64,000 nucleotides of DNA from Siphonodentalium dalli (lineage: Eukaryota > Mollusca > Scaphopoda > Gadilida > Siphonodentaliidae). Location: NCBI GenBank assembly GCA_032622095.1, contig CP136069.1, positions 31,128,342 through 31,192,341 of the forward strand. Reading direction: 5' to 3'. The position numbers and the translations under genes are program-made. The notes below the pieces were generated by a model. That model saw only the letters and a program-made list of their open reading frames with translations. It searched no databases and was not told where the DNA came from. Positions 1 to 64,000 of this stretch are shown one piece after another; position 1 is the first letter of the stretch; each line of letters starts with the position of its first letter.

Positions 1-660
1 CCTTTAATTTTTTTAAATAAGTTAAAAAAAATTGAAAAACTAACACCATTATAACTCTGCCAAGGGTACCCCGAATCACCACACCAAATTTGATTAAATC
101 GGTCCAAAATCTTGTGTTATGTACTGGTAAATCTGTTTGGAGCAACATTAAATCCAATTCACCAATTGCCTTTGGACTTATGCCAATGTGCAAATAATCT
201 GATACATAAGGCTATGGCATCTAATTTAAAATAAAGATTCAACAATAAACATCACATGCTATTAACAGTAGACATGGACATCTGTGCTGCTATATAATTG
301 ATATTAATGGGTCAGTGGTGAGGTTGCTTATCTGTATACTAGGACACATTATTATTGTAAACTTAAATTGGACTCTCTTAACCCAAGTATTCCATGTCCA
401 GGTCACACCTACACATTTAACCCATGGGCTTGCTGGCTGTGGCGGTTTAGCATTACAGATTCTGTACCAGTGCATTCTCTTATATAAATGCCAGTGACCC
501 ATAAATTCCAATAATTTGTGTTATGTACATTTGTCTATAATAGTACATAACAGTATACTCTATAATTGAACACCAAAACTCTCATTTATCCGATCATATT
601 AAATTTTTATCGCCAAGGGATGGGTTAACATCTGCCGATCGTGATCGGCCTCTCGTTAGT
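1..660. repeat. Left arm of a long inverted repeat
   Basis: Reverse complement, with mismatches and indels, of 12480-13180. Shared words: ACACCAAATTTGATTAAATC, CTGCCGATCGTGATCGGCCT, TGTGTTATGTACATTTGTCT. Confidence 0.75.
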
Positions 661-787
661 TTTAGTATCTTATTATCCCGAAATTGGCAGAGGAATCTGC
701 ATAATCGAGGTTCCCAATGCGTGTACATCACAATATTCACCATTTGGAACTTCAATCAGTCTGTCTCCCATAGCAGATGAGGCCTAA

Positions 788-883
788 GCAGACTGATGTC
801 CCCAGAGGGTGAATTTGGTGATGCTAGCCCACTGTGCTGTGGGCTAGCATCACCAAATTCACCCTCTGGGGACCTCATTCTGC
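788..883. repeat. GCAGAATGAGG foldback hairpin
   Basis: Palindromic unit: GTCCCCAGAGGGTGAATT arm, GATGCTAGCCC near the centre, and the reverse arm ending CCTCATTCTGC. First of about 19 full or half copies in the window. Confidence 0.75.
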
Positions 884-885
884 AA

Positions 886-1429
886 ATGATAATATTTTGG
901 CATATAAACGGCCCATTCTGTTATTTATAAATTTCTTTAAGTCATTGGTCATTTGTTGAACTTATCTGAACATATCTCTCCAATAAATAGAACTCCTTCT
1001 ACACTTGTATTAAATAATCTGCCATATATGAATTGGCCTAATTATCATGAAAACCTGAACAAAAATGAATAATATACCATTCCAATGTATACATGTACTT
1101 TTGTATGCGATGGTTAAAATAGGGTCATTTTGGAAATAACCATGTATCGGCCCTCATAATTGGCTATAGCAATCAGCAATGCTGAACTCATTTGCTGAAG
1201 CAAACTGGGCCACCGCAAAGGGTTGCAGTAACAGATTTCTGAAGCCAAACAATCTGAAATAAGAAGACTAGTTCTTTGGCCTACATGTAAGGGTGAAGTT
1301 AGGTTTTTGGATCTGGAATAAAAATGAGGTATGACCAAGTCATACGGCGCCTCACTAAACATGATCAAACGTGGCAGAAAATGAAAATAGTCGTGCAAAG
1401 AATATAAAATAAGGAGAATATTTTGGTGA
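886..1429. other. Unassigned sequence
   Basis: No gene, RNA or complete element recognised. Open frames here lack any protein-like character. Confidence 0.5.
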
Positions 1430-2030
1430 TGATGATGGTTCCAATCAAACATTCGTGGTTTCTACCGGAGAACCTGGTTCAATGATGGTTAAAATACTTC
1501 CTTGGATGTCTGAACCAAATTTATCCCTTTGCCTTAACGAACTGGCAGTCAATAGTGTGATGAGCCTGTATTGGTTCTTCAATTCAGTTATAAAAGTGAT
1601 GAGCCTGTATTGGTTCTTCAATTCAGTTATAAAAGTATACATTGGAATGGTCTATTATTCATTTGGAGGGGATTGTTCAGGAAATATAAGCAGACAGATA
1701 ATAAAAGTGCTTATGGTCGTTTGTTGAACTTATTAACTGTCTGAACATTTCCTAAGCGGTAACTACTCATCAATCTTTAGTATAGAAGGGTTCATATTGA
1801 TACATGTAATTTCAAGTATTTCATAATGCCCAACTTGACGCAAGTAAACCTGTGAGCCCAAAATTTATTTCTGTGCAGATATCAAATTGTCTTGCATAAA
1901 AATCTAAGGAGCATGGTGCTATTTGTGGGGGCGTTTTTTTACCTCAAAAAGTATACAACTGCCCGAAATATTGGCTCAAAATAATAGCGATGCAGTTCAA
2001 ATTGGGGTGTTGTCGAGCGATTGTGTTTCT
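1430..2030. repeat. Dispersed repeat, copy 1
   Basis: Shares TTCCAATCAAACATTCGTGG, CTTGGATGTCTGAACCAAAT and GTGAGCCCAAAATTTATTTC with 7.6-8.8 kb, and its CATTGGAATGGTCTATTAT core with many units of the 41.5-59 kb array. No coding capacity found. Confidence 0.65.
1559..1637. repeat. Direct 39-bp duplication
   Basis: GATGAGCCTGTATTGGTTCT TCAATTCAGTTATAAAAGT twice in succession, inside a dispersed repeat whose other copy (8520) has the unit once and incompletely. Confidence 0.85.
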
Positions 2031-2224
2031 ATTAAGTTATAAGTCTTTATTTCATTTGTAAATTTTAGTTTTAATATGTTAACTGAACCTATCTTTCCGA
2101 GTTGAAACAAGCCAACATGCATATTTTGAACTAGACAGGATGTTGTGTGTGATAGAATTTCATGCAAAAGTTTGTGACTAAAAACATATTACGCAACATG
2201 TGGTGAATCGATCAACTTTAAATG

Positions 2225-2612
2225 TATCGTAGCATATAAACTTAATTAACGTATCGTAGCATATAAACTTAATTAACGTATCATCGTAGCATATAAACTT
2301 AATTAACGTATCGTAGCATATAAACTTAATTAACGTATCATCGTAGCATATAAACTTAATTAACGTATCATCGCAACATATAAACTTAATTAACGTATCA
2401 TCGTAGCATATAAACTTAATTAACGTATCATCGTAGCATATAAACTTAATTAACGTATCATCGTAGCATATAAACTTAATTAACGTATCATCGTAGCTTA
2501 TAAACTTAATTAACGTATCATCGTAGCTTATAAACTTAATTAACGTATCATCGTAGCTTATAAACTTAATTAACGTATCATCGTAGCATATAAACTTAAT
2601 TAACGTATCATG
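2225..2612. repeat. 30-bp minisatellite, 13 copies
   Basis: Unit GCATATAAACTTAATTAACG TATCATCGTA, with early units lacking TCA (27 bp) and late units carrying GCTTATAAAC. No spacers, so not a CRISPR. Confidence 0.92.
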
Positions 2613-3042
2613 TGTCTACATTAGTGGAACTCCGTCAATTAATTATTCGTTGATGTACATACTGTGATGATTGACTACCGCCCCAGTCTGAGTATTCGTG
2701 ACTGAGTGATTAGTTCTCACTGAGTATGACATTAATCAACCTAGTACATGAAGGTTTATCGAAATTGCTCTTGATATTTCGTCATTTGTTGTTGTTTTCT
2801 CTTAAGTTATTGATGGAGGCGATGTCTCGGAATGACTGGAAGATATGTCCACTTTCAAACCAAATTGCCATGCCACAGCCCAAAAGGAAATGCACTCGCA
2901 TGTTGGAATGTGCGATCTATTTATTGTGCCCTCATCTAAATTAATCCATTCTGTAGAAATGAATAGAGAAAAGCCATTAGTTTATCATTTCAAATATGGC
3001 ACATTGTTGTAATCACAGGGCCAAGAACCTACATTAGTACAT
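2613..3042. other. Unassigned sequence
   Basis: Nothing recognised; begins with a short ATTCG-rich stretch after the minisatellite. Confidence 0.5.
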
Positions 3043-3210
3043 ACACAGAACAACACGATGTGTAAATGGGTTTGTCGATACGGCACGAGTGCTGTCGCGG
3101 AAGGATAGAACGAGAGGCGCAAAGAGGTGCTTGCGCCTCGAGTTCTATCCTTCCGCGACAGAACGAGTGCCTTATCGACAAACCCATTTACACATCGTGT
3201 CGTTCTGTGT
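3043..3210. repeat. Near-perfect 168-bp palindrome
   Basis: Arms ACACAGAACAACACGATGTG TAAATGGGTTTGTCGATACG and GTTCTATCCTTCCGCGACAG pair almost throughout; loop of about 10 bp around GCAAAGAGGTGCTTGC. GC-richer than its surroundings; likely a foldback MITE. Confidence 0.8.
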
Positions 3211-4559
3211 TTATTACACGCTTCGTGTCCTAGAATCCGTGCATTAAAAATACAGGATCAGAATGTTTATTTAGGCTCACACATGGCATGTTTGTCATGT
3301 GTGATGATTCTTTTATTTAAATAGTTCCAGTTTCATGGTTGAAGCGAACGTCATTTTACGTCAACGAGATGCGTATGGAACGTACGTTCCATACTGATTA
3401 ATTAATATGGAACAGCAATAACACTGTACTTCTAGGAACAAGCGTGTAATAAATTACAAATCTCTAACTCGAAGTTGTTTTGATTTTAAATTGTTTTAAA
3501 CATCCCTCGCAGGATAAACATATTACATGAGCTGTGGAAATTGAAAATTCATAATGTTCATTTAAAATCAATAATAGTTGAAAACTCCTTTTTCTGATTT
3601 TGTCGTGCAAGAGCATGTAGTTGGGTGTAGGGTCAAGAATCGAACGCTCTACCACTACCATCGTTGGGAATGGGTGCCAATATGGTAATTTAATTTGCGA
3701 GTTTGGTGTGAACATAATAAAGAATGCTGTCTTTGTTGTGAAAGTTGTGCATTGAGTGTGGAATCGAAAGAGTAACGGTATATTCGGAAGATGGCGAATG
3801 AACACGGTATGGGAGGCCAAAATTCACATTTATTAATAATTGTGGTTCAGCGCAATTCAATTGCGCTGAAGCGCTATTATTGTTAAGCTAATTAATGCTC
3901 TTTTAATTTTTCAGTGGAGTGTAAATTTGATAAAAGAATGTTGAAAAGATTAAAATGTGCGGGAAGCGCGCGCTTTTCAAGATATCATATGATGGGCGGG
4001 AAGCGCACAATGGGGCCCACAGGCCTAAAATATCTTTATTGTTGGTTGGGGAGGGAGGGGGGGGGGGGGGTAGAAAATATAGTTTTATTGAAATGAAATG
4101 TTCCCACAAATGGGCCGCAGTGCCTAGGCCTGTGATCCTTGGGCTGCATGCTGAATACAGGATCCCAATATTTGGGGTCCGTTTGAGATCAAAATGTGCC
4201 GCAAGCCCCCTCCGTCGGTGAATAAAGGTATGTTTCAGTTAGTATACAGTAATGTTTAAAGTAATATGCTGACTTTGTTTCGTTCAATATGTGCATGCGT
4301 ATGTGTGGTGGGGTGTAGAAATACAGTTTAGTGAAATAAAGTGTTCACTCGTGCATCCAGTGACAAAAAAGAGAAGCATGACCATTCCATTTCTAATATA
4401 GAAATGATAATTTGTTCATTACTGCGGACACTAGAAAGTAACAAAGAACATTTATATACCCGTCATTTTGTGACGGGCAATCCCATAGTTATAAATATTA
4501 CTTAAATTTAGTCTAATAGTTAAATTTCTAGTAAAATATGAGGCATTTACTCTCCATCC
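3211..4559. other. Unassigned sequence
   Basis: No gene recognised. Contains a G-rich run (4049-4069) and a duplicated GCGCGCTTTTCAAGATAT / GGGAAGCGCAC motif near 3955-4010. Confidence 0.5.
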
Positions 4560-4795
4560 TATGCTTGGTAACTGGTATCTGGTTTTCAGCTTGTAGCATG
4601 TGATGATGCTACAGTGTGATTTAGGTATCTGGTTTTTGGCTTGTGTGTGATTATGATAAATTAGCTATCTGGTTTTCAGTGTGTAGTGTGGTGATCTAAT
4701 TTAGGTATCTGGTTTTCGGCTTGTGCGTGATTATGGTAATTTAGATACATGTATCTGGTTTTCAGTATGTAGTGCGTGATGACCATTTGAATGGG
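4560..4795. repeat. Degenerate minisatellite, about five copies
   Basis: Repeated GGTATCTGGTTTTCAGCTTG / GTGTGTGATTATG words with units of about 45-60 bp. Confidence 0.7.
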
Positions 4796-5049
4796 AATCT
4801 CTCTGAAACCCTGTGTTGATTTTCAATGTCTGATACTACACATCTTTCGCACATAAAATATTACTGATATGTAGTGAATGATACATTTGTCATTTATATT
4901 GTGGCCTGTAATTTGGTTTCTCGTGGATTCTGAGGTCATGTATATGACCTCAGACTCTGAATTTTACACAGTAAGTGAATCTGTTCATGCAACCTATTAA
5001 ATGACTACAATACATGTTGATAGTTTATGGTGATATGGTTAGCATACAT

Positions 5050-6115
5050 TAGTGCCCTGCGAATATTCGATTCGAGATTCGATTCGAAAGTCAAATTAGA
5101 TTCGAATTAGAGTCGAAATTGCTAACTCGAAATTTCGAATATACACTGATGGAAAAGTAGGCTGTTTACGGACAAGTACACACATCGATCTTAGTTGTTT
5201 TTGTGCCATTTAATTACCGAAAATGATGTATATATGCACCTTATAATTCTTATTGTACATCGCGATTATATATATTAAAGATAAGTATAGCCAGCAATTA
5301 GCCACTATAGGACTACTAAATACGCCTGAATTATAGCTTTGAAGATGGTAGCCAAAAGCTCGAAGATCACCGATGGACCGCTAGCGTTTTCCGCCGTCTA
5401 TCCGTCTCAGATTCTACATTATGTAGTATACATGTAGCTGAGAATTTGAACAACGCGTGTTCCGAAAAGTGCATTTTGGCGATGTTTTCTTTTGAAGTTT
5501 ACTTTCAATTTCGAGCGTTCTTTGACAAAATGTCGTCGTTATTCATGTTTATTTTAAACATGATAAAGCTGCAGGTAGTGCAGGAACTTACACGTGAGAT
5601 GAATGCAACCTGGTGTATAAATTGCAGGCATCTGGGACAATGACCCATCTATGGAATCATCTGTCCAAGAAGCATCCAGCACTACATAATCAGGTTACCC
5701 TGCGACTGTTGTTGCATCTTCAAGTTTATAACAACGGGTGATTCCGAATGTCGATTTGAAATTTTGCATGTACATGCAAACTGTACAAATTTCGTGTGAT
5801 TTTAGTTCTGATAATCCGTTTAGTGGTTATATATTAATCGACAGCCGCATGGACGTTTTTTTTTAATCTGCCTTTTTTCTCGACAATTATCATTTGAAGT
5901 TAATAGTATTGCAAACGACTGTTCATCGCCACATAAGATTTATGATGGAACTTTGTGCATGTAGTTGATAGAACGTTTCAATCGTCTAATCGTTGACAAA
6001 ACATGCCCAATTGAGAATGTAACACACAGATATGATTCGATTCGACATTCGATTCGATTTCCAGAATTCGATCCAATATTCGATTCGATCAAAATCTCCA
6101 ATTCGCAGGACCCTA
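5050..6115. mobile_element. hAT-type DNA transposon relic
   Basis: Termini TAGTGCCCTGCGAAT and ATTCGCAGGACCCTA are inverted copies of each other, and each is followed inwards by ATTCGATTCG-rich subterminal sequence. An exact 8-bp direct repeat GCATACAT flanks it (5042-5049 and 6116-6123), the target duplication expected of hAT elements. At about 5630-5690 (plus), after a TTGCAG acceptor-like site, a BED-finger-like stretch SGTMTHLWNHLSKKHPAL is readable, matching the second half of a BED zinc finger found in hAT transposases. At 1066 bp it is far too short for a full transposase. A fragment of a related terminus lies at about 22557. Confidence 0.8.
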
Positions 6116-6123
6116 GCATACAT

Positions 6124-6651
6124 GTATTTGGTTCAACTGACAAGCTTTCCATATGATATCATTTAGTTGGTTACTAAAACGTGTTTTTGTAATGTGTCGA
6201 GTTCCCATTATCTATAATTTCAATGTCTGACTTCTGAAGAATGGACTTGAATTAATATTTTAGATTCTCTATTTAGTATTTTAACTAATATACAACGTTT
6301 AATTAAATTAGAAGCAATAAGATGTGTGCCTGTGGCTGCCTGAAGTTAGATGTATCTACATGTACTTAACGAACAAACTAATTAAATTGTGAGTATTTGA
6401 CTGGGGACCAGACAACAGTAATGAAACTGGTGTAGTGATGACATTCGATAGGGACAAATGATCTTCAGTGATTAGTTATCAGATCTGAACACCAGAAATA
6501 ATTAGTAAAGGATTTCTCATGAGCGGCTACTATTAAAATATGTTAGTCAATTCCATGCCCAATGTAAAAAGTTTGGATGGGAATTTCGTGATTTGTTAAC
6601 TCCCACTTTTAGGAAAATTGGGTATACTGGATTGACTACATTGTCCGGGCA
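6124..6651. other. Unassigned sequence
   Basis: Nothing recognised between the hAT relic and the mariner-like MITE. Confidence 0.5.
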
Positions 6652-6653
6652 TA

Positions 6654-6829
6654 CAGTAATGCCCAAAGTAATTGACCACTTAATCACAGCAGAATTATGG
6701 GTAATTTTTCAGGATTTAGTCAGAAATATGGCTTGTTGCCATTCATCGGAAAGCTCTCGCCGACTAAATCCTGAAAAGCTACCCATAATTCTGCTGTGGT
6801 TAAGTGGTCAATAACTTTGGGCATTACTG
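6654..6829. mobile_element. Mariner-like MITE at TA
   Basis: Arms start CAGTAATGCCCAAAGTAATT and end CTTTGGGCATTACTG with TA on both sides; arms pair over about 70 bp (ACAGCAGAATTATGGGTA, TCAGGATTTAGTC). Confidence 0.75.
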
Positions 6830-7154
6830 TATATTTCAGGCATGGATGAATGAAATTTCGTATGGATGTTTGCCATCATGACTGCTTTCAAAAGAGGGGC
6901 AAAATTACATTTTCTGTTGTATTATCCTTCTTTATTTATCTGAAACAATGTAGGTTATTTGGTCCGTCCATGCAGTTATCTCAGCTTGACATGGGTTATA
7001 GGATCTGAATTAAATTTTGGAATTTTGACCATTGAATTTGTAGATTTGCTTTCAAAAGAGTGTCCAATGACGTTTGCATTTTTGCCTGACTTAAGGCCCT
7101 AGTTTGTAAATTTTTCCTGATTTTTGGCCGTCTGGCTCTTCTACTGATGGTCTT

Positions 7155-7364
7155 TTAACACTTTCAGTGCCAAGTCAAATTTTTGTATTGACCCATATTT
7201 CCTTGATAATTTGTTTATAATATGTCGATACATTGATAGAAAGAGCTCTAAGAGCTCTTTCCATCAATGTATCGCATTATTATAATCAATAAATTTGAAA
7301 AATGATCAAGGAAATATGGGTTGATACAAAAATCGGACTTGGCAGTTGGCACTGAAAGGGTTAA
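7155..7364. mobile_element. TTAA MITE, CAGTGCCA family
   Basis: Nearly palindromic 210 bp, ends TTAACACTTTCAGTGCCAAG and GGCACTGAAAGGGTTAA; arms pair over most of their length (ATTGACCCATATTTCCTTGA / CAAGGAAATATGGGTTGATA). Confidence 0.7.
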
Positions 7365-7599
7365 CCAGTGTTTTAAACATTATTTTTATGACTGATCTTG
7401 CAGGAGATTTGCAGAGGTCCTCGGTGTCCAAGCTGCGAATTATCGAAATTGCTTAAGATTTCAATCGTTCTGCTCTTGTAACTCCAAACATTTAATTTTC
7501 TTTAGTGTAATCCATTTATCCTCGTCCAACAGTCCAGATATTAAATGCTACAGCACATGTGGGATATTTCTATATATTCTATATTCTATTTGTTGGTGA

Positions 7600-8800
7600 T
7601 ATGTTGGTGATGATGATGATTCCAATCAAACATTCGTGGTTTCTACCGGAGAACTCTGTTCAATGATGGTTATAATCCTTCCTTGGATGTCTGAACCAAA
7701 TTTATCCCTTTGCCTTAAGGCCTTTTCACACTGCATTTACAGTGCGATACGCATTCGTCGAATTAAAACACACTGGAGGCAATGGATGCTTGCGCATGGC
7801 AGGCAGTTAACAAAATTAGCAGAGACGCTGCTTGAGGATTAACCCTTTACCCAACAAACCGGCCAAAAATGGCCAAATAAAGCTGCAACAGCCTAAATTA
7901 TCTTGGGTCTGTCTCAATAAAACCATACAAATATGGATATCATTGGAACCGGCTCATTGACCACATTGTGATGGTTACAGTTATGCCCTGTGCCAATGCA
8001 TTCTCTTATATATGCGAGTCGACCATAGGTCGCCTCGCATATATAAGAGAATGCATTGGCCTAAAAAAAATCTTTTTTTTAACACTTTTTACCATTTTTT
8101 CTTACATTCTTTAACAATTTTATAATTTTTAATGTGTTAAGCCAATGCATTCTCTTATATATGCGAGGCAACCTATGGTCGACTCGCATATATAAGAGAA
8201 TGCATTGGCACAGGGCCATTCTGTTGGGTAAAGGGTTAAATCTGTCCTAATCTGGTGGTGCATGCAAGATTTTGTCCTCGGTTCAGCTAATTCAGACTTT
8301 TCCAATGACTCTTTAGAATGAAGACTCTGGAAGCACAGGCAGTTTTCAGTCTGGTCAGTTTTGGGCTGGTCATAGTGCATCACTTCACCATGCAGTCATT
8401 TTTAACAATAATATGCGAATAACAAAAACTTGGAGTTAAACAGAAACATGAGTAACCGCAGAAAATTCCAGACGCATTGGTGCATGGCAAACCCCCAAAC
8501 TGGCAGTCAAGAATATTGTGATGAGCCTGTCAAGAACTCCTATTTATATTAAGTTAATTAATTTAAATTGAAGCATGATTTCATAATGCCAATCTTGGAA
8601 GTTGACATAAACCTGTGAGCCCACATTTTATTTCTGTCAAGATGTCAAAAGGTTTTGCAGAAAAATATAGGATTATGCTATATTTGGGGGCCACATGCCC
8701 GAAAAAGTGTACACTGCTCGAAATATAATCACACATGGTCCAAAATAATAGTTATGAAGTTCAAATTGGGGTTTTGTCCAGCGATTGTGTTTTTATGTGC
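7600..8800. repeat. Dispersed repeat, copy 2, interrupted by a MITE
   Basis: Same family as 1430-2030, with the 7839-8239 MITE inserted. Confidence 0.65.
7839..8239. mobile_element. piggyBac-like MITE at TTAA
   Basis: Inverted ends TTAACCCTTTACCCAACA and TGTTGGGTAAAGGGTTAA, with TTAA as target duplication. Inside are two opposed foldback hairpins starting CCCTGTGCCAATGCATTCTC. TTAA target plus CCCTTT termini are piggyBac features; no transposase is present. It is inserted in a dispersed repeat that also occurs, uninterrupted, around 1.43-2.03 kb. Confidence 0.8.
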
Positions 8801-8851
8801 CCATTTTTAACTCTTTCATTACTGTAGCTGTGCTGGCGCAGCATTAAAGAT

Positions 8852-8918
8852 CCTGTGTCCATGTATTCTCTTATATATGCGAGACTCGCATATATAATAG
8901 AATACATTGGCACAGGGT
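8852..8918. repeat. Solo CCTGTG...GCATTCTC hairpin
   Basis: Single short hairpin TATTCTCTTATATATGCGAG / CTCGCATATATAATAGAATA without the usual inner loop, outside any recognisable TTAA MITE. Confidence 0.65.
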
Positions 8919-8925
8919 TTTCTCA

Positions 8926-9900
8926 AATTTCAGGAAGCTCCAGTCATGAAAGGGTTAAAAAACGGAATGTGTTATGTTATTGGTAAGTTGGTCGGTGCTT
9001 TGTTCTGGATTGTAACTTTAGAATGTAATGAAATTTGTTGTGTGTTTACTGGCACAATATTGGTATTAAATGTTCAAATTCAGGTTCCGCCTGCCAAGTT
9101 TCACCAGAGTTATGACCCTTTGATGTAATTACCAGGGATGTGGTTTACCACACCCTAGCAATGCTCTGATCTTATTAAGTAATACTAATTAGAGTGTTTA
9201 TTAACGAGCTGAACCTGGATGAATACTACGGCTAGACAGGTCACACCTGTCCTCGGGCTACAATTTCCATTTTAAAGGGACTCCAGGCCTTCGAAGTGGG
9301 TTAATACACACACACAAGTCTGAAACATTGAACAAGTACCGGTACATTTAAATGAAAAATAAATTGACTTTGTTCTATTTTAATTATTAATAACTCTAAA
9401 AAGATGTTGCATGGTTATGTAAACATTGCTGTTACAGAGGAGTTAACTTTTGATTGTAAAAGGTAAAAGAATTGAACAAATATTCCAATTTGATAAAGTA
9501 TTCGCAATGTTTGACCCCCGTGTTCTTGGTGATGTTTTAGACTATATTTTTGTGTGGACGTTTACCCACCGAGTGCCTTGGGTCCCTTTAATAGTGGTTC
9601 TTTTTGTGAAGGGGTGCATTGCTCGAGACCCCACTGTAGACAAATTCATACCAGGTCAGTTCATAGCCATTGCAAAAACTAAATTACCAGGTGAAAAACA
9701 CATCTATGGACTAGGGTGCGATTGGTGGCTCAGTTCCTGTTCAATTGTAAAAATCCTGTCAATTTTCTGCTTACATTTATCTATTATTTATCTGATTTCC
9801 TTAAACAATGGTGGCGGCAGGGGATAGAATTTCAAAAATGACGCAACATGTGGTGAAGCAATAATCTTTAAATGTATCTTGAAATATCTTCAGTATTTGT
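8926..9900. other. Unassigned sequence with one 125-codon open frame
   Basis: The plus frame at 9450-9827 (start MIVKGKRIEQIFQFDK, hydrophobic tail IVKILSIFCLHLSIIYLISL) has no family I recognise, and no supporting splice sites or codon bias. Left unannotated as a gene. Confidence 0.4.
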
Positions 9901-10077
9901 ACTGTTACACGAATCCAAAAAGCAGGAAACAAGTCTGCATAATCACACCACCACGGAACATTGGATATTTATAATATTCATCCAGCCGCCAGTGTGTGTG
10001 ATGTCGAAGGCCGGGACCATCTGTTAGAAGCTGTCTTGGAGGTTTAGGGTAAAGCCTTGAAATAGTGTCTGTCATTT

Positions 10078-10170
10078 GCAGAATGAGGTCCACAGAGGGT
10101 GAATTTAGTGATGCTACCCCACATAGCGGGCTAGCATCACCAAATTCACCCTCCGGGGGCCTCATTCTGC
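10078..10170. repeat. GCAGAATGAGG foldback hairpin
   Basis: Full hairpin, arms GAATGAGGTCCACAGAGGG and CCGGGGGCCTCATTC, centre CCCCACATAGCGGGC. Confidence 0.75.
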
Positions 10171-10180
10171 TTACAACTCT

Positions 10181-10254
10181 GCAGAATGAGGTTCCCAGAG
10201 GGTGAATTTGGTGATGCTAACCCGCTATGCGTGGTAGCATCACTAAATTCACCC
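10181..10254. repeat. GCAGAATGAGG foldback hairpin, cut by the first gap
   Basis: The first arm and centre are present; the second arm is lost in the 100-N gap. Assembly probably failed in this palindrome. Confidence 0.72.
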
Positions 10255-10354
10255 NNNNNNNNNNNNNNNNNNNNNNNNNNNNNNNNNNNNNNNNNNNNNN
10301 NNNNNNNNNNNNNNNNNNNNNNNNNNNNNNNNNNNNNNNNNNNNNNNNNNNNNN
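10255..10354. other. Assembly gap, 100 N
   Basis: Exactly 100 N, a conventional gap of unknown size. It lies between a broken palindrome and an unrelated repeat, so the true sequence may be much longer. Confidence 0.98.
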
Positions 10355-11440
10355 CTTTAAAATAAATAACTCTAAACAGGATATGTGGCTAGAGAGACTT
10401 CACATATGTAGATTGGTGAAAATCCATCTTGAAATTACCAACTATACTACTGATCACCCCCCCCCCCCCCCCCCCCCCCCCTCCTCCAGCTCAACAAGTT
10501 CCCTCCCAACTGGGCTCCTGACTCCCAAGTCTTAGGTTGGAATTTCACAACCGACGCCTCAAACTTTCTCAATTGTTGGAAATTTCTAATCTCACAAGCA
10601 ACTTTTTATAAAACCATTTAGACATGTTTGAAGCCCAATTATCCATGGACCCAAAACACCATACATGTATGTCAGATTAATCAGTCAGGTGGTTCCAAGG
10701 TAGATGTTTTAATGAATTTGGTATTTCAATGATTTTATTAGGCACAAAATTGTTAACTCCCGATAGCCCCGCCATTTCTTGACAGGTTGACCTCATTTTA
10801 ACAAATCTGAATCTGTCACTAAAGGATCCTCATGACTGCTCCATACCATATGTAAGCTAAATAGTCCAACCTCTCTTGAGAAGACATTTTAAGAATTACT
10901 ATAGAGACATATAGTTATGTCCCTGGTCCCACCCTATTTAACCTGAATAAATTTTAATCCCAGACACCAAAGAAACCCTTCATACTAATACTAAATAGAC
11001 CTGATGGTCCTTGTGAAGGAATCATATTTAGAGGGAAACTGTCCTTCGCTTTATGTTAATAAAAATGTCAGATTTCACTTGACATGTGTTGCCATACCCT
11101 GCATACAGTTAGAGCCAAAGTAAATGCTTATTAATGATTCTGTCAAGAATTTGAGTAAATATTATTTTTGGGACCAGGGTGGCAGAAGCAGTGAACTTGA
11201 GTGAAGGGCCAGGGGGCACAACCTTCAGAAATGTAATGGCATTAGTTTTCCAATTTTCAAAAAATGTTAAACAATATATATATATAACTGACCATGGAGT
11301 TAAAGAATTTTTTTTATTTTTTTTGTTAATATTTTAATAAATGAAAGTAGTAATGACACTGTAGCTCAACTTGGAAAGGGAATAATTTAATGTATTAGTC
11401 AATGGAGCGATTAGGAATGTGGAAAGTTGAATGTATAATA
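10355..11440. repeat. Dispersed repeat (TTTGAACAAATCTGAA-type relative) and C tract
   Basis: A 25-C run (10457-10481) then sequence that recurs at 43260-43960 (GATATGTGGCTAGAGAG, CCTCTCTTGAGAAGACAT, ATTATCCATGGACCC). Confidence 0.7.
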
Positions 11441-12479
11441 CTAGTTTATAGACATGAAGAGAAAAGTTAAATCCAAGATGGCTGCTGGCGGCCATGTATT
11501 CGGCCGAATGACCCCAAAATGAGTCGTTCCCATCTACATGTCATCGTTAACATCAATGACAAATTTTATGACTATCAGACTAAAGGTACGACATGTAGCC
11601 CATGCTAAAGAATTTAGTCATACAAAGAGTAAAATCTAAGATGGCTGCTGGCGGCCATGTTTTTTCGCCAAATGACTCGTTTCCATCTACATGTCAATAT
11701 TAACATCCATGACAAATTTCATGATGATCAGACGAACAGTACGACCTGTGGCCCGTGCTAATGGATTAAATTTTGAAATCCAAGATGGCCGCTGGCGGCC
11801 ATGTTTTTTGTCCGAATGACCCCAAAATGACTCGTTCCCATTTACATTCCAATTTCAACAGCCATGACAAATTTTATGATGATCAGACTAAAGGTACAAC
11901 CTGTAGCCTGTGCTAAAGGATTTAGTCATACAAAGAGTAAAATCCAAGATGGCTGCTGGCGGCCATATTTTTTGGCCGATTGACCCCAAAATGACTCATT
12001 CCCATCTACGTGTCATTATTAACATTCTTGACAAATGTTATGATGATTAGACTAAAAGTACGACCTGTAGCCCGTGCTAAAGAATTGTCATACAAAGAGT
12101 AAAATCCAAGATGGCTGCTGGCGGCCATGTTTTTGGGCCGAATGATCCCAAAATTACTCGTTCCCATCTACATGTCAATATTAACATCCATGACAAATTT
12201 CATGATGATCAGACAAACAGTACCGCATGTAGCCCGTGCTAATATGGATTGAATTTTTAAATCCAAGATGGCCACTAGCGGCCATGTTTATTTTCCGACT
12301 GACCCCAAAATTAATCATTCTGGTCTAAATGTTGATGTCAACAGCTATGACAAATTTCATAATGATCCGACCAAAGGAACGACCTGTAGCCTGCATTGTT
12401 GACGCCTTACGTACACACGCACACACGGACGACAAAGCCATGGCAATAGCTCAAATTTTACAAAGTTAAGTTGAGCTAA
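11440..12479 (+). repeat. GGCGGCCATG tandem array, six units
   Basis: Units of about 155-163 bp with ATCCAAGATGGCTGCTGGCG, GCCGAATGACCCCAAAATGA, TCCCATCTACATGTCAATAT and ATGACAAATTTCATGATGAT. It ends with ACGACAAAGCCATGGCAATA and AAGTTGAGCTAAAAA. Confidence 0.85.
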
Positions 12480-13180
12480 AAACGAGAGGCCGATCACGAT
12501 CGGCAGATGTTAACCCATCCCTTAACGATAGTAAATTACTATGATTGGAATCATAAATGAGAGTTTTTATGTTGAATTGTAGAGTATACTGTTATGTACT
12601 ATTATAGACAAATGTACATAACACAAATTATTGGAATTTATGGGTCACTCGCATGTATATAAGAGAATGCACTGGTACAGGATCTGTAATGCTGCACCAC
12701 CACAGCCTTGGGTTAAATGTGAAAAAGGTGTCCTGGACATGGAAAACTTGGTTTAAGAGTCAAATTTAAGTTTACAAGGATGGTGTATCAAATTCTACCA
12801 ACACCCATCAAGATAAAGACACCTCACTGCTGACCCATTAATATCAATTATATAGCAGAGCTGTCAACAAATCAGACATTGTTTATATTGATGCTGGCAT
12901 CTCTTAAACCAATAAAATTTATAATGACCTCGGGCCACCTGTCGAGTGGTATACTCAGTGATATACATAGCTTTCTTTATTGTCACATTGACATCAGAAA
13001 ATAAAATCGCCTATCAATAGCTAAATAGTCCAAAGGCATGGGATGGAATTAGTGAATTGGGTTTAAAATCGCTCCAAACAAATTTACCAGTACATGTACA
13101 TAACACAAGATTATGGACCGATTTAAACCAAATTTGGTGTGGTGACTCGTGGTACCCTTGGCAGAGTTATAATAGTGTTA
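12480..13180. repeat. Right arm of a long inverted repeat
   Basis: Begins AACGAGAGGCCGATCACGAT and ends near CTTGGCAGAGTTATAA, mirroring the window's first 660 bp. Confidence 0.75.
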
Positions 13181-13539
13181 TAATAGTTTTTTTGTTTTTT
13201 TTTGGGAATAATTTTTTTCGAAAATGGTCATAACTCAGTTAAATATAGTCTGATCAAACCCATATTCGAACTCGATCTGTATTTTGGGCTGAGAAACTCG
13301 CATACCAAATTTGGTTGCGATCAGAAAATGTTTCGGTTATCCCATTATGCGTAAAGTGTCGACGGACGGACGAACAACGAGTGGTCAATCCGCACGTTGA
13401 CACTGTTTACCATACTATGGTATGGGTAAACATAATAACAATTCCACATTTTTTTTTTTAATATTTTATTTTTTAATATATAATTTTTTGCCCTCCTTTT
13501 TTTTTGTTGTTAAATCTAAAAAAAAATTAAAAATTGGAA

Positions 13540-13890
13540 GGTGTCCCTGGCCCCGCCCACATTTGACCCAGTCACCTCATTTGAACAAATCTGAACTCCA
13601 GTCACCCAAGGATCCTTCATACCAAATATGAACCCATTTGGCCTGATGGTATTTGAGATGTTTAAAAGAATTATGGAGGGAAAGAGTTATGGCCCTGGCT
13701 TCGCAACTATTTGACCCAGTGACCTCATTTGAACAAATCTGAATGTGAGTCACAAGGGAAAATCCACACCAAATATGAACCCATTTGGTCTTATGGTTCC
13801 AGAGAAGATGTTTAAAGAATTGTTGACGGACGGACGAGCAGTGATGACTATAGCTCCACCGGAGACTTCGTCTCAGGGGAGCTAAAAATT
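13540..13890 (+). repeat. TTTGAACAAATCTGAA repeat
   Basis: Two units with GACCCAGTGACCTCATTTGA and ATATGAACCCATTTGG, ending GATGACTATAGCTCCACCGG AGACTTCGTCTCAGG. Related arrays at 43670-44290 and 44700-45225. Confidence 0.75.
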
Positions 13891-13999
13891 GAGTTTGATA
13901 TATCGTTGGAATCTACAAATCTTTTTTAACCTCCTTTATTTCCATGTGGAGTGACCCCCAAAATATGCATATACAACGAACGTTCAACGGTTTGGTTGC

Positions 14000-14950
14000 T
14001 CAGATATTATAACAAGAGCTACACTGCATGGGCGTGCAAAATACGCCCTCTCTGGGGAAAAAAGGGGCATATCTCTGGTAAAAATTGGCGGACGGAACTC
14101 AAATTTGAACTTGACCTGTGTTTTGGTGGGAGAAAGTAATATACCAAATTATCATTGAATCCGATAAGCTCTAGTAAAGTTATCATCCGGAAAACAAATT
14201 TCAGGGATTTTCTAAGTCAAATTACGTCAAATAAGGGGGCACAACTCCGGTGAAAATTGGCGGACGGAACCCAAATTCGAACTTGGGCTGTCTTTTCTCC
14301 TAATAAACCCACATACCAATTTGGTTGAAATCGGTTCACTCTAGTTAAAGTTATCATCCGGACAACAAATTTCAGGGATTTTCTAAGTCAAATTACGTCA
14401 AAAAAGGGGCCATAACTCTCGCAAAAATTATCGGATTAAAACGAAATTCGGAGAGCTGTATTTTGATATATGTAATCCACAAAAAAAACGGGTTTTGCGT
14501 ATAAACATTCCAAAATCGAGTTATCATCCAGAAACAAAAAAACATAAGAAAAACTGAATTTTCTGAGTCGAAAAAGGGGCATAACTCTGCCGACAGAACC
14601 CAAGTTCGAACTTGACCTGTGTTTTGGTGGGAGAAAGTAATATACCAAATTTGGATTCATTCCGATAAACTATACTAAAGTTATCATCCGGACAACAAAT
14701 TTCAAGGATTTTCTAAGTCAAAAATCGTTAAATAAGGGGCATAACTCCGGTGAAAATTGGCGGGCGGAACACAAATTCGAACTTGAACTTACTTTTCGGC
14801 TAATAAACCCACATACCAAATTTTACTAATTTTGGTTCACTCTAACTAAAGTTATCATCCGGACAACAGGTTAACGGACGCCCGCCCGGACGCCCGGGCG
14901 GACAGACCAATACTATAATACGGCCTTTTTTTCAAAAGGGCGTATAAAAA
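14000..14950 (+). repeat. GTTATCATCCGG tandem repeat
   Basis: About five units of 150-170 bp with GGCATAACTCCGGTGAAAAT, CAAATTCGAACTTGACCTGT and AAAGTTATCATCCGGACAAC. Other copies at 28160-28960, 29640-29945, 31355-31775, 32400-32660, 42060-42560 and 49310-50090. Confidence 0.8.
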
Positions 14951-15062
14951 TGAGTTTATATTTCCAAATGGCATTTTTCTCCCATTAGGAAATAAAGTGA
15001 CCACTACAATATTTAGGTCACTTCTCGGTGATGAATTGACAGACTTGCAGCTACAGGAATTT

Positions 15063-15208
15063 AAGAAATAACTCTTGTTTCGATTAAGGGTTATGCAGTT
15101 ATAAGTTTGGAGATAAATTCTATAATGCGCATATCGCAGTTATAGGAAATTTATCTTCAAACTTTTCAGTTATAACTCATAACCTCTACGAAACAAGAGT
15201 TATTTCTT
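15063..15208. repeat. Palindromic element, about 146 bp
   Basis: Arms AAGAAATAACTCTTGTTTCG and CGAAACAAGAGTTATTTCTT with pairing that continues (GGGTTATGCAGTTATAA, GTTTGGAGATAAATT). Confidence 0.75.
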
Positions 15209-15639
15209 ATAATTTAATCAGTCATTTCACAAGAGAACCACCAAAAGTATAAGTTAGGACGTATAACGAGCATACAACATTGAGACTAAAAAAAAGCGTG
15301 TGCGGCGTGAAGTTGAAATAGACACCTGTCACTCAAAACTTGTGCTTATCGTTGATCACGTTGAGTCAGCGAATCAGCGTTTTTGATTGGCTTGTCAAGA
15401 TTCAAGATTCAATAACGATTTATTTCGTATTCAATATAATTATAATATATTATATATCAACAGGACCCCACAAAAAGTTTAACTTGCAAGGGCAGGGCCC
15501 TTATGCTTGTATAAATGATACAGTGTTATGTGTACGTATATTGGGTGTATATAGTGCGGGGTGCGTATTTACAATGGATGTATTATTGTATAGAAATGGG
15601 CAAGAAGGAGTGTGGGCATGGGGTGTGGGGGGGGGGGGG

Positions 15640-16104
15640 GTCGGGTTGTGAGATGGTGATTATAGTCATTTATTTTAGTTGTCATGCTTTATCTGGTAGC
15701 CAATATGATTTTCTTGATGTCTTTATGCTGAGACCTGCGCGATCGTCTTGCAATTTTCAATAATGTGGGGAATACCAGTATTTAAGGTGATCAATGAAAT
15801 ATGGGTATGAATACTGCTTGATTTGGTTGAGAAATTGGTTAAGGTTATAGACAAGTTGATTATTTTTGCACTGTTGTTCAGATGAGTGACAAATAGTGAC
15901 ACATGGAGGAAATGTGGCATAAATCTGGTTGGCCTGTTCCTCACCGGGGAGAGCTGGCCAGGAGAGGGAGGATTATACTATGAGAATAAAGAGAAGTTCA
16001 TTAATTTCTGCCCCCTCTTCTGGACAGTCTCTGTCATAAGGGACTGCTGGCTGGTATTGCCTTAGTATATATAATAGGGGAGAGAATACATACAAACTGG
16101 ATTG
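15640..16104 (-). mobile_element. Probable 3' UTR of the LINE fragment
   Basis: Directly downstream of the LINE stop on the minus strand. No coding potential. The element end was not located; the poly-G tract at about 15628-15640 may mark or follow the boundary. Confidence 0.35.
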
Positions 16105-16702
16105 TTATTTGATATTTGGGGTGTATTTATTAATGAAATGTGTTTTTAGGTACTTATGATATTTGTCACTAGTTTCTATGCGAAGCTTACAATCACATGG
16201 GAGTTCATTCCATAGACATCTGGCTCTGGTTGATATGACACTTCTTGCTTTTTTTGTTCTTCTGAATTCACAATACAGATTTGAATTTGCTTTGAACCGT
16301 GTATTGTGGTTATGGATATCATGTATATTAGTAAATATTGAAGACAGCGATTTGGAGAGTTTCTTTTGATGGAAATCATGTAAAATTTGTATTAGTTGAA
16401 TGTTTCCAATGTCATTCATCAATAGCAAATTGTGGTCCCTGCATATTTCTGGTATGCTTTTTTTTTGTAAGATAGTGTGGCGATAGCTTTGTTTTGTATT
16501 TTTTCAAGGTTTTGCTTTGTTGTTGCACTCCATATGGCATTACAATATGCGAGATGTGGGATAATCAGTACAGAACAGATTGTTTTCATAGTATCTCTGG
16601 GTATGAAATCACTGATTTTTCTCATGACTCCTAAATTTTTTGACAGTTTTTTAGTAATAGATTCCACTTGCATATTCCATGATAAATTTTCTTCAATATT
16701 TT
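16105..16702 (-). pseudogene. 3' part of a non-LTR (LINE) reverse transcriptase, 5'-truncated, one frameshift
   Basis: Minus-strand reading begins near 16702 (IEENLSWN, no start; 5'-truncated) and continues with ITKKLSKNLGVMRKISDFIP, then HLAYCNAIWSATTKQNLEKI QNKA in that order. It changes frame in a nine-base homopolymer (T at 16458-16466) and resumes SIPEICRDHNLLLMND, HNHNTRFKANSNLY, ARCLWNELPCDCK, ending at a stop at 16105. This order (thumb YCNxIW, LExIQNKA, then HNxNTR and LWNxLP) is the C-terminal tail of Jockey/CR1-type LINE reverse transcriptases. The catalytic core is missing, so the copy is dead. The frameshift could be a mutation or a sequencing slip. Confidence 0.85.
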
Positions 16703-17069
16703 AGTCGCAACTGACGACTCATCGCGAGGCACCGGACCGCTGCGTGTTCCCATTATATTCGACCGCAGTGGCACAAACCCTTGTTAGATTTAATTTCAAT
16801 GTTTCATTTCTTTGCAAATGTTCCATCTTGTTGATTTGTCTGGTTACTTGTGCACTGAATATTGGCATCTAGTACGGTTATTGTCAATAATCAAACCAGA
16901 AGGAATTGTGATGCAGCACCAAAATTTTATGTTAAATGGTAAGAAGCATCGAACAGTTTCCATGTATACATTTTTAAGGCATGTGGTATAGGTTTGGCCA
17001 CTCGGCGCTGCTGTCATTTCTGTGGTGGGGAAAGTAATAAAGAAATTTAGGTTATCAAGAAATAACCTA
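16703..17069. other. Unassigned sequence
   Basis: Nothing recognised beyond the 5' break of the LINE fragment. Confidence 0.5.
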
Positions 17070-17195
17070 CAGTAATGCTCTTATTAATCGACCTCTTAAC
17101 CACAGCAGAATTATGGGTAACTTTTCAGGATTTAGTCGGAAATATGGCTTGTTGCCATTCATCGGAAAGCTGTCGATTAATTAAGAGCATTACTG
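17070..17195. mobile_element. Mariner-like MITE at TA, second arm shortened
   Basis: TA-flanked CAGTAATGCTC ... GAGCATTACTG. It shares ACAGCAGAATTATGGGTAAC with the copy at 6654 but most of its second arm is deleted. Confidence 0.7.
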
Positions 17196-17362
17196 TAAAT
17201 GGCCAAGTGTGTGGCAGTCAATTGTTTTACAGTATTCCGTGGATTGATAGTTTGTGATTAAATTATTGGTAAATATCTCGTATTTAGACCCCAAGTCTTC
17301 CCAGTCCACAACAGCTTTCAGTTTGGTTTATTCGGGTTTGAACCATCCTGTTACTCTTATTT

Positions 17363-17783
17363 TTAACCCTTTACCCAACAAAGCGGCCAAAAACGCCCAA
17401 ATAAAGCTTCAACATGCAGCCTAAAATATCTTGGGTCTGTCTCAATAACACCATACAAATATGGATATCATTGGAACCGGTTCATTGACCACATTGTGAT
17501 GGTTACAGTTATGCCCTGTGCCAATGCATTCTCTTATATATGCGAGTCGACCATAGGTCGCCTCGCATATATAAGAGAATACATTGGCCAAAAAAAATTC
17601 TTTTTTAACACTTTTTACCATTTTTTCTTACATTCTTTAACAATTTTATAATTTTTTCTTACATTTTTCTACATTCTTTGACAATTTGATCATTTTTAAT
17701 ACGTGTTAAGCCAATGCATTCTCTTATTCGCATATATAAGAGAATGCATTGGCACGGGGCCCTTCTGTTGGGTAAAGGGTTAA
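17363..17783. mobile_element. piggyBac-like MITE at TTAA
   Basis: Same family as the element at 7839, with ends TTAACCCTTTACCCAACA and TGTTGGGTAAAGGGTTAA. The second internal hairpin has lost its loop (GCATTCTCTTATTCGCATAT). Confidence 0.8.
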
Positions 17784-17905
17784 CAGACTTTCATTGCATG
17801 TGTAGCCCAGACATTCATGTGAACTCCTGAATGTGATTAATCATCTGACATGTCCACGATTAATCTGTCTTAAATGCAAGCCTTGAAATAGTGTGCATGT
17901 CATTT

Positions 17906-18055
17906 GCAGAATGATGTCCCCCGATGGTGAATTTAGTGATGCTACACTGCATAGCGGGCTAGCATCTCCAAACTCACCCTCTGTGAACCTCATTCTGCAG
18001 AGTTGTAAGCAGAATGAGGTCCCCAGAGGATGAATTTGGTGATGCTAGCCCACTA
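17906..18055. repeat. GCAGAATGAGG hairpin plus an adjoining half copy
   Basis: Full hairpin at 17906-17998, then, after AGAGTTGTAA, a lone first arm at 18009-18055 ending CCCACTATG. Confidence 0.72.
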
Positions 18056-18179
18056 TGTCCATCATTGACAATCGCTAAATTTTGATAGCTCCCATCTTGA
18101 GGTGACCATAAACATGCCTGTAAATTTTCAAAACATATCTCCAATAAATTTGGGCTGCAGGGCGAGCCAATGGATTTAT

Positions 18180-18848
18180 ATGAAATCCAAAATGGCTGCT
18201 GGCAGCCATGTTACTCAACGAATTTTGGAAAAGTTGAGCTTAAAAAGTTATAAATATAGGAAATGAATGGATTGGGGGATATTGGAGAATGCTGTACATT
18301 GTGGTAGTTAATTATTCTGACTATTTTCTATCCTTCTGAATGTTGCATAATTGGAAAATTTGCTGTTTTCAATAATAAAATTCAACAAAATCGTGGTTGA
18401 TGCCAACTTGATGGGTTAACAGTGATCAGTGGTAGTTAAGCGTCACCGGCCTTATTACTGCAGGGGATTTTCTTGAACTTGACCAGTTGTCAATCTGCGG
18501 GAATTTGGGAGATTTGTTGAAGGCAAACAACCCAGCAAATCAGGTCACTCGAAGTGACAAGAAAACTCTGCCACTTTCAAGAAACTGGCCATACAAAAAG
18601 ACCGCTTCAAAATTGGAGAGTCTTCAAGTGGCCAGTTTAACAATTTAGTCTTATCGCAGTCAGTGGGGAAAAAAAAAAAATCTACGAGCGACATGCATTA
18701 TTTATGTAAACACATCTATGGTGATAACCCTCGCTTGATTGCATTGACAAATACGGGGTGGTTCAAAATCATGCCCCTACATTCCCAGAGTGGCAACTGG
18801 TTAAGATCAAGAAAATAACAATCAGTAATAAGACCGGGGATACTAAAG
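18180..18848. other. Mostly unassigned, one GGCAGCCATG unit
   Basis: A lone ATCCAAAATGGCTGCTGGCA unit at about 18187, then no recognisable feature; an A run at 18669. Confidence 0.5.
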
Positions 18849-19325
18849 TTAAAGGTACTCAACCCGTAAAGAGGGTCCCCATCTCAACAGATTCCAACAA
18901 CAACAATCCGATCAGAGGGTCCTATATTACTATTTCTTTGGCTTTGGGGGTAAAAAATATTTGATTCGAGTCGAGGAACCCATCAAACAAAGCTCAGAGT
19001 TATTAGATATTGATTTTTCAAATTTGTTATGTTCTCGAGATGCGTACTAATAACTGCCGTAATCTGCTCTGGATGTGTACTCCAAATCTATTCAAACAGA
19101 CAAGGATGAATAACTCTAAAATCAAGTGGTAATTTTAACGCAATTTTGTAAGAGTTCTGGGCCAGATAGTATTCCCGATAATGAAAAATAATAGAATTCT
19201 AAAATCGATATCTAACAAATCTGAGCTTTGATGGGTGACTTCCTCGACTCGAATCAAATATTTTTGACCCCCGAAGCCATTGAAATGGTAATTGAGAGGA
19301 GTTTTATCGGGTTGAGTACCTTTAA
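18849..19325. mobile_element. Foldback element with TTAA ends
   Basis: Inverted ends TTAAAGGTACTCAACCCG and CGGGTTGAGTACCTTTAA. Longer arms pair imperfectly (GATTCGAGTCGAGGAA / TTCCTCGACTCGAATC and CTCAGAGTTATTAGATA / TATCTAACAAATCTGAG). Middle about 150 bp unpaired. No coding sequence. Confidence 0.65.
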
Positions 19326-20550
19326 CCGATCAACACGAAATTATGTTGAGTGTCATAGTTTGTGAATTTTGAAAACAGCAATTTATCAATCAAGCAAAAT
19401 CAAGGTTAGATTAGGCCAAAACAAAATGAATGCGCGTTTCCCGTAACGAGCCCAATAAAAAGAGGGGCGGGCGGTAGGCTTTTCATTTGATTTATGGTCT
19501 CGTGTGGGCCATGCCTAAAACCACCATCAAACACCATACAATGACCCACGGGGAACTTTTAGCAAAAACATTGAAATATATATATATATATACCTCATAT
19601 ACATGCCTATTAAAGGGGGGGGGGGGGGGGGGGGGGGGGGGACTAATTCGCTACAGAATAGCGCAGTACGGCCGTCAACATTGATTTTCTGCACCGATTT
19701 TGGTCGGATAAACAGTATTGTCGCGTATATTGCTACTTCCAAAAGTGATAGAAACCCTCCCCGACCATGTAGTGCTGTAGAACGCCGATATAAACCTGTC
19801 TTATACTTTCAAGTGGTAGAAATCTTTCTAATCTATGCATAAACATGGCCCGATTTGCCATCGTTAAGATGAACTTGTTCCTGCGTTCGAATCAACCTCC
19901 GAGAACATCCATGTTTAATATAAATACTCATGTCAACACAAACGCGTGCTTCCGGTCAGCGAAGAGGAACGATAACTCGTGATCTTCTGGTATTGTTTTG
20001 AAGACGGTCGGTTACGGGGAAACACGCATTCATTTTGTTTTGGCCTTATCGTTGGGGATAATATACTCCCACAATGTATTGCAATTGCCATATTCTCATT
20101 TTTTTTCAAAATTTCGATGCAATTGGGGTAAACAACATGAGATACATGGCAATATATGGGGGGGGGGGGGGGGGGGGGGGGTGGGTGGGGGTGGGGGGGG
20201 GATACTTACTTTTTTGAGGGGGTTGTTTATTGCATACATACTATTTCATGGCCATGAATTAGTTGTCACCACGAATTAAAAAAATTCCCCATAACCTAAA
20301 CCAGACTTTATTTACATCCCCTCCCGACCCAATTATGTGGAAAGGTCAATTTGTATGCTTTATCGATAAATCGGAAAACGATTGTAAAGTTGTTGTGTTC
20401 AGACGGAAATGCTGAACTTTGATTCCAGACAACACTGAGGAATTAAGGTAGCTATGCGTCCATTACGTTGTATCTGCACACAACCAAGAATAACACGCAT
20501 TCTATTCTCAACACAACTCGAGGCGTAACGCATACACAGATATGAAATGA
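19326..20550. other. Unassigned, two poly-G tracts
   Basis: G runs at 19615-19641 (27) and 20158-20181 (24). No gene recognised; a hairpin around TTTACACGAAT was not found. Confidence 0.5.
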
Positions 20551-20660
20551 GTTTCTCTCGTATGATATTTATGAAACGAGTCTAATTTTCAGTTTTCTCG
20601 AGCCTACGAGAGAAAACTGAAAATTCGTGACGAGTTTCATATATATCATATGAGAGAAAC
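20551..20660. repeat. Palindrome, 110 bp
   Basis: Arms GTTTCTCTCGTATGATAT / ATATCATATGAGAGAAAC and AATTTTCAGTTTTCTCG / CGAGAGAAAACTGAAAATT. Confidence 0.78.
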
Positions 20661-21590
20661 ACGAATTACATATTCTATTTATCATAAGACACCTATAAAT
20701 TGATTACGATGTCCAAAACGCACACAAATCACTAAATAGCTATATGACATCGGCAGCAAAAGGTTAATGTTACATCACTTCATTGCACCGGAAGCCCAAT
20801 TACACCTGGTGAACTAGCAGAAATAATATGCACGCGAAGATATAGTGAGCTATTCTGTTCTCAGTTTGTGACATATCATATGTTTATTAGATAAATACGA
20901 ATTGCATATTCTATTTATCGTACAACAATGTCCAAAACTATATATTTCAAGATTATAATTGCGAGAATTTCGGCATCGCGTTGATCGACGCGCACGAATT
21001 TGACCTGCATTTAGTCAGAGATGCGGCTCGGTCCCCGGCTGCCATTCAGAACACACTTTGTCAACAAACCAATCAAATTATCGGAAGGCGATATGAATTA
21101 GTAATTGATATGAAATTGATTTATGACATTTTCCAACGTAAATAATGATCGAGTCATATGATAAATTAATATATGGGGTGCATCATGACATTTCAAAATT
21201 CTTGTTTTCAATTGATAAAAGATGGCGACAGTCTTCGAAATGAAGGAAAATAATAATTTATTCCAACAATATTGAACTTTAAGATATCAGCTACAACGCA
21301 ATGTATTAGTATGCACCCGTGTAGGCAGTTTGATACAAACAGATCATGTCAATGCAACAGATTCAGCTGTTTGCTACTTTACAATGGGTTTGTGCTCAAA
21401 GGAAAGTGTAGAGCGAATATTGTAAGAATAGTTGAATGCTGCATCGAGAATCAGTTTGGGGTATTGAAATAAATGATAGCAATGAAAAGATTTCTCCTCT
21501 CAAACGAGATAGTTAATCATTGTCAGCTGACTTATTTACACTTTGTTGAAAAGCCCTCATGAACACCAATACCAAATTTCATCAAGATCC
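20661..21590. other. Unassigned sequence
   Basis: No gene recognised downstream of the RPL5 3' end apart from short random open frames. Confidence 0.5.
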
Positions 21591-21949
21591 GTCGGGATTT
21601 TTTTTTACCCTGTGCCAATGCATTCTCTAATATATGCGAGTCAACCATAGGTCGCCTCGCATATATAAGAGAATGCATTGGCCTAACAATTTGTTTTCAT
21701 TTTTTTTTAAATAAATGTTTCTTAAAATTTGTTTAGGACATAAAATAAAAAACATCCATTACCCTGCAGGGAGCCCCACACATATATAGAAGCATATATA
21801 AGACACGTCAGCTCATATTTGTCTGGGGCTCTGTATGGGTGAAATTATAAAATTGTTAGGCCCCATGCATTCTTATATATGCGAGGCGACCTATGGTCGA
21901 CTCGCATATATAAGAGAATGCATTGGCACAGGGTAAAAAAATTCCGACT
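21591..21949. mobile_element. Foldback element with paired hairpins
   Basis: Outer arms GTCGGGATTTTTTTTTACCC and GGGTAAAAAAATTCCGAC; inside are two opposed CCCTGTGCCAATGCATTCTC hairpins (21608-21690, 21862-21933). Related to the element at 38121. Confidence 0.7.
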
Positions 21950-22045
21950 TATGACTGGATTTGATATGGCGGGTCACATTGTTTATCTGACCGTATAGAA
22001 GTTCAACTCCATTAAGGGAAGAATAATATGGATGGAAGAGGAATA

Positions 22046-22051
22046 TTTATT
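22046..22051 (-). promoter_or_regulatory. Polyadenylation signal AATAAA of RPL5
   Basis: On the minus strand, AATAAA sits 17 nt after the RPL5 stop codon. Short 3' UTRs are normal for ribosomal protein mRNAs. The cleavage site should lie about 10-30 nt further on, near 22016-22036. Confidence 0.8.
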
Positions 22052-22067
22052 GCAAGCAATAAACAAA

Positions 22068-22173
22068 TCAGCTATCAGCTGCCCTCTCCTTGGCCAGCTT
22101 CTTTTCGAAGGCAACTTTCTTCTGCCTGACCCGGTCCATTCTTTGAGCCTTCGACATCTTGGCACGATTCCAT
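22068..22173 (-). CDS. RPL5: RPL5 terminal coding exon E
   Basis: 106 nt after acceptor ATTATATTTTCAG. The first A completes Arg, then [34 protein letters not shown] and stop TGA at 22068-22070. The basic, alanine-rich tail is typical of RPL5. The 3' UTR is very short: the AATAAA signal lies 17 nt past the stop. Confidence 0.96.
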
Positions 22174-25100
22174 CTGAAAATATAATGACTTGAACATTAC
22201 ATTCCACAAATATAATGTATTTAACATTACATTAAGAGATTTCCCCCCACTATTAGGTAAAAATCAATGCGTGGAAAGTATTTTAAGACAGACCCTAATA
22301 TTTTGGTCAACACTTTCAAGATGCGAGCCAGGCTGGTGCAGCATTAAGATCATGTGCCAGTGCATTCTCTTGTATATGCTAGTCTACCATAGGTCAATAT
22401 TGTTAGGCCAGTGCATTCTCTTGTATATGCAAGTCTACCACAGGTCAATATTGTTAGGCCAGTGCATTCTCTTGTATATGCAAGTCTACCACAGGTCAAT
22501 ATTGTTAGGCCAATGTATTCTCTTATTAGTCATATATGCGAGGCTCCCTATTAGGGGCCTGCGAATATTCGATTCGGAATTACCACGAAGCTTCAATTCG
22601 ATATAGTTGTATTCAAAATTTTGAATACGTTTGGTTTTCAAAGGAAATATGGGCGACATATTATTTTGCGATAACCAACACAGATGGCTACTATTTGTGG
22701 CACTTACAGATCTCGCACAAATTTTAAGTCTAAAACGTACATAGTGAATGTTGTACCACATCAGGGGCAGCTCTCGTTCTCATTTTAACACCACCATAAA
22801 CATAATCGGAAAGAATATTAAAATGTAGACATATTTTGTTCTTAAAATGACTTCTACTAATCATATATATCGTGTGATAGCATGCCATCACCAAGAGCTG
22901 CACAGTGTTATGTAAACAAAAGCCAATGTTTGTTACATAATTTGACGTTTTGTTTGAATCTGCCATTGTACCAGACACCTAATATTTTAGAATTTATAGT
23001 TTCCCTCATTTTAAAGAATGACATTTGAATTTGTTTCGGACACATTTAAAATAGTCAATGGTAAAACACAGACCGCCACAATCCTATGTATGATCTGTTG
23101 CAGTTTTAGGACCCTCCTACCAACCACCCCCCCCCCCCCCCCCCCCCCCCTGGGACAGCGGAACCCTTGAAAATGTTTAAATTTTCTAAAAATACAACAG
23201 GTTCTGATCACTTTGAAATTTGCCTTGGCTAATAAGATAGGGGTATAATGAAATTGTTGATGGACACACACACCAAGGAACGACGAGCTAAAATAAACAG
23301 AGGGGGATTTTTCTGAACTCCATCAAGATATTGTTGTAAAAGATCCATGTACCAAATATGAATGAAATGTGTTGGAAGTCATCACACTAATGGACATAAA
23401 ATGGCTAAAAATAGTGCCACAACTACGATTTAGAAAGTTGTGGTGGACCCTATTTTTTGTGTGCAGCTGTTGCACATGACAATAAACTCACTTCGAACAT
23501 AAGCAATGAGCTAAGGATAAATGGATGAAACCCACTCCATGTGGACATCCTTTACATTATGCAGATTCATGGGCATACCAAAGATCATTATAATTCAGCC
23601 TATAAGGACAAATAAAAAAGTTCCAAACTTTTTACAGACAGAACCCATATTCAAACTGTTTGCAAGAGATAAAAAGTCCAACTGACCTCTTTTGCTTAAC
23701 TTCTTTCTTGTCCTTTGTCTCACGGTCTGGGTTGGCTCTAATATTTGCATGTACCTTCTTGTATAACTCTTCAATCTGAAAGGATAGAGAATGAATTCAA
23801 GTGATGACATATCCAGACCTGCATAATTGAGGCGGACCGACCATTCAGTTCACCCAAGCCTGAGTTTAGTGTGCGTTTCATTTGCAGAATGAGGTGACCA
23901 TGAGGGTAAATTTAGAGATGCTGCCATCCCGCATAGCGGGCTAGCATTACCAAATTCACCCTCTTGGGACCTCATTCTGCATGGCCTCATCTGCTATGGG
24001 AGACACTCAAGATAGAGGTTCCCAATGGTGAATATTGTGATGTACACCCACTGGGAACCTCGATTATGCAATGTGTCGTCTGCCAATTTGGGGATAGAGA
24101 AACTAAACTAAACAAAATAAATAGAATCTATGTGCAGGAAGGGGGTCGGAAAAAAAATTCAGGCACGTATTCCGTTTTCGGCAGTTTTTTCAGACCATTT
24201 TTTGCACCCCGCCCCCCCCCCCTTTTAGCACTAAAACAGATTTGCGGGGGGGAAAATTAACTGTAAACAGCTGTATATGAATTTCTGTGCGTACTATTTA
24301 TCATGGATATGGATATGGACATGTAAATAGGAATGAGTCATTTTGAGGTCATTCAGCCAAAAAAACATGGCTGCCAGCGGCCATCTTGGATTTCAAAATA
24401 TGCAACAAAATACAACATGATAACTGCCTGCAGTCAGTTTACCAGTTAGAATTACATTTTATTATATACTTGCCCGTGAATTATAAGGTTTTAGCAGTGA
24501 GATATAAGTGATATCCCACTAGTGAGTGATATCAGCTTGAAATTTCTGATGTATTGACATTCATTGGGAGCCATAGGCAAGTAACTAAAGTATATAATAA
24601 TAAACAGAATATCCACCCTTTTTTATTGGATATGGGTTAAATCTCATTTGTGATGACAAAACATTTGAATTTCCACCCGTGGCTAAAGCCACTCGTGGAA
24701 ATTCAATGTTTTGTCATCACTCATAAAATTGCTTGTTGGTGGCTTTGACCACCCACCCCGGCAGACGTGCCGGAAACCAACCCCCCCCCCCCCCCCCTGC
24801 TATGTTAAGAATTTTATATATAAATTTGATAATAAACTTTCCAGAGAAGATGAGGCCTAAGCAGAATGAGTTCTCCAGAGGGTGAATTTATTGATGCTAG
24901 ACCGCTATGCAGGATAGCGTCACTAAATTCACCCTTTGGGGGACCTCATTCTGCAAATGACAGGCACACTAAACTCAGGCATGAGTTCACCGGGAGGTTA
25001 GGCCAAAAAAAAAAAAAGACCTGTGTTTCCGGTGACCCGCCCGCCCCGATATCAGAGCACCCGACTGTTTTCATTTTGCAAAATTAGTACGCATCCGGTT

Positions 25101-26109
25101 TTATTTTCGTGCCACCTGGAAAAATTACGTGTACAAATATGCAAAATCATCTTCGATTTTCTATTAGTTGCCGACATTAATTTAATTCAACGAGTCATTA
25201 GCATAATTAAGTTAATTGTGTTAAATCATGCTCACAAAACACATCAAACATCAAAAACGGGAATTTACATGTACCTCGAAAATGGGGGAACACTAAACAA
25301 AAATAAAATGATGTCTTTTATGCTTATGGTTCATGATTGAGCCTATATACGTTTATTAACTCAATGCGATATGTGAAGGGGTATTGGTTAATAGAATTTA
25401 AAGGAGCTTGGACACAGACTCAACATTCTGAGTTAAATTTAAGTGATGATAGATGGGCACTAAAAGGTGTAACACTAGTATGGATGCAAACATTGAGCAT
25501 TTGTGGGAGGGTGGTGATTTTTAATGCCGGTTGAATATTGTTCACATACAGGGAACTCGTGCTTTCCTGCAGCATGCTATTATGGGATAGCCACTGGAAT
25601 GGAGTGAACTCTGAATACTCACTTATATCAAGATCATACATATATTTAGGACTATTAATTTGAATATAATAATTTTAACTACTAGATACATGACATAAGA
25701 TCCTTCCTGGCTAAAAATATTTAACAGTCATGGGTCATTCAAGCTTCCAAATTTTGTCTAGGTAATTTTGGAAGGAACAAATAAACAAAATATCAACATA
25801 CTAGTAATGGCTACATATGCTATATAGTATTTTCAACAGCTGCATAAAAATACTGTCCATGGCCATAGCCATTTTCCAGCTGTTTTCAATTTTTCACAAC
25901 AAGTGAAACACTCACTATTTCTACCATATCAGGAATAGACTAGCACGGAATGCTCTATTCTGTTCAATGTCTTGCACATGGCTGTTTGTTTGGGACCAAA
26001 ACAGTGTTTAAAGTTGATTTCTTATGACTTCAATAAGTCTTTCTGGGACATGTACATGTATAATGTCCGTAGAAATGTAGTTAAAGTATTTTTCTACCTA
26101 TTTCGATAT

Positions 26110-26142
<33 letters not shown>

Positions 26143-29100
26143 AATCAAAACCATATATTATTCATTGTATTCTGGAGCTCAAACTGCCATGTGGCTTTAA
26201 GATCACTACCGTATGCAGTACATATATAGATGTATGTGTCGTGAAGTTCCTTCCTTGCACATTCTGAAGGAACATTAATAGCTTATTCATGGCAAATATC
26301 GATCTCTATTGTAAATATCTTGTTTTTCCATGTTTTATTCAATAAAACAATTTATTCCACACCATTGACGTGAGGCACATGTATTCAACGGAATTCCATC
26401 CATTGAATACATATTAGTGTATACCTCTAGTGGAATACAAGCCGGAACTATTCTTGTTGGACGTTGACGCCAAGAAAGATGACGTACACAACGTCCATCA
26501 TCCGCTTCTGGTGATCCCCCCATAATTACTGGTTATTTGTCAGACTTAAATCACAATAAAGGTAGCTATATTATCAATGGAGGTGACATTCATGGATTGA
26601 ACTATCTGATTGAACGGTGTAGAATAAATACAGAACACAACTTGCATCACAATCTTGAAACTTTTATCTAACTCGTTGCGGACGGCGCAAAGTTATTTCG
26701 CTCGAGCTACGCTCTCGCGAAATATATCCTTGCGCCATCCGCAACTCATTCGATAAAAGATTCGATTAAGATGCGCGTTGTGTTGTCTATAAATTACACT
26801 ATATTCTAATAGAATCTACTTAGTTTTATAATTTTTTACAAACAAGGAGAAGTTGGCTTGGGGGTAGGATTCATATTTATTTTGAGCAAAGTTGAAAATA
26901 AAATGAAAATCAACTTCAACTGGGGAACTTCATTCTGATCCTAGGTCTTCCATAGCAGATGAAACCTAAGCAGAGAAACCTAAGCAGAATGAAGTTCACA
27001 GAGGGTGAATTTGGTGATGTTAGCCCGCTGTATGGGATATATAGCGTTAATAAATTCATCCTCAGGGGAGCTAATATTCTGCAAATGTCACACACCATAT
27101 CCAGGCTTCTTGTTCATCCATCAGGCTCATTAAATCAGTATTTAACTCCCACGGATTGTAGAGAGGTCAAGATTCACATCATTTGGATGAACATAAATTG
27201 TAAAGTAATGCTCTAAATAATTGACTCCTTAACCACAGCAGAATTAAGGGTGTAATTTTTCAGGATTTAGTTGGAATATGCCATTCATCGGAAGCTCTGA
27301 GCTTTCCGATGAATGGCAAGAAGCCATATTTCCAACTAAATCCTGAAAAATTACCCATAATTCTGCGGAGGTTAAGGAGTCTATTATTTAAGAGCATTAC
27401 TGTAAGCTGTGAAGGTTTTCTATCCACAGGGATGCACATCAGATGCGTTAAGATAAATACAGAATCTTACATTCCAGACAGATGAGGCAAAAACATGTTT
27501 CCTGGGGTAGGCAGCTCAGAGGAAAATTTAGCTCAAGATGGTTGTCTGGCATCCGATATGTACTATTTGCTCTATGTACATCTAGGAATCTGTTTGTTGT
27601 CAGAATTGTTTTAACTCATTTTAAATTGTCACACATATGACAAAAAGCACAAATCTTGAAATTCAGATAAAATTAAAATCATGAATTGAGGAAAAATCCA
27701 GAAAAATTAACATCGCTGTATCCAGATATTTGGGGATATATAACTGTTTTAGTGTAAACTTATTTCCCTGATTAATAGCACAATTCCAGGATCCTTGCTA
27801 TCCCTACTGAAGAGCATATTATTAAAGCCAGCAAACAGCATGGACTATCTACTGTACGGACTGATCTACTGTACGTGGCATTACGGTCTATATGTAATTA
27901 CTTGCATTGTTGAACACTGTATGCAGTAAAGGAACACATCGAGCCACATCAAGAAAGTATTTTGTAAATAAAGTTCCTAGTTTACACGAAATAAATTACA
28001 TTTATTATATTCTTTGGTATTTATTGGTCCAGTTTTCATTTTCATATTTTGTTTTCAACAGAACACAGAAAACTATGTACAAGTCTGATTATAGCGTGTC
28101 TCATTTGCAGAATGAGGTCCCCAGAGGGTGAATTTAGTGACGCTATCCCGCTGGATTCAGCATGGACGAAAGGAAACCCAAAAACAAGCGATCCGGAAAC
28201 CCAGAAACAAGCGAAAATTCAAATTTTCTAAGTTGAAAAAAAGGGCCATAACTCTGGCAAAAATCATCAGATCATACCCAAATTCGCACTTGACATGTAT
28301 TTTCATATAACTGATCCACAAAAATACGGGATTTGCAATCGTACCACCAAAGCTCACACTATCTGGAAACCCAAAAAACAAGAGAAAAATTGAATTTTCT
28401 AAGTAAAAAAAGGGCCATAACTCTGGTGAAAATGGGTGGACGAAACCCCCGCTATGCATGTAGCTGTTCCCCCATGCTGCTCTATCACCATACCAAATAT
28501 CAGCTAAATCTGCCCAGCCGTTGCTGAACAATAATGCAAAATGTTTGTACGGACGGACAAAATTTAATTTTCTAAGTAAAAAAAGGGCCATAACTCTGGT
28601 GAAAATGGGTGGACGAAACCTGCGCTATGCATGTAGCTGTTCCCCCATGCTGCTCTATCACCATACCAAATATCAGCTAAATCTGCCCAGCCGTTGCTGA
28701 ACAATAATGCAAAATGTTTGTACGGACGGACAAAATTTAATTTTCTAAGTCAAAAAAGGGCCATAACTCTGGTGAAAATGGGTGGACGAAACCTGCGCTA
28801 TGCATGTAGCTGTTCCCCCATGCTGCTCTATCACCATACCAAATCAGCTAAATCTGCCCAGCGGTTGCTGAACAATAATGCAAAATGTTTGTACGGACGG
28901 ACGGACGTACAGACGGAGACGTCGACTATATACCTGCCGACTTCAAGTCGGGGGCAGAACAAAGTAAAAATTATATTGAATATTGTCTGGAATACATTTT
29001 GTCAGTTGGATATAAATAAATAACCCAGTGTACTGGTTATGTACGGCAGCATGATTATTTGAACAATCTAGTCCGATGATAGATAAGACAAAGGCAGAAA

Positions 29101-32100
29101 ATGCGCTCTAGTCTAGACTATTGAGACCAAAAGGCGCAAGCGTCTGTAGTGGATAAATCCCATGCGTGTTACTTACGATCACAATTTAGGATCTGGATGA
29201 TTCGGATTTGGTACTTTAGTACGCTTGTTCCTGTTTATTTATAATAAGGTGTATGTTCTTTGTAAATATCAGCGGAGGCGTAAGCTTTGCCTTGGTTTAA
29301 CTTACGTTTTTGGAATTATTTCCTAAAGTATCTACGAGAATCACAATAATATCCGTGCTGGAACCTTTTGCAGCACTAGTGAAACGAATTGACGAGAATG
29401 CCATGTTAGATGATGCCATGTTCTTGAGAAAATAAGGTACAGATGATAATTGAAAGTCACATCAGATAGGAGCGAAAGACAATGCTGAGTATAATCAAGG
29501 TTTCTCATCTGAACTATGCTATCATCATCTGTGACTTTATTCACAGACAATTAAAAATTATATTCCATTTCTAGTCTTCCTGCACTTTAAAGTTGGGCAA
29601 AAAAACAAAAACAAAGAGTATCGCTAGGGCATGGCAAAATAATTTTAACTAAGGGCCATAAAGAGTAGTCCATATGCCATATTTGAAAACAAACATAACT
29701 AAAACTAAGGCCATCACCACGAAACCAAAATATTCGTCAAATTATAAGTCAACAAGGACTTTAACTCCGGTTAAAATAGGTGGACGGAATGCAAATTCGA
29801 ACTTGACCTGTATATTCATACGAGTAACCAATATACAAAATTTGAAAACAATCGGATAACTAAATCAAAAGTTAATCGACCGGAAAATAAAAATAATCGG
29901 GGAAATTCCAAGTCGACAAGGTTCATAACTATGGAAAGGGAATAATTTAATGTATTACAGTCAATGGAGTGATTAGGAATGTGGAAAGTTGAATGTCTAA
30001 TACTATACATGAAGAGAAAAGTAAAATCCAAGATGGCTGCTGGTGGCCATGTTTTCGGCCGAATGACTCCAAAATGAGTCGTTCCCATCTACATGTCATC
30101 ATTAACATCCATGACAAATTTTATGATGATCAGACTAAAGGTACGACCTGTAGCCCATGCTAAAGAATTTAGTCATACAAAAGGTAAAATCCAAGATGGC
30201 TGCCATGTTTTTTGGCCGAATGACCCCAAAATGACTCGTTCCCATCTACATGTCAATATTAACATCCATGACAAATTTCATGATGATCAGACGAACAGTA
30301 CGACCTGTGGCCCATGCTAATGGATTAAATTTTGAAATCCAAGATGGCCGCTGGCGGCCATGTTTTTTGTCCGAATGACCCCAAAATGACTCGTTCCCAT
30401 TTACATTCCAATTTCAACAGACATGACAAATTTTATGATGATCAGACTAAAGGTACGACCTGTAGCCCATGCTAAAGAATTTAGTCATACAAAGAGTAAA
30501 ATCCAAGATGGCTGCTGGTGGCCATGTTTTTTTTGGCCGAATGACCCCAAAATTACTAGTTCCCATCTACATGTCAATATTAACATCCATGACAAATTTC
30601 ATGATGATCAGACGAACAGTACGACCTGTGGCCCGTGCTAATGGATTGAATTTTGAAATCAAAGATGGCCGCTGGCGGCCATTGTTTTTTGGCCGAATGA
30701 CCCCAAAATGACTCGTTCCCATCTACATTCCAATTTCAACAGCCATGACAAATTTTATGATGATCGGACTAAAGGTACGACCTGTAGCCCGTGCTAAAGG
30801 ATTTAGTCATACAAAGAGTAAAATCAAAGATGGCTGCTGGCGGCCATGTTTTTGACCGAATGACCCCAAAATGACTCGTTCCCATCTACACGTCATTAAC
30901 ATTCATGACAAATTTTATGATGATCAGACTAAAGGTACGACCTGTAGCCCGTGCTAAAGGATTTAGTCATACAAAGAGTAAAATCCAAGATGGCTGCTGG
31001 CCGCCATGTTTTTGGGCCAAATGACCCCAAAATTACTCGTTCCCATCTACATGTCAATATTAACATCCATGACAAATTTCATGACAATCAGATAAACAGT
31101 ACGCCCTGTAGCCCGTGCTAATGGATTGAATTTTAAAATGCAAGATGGCCACTGGCGGCCATGTTTTTTTTACCGAATGACCCCAAAATTAATCATTCTG
31201 GTCTAAATGTTTATGTCAACAGCTATGACAAATTTCATAATGATCCGACCAAAGGTACGACCTGTAGACTGCATTGACGCCTTATGTACACACGCACACA
31301 TAGACGACGGACGACAAAGCCATGGCAATAGCTCAAACTTCACAAAGTAAAGTTGAGCTAAAAATGGGTGGCCAGAAAACAGAAGAAAAACAGAATTTTC
31401 TATGTCGAAAAAGGGGCACAACTCTGCCAAAAATGGTTGGGCAGAACCCAAGTTCGAACTTGACCTGTGTTTTGCTGGGAGGGAGTAATATACCAAATTT
31501 GGTTTGAATCCGATTAACTCTACTAAAGTTATCATCCGGAAACCAACTTTCAGGGGTTTTCTAAGTCAAAAAAGGGCCATAACTCTCGCAAAAATGGGCG
31601 GAGCAAACCCATATTCGAACTTGACCTTTATTTTGGTCTGATAAACTCACCTATGAAATTTGCTTTTGATCTAATAATCGAAACTAAAGTTATCATCCGG
31701 AAACCATTTCCCGGACGCACGGACGGACTGACACCGGCTATTTCAATAGTCCCGAATTGTTTTTTCGGGGGACAATAAATAACCCAGGGTACTGGGTATG
31801 TACGGCAGCATGATTATTTGAACAATCTAGTCCGATGATAGATAAGACAAAGGCAGAAAATGCGCTCTAGTCTAGACTATTGAGACCAAAAGGCGCAAGC
31901 GTCTGTAGTGGATAAATCCCATGCGTGTTACTTACGATCACAATTTAGGATCTGGATGATTCGGATTTGTTACTTTAGTACGCTTGTTCCTGTTTATTTA
32001 TAATAAGGTGTATGTTCTTTGTCAATATCAGCAGAGGCGTAAGCTTTGCCTTGGTTTAACTTACGTTTTTTGGAATTATTTCCTAAAGTATCTACGAGAA

Positions 32101-35100
32101 TCACAATAATATCCGTGCTGGAACCTTTTGCAGCACTAGTGAAACGAATTGACGAGAATGCCATGTTAGATGATGCCATGTTCTTGAGAAAATAATTTAC
32201 AGATGATAATTGAAAGTCACATCAGATAGGAGCGAAAGACAATGCTGAGTATAATCAAGGTTTCTCATCTGAACTATGCTATCATCATCTGTGACTTTAT
32301 TCACAGACAATTTAAAATTATATTCCATTTCTCGTCTTCCTGCACTTTGAAGTTGGGCAAAAAAAAACAAAACAAAGAGTATCGCTAGGGCATGGCAAAA
32401 TAATTTTAACTAAGTCAACAAGGACTTTAACTCCGGTTAAAATTGGTGGACGGAAACCAAATTCGAACTTGACCTGTATATTCATACGAGTAACCAATAT
32501 ACAAAATTTGAAAACAAACTGATAACTAAATCAAAAGTTAATCGCCCGGAAAATAAAAATAATCGGGAAATTCCGAGTCGACAAGGTTCATAACTACGGA
32601 AAAAATGGGTGGCCAGAATCCAATTTCGAACTTGACCTGCATTTTCACGTTACTTTTCGAGGCTTCACTATTTTCTGATTATTTGTTTGCCATCTAACCC
32701 CAGTTTGGTGTGTTTTCTGAGCGAACTTTTGGCAGTTCATTAGACTAATGACTCAATTGAATTAAATCAGCAACTGAAACTCAAATGAAAGAATTTTTGC
32801 ACATTTGGACTGGGAATTTTTCCAAGACACATTAGAATTTACAGGTAGGTCGAGTAACCAGGAAAACATTTTTTTTTAGCCTTATACCATTTGTTTCATA
32901 ATGGCAGTTTGTTCATCCATCAGACTCATTAAATCAGTATTTTACTCCCACGGATTGTAGAGTGGTCAAGATTTGCATCATTTGGATGAACGTCAATTGT
33001 CTTAGGAATAGTAAGCTCTGAACAAGCCTTGAAATAGGGTGTCTGTCATTTGCAGAATGAGGTCCCTTGAGGGTGAATTTAGTGATGCTACCCCGCACAG
33101 CGGGCTAGCATCACTAAATTCACCCTCTGGGGACCTCATTCTGCAAATGACACCCTATTTCAAGGCATGGCTCTGAAGATATTAACCAGAGCTTTTTTTC
33201 TGCAGATTTCAATGAAACACATAAAACTTTGTAGTTTAGAATAGGATCAGTTGAGTTAGCAGAAATAAAGTTATTTTTAAGGCCTTCAAGTCTGGATATA
33301 TATATAGTGTCAGACATTCGCAGAATGAGGTTCCCAGAGGGTGAATGTTTGTGATGGCCTCATCTTTTGTGATCTGGGAAGTGTCTATAGTTTTTTCTTA
33401 CTTTTCCCTTTCTGTTCAGTCCTTAATTTGCAGAAGATAAAAAGTATAATCGAGGTGACTAATGGGCGGCGAACATAACCAACTTCAATCTGATCCTAAG
33501 TTTCTTATAGCAGCAGAGTCGCGAGCAGATTGAGGTTACCAGAGAGTGAATTTGGTGATGCTAGCCTGCTGTGTGGGACCTCATTCAGCAAATGACACAT
33601 TTCAAGGCTTGTTTACAAGTTCTAGCAAACAGTGGAGGAAATTAGACTTACATTGTCTGGATTGATGCCTTCTTTGATGAACTTTGAGAACTGTTTCTTG
33701 AAGGCGTCCTCACTCTCTTCATTCAGGGCCTTCATGTATTCACCAACATGTTTCCCGAATATCCTATCTCTGTGCTTCTCAGCATCAAATTCATTACTCT
33801 CATTGTCGTAACCAGGGAATCGTTTGTTGCTAAAATACAACAGATTAAAACAGATTCATTACTCTTATTGTCGTAAACAGGGAATCTTTTGTTGCTAAAA
33901 TAAAACAGATTAAAATATATTCGTTACTCTCATTGTCGTAAACGGGTAAGAGTTCGTTGCAAAATACAACAGATTAAAACAGATTCATTACTCTCATTGT
34001 CGTAACCAATGAAACACAACGTACTGTAAAATATGAAGTAAGACATTAACAATAGAGTCCGTTGGAAAGGTCTAAAAAAAATAAAAAATAGTGATGTTTC
34101 TGGTAACACGCCAGCCCCATCTAATTTTATTCACCCTGTAAACTCATAAACAGTATAGAAAAAACAAACAAAGATTGCGCATCTGCAGATGGCGCTCGTC
34201 GAGTTTTTGCCTTAAAGAGTGGATCTGTCGCAAAAGAATTATTGGAAGCAATATTTTTTTTATATATATATTTTTTTTTTTTACGAATTTCGGGGGAAAA
34301 AAAAGGTAGGCTCCCATCTAGTTCCTTATGAATTTGGAGATGATTGGATGAGAAATGTGACCTGTAAGGTGTGCTAAAGGATTTAGTCATGTAAAGAGTA
34401 AATCCAAGATGGCTGCCGGCAGCCATGTTTTTAATCGAAAATCATTCAAATTTGATGGCTCCCATCTCGGGTTATCCAAAACAAGCCTTTAAAGTTCCAA
34501 AGCAATTCTCCAATAAATATGGGCTGCAGGGTATACTGATGGATTCACATTTGAAATCGAAGATGGCTGCTGGCGGCCATGTTTAAAAAAAAAAAAAAAA
34601 ATTCGGGAGAAAAAGGAGGCTCTCATCTAGAGGTCACCCCGAAGATCCATATGAAGTTTGGCGACGATTAGATGAGAAATGAGACCTGTAAGGGTGCTAA
34701 AGGATTTAGTCATATTAAGTGTAAAATTACAAGATGGGCACGTTTTTTTTTAATAATTCGGAAAAAATGGTAAGCCCCATCTAGAGGTCACCACCGAGGA
34801 CCCATATGAAGTTGGTGATGATCGGATGAGGGATATACTCTATAGGGTGCGGTGCGCTTGAGGATTTAGTGATGCAATGAGTAAAATCAAAGATGGTTGC
34901 CAGCAGCCATGTTTTCCATCGAAAATCATTCAAATTTCGATAGCTCCCATCTAGGTGATCCGAGACTCATATCAAATATGCAAACGATCAAAATCGCTGA
35001 AAATAAACCAAGTCCCATAACTCTTGTATAAAAGATTGGACAAACCTATATAATGTTGCAACAGACCCATCAGGTTTTGAAAACGAATACTAAAAAAATA

Positions 35101-38100
35101 TCACATTTATCGTCAAGAGTTTTGACCCTTTCTATACGGAGTGGATTCTTACATCCAGTTATAAAAGAATACATTGGAGGGTGGAAGGATGTTCAGGAAA
35201 TATAAGCAGACAACATAAATAGAAAGTGCGGAAGGATTCCTATTATTGGTGGGGAAATGTTCACATAATAAGTTTAATAAACAAACAAACTATATAGGTG
35301 GTTGTTGAACTTATTATCTGAACATTTTCCAAGGGATAATTACTCCATGAGTATTTAGTATGTAAAGGGGCTTTGTGTACACATGACTTGACGTCAGGAT
35401 CAATTTTTTTTATTCAAAATGCTACCAAGGCTTCATTCTCCACTATCCATTGCATGTTGTATCATTTGTGCCACGAATATATTCCATTATGCTACCCAAA
35501 ATATAACTATTTTCGTTAGGCCTGGTTTAACCCTTTCAGTGCCAAGTCCGATTTTTGTATCAACCCATATACCCTGTGCCAATGCATTCTCTTATATATG
35601 CGAGTCAACCATAGGTCGCCTCGCATATATATAAGAGAATGCATTGGCCTAACAATTTTTCATCATTTGTTATTATTTTTTACAATTTTAATAATTTTTT
35701 CTTATATTCTTTAACAGACTTATTTTGTAGGTTTAGTGCCAGGGAATCTTAGTTTTCATGGGCATCAAAATTATTACTATGAATACTTGGTGATAGTTTC
35801 GAGTTATAACATGCCCCATAGGTTTTATCCAGTTTGTTTTTAAATTCGCTATAGCATGCTTAAGCATACCCAAAAAAAATTCCAACAAATTATTTTTTAT
35901 TTTTTTTTATTTTTTAGGGCTGATTTACAGACCCCTGGCACTGAACGGGTTAAGTCACATCAGATAGGAGCGAAAGACAATGCTGAGTATAATCAAGGTT
36001 TCTCATCTGAACTATGCTATCATCATCTGTGACTTGTTTGACAGCAGTTAAAATGAAAATTCAATCCGCTTCAATATAAATCAAGAGGACTTTTTGGGGT
36101 CATTTTTGAAGATTAGACCACTCCAGTAGAACAAAACTATACACCCTTAAACTGCTTTCACGGACCTGCGGCCGACTCATGTGACTATCGGGTTAGGCAC
36201 AAAGTTTCAAACCATACATATCTATATCACTGGGTTTGCAGCTGCGTTTGACCGCATCAGGCGCAACCCCCAGTGATATACATTTATTTATGTATGGTTT
36301 GAAATGTTGCGCCTACCCCGCTGGTCAAAACAAGTGTCCACTATCACCACGGTGTACTTGCCATTCGGCCTCGCTGTCAGACTTTGTAACTGCAGTCGAG
36401 GACAGTGACCAACAGAGATCAGGAGTTGGAAAATAACAGAATTATTCAAATGTAAATGTAAATAAAACAAAATTAAAAGATACTACAAAATAGGCTAATG
36501 CAATTTCAGCGCCAACATGACCTCGTTGACTACCAAGCCATGATGTACTTTCAGTTTGGCCGCGACGAATAATCCTGCAAATAGCGTGCCCGTCATTTGC
36601 AGAATGAGGTCCCTAGAGGGTGAATTTAGTGACGTTATCTCTATCCATTGCATGTTATATCATTTGTGCCACGAATATATTCCATTATGCTACCCGAAAT
36701 ATAACTATTTTCGTTAGGCCTGGTTTAAGTCACATCAGATAGGAGCGAAAGACAATGCTGAGTATAATCAAGGTTTCTCATCTGAACTATGCTATCATCA
36801 TCTGTGACTTGCTTGACAGCAGTTAAAATGAAAATTCAATCCACTTCAATTTATATCTCGAGGATTTTTTTGGGTCATTTTTTAAGCTGCGTTTGACCGC
36901 ATCAGGCGCAACCCCAGTGATATATGTATGGTTTGAAATGTTGCCCCTACCCCGCTGGACAAAACAAGCGTCCAAAATTACCACAGTGTACACGTTGTCA
37001 GACTTTGTAACTGCAGTTGAGGACCGTGGCAGAACAGAGACCAGGAGTTGGAAAATAACACGGAATTATTCAAATGTGAACGTAAATAAAACAAAATTTA
37101 AACATACTACAAAATAGGCTTAACGCAATTTAGCGCTGACATTACTTGACCTCGTTGACTCCCGAGCAATGCTTTAAACTTCAACGCGGCCCCAACGCAT
37201 TATGAACGCTACGACCGCGATGTGTTGACGTTAAGACCGCGTTGTTAATGGCCGAGGACCACTTTAATATTTTGAGAATATGTGTATGCGTACATGTAAT
37301 TATTTTTAAAGTCTTGTTGACCTCCATCAATTTAAAGGCCTACAGGGTGGATGTAGTCAATATTTGACCAGTGTAATTTAAAACCAAATATTATTGTATT
37401 GATATTGTCTTACACGGCACACAACTCAGGTTCCACCGAATAGCTTACATTTCCATAGCCCATAATGATATAATCAGTCTTTAACGACAGGCTGACGAGT
37501 CAATTCTCTGATGATGAAGCCGCCACTTGTGCATGGATATTCCAATGCTTACTTCTCAAATAGCCACGTGCTACCAAATCTACATGGAGCTTGTTGTCAG
37601 TAACATCACACATCCGTCACCTAATAATTAACAGCGGGGACCTCTAAATCAGGATGGATTATGACATCTTGATTTATGCCAGTATAGGATGTCGACTACT
37701 TAGATTATCAATCGCACCTTGTCACCAGACGGATTAGATCTCAAACATAATAAATCGTCTGGCTGACTGCATTTAACCCTTTGAGTGCCAGGGGCCGATC
37801 TCATCAGCCCTAAACCTACAAAATAAGTCTCTTAAAGAATATAAGAATAAATTATTAATATTGTAAAAAAAAAAAAAAAATGTTAGGCCAATGCATTCTC
37901 TTATATATGCGAGGCGACCTATGGTCGACTCGCATATATAAGAGAATGGATTGGCACAGGGCATATGGGTTGATACAAAAATCGACCTGGCACTCAAAGG
38001 GTTAAATAATGGGCTCAATCAAACCACATTTATCATTCTCTGCTTTTCAAAACGGCAAGTACACCGCCATGATGTAGTTGCAGTTTGGACCCGACGAATG

Positions 38101-41100
38101 AGTATTTGTAACCCGCAAAATAAAATCCAGTTGTAAGTCGGGATTTTTTTTACCCTGTGCCAATGCATTCTCTTATATATGCGAGTCGACCATAGGTCGT
38201 CTCGCATATATAAGAGAATGCATTGGCCTAACAATTTATCTTTTTTTTTTTAAATAAATGTTTCTTACAATTTTTAGGACATAAAATAAAAAACATCCAT
38301 TACCCACACATATATAGAAGCATATAGAAGAGTGTCGTCTGCGGCTCTGTATGAGTGAAATTATGAAATTGTTAAATACAAGAAATTAATTAAAATTGTA
38401 AAAAATTGTTAGGCCAATGCATTCTCTTATATATGCGAGGCGACCTATGGTCGACTCACATATATAAGAGAATGCATTGGCACAGGGTAAAAAAATCCCG
38501 ACTTAGGACTGGATTTGATATGGCGGGTCACATAGTATGCAAAGGGCCTTTGTGTACATGGGACTGTTGATGTTAGGATCAGTTTTTTATTTAAAATACT
38601 ACCAAGGCTTCATTATCCACTATCCATTGCATGTTATATCATTTGTGCCACGAATATTTTCCATTAACTGAATGTTTAAATTGGGATTTTTTTTTTTTAA
38701 ATTCAATCTACCATACTTTTTTACCTTGTGTTAGCTACCCGAAACTATTTTTTTTTTTTAGCATTCAAGTCACATCAGATAGGAGCGAAAGACAATGCGG
38801 AGTATAATCAAGGTTTCTCATCTGAACTATGCTATCATCATCTGCGACTCGTTTGTTTAAATGAAAATTCAATTCTAATCAAGGACTTTTTTTTGGAGAT
38901 TGATGAACATTAGACCAGACTCCAGTGGAAGAAAAATATACACCCTTCAGCTGCTTTCACGGACCTGCGGCTGACGCATGCGGCTATCAGGTAATGCGCA
39001 ATGTTTCAAACCATACATATATCACAGGGGTTGCGACCGACAGTTCAACACATCAGATTTCAAAAAGTGATACACCAATGAGATACATGTACAGCTATGC
39101 TCTAATTAATCGACCCCTTTAACGAGGTTATGGGCTGGTAATGACCGCTGTCGTACCGCCATCACACCACGGTCAAGTGGTAGCACCGCGTCCATTTGCA
39201 GTGACCCGCGGTAATCTACGACACTGTACAACTTTGCGAAGAAGTTTTTTGTGATTAGCAATAAATGGAATGATGAATTGAACTTTGAAATCCAAGATGG
39301 CTACTGGCAGCCATATTATTTGGCCAATGACTGGTTCCCATCTATGTCAATATCAACAGCCATGACAAATTTCATAATGATCCGACCAAAGGTACGACCT
39401 GTAGCCCGTGCTAATGGAAATTGTTGACGGACGTCACACACACAACAGATACCAAGCCATGGCATTAGCTCAAACTTTCCAAGTAAAGTTGAGCTAATAA
39501 TAAATTCAACAAACGACTTAACGTTTAACTTACCATCCGAACATTTCCTATGGGATAAATACTCATAATAGTATAAAAAGGAATAACAGAGCTAATTACC
39601 TGTGTGGTATATCAATGCCACCATCAGCTGCTCCCTTCATTGCACCGAATACACGATTACCGGTCGTTGTCCTCACCAGTCCGGTATCGAGGAATGCTCG
39701 GAATGTACCCGGTTTCCCTTCCTGATCCTCCTCGAAGTATGAGTCTCCATCGGGGTTCTCATTTCCCTTGTATATTGTGTCCAGTTTGCATTTTCTCAAC
39801 AGCTGCAAGAAGAAAAGAGTTATCGATCTATTTCTGCCTAAAAAGGAAATGTGGCGCTAAACATGAAATAAATAAATTAACCATGCTTAATTTAAATTTT
39901 GCAGATGTACCTGGATGTACTAGTAAAATTTAAAGAATTTGCATCAGATGCGGTGTCGAGTTGTGGTAGCTACGTGAAACATGAGCTTGGATTCAAAATT
40001 CATTAATTCGTAACTGGCTATTAAGCACAACACTAAAATACTAAATATTCTGATGCGAACAGACTTCCAAAGTGATCGTGCTATCGCAATCAAAATTCAC
40101 GAAAATTTACTAATAAAGTAGGCGGACAAGCTTGTTTTTCGAACTCCAGTAAGAAATTGTGGATCAAATCTCTTATACCGAATACAACAAAATGAGTTGA
40201 TATTTACTGTTGACAAATAAATAGATGAAATAGTTATAAAAATATGTCTCATTACGACTTCCAAAATAAAGTGACTGGAAATTATTAACTGTATTTAATG
40301 TTCTGCACCTAATTAAGAAAAGTTTTTATTTTTAGGTTATGAAAGCTCTTTATTTTTAGTTTTAGGAAAGATTGTTATATTGTACTGGTAGCTGATTATT
40401 TGTTAATCTAACACAAGCCTTGAAATAGTGCGTGTCATTTGCAGAATGAGGTCCCCAGAGGGTGAATTTAGTGATGCTACTACACAGCAGGCAAGCATTA
40501 CCAATTCACCCGCTGGGGACCTCATCATCTGGGTAGTATCTCTGGTCTCAAAGAACTGTTTTTAGTTACTTTTTCCCTTCTGTTCAGTTTCTATATCCTC
40601 CAATTTACAGAGAATAAAATGCATAATCGAGGTGACTAATGGGTGAACATCACCAATTTCATCTGGGGAGCCTCAATGTGATCCTAAGTCTCCCATAGCA
40701 GAACATTTCATCTGGGGAGCCTCAATGTGATCCTAAGTCTCCCATAGCAGACCGAGGTTTCATCTGGGGAGCCTCAATGTGATCCTAAGTCTCCCATAGC
40801 AGACCGAGGTTTCATCTGGGGAGCCTCAATGTGATCCTAAGTCTCCCATAGCAGACCGAGGTTTCATCTGGGGAGCCTCAATGTGATCCTAAGTCTCCCA
40901 TAGCAGACCGAGGTCCCCAGAGTGTGAATTTAGTGATGCTATCCCACATAGCAGGCTAGCATCACCAAATTAAACCTCGGGACCTTATTCTGCATAGCCT
41001 CATCTGCTATGGGCACACACATTGGGAACCTCGATTATGCAATATATCATATTCTGATTTGGGGATATAGAGAAACAAACTAAAAAAGTAAAATAGAAAT

Positions 41101-41407
41101 TTGATAAAGAAACTTTCAGAGAAGATGAGACCTAAGCAGAATGAGGTCCCCCAGAGGGTGAATTTGGAAATGCTAGCCCGCTATGCGAGATAACGTCACT
41201 AAATTCACCCTCTGGGGGACCTCATTCTGCAAATGTTGACAATATTTCCAGGATTACACGGTTAATACTTACTCTTCTTGCTAGAAGCAGCCCTGTACAA
41301 TACGCAGCAGAATAGTTGGTGAGCCCGACCTTGATGCCGTATCTTGGGAGTTCGTGCGAGTAAGCAGCACACATGATGACATCTCCCTCGATTCTGGCAT
41401 ACGCTAT
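22068..41407 (-). CDS. RPL5: 60S ribosomal protein L5 (uL18), spliced gene, 5' exon(s) missing
   Basis: RPL5 (uL18) binds 5S rRNA and, with RPL11, is built into the large ribosomal subunit as the 5S RNP. Five coding exons lie at 41273-41407, 39600-39802, 33652-33829, 23687-23775 and 22068-22173. Joined they give 711 nt, or 236 residues plus TGA, aligning without gaps in logic to residues 64-297 of the human protein. Visible landmarks are [72 protein letters not shown] and a basic C-terminus. All junctions are GT-AG and the phases fit (0, 2, 0, 2). The first about 63 residues (usual start MGFVKVVKNKAYFKRYQ) were not found between 41.4 and 64 kb, so the gene is 5'-incomplete here. Intact frame and introns argue for a functional gene rather than a retropseudogene. 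Introns host C/D snoRNA copies, a common arrangement in ribosomal protein genes. Confidence 0.96.
22174..23686 (-). other. RPL5 intron D-E (1.5 kb)
   Basis: Holds a 51-bp minisatellite built from half of a foldback hairpin (22350-22530), a fragment starting GCGAATATTCGATTCG that resembles the TIR of the hAT element at 5050 (about 22557-22640), a 24-C homopolymer (23127-23150) and otherwise unassigned sequence. No snoRNA recognised. Confidence 0.7.
22350..22530. repeat. 51-bp minisatellite derived from a foldback hairpin
   Basis: Three to four direct copies of GGCCAGTGCATTCTCTTGTA TATGCAAGTCTACCACAGG TCAATATTGTTA, i.e. one arm of the GCATTCTC hairpin repeated head to tail. Confidence 0.8.
23687..23775 (-). 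CDS. RPL5: RPL5 coding exon D
   Basis: 89 nt after acceptor TATCCTTTCAG. It encodes [20 protein letters not shown] then KDKKEVKQK, and ends in AG before donor GTCAGT (phase 2). It aligns with the MEEMYKKAHAAIRENP region of the human protein. The frame is fixed by the next exon, which completes an Arg codon and continues WNRAKMS. Confidence 0.95.
23884..23980. repeat. GCAGAATGAGG foldback hairpin in RPL5 intron C-D
   Basis: Arms pair throughout; 109 nt upstream (minus strand) of the exon D acceptor. A longer decayed palindrome continues to about 24070 (CCATAGCAGATGAGG words). Confidence 0.72.
24861..24954. repeat. GCAGAATGAGG foldback hairpin (duplicated block, left copy)
   Basis: Arms GTTCTCCAGAGGGTGAATTT and GGGTGAATTTAGTGACG in reverse; identical at 59774-59867. 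Confidence 0.75.
26984..27082. repeat. GCAGAATGAAG hairpin, decayed
   Basis: Same family with several mismatches (AAGTTCACAGAGGGTGAA / TTCATCCTCAGGGGAGCT). The parallel copy is at 61879-61977. Confidence 0.65.
27203..27402. mobile_element. Mariner-like MITE (copy in intron C-D)
   Basis: Flanked by TA, left end mutated to AAGTAATGCTC, right end GAGCATTACTG. Near-perfect hairpin around GCTTTCCGATGAATGGC. The same insertion is present at 62098-62298, so it predates the block duplication. Confidence 0.72.
28107..28150. repeat. Half GCAGAATGAGG hairpin at duplication breakpoint
   Basis: The first arm only; at about 28145 the sequence switches to an unrelated repeat, while the right-hand copy (63306-63399) keeps the whole hairpin. 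This marks the end of homology between the duplicated blocks. Confidence 0.7.
29017..29945. repeat. Duplicated snoRNA-bearing segment, copy 1
   Basis: Shares AATAAATAACCCAG, ACGGCAGCATGATTATTTGA and the whole U80-like snoRNA with 31777-32620; a few small indels. Confidence 0.85.
29454..29537 (-). ncRNA. SNORD80-like: U80/SNORD80-like C/D-box snoRNA, copy 1
   Basis: Read on the minus strand: closing stem AAGTCACA/TGTGACTT, box C ATGATGA (plus 29522-29528), first guide GCATAGTTCA directly before D' CAGA and C' GATGAGA, second guide GTCTTTCGCTCCTAT directly before box D CTGA (plus 29462-29465). From memory, 28S rRNA contains TGAACTATGC and TAGGGGCGAAAGAC, the two targets of vertebrate U80 (the first also of U77), where the snoRNA would direct 2'-O-methylation. 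Order, boxes, stem and both guides agree. It lies in intron C-D in the same sense as RPL5, as expected for intron-processed snoRNAs. In vertebrates U80 sits in GAS5 introns. Confidence 0.88.
29930..31360 (+). repeat. GGCGGCCATG tandem array, eight units
   Basis: Same family and same terminal sequence as 11440-12479 (ends GTAAAGTTGAGCTAAAAATG). It lies between two copies of a 0.85-kb snoRNA-bearing segment. Confidence 0.85.
31777..32620. repeat. Duplicated snoRNA-bearing segment, copy 2
   Basis: Near-identical to 29017-29945; 2.76 kb away, direct orientation. Confidence 0.85.
32214..32297 (-). ncRNA. SNORD80-like: U80/SNORD80-like C/D-box snoRNA, copy 2
   Basis: Identical in all boxes and both guides to the copy at 29454-29537. 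It sits in the second of two 0.85-kb duplicated segments in intron C-D, so the snoRNA was duplicated together with its flanks. Two snoRNAs in one intron is unusual in animals, where one per intron is the rule. Confidence 0.86.
33025..33165. repeat. Longest perfect GCAGAATGAGG palindrome
   Basis: Palindrome arms extend beyond the usual 95 bp to GCCTTGAAATAGGGTG/CACCCTATTTCAAGGC, giving about 140 bp with only a few mismatches. Half copies follow at 33321-33345 and 33521-33600. This shows the true ends of the element family. Confidence 0.75.
33652..33829 (-). CDS. RPL5: RPL5 coding exon C
   Basis: 178 nt after acceptor TTGTATTTTAG. Its first base completes a serine codon with exon B, giving [14 protein letters not shown], the conserved RPL5 junction. 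It continues through [18 protein letters not shown] and [12 protein letters not shown] to donor GTAAGTCT (phase 0). Just upstream in the intron, a 70-80 bp exon-like segment is partly repeated (about 33841-34010: TTCATTACTCTCATTGTCGTA words), apparently partial tandem duplications of the exon's 5' end. Confidence 0.96.
34127..35000 (+). repeat. GGCGGCCATG tandem array, diverged, about four units
   Basis: Units at 34.38, 34.55, 34.72 and 34.88 kb with more divergence (AGATGGCTGCCGGCAGCCAT). Confidence 0.75.
35527..35953. mobile_element. TTAA MITE beside a U80-like snoRNA, empty site known
   Basis: Ends TTAACCCTTTCAGTGCCAAG and GGCACTGAACGGGTTAA, 427 bp, with one internal foldback hairpin (35573-35650). 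The paralogous segment at 36719-36732 reads GGCCTGGTTTAAGTCACATC with a single TTAA, the empty site. The insertion touches the end of snoRNA copy 3. Confidence 0.85.
35952..36035 (-). ncRNA. SNORD80-like: U80/SNORD80-like C/D-box snoRNA, copy 3
   Basis: Full-length copy in intron B-C, with all boxes, stem and guides preserved. Its 3' end (minus strand) directly abuts a piggyBac-like MITE whose TTAA duplication overlaps the first bases of AAGTCAC. The flank seen at copy 4 shows the uninterrupted arrangement. Confidence 0.85.
36598..36640. repeat. Half GCAGAATGAGG hairpin
   Basis: First arm with GTCCCTAGAGGGTGAATTTA, broken at GACGTTATC where a duplicated snoRNA-bearing block begins. Confidence 0.62.
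36727..36810 (-). ncRNA. SNORD80-like: U80/SNORD80-like C/D-box snoRNA, copy 4
   Basis: Full-length copy in intron B-C with intact stem, C, D', C', D and both 28S guides. The plus-side flank reads GGCCTGGTTTAAGTCAC, the empty site for the MITE that is inserted beside copy 3. Confidence 0.85.
37773..38005. mobile_element. TTAA MITE, GAGTGCCA variant
   Basis: Ends TTAACCCTTTGAGTGCCAGG and CCTGGCACTCAAAGGGTTAA, target TTAA, one internal hairpin at 37882-37963. Confidence 0.78.
38121..38519. mobile_element. Foldback element with paired hairpins
   Basis: Outer arms TAAAATCCAGTTGTAAGTCG / CGACTTAGGACTGGATTTGA, then GGGATTTTTTTTACCCTGTG and its reverse. Two opposed hairpins at 38154-38230 and 38408-38487. 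Shares its right shoulder (TTTGATATGGCGGGTCACAT) with the element at 21591. Confidence 0.72.
38767..38850 (-). ncRNA. SNORD80-like: U80/SNORD80-like C/D-box snoRNA, copy 5
   Basis: Full-length copy in intron B-C. The closing stem has changed to GAGTCGCA/TGTGACTT, which still pairs through G-U wobbles, and one base changes between the guides (CTGAG to CGGAG on plus). Boxes and guides are unchanged, consistent with selection on the RNA. Confidence 0.83.
39600..39802 (-). CDS. RPL5: RPL5 coding exon B
   Basis: 203 nt: acceptor TTCTTGCAG, then [13 protein letters not shown], a variable acidic stretch ([14 protein letters not shown]), [15 protein letters not shown] and GGIDIPH, ending in AG before donor GTAATT (phase 2). 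The variable stretch [17 protein letters not shown] differs from vertebrate RPL5 (consensus YEGxxEVTGDEYNVE) and could help place the organism. Confidence 0.96.
40441..40528. repeat. GCAGAATGAGG hairpin, decayed
   Basis: Arms GTCCCCAGAGGGTGAATTT and CACCCGCTGGGGAC; end eroded to CTCATCATCTG. Confidence 0.65.
40657..40910. repeat. 51-bp minisatellite, five copies
   Basis: Unit contains TTTCATCTGGGGAGCCTCAA then TGTGATCCTAAGTCTCCC and ATAGCAGACCGAGG. The first copy ends differently (GCAGAACA). The same words flank several foldback hairpins as single copies, so a MITE shoulder has been amplified in tandem. Confidence 0.85.
40905..40995. repeat. GCAGAATGAGG-type hairpin, decayed
   Basis: Arms GGTCCCCAGAGTGTGAATTT / AAATTAAACCTCGGGACC, centre ATCCCACATAGCAGG. 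Confidence 0.62.
41136..41230. repeat. GCAGAATGAGG hairpin just inside RPL5 intron A-B
   Basis: Arms GGTCCCCCAGAGGGTGAATT and GGTGAATTTAGTGACG in reverse. It starts 41 nt downstream (minus strand) of the exon A donor site, so the pre-mRNA would fold into a strong hairpin next to the 5' splice site. Confidence 0.75.
41273..41407 (-). CDS. RPL5: RPL5 coding exon A (first visible exon)
   Basis: 135 nt encoding 45 residues from [20 protein letters not shown] to GLLLARR. The acceptor reads TTATTTCAG just upstream (41408 and above) and the donor is GTAAGTATT below 41273. Both ends are phase 0. It corresponds to about residues 64-108 of the human protein. A perfect foldback hairpin (41136-41230) begins only about 40 nt inside the downstream intron. 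Confidence 0.96.
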
Positions 41408-41487
41408 CTGAAATAACAAAACATTTTCTTAAATCAAACATGTAGTTTTCCGATTTCAGCGATTTCAAGTAGATATTTTAACATTTC

Positions 41488-41560
41488 GAGCCTCAGGTTT
41501 GATGACTTTCAGCAGATCATGGATCTGAAGGCATTTGGGTATGTCAATCATCATCAGCAC
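41488..41560 (-). ncRNA. C/D-box snoRNA-like unit 1 (subtype II)
   Basis: Nearest copy to RPL5 exon A (80 nt upstream of its acceptor). Box C ATGATGA, box D CTGA. The closing stem is weakened (GTGCT facing GGCTC). So close to the splice site, processing would be difficult, so this copy may be a relic. Confidence 0.4.
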
Positions 41561-42692
41561 GAAAATGCAGAAAGTATGGAAGCAGGCAATGCATTGTTTT
41601 CCATACAGGACTTCCTTCAACTGACATCGATCATCGTTTCGGCCAAATTATTGACAATTTTCCACAAAATATTCTACACGAATCAGAAGTTGCCATTTGC
41701 GCGAATCAATTTTGATTCTTGACATGTTTCACACGAATCTTTACGAGAGTCGATTCAGTGATTCGCGTGGAAAATTAAGACCTGGGAAGGCCAAGTAGTG
41801 TAAACTAATATACCAGTTGGTTAGTCCCCAATTGCATTTGAAAAAGATCATTCAGGCACCAGAATTTTTAAAGCAGCAATGCAAACAAAGATCGAAGCTT
41901 CACTTTGGCAGATACCTGACCAAACCATAAAAAACCATATAAAAAAAAATTCCATCATCTATATACATGTTGCACATCTCCAATATGTGGGTAACAATAC
42001 TCTGTGAGGTTTCAAATATCTACGATCAAAACTATAGGAGTTGATTACACCATGAAGGTACCCTCATACAGAAAATTAAAAAAAATGTTTTTCAAAGTCA
42101 AAAGGCACACAACTCTGGGAAAAATCATTGGATCAAACTCAAATTCGAACTTGACCTGTATTTTGATATGAACGACCCACAAAAAAACAGAATTTTCAAT
42201 TGAACAGTCCAAACTTGAGTTATCATCCGGAAACCAAAGAAAAAAGAAGAAAATTGAATATTCCCAGTCGAAAAAAAGTCCACAACTCTAGGAAAAATCA
42301 TTGGATCAAACTCAAATTCGAACTCAACCTGTATCTTGATATGGCTGATCCACATCAAAACGGTATTTGCAATTAAAGGATCCAAACTTGAGATATCATC
42401 CGAAAAAATGAGAATTTAAGAGCACCTGTGTTCTTGGTTGAGACACCTACATACCAAGTTTCAATCAAATCGGATGACCATTAGTGGAGTTACAACTCTG
42501 GACGGACGGGGCCGATTACAATAGTCCCCCAAAAATAAATTTTTCGGGGGACAATAAAGGTCAGTCTTCGAAATAGTCCATGGACAATAGTAACATTTTT
42601 CCTAATTTCGAGAGTTGCCTAGTGTTTGTTTTAAATCGACTTAAGTTATTGATACAAGTTATTTGTATGTTAATTTGTTGCCATTGAATTTT

Positions 42693-42764
42693 GAGCCTCA
42701 GGTTTGATGACTCTCAGCAGTTCATGGATCTGAGGCATTTGGGAATATCAGTCATCATCGGCCC
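42693..42764 (-). ncRNA. C/D-box snoRNA-like unit 2 (subtype I)
   Basis: Minus strand: stem GGGCC/GGCTC (one G-U), box C ATGATGA, first region CTGATATTCCCAAATGCC before D'-like TCAGA, then GCTGAGAGTCATCAAAC before box D CTGA. About 72 nt, a normal size for C/D snoRNA. Target unknown. Confidence 0.5.
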
Positions 42765-45338
42765 AAAAAAAGAAAGATTTATCAACGGCTTGACAACAAA
42801 TGATAATAAGTCTCATTTAAAATAAAGGTTTGTCCTCAAAATTAGCCACGGCAATAAGCAAGGTCATGGGAAACGCTGTGGCAACACGTGGCATTTTAAC
42901 ATGCCACAGCATTAAATTTGCCATAGGACATTTTTTCTTGTAATTAGAGTTCTCTATTTGAAGTTATTGTCTGGAAACCAGTGTTTATGAGAAAACAAAA
43001 TACCCATATAAACTCTTGTCGGGCAAATAACATTGGACAAAAAGTCACCTCCCACCATTCCGAGCTTGACCTTTATTTTGAGCCAGTTGAGTGACAAATA
43101 GAGTTATGTGGGGATCACGCATCTCTAACTGAAGATATTCCAAAACAAGACAGTCAAAGACTGTGGGGTCGCTCACCAGACTGCAAAGACTGATAAGACT
43201 GGGACTTTGGAGACCACAACAGTCAGAACTTTTCATAATCACTTTAAAAGAAGTAGATCTAAACAGGATATGTGGCTAGAGAGGCTTCATGAATGTAGAT
43301 CAGTGAATATCAAATTACCAAATCTACAAAATCTACCTTGAAATTACCAAATCTAACTTGAAACTACCAACTGTACACAATTGATCACCCCCTCCTCCAG
43401 CTCAAGAAGTCCCCTCTCGCCCAGGGCCCAGACTTCCAAGTCTTAGGTTGAAATTTCACAACCGACATCTCAAACTTTCTCAATTGTTGGAAATTTTCAA
43501 TCTCACAAGCGCTTTATATAAAACCATTGAGACATGATTAAAGCCCAATTATCCATGGACCCAAAAACACTATATGTATGTCAGATTAATCAGTCAGGTA
43601 GTTCCAAGGTAGACGTTTTAATGAATTTTGTATTTTAATGATTTTTTAGACACAAAAGTCTTAAGTCCCCATAGTCCCGTCATTTCTTAACGGGTTGACC
43701 TCATGTTAACAGATCTGAATCTCAGTCACTAAAGGATCCTCCATACTATATGGTCCAACCTCTCTTGAGAAGACATAAGTATTACTATAGAGACATACAG
43801 TTATGTCCCTGGTCCCGCCCTATTTAACCTGGTGACCCCATCTGCATAAATTTGAATCCCAGACACCAAAGAACCCTTCATACTAAATATCAGTAAAATA
43901 AACCTGACGGTCCGTGTAAAGGAAGCATATTAAGAGGAAAACTGTCCTTTGCTTGGCCCCTATTTGACCAGGATGACCCCATTTGAACAAATCTGAACTA
44001 GTCACAAAAGGACCCTTCATACCAAATATGAACCAATTCAACCTGATGGTACACGAGAAGTCGTTTTTAAGAATTACTATGGAGGGCAAGAGTTATGGCC
44101 CTGGCTTCACAACCATTTGACAGAGTGACCTCATTTGAACAAATCTGAATGCGAGTCACCTAGGGAACATTCACACCAAATATGAACCCATTCAGTCTCA
44201 TGACCTAGAGAAGATGTTCAAAGAATTGTTGGCAGATGGATGACGGACAGACAGATGAACAGATAACAGATGAGAAGTGATGACTATAGCTTCTTCTCTT
44301 AAGAGCTTCAAATTTACAATTTCATTGAACAAATCTGTCAGTCACCACCCCCCCCCCCCCCAACAATGTGGGGACATCCCTGTGAGAATATGACATACAA
44401 CATTTATTTGACTACATTAGCTTAACAAAATTCCCATGACCTTGAGAGCAAGTGCATTCTGAGAATTATATTCCATTCACCAAGCCATCAGCTACCAGTA
44501 TCTGAGGTGTTGACATAGATAATTAGGTTTTAACGACTGCACACAGCTTTTTGATACTCCTACAGCTGTGATCAAAACAAGGATTTTGATGGGGTGAACA
44601 AGGAAGAGATAACATGGTATGATACAGTGTGGTGTGGGTGGGTGAGGGTGGGGTTGGGTAGCTGTGATATGTCTAAAAAAATCAAAGGTCAAAATGCAAA
44701 AATGTTAAAAAAAATTTTAGAGTTATGTCCCTGGCTCTGTCCCTATTTTACCCAGTGACCCCATTTGAACAAATCTGAACCCCAGTCACCCAAGGTCTCT
44801 CTGTACCAAATATAAGCTAAATCGGCCAAATATTTTTTTTAGAAGAAGTCATTCTAAGAATTACTATGAGTTATGGCCCTGGTTTCTCAACTAATTGACC
44901 GGGTGACCTCATTTGAACACCAGTCACCCAAGGACCCTCCATACCAAATATTAGCTAAATCGGCCCAATGGTTCTGAACAAGAAGTCGTAAGAATTGCTA
45001 TGGAGGAATACAGTTATGGCCCTGGCTTCTCAACTATTTGACCCAGTGACCTCATTTGAACAAATCTGAATGAGAGTCACCTAGGGAACATCCACACCAA
45101 ATATGAACCAATTCGGTCTTCCGGTTTCAGAGGAGAAGATGTTCAAAGAATTGTTGACGGACGGACGACGGACGAAGAGTGATGACTATAGCTCCACCGG
45201 AGACTTCGTCTCAGGTGAGCTAATAAAAACCAAACAAAATCTTGAATACTTTATCTAAATGTACACCTTAAGTGTTATAACACCCATGAAGTTTTTGATA
45301 CAATTTATTTATATGTTAATTTGTTGCCATTGAATTTT

Positions 45339-45410
45339 GAGCCTCAGGTTTGATGACTCTCAGCAGATCATGGATCTGAGGCATTTGGGAATATCAGTCA
45401 TCATCGGCCA
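45339..45410 (-). ncRNA. C/D-box snoRNA-like unit 3 (subtype I)
   Basis: Box C ATGATGA, D'-like TCAGA, box D CTGA; closing bases GGCC/GGCT. Region before D reads CTGAGAGTCATCAAAC. Confidence 0.5.
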
Positions 45411-45882
45411 AAAAAAAAAGCAGATAGATTTATCAACAGCTTGATAACAGGCGATAATAAGTCATTTAAAATAAAAGGTTAGTCCTCAAAATTACCCACT
45501 GCAATAAGCAAGGTCATGGGGAAACGGCGTGGCATCATCTGGAATCTTAACATGCCACAGCATTAAATTTTCCATGGGACATTTTTTTCTAATTTTGAGT
45601 AATCCATTTGAAGCTATCGCCTGGAATCCCGTGTTTATGCAGAAACCAAATACCCATGTAAACTCTTCAGGCAAATATCAATGGACAAAATGTCAACTCT
45701 CAACCTTTATTTTGAGCCAGTTGAGCGACAAATAGAGTTCGGTGGTGATCACGCATCTCTAACTGGATATCATTCCAAAATAATATCAAAACAAAACGCT
45801 CAAAAACATGAAATATGGGTTGTAAAACCACGGAAGTTATTGAGACAATTTATTTATATTTTAATTTGTTGCCAATAAATTT

Positions 45883-45954
45883 GAGCCTCAGGTTGGATGA
45901 TTTTCAGCAGTTCATGGATCTGAGGCATTTGGGAATATCAGTCATCATCGGCCC
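45883..45954 (-). ncRNA. C/D-box snoRNA-like unit 4 (subtype I)
   Basis: Same boxes and stem as unit 2. The region before D has changed to CTGAAAATCATCCAAC, so the putative guide differs from its neighbours. Confidence 0.48.
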
Positions 45955-46552
45955 AAAAAAAAGCAGAAAGACTTATGATAAGGCCGTTTCTTTGCTAATT
46001 GGATTCTCCTGTTCAATTATAAAAGAAATACATTGGAATGGTCTATTATATATCTGGAGGGGTTTTCAGGAAAAATAAGCAGACGACTGATAATATTTAA
46101 GTACAGAAGGAGTCCTATTTATTGGAAAATTAGTTTATACCCACGGTACCTACCTACCTACCTACCTACATGTACCTAGTCCAAAGAAAATTAAATGTCT
46201 GGTTTGGGTTGAAAGCCGAGAAAACAAATAGGGTTGATAGGTGGGCTTGAAATTTTTTAAATATGGCCATGATTTTAAGTCTCATTTAAAATAAAGGTCA
46301 GCCTTCAAAATTGGCCACGAAAATAAGCAAATGTCGTGGGTAAACGCTGCGGCAACATGTGGAATCAAACATGCCACAGCATTCAATTTGCTGCAAGACA
46401 TTTTTATAATTTTGAGAGCTGCCTAGTGTTATAAAACCACGGAAGTTATAGCAACATTTTTCCTAATTTCGAGAGTTGCCTAGTGTTTGTTTTAAATCGA
46501 CTTAAGTTATTGATACAATTTATTTATATGTTAATTTGTTGCCATTGATTTT

Positions 46553-46624
46553 GAGCCTCAGGTTTGATGACTCTCAGCAGTTCATGGATCTGAGGCATTT
46601 GGGAATATCAGTCATCATCAGCCC
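46553..46624 (-). ncRNA. C/D-box snoRNA-like unit 5 (subtype I)
   Basis: Box C ATGATGA and box D CTGA intact; stem GGGCT/GGCTC retained through wobble pairs. Confidence 0.5.
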
Positions 46625-47101
46625 AAAAAAAAAAGCAGAAAGATTTATCAACAGCTTGATAACAGGCGATAATAAGTCATTTAAAATAAAGGTTAGTCCT
46701 CAAAATTAGCCCAGGCAATAAGCAAGGTCATGGGAAACGCCGTGGCAACATGTGGAATCTTAACATGCCACAGCATTAAATTTTCCATGGGACATTTTTT
46801 CTAATTTTGAGTAGTCTATATGAAGCGATCGCCTGGAAACAATGAGAATACAAAATACCCATGTAAACTCTCGTCGGGCAAATATCATTGGACAAAACAT
46901 CACCTCTCACCATTCCGAGCTTGACATTTATTTTGAGCCAGTTGAGTGACAAATCGAGTTTGGTGGTGATCACACACATCTAACTGGATTTTATTTCAAA
47001 AATAAAATCAAAACTAAAAGTTCAAATACTTGAAATATGGGTTGTAAAACCTCTAAAGTTATTGATAAGTTATTCATGTTAATTCGTTGCCATTGAATTT
47101 T

Positions 47102-47173
47102 GAGCCTCAGGTTTGATGACTTTCAGCAGTTCATGGATCTGAGGCATTTGGGAATATCAGTCATCATCGGCTA
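47102..47173 (-). ncRNA. C/D-box snoRNA-like unit 6 (subtype I)
   Basis: Boxes intact; four-base stem AGCC/GGCT. Region before D is CTGAAAGTCATCAAAC. Confidence 0.48.
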
Positions 47174-47610
47174 CAAATAAATTAGTTTATACATACCTAC
47201 CTACATTGTACCTACATGTACCTATATTTTTAAATATGGAAACATTGAAAATAATTCTCATTTAAAATAAAGGTCAGCCTTCGAAATTGGCCACGAAAAT
47301 AAGTAAATGTCGTGGGTAAACGCTGCGGCAACGTGTGGAATCCAACATGCCACACAGCATTCAATTTGCTGTGAGACATTTTCATAATTTCGAGAGCTTG
47401 ACATTTATTTTGAGGCAGTTGAGTGACAAATAGAGTTCGGTGGTGATCACACATCTCTAACTGAAGATATCGGTCCAAAATTAAATCAAAACAAAAAGCT
47501 CAAACTTTTAATATCGGTTGCCAAATAGTGGTCTAAATGTACCGGTGTTACAACACCTGTGAAGTTCTTCATACAATTTATTTATATGTTAATTTGTTGC
47601 CATTGATTTT

Positions 47611-47682
47611 GAGCCTCAGGTTTGATTGCTCTCAGCATTTCATGGATCTGAGGCATTTGGGAATATCAGTCATCATCGGCCA
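47611..47682 (-). ncRNA. C/D-box snoRNA-like unit 7 (subtype I)
   Basis: Box C ATGATGA and box D CTGA intact. The region before D has changed to GCTGAGAGCAATCAAAC. Confidence 0.48.
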
Positions 47683-47999
47683 AAAAAAAGCAGAAAGATT
47701 TATTGATAAGACCCTTTCTTTGCTAATTGGATTCTTCTGTAGTTGTAAAAGAATACATTGGAATGGTCTATTATACATCTGGAGGGGATTTCAGGAATAA
47801 TAAGCAGACAACTGATAATATAAGTACAGAAGGAGTCCTATTTATTGGGAGCGAAATGTTTAAATAACTTCAACAAACATTTGGAGTTTATTATCTGAAC
47901 ATTTCACCAAAGGAACTACTCGTCAATGAGTATTTAGGAAAGAAAGGGTCATTCATGCATATAGTGATTACATGAAATTCAAAAGTTACATCTCTCCAA

Positions 48000-48130
48000 C
48001 CTACCTACATGTACCTACTGGAAACAGTAGCTCCATCACACCCACGTACCTACCTACTGGAAACAATACCTCACTCCCACCTACCTACTGGAAACAGTAC
48101 CTCCCTTCCACCAACCTACCTACTGGAAAC
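48000..48130. repeat. CCTACCTACTGGAAACAGTA minisatellite
   Basis: About five imperfect 25-30 bp units; a related patch lies at 51320-51440. Confidence 0.75.
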
Positions 48131-48353
48131 ATATTTCTAAATATGACCTTGATATCAAGTTTCATTTAAAATAAAGGTCAGTTTTTGAAATTGGCCACGA
48201 AAATAAGCAAATGTCGTGGGTAAACGCTGTGGCAACGTGTGGAATCCAACATGCCACAGCATTCAATTTGCAGTGAGACATATTTTCATAATTTTGAGAG
48301 CTGCCTAGTTATTGATATAACTTATTCAAAGTTAATTTGTTGCCATTGAATCT

Positions 48354-48426
48354 GAGTCTCAGGTTTGATGACTTTCAGCAGATCATGGATCTGAAGGCAT
48401 TTGGGTATGTCAATCATCATCGGCCC
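48354..48426 (-). ncRNA. C/D-box snoRNA-like unit 8 (subtype II)
   Basis: Subtype II: after box C ATGATGA comes TTGACATACCCAAATGCC. Box D CTGA is intact but the stem side reads GACTC, weakening the closing helix. Confidence 0.42.
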
Positions 48427-48775
48427 TAAAAAGCAGAGATTTATCAATGGCTTAACAAAATACCCACAACTCTTGTCAGGCAAATATCATTGGACAATAT
48501 CACAATATTAGACAATATTGGCAAATATCACCTCTCCCACCATTCCGAGCTCAACATTTATTTTGAGCCGTTGAGTGACAAATAAGAGTTAGGTGGTGAT
48601 CACACATCTACTGGAGATAACATTCCTAAATAATATCAAAAGAAAACGCTAAAAAAAACTTGAAATATGGGTTGTAATTGTAAAATACTGGTCTAAGTGT
48701 ACATGTACCATAGTGTTGTAACCCCTAAAGTTATTGATAATTTATTTATATGTTAACTTGTTGCCATTGAATTTA

Positions 48776-48853
48776 GAGCCTCAGGTTGGATGATTTTCAG
48801 CAGATCAAGGATCTGAGGCATGTCAGATCCATAGGATTATTAGTCATCAGCTC
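48776..48853 (-). ncRNA. C/D-box snoRNA-like unit 9 (subtype III)
   Basis: Subtype III, longer module. It has lost one ATC triplet, leaving CTGATGA as box C. Between C and D' it carries CTAATAATCCTATGGAT directly before CTGA, a good C-guide-D' layout. Stem GAGCT/GGCTC kept. Confidence 0.45.
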
Positions 48854-50270
48854 AAAAAAAAAGCAGAAAGATTTATCAACAGCTTGATAACAGGTGATAA
48901 TAAGTCTCGTTTAAAATAAAGGTTAGTCCTCAAAATTACCCACGGCAATAAGCAAGGTCATGGGGAAACGGCGTGGCAACATGTGGAATCTTAACATGCC
49001 ACAGCATTAAATTTTCCATGGGACATTTTTTTCTAATTTCGAGTAATCTATATGAAGCGATCGCCATAAAACAAGTGTTTTATGAGAATACAAAATACCC
49101 ATGTAAACTCTCGTTGGGCAAATATCATTGGACAAAACATCACCTTTCACCATTCCGAGCTTGACCTTTATTTTGAGCCAGTTGAGTGACAAATCGAGTT
49201 AGGTGGTGATCACGCATCTCTAACTGGATATCATACCAAATAAAAGGCCGCTCGGCCAGTGTCCCCCGAACCGGTGGCTTCATTTGGAGCGTTGTTAGCG
49301 CATAAAAATTGTCATGGCGGAACACAAAATCGAATTTCATTCAGTACACATTTACTAAAGTTATCATCCGGAAACCTCAAATTGGCAAAAATTATAAGTC
49401 AAAAAGGGACATAACTCTGGTGAAAATTGGCGGGCAGAACCAGAATTCGAACTTGACCTGTGTTTTGCTGGGAGAAAGACACATACCAAATTTGGTTTAA
49501 ATCTGATTAACTCTACTAAAGTTATCATCCGGACACCAACTTTTGGGGTTTTATATGTCGGGTCGGCGGACAAAAAAGGGGCCATAACTCTCGCAAAAAT
49601 TATCGGATTAAACCGAAATTCGAACTTGAGCTGTATTTTGATATAACAAATCCACAAAAGAACGGGTTTTGCATATAAACAATCAAAAATCAAGTTATCA
49701 TCCGGAAACCAAAAAACAGAAGAAAAACTTAATTTTCTACGTCGAAAAAGGGACATCACTCTGCCAAAAATGGTCGGGCAGAACCCAAGTTCGAACTTGA
49801 CCTGTGTTTTGCTGGGAGAAAGTAATATACCAAATTTGGTTTGAATCCGATTAACTCTACTAAAGTTATCATCCGGAAACAAACTTTCAGGGGGTTTCCC
49901 CCCCCCCCCCCAAGTCAAAAAAGGGCCACAACTCCCGCAAAAACGGGCGGAGAAAACCCATATTCGAACTTGACCTTTATTTTGGCCTGATAAACACACC
50001 TATGAAATTTGCTTTTGATCTAATAACCGAAACTAAAGTTATCATCCGGACGGACACCGGCTATTTTAATAGTCCCCCGAATTTTTTTTTTCTAAAACAT
50101 GAAATATGGGTTGTAAAATGTCTGAAGTTATTGAAACAATTCAGAAAGTGACTGATATTGTGTATATTTATATTTCATGTTTATGTCAAGCGCTAAGGGC
50201 CCGCTTATTGGGGATAAGCGCTATACAAATATTATTATTATTATATGTTAATTTGTTGCCATTGAATTAT

Positions 50271-50342
50271 GAGCCTCAGGTTTGATTAGTTTCAGCAGAT
50301 CATGGATCTGAGGCATTTGGGAATATCGGTCATCATCGGCTC
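50271..50342 (-). ncRNA. C/D-box snoRNA-like unit 10 (subtype I)
   Basis: Perfect five-base stem GAGCC/GGCTC, box C ATGATGA, box D CTGA; region before D reads AAACTAATCAAAC. Confidence 0.5.
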
Positions 50343-50941
50343 CAAAAAGCAGAAAGATTTATTGATAAGGCCATTTCATTCCCAATTGGATTCTCCTGTC
50401 GAGTTATAAAAGAATATATTGGATGATTGGAATGGTCTATTACACATTTGGAGGGGATTTCAGGAATAATAAGCAGACAACTGATAATATAAGTACAGAA
50501 GGAGTCCTATTTATTGAAGGGAAATGTTTAGACAATAAGTTCAACAGACAGAGTTTATTATCTGAACATTTCACCAAAGGAACTACTCGTCAATGAGTAT
50601 TTAGGAATGAAAGGGTCAATCATGCATACAGTGATTACATGAAATTCGAAAGTTACCTCCATCCCACCCACCCACCCAACCCACCTACCTACTGGAAACA
50701 TAATTTTAAATATAACCTTGATATTAAGTCTCATTTAAAATAAAGGTCAGCCTTTGAAATTGGCCACGAAAATAAGTAAATGTCGTGGGTAAACGCTGCG
50801 GCAACATGTGGAATCCAACATGCCACAGCATTCAATTTGCTGCGAGACATTTTCAAAATTTTGAGAGCTGCCTAGTGTTATAAAACAACGGAAGTTATTG
50901 ATGCAATTTATTTATATGTTAATTTGTTGCCATTGAATTTT

Positions 50942-51013
50942 GAGCCTCAGGTTTGATTAGTTTCAGCAGATCATGGATCTGAGGCATTTGGGAATATCAG
51001 TCATCATCGGCTC
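50942..51013 (-). ncRNA. C/D-box snoRNA-like unit 11 (subtype I)
   Basis: Perfect stem GAGCC/GGCTC with both boxes intact. Like unit 10 it has the AAACTAATCAAAC region before D. Confidence 0.5.
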
Positions 51014-51663
51014 AAAAAAGCAGATAGATTTATTGACAAGACCCTTTCTTTGCTAATTGGATTCTCCTGTAGAGTTATAAAAGAATACATTGGAATGGTC
51101 TATTATACATCTGGAGGGGATTTCAGGAATAATAAGCAGACAACTGATAATATAAGTACAGAAGGAGTCCTATTTATTGGAGGGAAATGTTTAAATAACT
51201 TCAACAAACATTTGGAGTTTATTATCTGAACATTTCACCAAAGGAACTACTCGTCAATGAGTATTTAGGAAAGAAAGAGTCATTCATGCATATAGTGATT
51301 ACATGAAATTCAAAAGTTAACTCCCTCCCACCTACCTTCCTACTGGAAACAGTACCTGGAAAGTTGAAACGGTACCTCCATTCCACCCATCTACCTACTG
51401 GAAACAGTACCTCCCTTCCACCCATCTACCTACTGGAAACATATTTCTAAATATGACCTTGATATCAAGTTTCATTTAAAATAAAGGTCAGCTTTCGAAA
51501 TTAGCCACGAAAATAAGCTAATGTCGTGGGTAAATGCTATGGCAACGTGTGGAATCCAACATACCACTGCATTCAATTTGCAGCGAGACATATTTTCACA
51601 ATTTCGAGAGCTGCCTAGTTATTGATAGAACTCATTCCAAGTTAATTTGTTGCCATTGAATCT

Positions 51664-51736
51664 GAGCCTCAGGTTTGATGACTTTCAGCAGATCATGGAT
51701 CTGAAGGCATTTGGGTATGTCAATCATCATCGGCCC
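51664..51736 (-). ncRNA. C/D-box snoRNA-like unit 12 (subtype II)
   Basis: Subtype II with stem GGGCC/GGCTC, box C ATGATGA, box D CTGA. Nearly identical to units 8 and 16. Confidence 0.48.
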
Positions 51737-52283
51737 TAAAAAGCAGAGATTTATCAATGGCTTAACAAATGATAATAAGTCTCATTTAGAATAAAGGTTA
51801 ATCCTCAAAATTAGCCAAGCAATAAGTAAGGTCATGGGAAACGCAGTCTCAACATGGAATCTAAACATGCCACAGCATTAAATTTTCCATGGAACATTTT
51901 TTCTAATTTCAAGAAATCAATTTGAAGCTATGGTCTGTAAATCAGTGTTTATGCAGAAAACAAAATACTCAACTCTTGTCAGGCAAATATCATTGGACAA
52001 CATCACAATATTGGACAATATTGGCAAATATCACCTCTCCCACCATTCCGAGCTTGACATTTATTTTGAGCCAGTTGAGTGACAAATAGAGTTCGGTGGT
52101 GATCACACATCTCTACTGGAGATAACATTCCAAAATAATATCAAAAGAAAACGCTAAAAAACTTGAAATATGGGTTGTAATTGTAAAATACTGGTCTAAT
52201 AGTGGTCTAAGTGAACCATAGTGTTATAACCACTGAAGTTATTGATAATTTATTTATATGTTAATTTGTTGCCATTGAATTTA

Positions 52284-52364
52284 GAGCCTCAGGTTGGATG
52301 ATTTTCAGCAGATCAAGGATCTGAGGCATGTCAGATCCATAGGATTATTAGTCATCATCAGCTC
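52284..52364 (-). ncRNA. C/D-box snoRNA-like unit 13 (subtype III)
   Basis: Subtype III: stem GAGCT/GGCTC, box C ATGATGA, CTAATAATCCTATGGAT before internal CTGA, box D CTGA at the end. Confidence 0.5.
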
Positions 52365-52787
52365 AAAAAAAAAGCAGAAAGATTTATCAACAGCTTGATA
52401 ACAGGTGATAATAAGTCTCGTTTAAAATAAAGGTTAGTCCTCAAAATTACCCACGGCAATAAGCAAGGTCATGGGAAACGCCGTGGCAACATTTGGAATC
52501 TTAACATGCCACAGCATTAAATTTTCCATGGGACATTTTTCTAATTTCAAGTAATTGACATTTATTTTGAGCCAGTTGAGCGACAAATAGAGTTAGGTGG
52601 TGATCTGACACACATCTCTACTGGAGATAACATTCCAAAATAATATCAAAAGAAAATGCTAAAAACTTGAAATATGGGTTGTAATTGTAAAATACTGGTC
52701 TAATAGTGGTCTAAGTGTACCATAGTGTTATAACCCCTGAAGTTATTGATAATTTAATTATATGTTAATTTGTTGCCATTAAATTTA

Positions 52788-52868
52788 GAGCCTCAGGTTG
52801 GATGATTTTCAGCAGATCAAGGATCTGAGGCATGTCAGATCCATAGGATTATTAGTCATCATCAGCTC
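52788..52868 (-). ncRNA. C/D-box snoRNA-like unit 14 (subtype III)
   Basis: Same sequence as unit 13 in stem, boxes and guide-like region; 504 bp away, indicating recent tandem duplication. Confidence 0.5.
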
Positions 52869-53698
52869 AAAAAAAAACCCAATAAGATTTATCAACTGCC
52901 AACAATTGAGAAGGCCCTTTCTTTACTAAATGGATTCTCCTGTTCAGTTATAAAATACATTGGAATGGTCTATTATACATCTGGAGGGGTTTTCATGAGA
53001 AATAAGCAGACGACTGATATTACAAGTACAGAAAGAAGCCTCGTCAAAAAGCGTCCTTTTTCGGCCAAAAAATAGGGATGACCTGGATTTTTGACATGTA
53101 AAACACGTCTATATACTATTTATATTAAGCTGCAATAATTTTAGATGTAATTTAACAACAAAAATTTACTTCTATTAAAATACATGTCTATTTGTGGTTG
53201 CATATGAATCCCAATATCAGGAATAAATCTGTTATTCTGAGAATCGCGCGGCCAGGTGAAATGCAATGTCAACATGATGGCACGGAAGTTGCTGAATAGT
53301 ATCAATGTTGTCATGAGTCACAGGAGATAGCATTTTTGTGTCCCTTCTTTGAGATTAGATCGCTCCCAACTTTCTGGTGCATATTTTTTACATTTCTGGG
53401 TATATTGTCAAGATATAAAGCTAGCATTCTGTCAGAAATTTCAGCAAGTGGATACAAAGGTATTGAGAATATGAACTTTTATCTTGTTTTTAGAATGGTA
53501 CATTATAGATGGATTTGGGGAAAAAAAAAAAAAAATCCCACCTGCCACTGGATTTTTTGGCTCTAGAAATCTAACATGCCAAGCAGCATTAAATCTGCTG
53601 CGAGACATTTTTCCTAATTTAGTAGGAGCCAAGTGTAATAAACTACTGAAGTTATTGATACAAGTTATTTGTATGTTAATTCGTTGCCATTGAATTTT

Positions 53699-53770
53699 GA
53701 GCCTCAGGTTTGATTAGTCTCAGCAGTTCATGGATCTGAGGCATTTGGGAATATCAGTCATCATCGGCTC
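53699..53770 (-). ncRNA. C/D-box snoRNA-like unit 15 (subtype I)
   Basis: Stem GAGCC/GGCTC, both boxes intact, region before D GAGACTAATCAAAC. Confidence 0.5.
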
Positions 53771-54313
53771 AAAAAAGCAGAAAGATTTATTGATAAGGCC
53801 ATTTCTTTCCTAATTGGAATCTCCTGTCGAGTTATAAAAGAATATATTGGATGATTGGAATGGTCTATTATACATTTGGAGGGGATTTCAGGAATACTAA
53901 GCAGACAACTGATAATATAAGTACAGAAGGAGTCCTATTTATTGGAGGGAAATGTTTAGATAATAAGTTCAACAAACAGTTTATTATCTGAACATTTCAC
54001 CAAAGGAACTACTCGTCAACGAGTATTTAGGAATGAAAGGGTCAATCATGCATACAGTGATTACATGAAATTCAAAAGTTACCTCCCTCACTCCCATCCA
54101 CCAACCTACCAGAGCTGTTAAGTTTCACGGATTGTCCGTGAGACTCCCGGATTGCCACGGCAATAACCAAATGTCGTGGGTAAACGCTATGGCAACGTGT
54201 GAAATCCAACATACCACTGCATTCAATTTGCAGTGAGACATATTTTCATAATTTCGAGAGCTGCCTAGTTATTGATATAACTTATTCCAAGTTAATTTGT
54301 TGCCATTGAATCC

Positions 54314-54386
54314 GAGCCTCAGGTTTGATGACTTTCAGCAGATCATGGATCTGAAGGCATTTGGGTATGTCAATCATCATCGGCCC
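54314..54386 (-). ncRNA. C/D-box snoRNA-like unit 16 (subtype II)
   Basis: Subtype II, same as unit 12 in boxes and guide-like regions; the outermost stem base pair has changed (GAGCC preceded by CC on plus). Confidence 0.48.
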
Positions 54387-54910
54387 TAAAAAAAGCAGAA
54401 AGATTTATCAACGGCTTAATGAATGATAACAAGTCTCGTTTAAAATAAAGGTTAATCCTCAAAATTAGCCACGCGATAAACAAGCGAGGTCATGGGAAAT
54501 GCAGTCGCAACATGGAATCTTAACATGCCACAGCATTAAATTTTCCATGGGACATTTGTTCTAATTTCAAGTAATCAATTTGAAGCTATGGTCTGTAAAT
54601 CAGTGTTTATGCAGAAAACAAATACCCAAAACTCTTGTCAGGCAAATATCATTGGACAAAACATCACCCCTCCCACCATTCCAAGCTTGACATTTATTTT
54701 GAGCCAGTTGAGTGACAAATAGAGTTAGGTGGTGATCACACATCTCTACTGGAGATAACATTCCAAAATAATATCAAAAGAAAACGCTAAAAAACTTAAA
54801 ATATGGATTGTAAAATACTGGTCTATTAGTGGTCTAAGTGAGCCATAGTGTTATAACCTCTGAAGTTATTGATAATATATTTATATGTTAATTTGTTGCC
54901 ATTAAATTTA

Positions 54911-54991
54911 GAGCCTCAGGTTGGATGTTTTTCAGCAGATCAAGGATCTGAGGCATGTCAGATCCATAGGATTATTAGTCATCATCAGCTC
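54911..54991 (-). ncRNA. C/D-box snoRNA-like unit 17 (subtype III)
   Basis: Subtype III with stem GAGCT/GGCTC and intact boxes; one base differs before D (AAAAACATCCAAC). Confidence 0.48.
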
Positions 54992-55305
54992 AAAAAAAAA
55001 CCCAATAAGATTTATCAACTGCCAACAATTGAGAAGGCCCTTTCTTTACTAAATGGATTCTCCTGTTCAGTTATAAAATACATTGGAATGGTCTATTATT
55101 ACACATCTGGAGGGGTTGTCGGGAGAAATAAGCAGACGACTGATAATATACATGCAAGTACAGAAAGAAGCCTCGTCAGAAAGTCCTTTTTCGGCCAAAA
55201 AATTGGGCCGACCTGGATTTTTGACACGCAACTCACGTCTCTATTGTTAATATATACTATGTTTATATTAAGCAGCAAATAATTTTCAAAAAAGATTTAC
55301 TTCTA

Positions 55306-55694
55306 TTAACCCTTTACCCAACAGAAGGGCCCTGTGCCAATGCATTCTCTTATATATGCGAGTCGACCATAGGTCGCCTCGCATATATAAGAGAATGCAT
55401 TGGCTTAACACATTAAAAATTATAAAATTGTTAAAGAATGTAAGAAAAAATGGTAAAACGTATTAAAAAAAGATTTTTTTAGGCCAATGCATTCTCTTAT
55501 ATATGCGAGGCGACCTATGGTCGACTCGCATATATAAGAGAATGCATTGGCACAGGGCATAACTGTAACCATCACAATGTGGTCAATGAGTCGGTTCCAA
55601 TGATATCCATATTTGTATGGTTTTATTGAGACAGACCCAAGATAATTTAGGCTGTTGCAGCTTTATTTGGCCGGTTTGTTGGGTAAAGGGTTAA
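55306..55694. mobile_element. piggyBac-like MITE at TTAA, with empty sites in paralogues
   Basis: Same family, 389 bp. It interrupts the sequence TTACTTCTATTAAAATACATG of the array. The same sequence is uninterrupted near 53165 and 58325, where a single TTAA is present. This filled/empty comparison shows the TTAA duplication directly. Confidence 0.88.
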
Positions 55695-56229
55695 AATACA
55701 TGTCTATTTGTGGTTGCATATGAATCCCAAACTCGGGAATAAATCTGTTATTCTGAGAATCGCATGGCCAGGTGAAATGCAATGTCAAAATGATGGCACG
55801 GAAGTTGCCAAATAGTATCAATGTTGTCATGTACAGTATTGCGCAACATTGTGTCATGGTGCCACGAGCGATAGAAATTCCATGTACCTTCTTTGAGATC
55901 CAAACTTTCTGGTGCATATTTTTTACCTTTCTGCTGCTTTCTGGGTATATTGTCAGTTATGAAGCTAGTTTTCTGTCAGAAATTTCGGCAACTGGATACA
56001 AAGGTATCGAGAATACAGAATATGGTGCATTATAGATGGATTTAAAAAACAAAAAATTCCTACCTGCCACTGGATTTTTTGGCTCTAGAAATCCAACATG
56101 CCATGCAGCATTAAATTTGCTGTGAGACAATTTTCCCAATTTAGGGGGGGGGGGGGGGGGGGGGGGGGGTACTAGTGTAATAAACTACTGAAGTTATTGA
56201 TACAAGTTATTTGTATGTTAATTTGTTTT

Positions 56230-56304
56230 GAGCCTCAGGTTTGGTGACTTGTCAGCAGATCACAGATATGAAGACATTTGGTTTAATTCAATCATCATCG
56301 GCCC
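56230..56304 (-). ncRNA. C/D-box snoRNA-like unit 18 (subtype IV)
   Basis: Divergent subtype: box C ATGATGA and box D CTGA remain, but the middle has changed (AATTAAACCAAATGTCTTC, then GACAAGTCACCAAAC before D). The boxes and stem are kept while the middle changed. Confidence 0.42.
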
Positions 56305-57059
56305 AAAAAAGCAGAAATATTTATAAATGACAATTTTAACAAATGATAATAAAAGGCTCCTCGGCCAGAGTGTCCACTATGTTCGTATGAGAAATCCATG
56401 TACCAAATTTGAAAACAAACACAACTTGAGCTAAAACTATCACACGGAAACCAAAATACTCGTCAAGGTTTTAAAATGAGGATAAAGACAGAAGAAAGAT
56501 TTATCATATGACTGTACGGTATTTCCAATTTAATGATAGTTTGAAACTATCAACGATATCCCGGTATATCGTGCACTGATATCGGTATATCGTACAAAGG
56601 ACTGCTTGTGAAAAAACATAGTTATTCGATGCTAAATTTTTATTATTCATGTATAATCAGGTAACTTCTGCATTGACAATGGCAACCACGAATATGTTGT
56701 ATGATAAATATGTTCTATTTGAAAACAAGACTTGGACTCATGCGTTGTATGTATATATACACCGATAATTTACAAACAAGAGCTGTTCATCACATAAAAG
56801 ACCTATCCACCCACATCAGGTACTACAGGTGAGAACTGTCCAGTGCCGTATTTGGTAGATATGCTTCGATTGACACATCACAACATCTTCATTGTGTTCA
56901 AACAGAGATTAAAGTGTTTGTGTGAGAATGTTTTATTGGTTATCAGTCGAAAATACATTACCTGTTGCAATATTATTTTTAAAAAAAAAAAAACCCTGCC
57001 TGGAAAATTTCCCCCATGTTATCACTGATGTTATTGGAAACATATGTTTTTTTTTTGCC

Positions 57060-57450
57060 TTAACCCTTTACCCAACAGAAGGGCCCTGTGCCAATGCATT
57101 CTCTTATATATGCGAGTCGACCATAGGTCGCCTCGCATATATAAGAGAATGCATTGGCTTAACGCATTAAAAATTATAAAATTGTTAAAGAATGTAAGAA
57201 AAAATGGTAAAAAAATATTTTTTTTTAGGCCAATGCATTCTCTTATATATGCGAGGCGACCTATGGTCGACTCGCATATATAAGAGAATGCATTGGCACA
57301 GGGCATAACTGTAACTATCACAATGTGGTCAAGGAACCGGTTCCAATGATATCCATATTTGTATGGTTCTATTGAGACAGACCGAAGATATTTTAGGCTG
57401 TTGAAGCTTTATTTGGCCGGTTTTGGCCGGTTTGTTGGGTAAAGGGTTAA
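57060..57450. mobile_element. piggyBac-like MITE at TTAA
   Basis: Same family and orientation as the copy at 55306. Right flank CAAATGATAAGTCTCATTT is array sequence; left flank is unrelated AT-rich DNA, so the insertion coincides with or followed a rearrangement of the array. Confidence 0.8.
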
Positions 57451-57935
57451 CAAATGATAAGTCTCATTTAAAATAAAGGTTAGTCCTCAAAATTAGCCAC
57501 GCAATAAATAAGCGAGGTCATGGGAAATGCAGACTCAACATGGAATTTTAACATGCCACAGCATTAAATTTTCCATGGGACATTTTTTTCTAATTTCAAG
57601 AAATCAATTTGAAGCTATGGTCTATAAATCGGTGTTTATGCAGAAAATAAAATACCCACAACTGTCATTGGACAAAACATCACCTCTCCCACTATTCCGA
57701 GCTTGACATTTATTGAGCCATTAAAGTGACAATAGAGTTAGGTGGTGATCACACGTCTACTGGAGATAACATTCCAAAATAATATCAAAAGAAAACGCTA
57801 AAAAAAACTTGAAAGATGGGTTGTAATTGTAAAATACTGGTCTAATAGTAGTAGTGGTCTAAGTGCACCATAGTGTTATAACCCCTGAAGTTATTGATAA
57901 TTTATTTATATGTTAATTTGTTGCCATTAAATTTA

Positions 57936-58016
57936 GAGCCTCAGGTTGGATGATTTTCAGCAGATCAAGGATCTGAGGCATGTCAGATCCATAGGATTAT
58001 TAGTCATCATCGACTC
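57936..58016 (-). ncRNA. C/D-box snoRNA-like unit 19 (subtype III)
   Basis: Subtype III with box C ATGATGA and box D CTGA; inner stem reads GTCG on one side, weakening the closing helix. Confidence 0.45.
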
Positions 58017-58897
58017 AAAAAAAAAGCAATAAGATTTATCAACTGCCAACAATTGAGAAGGCCCTTTCTTTACTAAATGGATTCTCCTGTTCAGTTATAA
58101 AATACATTGGAATGGTCTATTATACATCTGGAGGGGTTTTCAGGAGAAATAAGCAGATGACTGATAATATACATGCAAGTACAGAAAGAACACTCGTCAG
58201 AAAGAGTCCTTTTTTCGGCCAAAAAATTGGGCCGACCTGGATTTTTGACACGTAAATCACGTCTCTACGGCTAAATAAATATCTACTATATTTATATGAA
58301 GCAGCAAATAATTTTCAAAAAAGATTTACTTTTATTAAAATACATGTCTATTTGTGGTTGCATATGAATCCCAAACTCTGGAATAAATCTGTTATTCTGA
58401 GAATCGCGCGGCCAGGTGAAATGCAATGTCAACATGATGGCACGGAAGTTGCCGAATAGTATCAATGTCGTCATGTGCAGTATTGCGCAACATTGTGTCG
58501 CGAGTCACGGGAGATAGAAATTCCATGTACCTTCTTGGAGATCCCAACTTTCTGGTGCATATTTTTTTTTTTACCTTTCTGGGTATATTGTCAGATATAA
58601 AGCTAGTTTTCTGTCAGAAATTTCGGCAACTGGATACAAAGATATTGAGAATACCAACTTTTATCTTGTATTTAGAATATGGTGCATTATAGATAAACTA
58701 AAAAAAAAAAAAAAAAAAATTCCTACCTGCCCAGACCTGCCACTGGATTTTTTGGCTCTAGAAATCCAACATGCCATGTAGCATTAAATTTGCTGCGAGA
58801 CAATTTTCCCAATTTGGGGGGGGGGGGGGGGGGGGGGTACTAGTGTAATAAACTACTGAAGTTATTGATACAAGTTATTTGTATGTTAATTTGTTTT

Positions 58898-58972
58898 GAG
58901 CCTCAGGTTTGGTGACTTGTCAGCAGATCACAGATATGAAGACATTTGGTTTAATTCAATCATCATCGGCCC
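58898..58972 (-). ncRNA. C/D-box snoRNA-like unit 20 (subtype IV)
   Basis: Same as unit 18. Together units 17-18 and 19-20 are a recent duplication of a 1.8-kb or longer block. Confidence 0.42.
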
Positions 58973-59252
58973 AAAAAAGCAGAAATATTTATAAATGACA
59001 ATTTTAACAAATGATAATGAAAGGCTCCTCGGCCAGAGTGTCCACTATGTTCGTATGAGAAATCCATGTACCAAATTTGAAAACAAACATAACTTGAGCT
59101 AAAACTATCACACGGAAACCACAATACTCGTCAAGGTTTTAAAATGAGGATAAAGACAGAAGAAAGATTTATCATAGGACTGTACGGTATTTCCAATTTA
59201 AAATATCGCGATAGTTTGAAACTATCAACGATATCCCGGTATATCGTGCACT

Positions 59253-59352
59253 NNNNNNNNNNNNNNNNNNNNNNNNNNNNNNNNNNNNNNNNNNNNNNNN
59301 NNNNNNNNNNNNNNNNNNNNNNNNNNNNNNNNNNNNNNNNNNNNNNNNNNNN
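59253..59352. other. Assembly gap, 100 N
   Basis: Exactly 100 N. The left side is the end of a duplicated array block; the right side is the start of the copy of an RPL5 intron segment. A join of unrelated contigs here is plausible. Confidence 0.98.
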
Positions 59353-59773
59353 CCATAGGCAAGTAACTAAAGTATATAATAAACAGAATATCCACCCTTT
59401 TTTATTGGATATGGGTTAAATCTCATTTGTGATGACAAAACATCTGAATTTCCACCCGTGGCTAAAGCCACTCGTGGAAATTCAATGTTTTGTCATCACT
59501 CAAGAGATATAACCCATATCCACTGAAAAAGTGTGGATATCCTCTATATTTCTCTCATTCAAAGTGGTTTTGAAGCCCAACTCATTGCCAAAAAACACTA
59601 AAAAAGCAGGAAATTTCTTTTTTAGTTGCGGAAAAAATTGCTTGTTGGTGGCTTTGACCACCCACCCACCCCGGCAGACGTGCCGGAAACCCCCCCCCCC
59701 CCCCCCCCCCTGCTATGTTAAGAATTTTATATATAAATTTGATAATAAACTTTCCAGAGAAGATGAGGCCTAA

Positions 59774-59867
59774 GCAGAATGAGTTCTCCAGAGGGTGAAT
59801 TTATTGATGCTAGACCGCTATGCAGGATAGCGTCACTAAATTCACCCTTTGGGGGACCTCATTCTGC
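59774..59867. repeat. GCAGAATGAGG hairpin (duplicated block, right copy)
   Basis: Same sequence as 24861-24954. Confidence 0.75.
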
Positions 59868-61878
59868 AAATGACAGGCACACTAAACTCAGGCATGAGTT
59901 CACCGGGAGGTTAGGCCAAAAAAAAGAAAGACCCGTGTTTCCGGTGACCCGTCCGCCCCGATATCAGAGCACCCGACTGTTTTCATTTTGCAAAATTAGT
60001 ACGCATCCGGTTTTATTTTCGTGCCACCTGGAAAAATTACGTGTACAAATATGCAAAATCATCTTCGATTTTCTATTAGTTGCCGTCATTAATTTAATTC
60101 AACGAGTCATTAGCATAATTAAGTTAATTGTGTTAAATCATGCTCACAAAACACATCAAACATCAAAAACGGGAATTTACATGTACCTCGAAAATGGGGG
60201 GAACACTAAACAAAAATAAAATGATGTCTTTTATGCTTATGGTTCATGATTGAGCCTATATAGTATATACGTTTATTAACTCAATGCGATATGTGAAGGG
60301 GTATTGGTTAATAGAATTTAAAGGAGCTTGGACACAGACTCAACATTCTGAGTTAAATTTAAGTGATGATAGATGGGCACTAAAAGGTGTAACACTAGTA
60401 TGGATGCAAACATTGAGCATTTGTGGGAGGGTGGTGATTTTTAATGCCGGTTGAATATTGTTCACATACAGGGAACTCGTGCTTTCCTGCAGCATGCTAT
60501 TATGGGATAGCCACTGGAATGGAGTGAACTCTGAATACTCACTTATATCAAGATCATACATATATTTAGGACTATTAATTTGAATATAATAATTTTAACT
60601 ACTAGATACATGACATAAGATCCTTCCTGGCTAAAAATATTTAAGTCATGGGTCATTCAAGCTTCCAAATTTTGTCTAGGTAATTTTGGAAGTAACAAAT
60701 AAACAAAATATCAACATACTAGTAATGGCTACATATGCTATATAGTATTTTCAACAGCTGCATAAAAATACTGTCCATGGCCATAGCCATTTTCCAGCTG
60801 TTTTCAATTTTTCACAACAAGTGAAACACTCACTATTTCTACCATATCAGGAATAGACTAGCACGGAATGCTCTATTCTGTTCCAATGTCTTGCACATGG
60901 CTGTTTGTTTGGGACCAAAACAGTGTTTATAGTTGATTTCTTATGACTTCAATAAGTCTTTCTGGGACATGTACATGTATAATGTCCGTAGAAATGTAGT
61001 TCAAGTATTTTTCTACCTATTTCGATATGGGGGGGAAAAATCAAAACCATATATTATTCATTGTATTCTGGAGCTCAAACTGCCATGTGGCTTTAAGATC
61101 ACTACCGTATGCAGTACATATATAGATGTATGTGTTGTGAAGTTCCTTCCTTGCACATTCTGAAGGAACATTAATAGCTTATTCATGGCAAATATCGATC
61201 TCTATTGTAAATATCTTGTTTTTCCATGTTTTATTCAATAAAACAATTTATTCCACACCATTGACGTGAGGCACATGTATTCAACGGAATTCCATCCATT
61301 GAATACATATTAGTGTATACCTCTAGTGGAATACAAGCCGGAACTATTCTTGTTGGACGTTGACGCCAAGAAAGATGACGTACACAACGTCCATCATCCG
61401 CTTCTGGTGATCCCCCCCATAATTACTGGTTATTTGTCAGACTTAAATCACAATAAAGGTAGCTATATTATCAATGGAGGTGACATTCATGGATTGAACT
61501 ATCTGATTGAACGGTGTAGAATAAATACAGAACACAACTTGCATCACAATCTTGAAACTTTTATCTAACTCGTTGCGGACGGCGCAAAGTTATATTTCGC
61601 TCGAGCTACGCTCTCGCGAAATATATCCTTGCGCCATCCGCAACTAATTCGATAAAAGATTCTCGATTAAGAAATTAAAGATGCGCGTTGTGTTCTGTCT
61701 ATAAATTACACTATATTCTAATAGAATCTACTTAGTTTTATAATTTTTTACAAACAAGAAGTTGGCTTGGGGGTAGGATTCATATTTATTTTGAGCAAAG
61801 TTGAAAATAAAATGAAAATCCACTTCAACTGGGGAACTTCATTCTGATCCTAGGTCTTCCATAGCAGATGAAACCTAA

Positions 61879-61977
61879 GCAGAATGATGTTCACAGAGGG
61901 TGAATTTGGTGATGTTAGCCCGCTGTATGGGATATATAGCGTTAATAAATTCATCCTCAGGGGAGCTAATATTCTGC
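61879..61977. repeat. GCAGAATGATG hairpin, decayed
   Basis: Counterpart of 26984-27082; lacks the 15-bp local duplication GCAGAGAAACCTAA seen there. Confidence 0.65.
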
Positions 61978-62097
61978 AAATGTCACACACCATATCCAGG
62001 CTTCTTGTTCATCCATCAGGCTCATTAAATCAGTATTTAACTCCCACGGATTGTAGAGAGATCAAGATTCACATCATTTGGATGAACATAAATTGTA

Positions 62098-62298
62098 AAG
62101 TAATGCTCTAAATAATTGACTCCTTAACCACAGCAGAATTAAGGGTGTAATTTTTCAGGATTTAGTTGGAATATGCCTTGTTGCCATTCATCGGAAACTT
62201 TCCGATGAATGGCAACAAGCCATATTTCCAACTAAATCCTGAAAAATTACCCATAATTCTGCGGAGGTTAAGGAGTCTATTATTTAAGAGCATTACTG
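62098..62298. mobile_element. Mariner-like MITE (copy in right-hand duplicated block)
   Basis: Orthologous position to 27203-27402 within the duplicated 3.6-4 kb block. It keeps TTGTTGCCATTCATCGG, which is shortened in the other copy. Confidence 0.72.
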
Positions 62299-62802
62299 TA
62301 AGCTGTGAAGGTTTTCTATCCACAGGGATGCACATCAGATGCGTTAAGATAAATACAGAATCTTACATTCCAGATAGATGAGGCAAAAACATGTTTCCTG
62401 GGGTAGGCAGCTCAGAGGAAAATTTAGCTCAAGATTGTTGTCTGGCATCCGATATGTACTATTTGCTCTATGTACATCTTGGAATCTATGTTTGTTGTCA
62501 GAATTGTTTTAACTCATTTTAAATTGTCACACATGACAAAATCTTGAAATTTTCAGATAAAAATTAAAATCATGAATTGAGGAAAAATCCAGAAAAATTA
62601 ACATCGCTGTATCCAGATATTTGGGGATATATAACTGTTTTAGTGTAAACTTATTTCCCTGATTAATAGCACAATTCCAGGATCCTTGCTATCCCTACTG
62701 AAGAGCATATTATTAAAGCCAGCAAACAGCATGGACTATCGACTGTACGGACTGATCTACTGTACGTGTCATTACGGTCTATGTGTAATTACTTGCATTG
62801 TT

Positions 62803-63025
62803 AGTGTAAACATATTTTATTGCATAATAATATCGCAACGGGATTGAGGCACAAGTTTTACAACTTACAAATGGTCTCTCTCCCCACATAATTGTATTAC
62901 ACAAAATGAACATAAAATATAATCACACACAAACATTATAATTCATATGTACAACATCTTTTCACTTATAACAATATAATGATATAATCCCGAGTATGAC
63001 AATAACGGTGGATATTTCTCTTTAT

Positions 63026-63066
<41 letters not shown>

Positions 63067-63087
63067 GGTTCGTCCCGTGGGTCGGTG
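62803..63087 (-). mobile_element. 285-bp insertion with 8-bp target duplication
   Basis: Absent from the left copy (27901 region). GCATTGTT occurs before (62795-62802) and after it (63088-63095), and once at the empty site. It contains a 40-G run (63026-63065). On the minus strand it ends GCAATAAAATATGTTTACACT minus its last base, with an AATAAA signal, suggesting a truncated retroelement; no inverted ends, so hAT is less likely despite the 8-bp duplication. Confidence 0.72.
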
Positions 63088-63305
63088 GCATTGTTGAACA
63101 CTGTATGCAGTAAAGGAACACATCGAGCCACATCGAGCCACATCAAGAAAGTATTTTTGTAAATAAAGTTCCAAGTTTACATGAAAAAAATTACATTTAT
63201 TATATTCTTTGGTATTTATTGGTCCAGTTTTCATTTTCATATTTTGTTTTCAACAGAACAAAAGCAGAAAACTATGTACAAGTCTGATTATAGCGTCTGT
63301 CATTT

Positions 63306-63399
63306 GCAGAATGAGGTCCCCCAGAGGGTGAATTCAGTGATGCTATTCCGCACAGCAGGCTAGCATCACTAAATTCACCCTCTGGGGACCTCATTCTGC
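63306..63399. repeat. GCAGAATGAGG foldback hairpin
   Basis: Complete hairpin, centre TTCCGCACAGCAGGC. A half copy follows at 63509-63570, running into GGTTTCCGCGAGGGG. Confidence 0.75.
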
Positions 63400-63570
63400 T
63401 TAGGCCATCAACTGCTGTGGTAGACCTAGGATCAGAATGAAGTTCCCCAGTTGAAGTTGGTGATGATCACCCATTGGGCACCTCGATTATGCATTTTATC
63501 TTCTGCCTAAGCAGAATGAGGTCTCCAGAGGGACAATTTGGTGATGCTAGCCCACTGTGCGGGATAGCAG

Positions 63571-64000
63571 GGTTTCCGCGAGGGGAAAATTAATGAGTCC
63601 GTATTGGGGAAACACATAACGCGACGGGACGACCATGGTTCGTCCCGTCGGGCGAAAATTTTGTTATTTGACACTGAAAAGTAGCAATTTCCTTGCACAT
63701 AAGAGTCTCACAAAGCAACCAAAGCTACGTATATATTACGCAAGTCAATCATTTCCGTGGGTGCATTAATTCTGTTGATGGTATCCAGATAATCAATCAA
63801 CTAATTACGCACATAAGACTGCCGTCTGATTGAAGATTATATATAAATGAACAAGCTACTAGTTATTGTTTACAAATTTATACAATAAGATTCCGATGAA
63901 TCTAAACACTACAAAACATCTATGCATTGACCAATAATAGATAGCAAGGAGAATTGAATAAAGTATTTCCTAGAATTGCAAGCAGCTTCTGTGAAAATGA
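63571..64000. other. Unassigned sequence at the window edge
   Basis: A short palindrome GACGGGACGA/TCGTCCCGTC at 63622-63653, otherwise nothing recognised. No RPL5 N-terminal exon seen. Confidence 0.5.

Follow-up and report, generated by a model that had tools for sequence, protein, structure and literature searches.

A tandem array of box C/D snoRNA-like genes within an intron of RPL5 in Siphonodentalium dalli

The RPL5 locus and its repeated modules

The window, that is, the whole stretch of 64,000 nucleotides that was analysed, carries RPL5 exons on its minus strand. Between 41488 and 58973, on the same strand, 20 box C/D snoRNA-like modules lie in tandem and sense to RPL5, at a spacing of 422-2646 bp. 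Other introns of the gene hold five copies of snR60/Z15 and five copies of a second C/D-like RNA. The features, in window coordinates, are the following.

41488..41560 (-), module 1, type 2; closest to the exon, with the 3' splice site about 80 nt downstream; stem weak (<4 bp)
42693..42765 (-), module 2, type 1; profile search
45339..45411 (-), module 3, type 1; profile search
45883..45955 (-), module 4, type 1; profile search
46553..46625 (-), module 5, type 1; profile search
47102..47174 (-), module 6, type 1; profile search
47611..47683 (-), module 7, type 1; profile search
48354..48427 (-), module 8, type 2; one change breaks the stem
48776..48857 (-), module 9, type 3; not caught by the strict box scan
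50271..50343 (-), module 10, type 1; profile search
50942..51014 (-), module 11, type 1; profile search
51664..51737 (-), module 12, type 2; profile search
52284..52365 (-), module 13, type 3; longer D' region
52788..52869 (-), module 14, type 3; profile search
53699..53771 (-), module 15, type 1; profile search
54314..54387 (-), module 16, type 2; profile search
54911..54992 (-), module 17, type 3; profile search
56230..56305 (-), module 18, type 4; D'-side stretch can pair with the species' own 28S (13 Watson-Crick + 1 G-U)
57936..58017 (-), module 19, type 3; profile search
58898..58973 (-), module 20, type 4; profile search
41273..41407 (-), RPL5 exon, codons 63-105 (human numbering); follows the array intron; 3' splice site TTATTTCAG
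39600..39802 (-), RPL5 exon, about codons 106-175
33655..33829 (-), RPL5 exon, about codons 176-234
23686..23778 (-), RPL5 exon, about codons 235-265
22068..22175 (-), last RPL5 exon, about codons 265-297
38767..38850 (-), snR60/Z15 C/D snoRNA (RF00309), 1 of 3 in the intron after codon 175
36727..36810 (-), snR60/Z15, 2 of 3 in the intron after codon 175
35952..36035 (-), snR60/Z15, 3 of 3 in the intron after codon 175
32214..32297 (-), snR60/Z15, 1 of 2 in the intron after codon 234
29454..29537 (-), snR60/Z15, 2 of 2 in the intron after codon 234
59253..59352 (no strand), 100-N assembly gap; the right-hand contig restarts at sequence equivalent to 24571; contigs overlap, haplotig-like

A strict box scan detected 19 of the window modules on the minus strand, while an nhmmer profile, made from 38 copies chosen by their boxes, returned exactly 20 (48776-48857 being added) and 20 more within the 40 kb beyond the window. 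A sequence-only reading of the window had described 20 modules in one orientation, that of RPL5, with a TGATGA box C, a CTGA box D, usually a closing stem, and a length of about 72-81 nt. The description holds: both boxes are found in 20/20 window modules, 18/20 close with a terminal stem of 4 bp or more, and the aligned modules measure 73-82 nt from stem to stem. Beyond the window the stem is again present in 18/20, which makes 36/40 overall, and box C (TGATGA), a C'-like box (TGCTGA) and box D (CTGA) occur in all 40 modules, as counted with a profile derived from box-picked copies. The D' box is only CAGA-like in types 1-3 and has no clear-cut form in type 4.

Modules combining box C, box D and a stem number 17 on the minus strand of the window part of the intron and 18 in the second block, which lies beyond the window; none is present on the plus strand of either. 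In 200 dinucleotide shuffles of the window part, the mean was 0.085 such modules and the maximum 2, compared with the 17 observed. Pairing occurs in 88.9% of stem cells, mostly retained via G-U changes; slid versions reach 56.9% at most. The covariation of the stem was reached by 54/500 letter shuffles and is consequently not clearly above them. Identity at the module edges is 0.87 and 0.86 inside and 0.53 and 0.44 outside, a drop that is partly an effect of alignment anchoring. Downstream of most modules there is also a conserved tail of ~45 nt (mean identity about 0.7-0.8), and no common stable hairpin was found in the 9 tails folded out of 34, with 6 of the 40 left out.

The upstream end of the window array is cut by the 100-N gap. 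To the right of this gap, however, the contig holds a complete 17.6 kb RPL5 intron with no N, 20 modules and exons on both sides; the upstream exon (codons 25-62) is at 96126-96010 in window-extended coordinates and the next exon starts from 78407, with GT/AG sites. This exon, and the full array on one uninterrupted contig, bear out the earlier proposal that the array would occupy a single intron if upstream RPL5 exons lay beyond the 64 kb. The second contig also has two further divergent modules toward the upstream exon. The sequence evidence supports the view that the modules are putative box C/D snoRNA genes, sense to RPL5 and all within a single intron between codons 62 and 63, as predicted from the GT/AG splice sites. 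The two contigs overlap (24571 to 59252 versus 59353 to 92576) and represent two near-identical versions of the locus that differ in copy number. Since the two blocks are overlapping contig ends that meet at the gap, they are most likely two haplotypes with about 20 copies each, and not one array of 40.

Divergence among the copies

In 18 putatively allelic pairs, differences were counted at 4/483 positions of boxes plus stem, 21/884 other module positions and 246/8321 flank positions. Boxes plus stem thus differ less than flanks (Fisher p = 0.003); for the whole module against the flanks p = 0.017, and the other module positions show no difference from the flanks (p = 0.40). Among 124 paralogous pairs, taken in when at least 60 nt of flank could be aligned on each side, mismatch rates are equal (0.080 in modules, 0.079 in flanks), with modules less diverged in 69 pairs and more diverged in 55. 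Only in the 10 pairs with a flank divergence of at least 0.15 are modules clearly less diverged (0.073 vs 0.173 in nine, 0.028 vs 0.209 in one). The idea that the boxes outlast a diverged remainder thus finds only partial support. Selection on the whole module receives no support from the paralogous pairs overall, and selection outside boxes and stem is not shown by these sequence comparisons.

These results bear on a possible, though unlikely, alternative in which most copies are dead: one or few modules, such as the one nearest the 3' splice site, would make snoRNA and the rest would be passive debris of tandem duplication. In its favour, only the exon-nearest module is close to the 3' splice site, and modules and flanks are equally diverged across the paralogous pairs. 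The two window modules that lack a 4 bp stem, among them the exon-nearest one, also favour it. Against it stand the C, C'-like and D boxes kept in each of the 40 copies found, albeit with a profile that came from box-picked copies, and the smaller change of boxes plus stem in allelic pairs; nevertheless, box retention could also come from recent duplication. This alternative, like the regulatory one considered below, overlaps with the main explanation of locally amplified snoRNA genes.

Family, target and genome searches

None of the 20 window modules reaches any Rfam gathering score, whereas the five Z15 copies located elsewhere in RPL5 do. The best sub-threshold snoRNA match is sR1, an archaeal family, with 23.4 bits when 45 are needed. 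As for targets, plausible rRNA pairing was found for 3/40 modules only. The D'-side stretch of type 4 pairs with the species' own 28S over 14 bp (13 Watson-Crick and one G-U), a value that 0/100 dinucleotide shuffles reach, and among 22 distinct module bodies compared with the readable part of this 28S, only the two type 4 bodies beat the maximum of their 20 shuffles. Measured from the D'-like site, this pairing is out of register with the +5 rule for Gm4623, the known human site. For types 1-3, no rRNA target was found in the readable part of the species' own rRNA, which is the smaller part of it. A search for 5.8S returned a single weak, degenerate copy. A possible 18S target of the D-side guide, based on a human 18S segment, is not claimed. 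Parts of a foreign 28S also occur on L007, a contig assigned to a bacterial MAG, which was scanned once with the guides and used as a query.

An intron of this kind could instead have a regulatory role, with snoRNPs shielding the spliced intron so that it would give sno-lncRNA-like molecules up to some 16 kb long, or would affect RPL5 splicing, and not separate guides. According to the portion of PMC11028025 consulted, sno-lncRNAs can arise from introns with two snoRNAs, as the snoRNPs bound at the ends stop exonucleases. The scarcity of recursive-splice motifs between modules (none in the window part, one in the second block), which speaks against recursive splicing there, would agree with this, as would the targets missing for types 1-3. 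Nevertheless, the long RNA is a prediction only and the target search covered the readable rRNA, and we regard this role as improbable.

It is less probable still that the array arose through collapse or expansion of repeats during assembly. The gap abuts the window array and the contig overlap resembles unresolved haplotypes, but each contig carries 20 modules and the second spans the intron without N. In this regard, the doubling of the array, rather than the array itself, looks like an assembly artefact.

Finally, the genome search, which lists the best candidates, gave at least 40 matches, a lower bound because the two outermost of the 40 known RPL5 modules were missed; among the matches listed, 38 are at RPL5 and two belong to a nearby duplicate. 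These two copies are on the opposite strand, about 64 and 81 kb ahead of the window. Their flanks resemble those of the RPL5 module that is outermost (80% over 480 columns and 96% over 157), which gives them the look of a local segmental duplicate. An interspersed or mobile repeat with C/D-like motifs by chance, which those two copies might suggest, is scarcely credible when 38/40 listed matches sit at RPL5, and the genome-wide repeat without boxes that the sequence-only reading had contemplated does not correspond to the matches listed.

Proposed origin and comparison with known systems

We consider it likely that the modules are box C/D snoRNA genes that were locally amplified within one RPL5 intron, the steps of release and dose being less certain. 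The multiple copies of Z15, a recognised C/D family, and of the second C/D-like RNA in further introns of the gene are in line with this. About 80 nt to the 3' splice site is the spacing known for intronic C/D snoRNAs, and the last module of the array fits it. The array may have started from a single ancestral C/D snoRNA at this distance upstream of the 3' splice site, and unequal exchange, in units of roughly 0.5-1 kb, would have multiplied it. All copies would then sit in the RPL5 pre-mRNA, and splicing would free one lariat, in which each module would be shielded by C/D core proteins. Endonucleolytic cuts between modules, followed by exonuclease trimming, could release guide snoRNAs in many copies that are identical or nearly so. 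This would probably supply more methylation guide, at a dose in step with ribosomal protein synthesis, while some copies might drift toward new guide sequences. A bolder version, in which we place little confidence, makes RPL5 a snoRNA factory: the intron would be a poly-snoRNP precursor that gives about 20 guides per splicing event, or one giant sno-lncRNA-like RNA, and guide dose would follow ribosomal protein synthesis, with copies of fixed boxes free to try out new guides.

On another contig, the same genome has an array of SNORD31 at C4:233557010-233572229, where 19 tandem copies lie on one strand in 15.2 kb at a spacing of 0.3-2.2 kb. As in RPL5, these are tandem C/D copies on one strand with the same kind of amplification, but SNORD31 is a recognised Rfam family. 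On the bolder version, this independent array suggests that the genome may amplify C/D snoRNAs in such fashion more generally. In a search for its host, four sequences from 311 ORFs of at least 45 aa (one of them trimmed) had no match in Pfam, and one ORF sequence had none among PDB sequences. SNORD18 (RF00093) was not found, in a search whose control was equally negative.

In animals, there is usually one snoRNA gene per intron. The consulted portion of PMC11028025 describes this arrangement as predominant and names intronic snoRNA clusters as another, which resemble the RPL5 array in having several snoRNAs within one intron; a single protein-coding intron with about 20 copies of the same snoRNA does not appear in that portion. 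The literature searched, mainly open-access and covered in part, yielded no ribosomal protein gene with an array like this one, which is weak evidence. A 20-copy intron in a housekeeping gene would need another release route or leave long remnants, and the locus is a test case for how snoRNA genes multiply and are excised.

In chicken, U21 (SNORD21) lies in RPL5 intron 4 (PMC2653536, in part). Vertebrate U21 and the array are alike as C/D snoRNAs hosted by RPL5; U21, however, is single copy, and orthology is not claimed because the array modules match no Rfam family at gathering score. Chicken U18 is found in introns 2, 5 and 6 of RPL4, and the U80 type in introns 4 and 5 of a gas5-like transcript (PMC2653536, in part). 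Both U18 in RPL4 and U80/Z15 in the gas5-like gene share with the array several copies of one guide per host gene, but their copies occupy separate introns.

In the SNORD113/114, SNORD115/116 and Bsr arrays, there is one copy per repeated intron. These eutherian systems (Bsr being from rat) are tandem C/D arrays in repeated introns of non-coding host RNAs, and SNORD113/114 and SNORD115/116 lie at imprinted loci (PMC11028025, in part). The RPL5 array is like them in being a large local tandem C/D array with subfamilies and changes in copy number (PMC11028025, in part). It is unlike them in that it occupies one intron, belongs to a protein-coding ribosomal protein gene and has at most one recursive-splice motif. 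Copy-number variation and guide drift may be followed here at a locus that is constitutive and does not belong to the imprinted arrays of mammals.

Modules of the RPL5 array

At 41488-58973, the minus strand carries 20 modules, each 73-82 nt long and each with TGATGA, TGCTGA and CTGA. All 20 were recovered by a profile search and 19 by a strict RTGATGA-then-CTGA scan. The claim of the sequence-only reading that 20 C/D-like modules lie in one orientation beside RPL5 is thus borne out, as is that of a usual closing stem, which reaches at least 4 bp in 18 of the 20 and is mostly GAGCC/GGCTC with G-U variants. In the window part of the intron, a scan for boxes plus stem gives 17 hits on the minus strand and none on the plus; over 200 dinucleotide-shuffled versions of this part, the same scan averages 0.085 with a maximum of 2. 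Assigned by eye from the D′-side sequence in alignments, the window modules comprise nine of type 1, four of type 2, five of type 3 and two of type 4. Most modules also have a conserved AT-rich tail (CAATGGCAACAAATTAAC...) outside the closing stem, roughly 5-55 nt beyond the module on its downstream side. This tail could be a processing signal or merely the edge of the duplicated unit; among nine tails folded, no shared stable fold was found.

Two blocks and a single intron

The genome, an animal's to judge from gene and rRNA similarity, comprises 2.2 Gb in 9 contigs, with the window at C9:31128342-31192341. Five RPL5 exons, their splice sites located, lie on its minus strand (codons are numbered as in human RPL5). 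A Pfam search of the genome for the L5e domain matched this locus only, with two exon matches in the window and three beyond. The next 70 kb were also examined, in window numbering carried on past 64,000, and contain no N from 59353 to 134000. Here, right of an assembly gap, a near-identical second block presents the RPL5 exons for codons 63-234, 20 modules, and then two upstream exons.

Features of the second block and its boundary (window numbering, extended)
59253-59352: assembly gap, 100 N, between the window block and the second block
96009 to 78408: array intron of the second block, 17,602 bp, between codons 62 and 63, splice sites CAG/gtagga and TTATTTCAG/
96126-96010, minus strand: RPL5 exon, codons 25-62, same contig as the second-block array
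At 108569: RPL5 exon, codons 2-24, same contig as the second-block array

The intron holds nine type 1, four type 2, four type 3 and one type 4 module, plus two divergent outer ones. Since one contig carries both flanking exons and all 20 modules with no N between them, the array lies in one intron. A single-intron array had earlier been made conditional on upstream RPL5 exons beyond 64 kb, and the exon for codons 25-62 supplies this.

Right to the edge of the gap, the sequence of the window block follows that of the second (57566-59252 aligning with 90867-92576), and the first base right of the gap matches window 24571; the overlapping contig ends are 24571-59252 and 59353-92576. Identity over long collinear stretches is mostly 91-98%, and the three exon ranges common to both blocks differ at 1/162, 0/207 and 1/177 positions. 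Because the contig ends meet at the gap on both sides, as overlapping haplotype contigs do, the blocks are probably two haplotypes left unresolved, with part of RPL5 appearing twice in the assembly, and a gene model spanning the gap is likely to be wrong. They could also be a true segmental duplication, which would need the ends to meet at the gap by coincidence. The common span has 20 modules in one block and 18 in the other, so copy number differs between the two versions. Separately, the beginning of the codon 176-234 exon is repeated as a short stretch (33855-33896) inside a 65-bp tandem repeat (33789-34005) that crosses the exon edge, and this stretch is present again in the second block (67467-67508).

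Genomic distribution, constraint and a candidate target

A genome search with a 129-nt consensus gave 40 matches, 38 of them at RPL5. It was incomplete, since the outermost two of the 40 known RPL5 modules were not among them. Within that reach, the distribution speaks against a genome-wide interspersed repeat, which the sequence-only reading had named, in a form without conserved boxes, as one possible refutation. The remaining two matches (C9:31.047 and 31.064 Mb, opposite strand) are similar to the outermost RPL5 module with some adjoining flank (96% over 157 columns, 80% over 480), which suggests a local duplicate.

That the boxes survive while the rest diverges holds only in part. In 18 collinear pairs between the blocks, picked by order and all counted, differences fall at 4/483 sites in boxes and stem, 21/884 in the remaining module positions and 246/8321 in the flanks. 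Against flanks, p is 0.017 for the whole module, 0.003 for boxes and stem, and 0.40 for the rest. Module (0.080) and flank (0.079) diverge equally overall in 124 paralogous pairs whose flanks align over 60 nt or more on both sides; the module is clearly less changed only where flank divergence is at least 0.15 (10 pairs). Across 21 aligned modules (20 from the window, one beyond), the stem is maintained mostly through G-U changes, with one two-sided change, and its covariation score is reached by 54 of 500 letter shuffles. These comparisons, all limited by how recent the duplications are, suggest weak constraint on boxes and stem and show none on guides.

The rRNA of this genome was searched in part of the 28S 3′ region (locus L010) and about 220 nt of 18S. 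Type 4 modules (56230, 58898, 92223) are complementary to GGACATTTGGTTTA in 28S through 13 Watson-Crick pairs and one G-U; the score is 13.5, against a maximum of 11.0 among 100 dinucleotide shuffles. At this site types 1-3 have mismatches, and in the rRNA read the other 20 of 22 distinct module bodies do not score above the maximum of their 20 shuffles. The paired region is presumably that of human Gm4618, Um4620 and Gm4623. These methylation sites and their guides are given in PMC5597630. The D′-like box puts no known site at +5, and the pairing is a lead towards a candidate target. On C5, the 28S matches at L010:8125-9242 and at a further locus, L013, do not start before position 2391 of the 3401-position model, are both preceded by repeats, and look like truncated rDNA units.

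Other snoRNA copies and possible release from the intron

Another C/D-like RNA, with AATCTC/GAGATT as its outer stem, is present in five copies in the intron separating codons 24 and 25, where all five of its genome matches lie. Of snR60/Z15 (RF00309), the intron that follows codon 175 has three copies and the next intron two; all nine genome matches of this family fall within the two RPL5 blocks. SNORD31 (RF00089) has 34 matches: 19 in an array on C4, seven others on C4, and eight on C9, within the window or ahead of it.

Array on another contig
C4:233557010-233572229 (L020-L022), one strand: 19 tandem SNORD31 copies in 15.2 kb

This array is independent of that in RPL5 and, taken with the RPL5 multicopy families, means that tandem C/D snoRNA amplification recurs in this genome. 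A C/D-like module of another kind occurs at 233559786, and one resembling it at 233575198. In the window, SNORD31 occurs at 2657-2729 on the plus strand, with further plus-strand C/D-like modules at 1429, 4776, 6435 and 7610 (the first and last being near copies); 1426-7694 may be a further snoRNA host gene, in the orientation opposite to that of RPL5. Several of eight plus-strand SNORD31 matches in C9:31055786-31131070 are about 14-18 kb apart, and the two outer-type modules of the RPL5 array noted above at C9 31046970 and 31064190 are about 17 kb apart; together, these spacings perhaps reflect a larger tandem duplication adjoining RPL5.

About 80 nt separate the 3′ splice site from the module closest to the exon, a distance that fits efficient intronic C/D snoRNAs. 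If the outer modules were protected, the inner 18 would be out of reach of end trimming, so that either endonucleases would cut between modules, which we prefer, or long snoRNA-ended intron remnants would form. According to one review, an intron with a pair of snoRNAs can give rise to a sno-lncRNA (PMC11028025). Between modules, the window part has no recursive-splice motif and the second block has one.

Judged from sequence, this is a real single-intron array of about 20 C/D snoRNA-like copies in RPL5, our main confidence covering its identity and location, and it is most probably functional at least in part. The RNA class and the habit of local amplification are known; the host gene and the arrangement are unusual.
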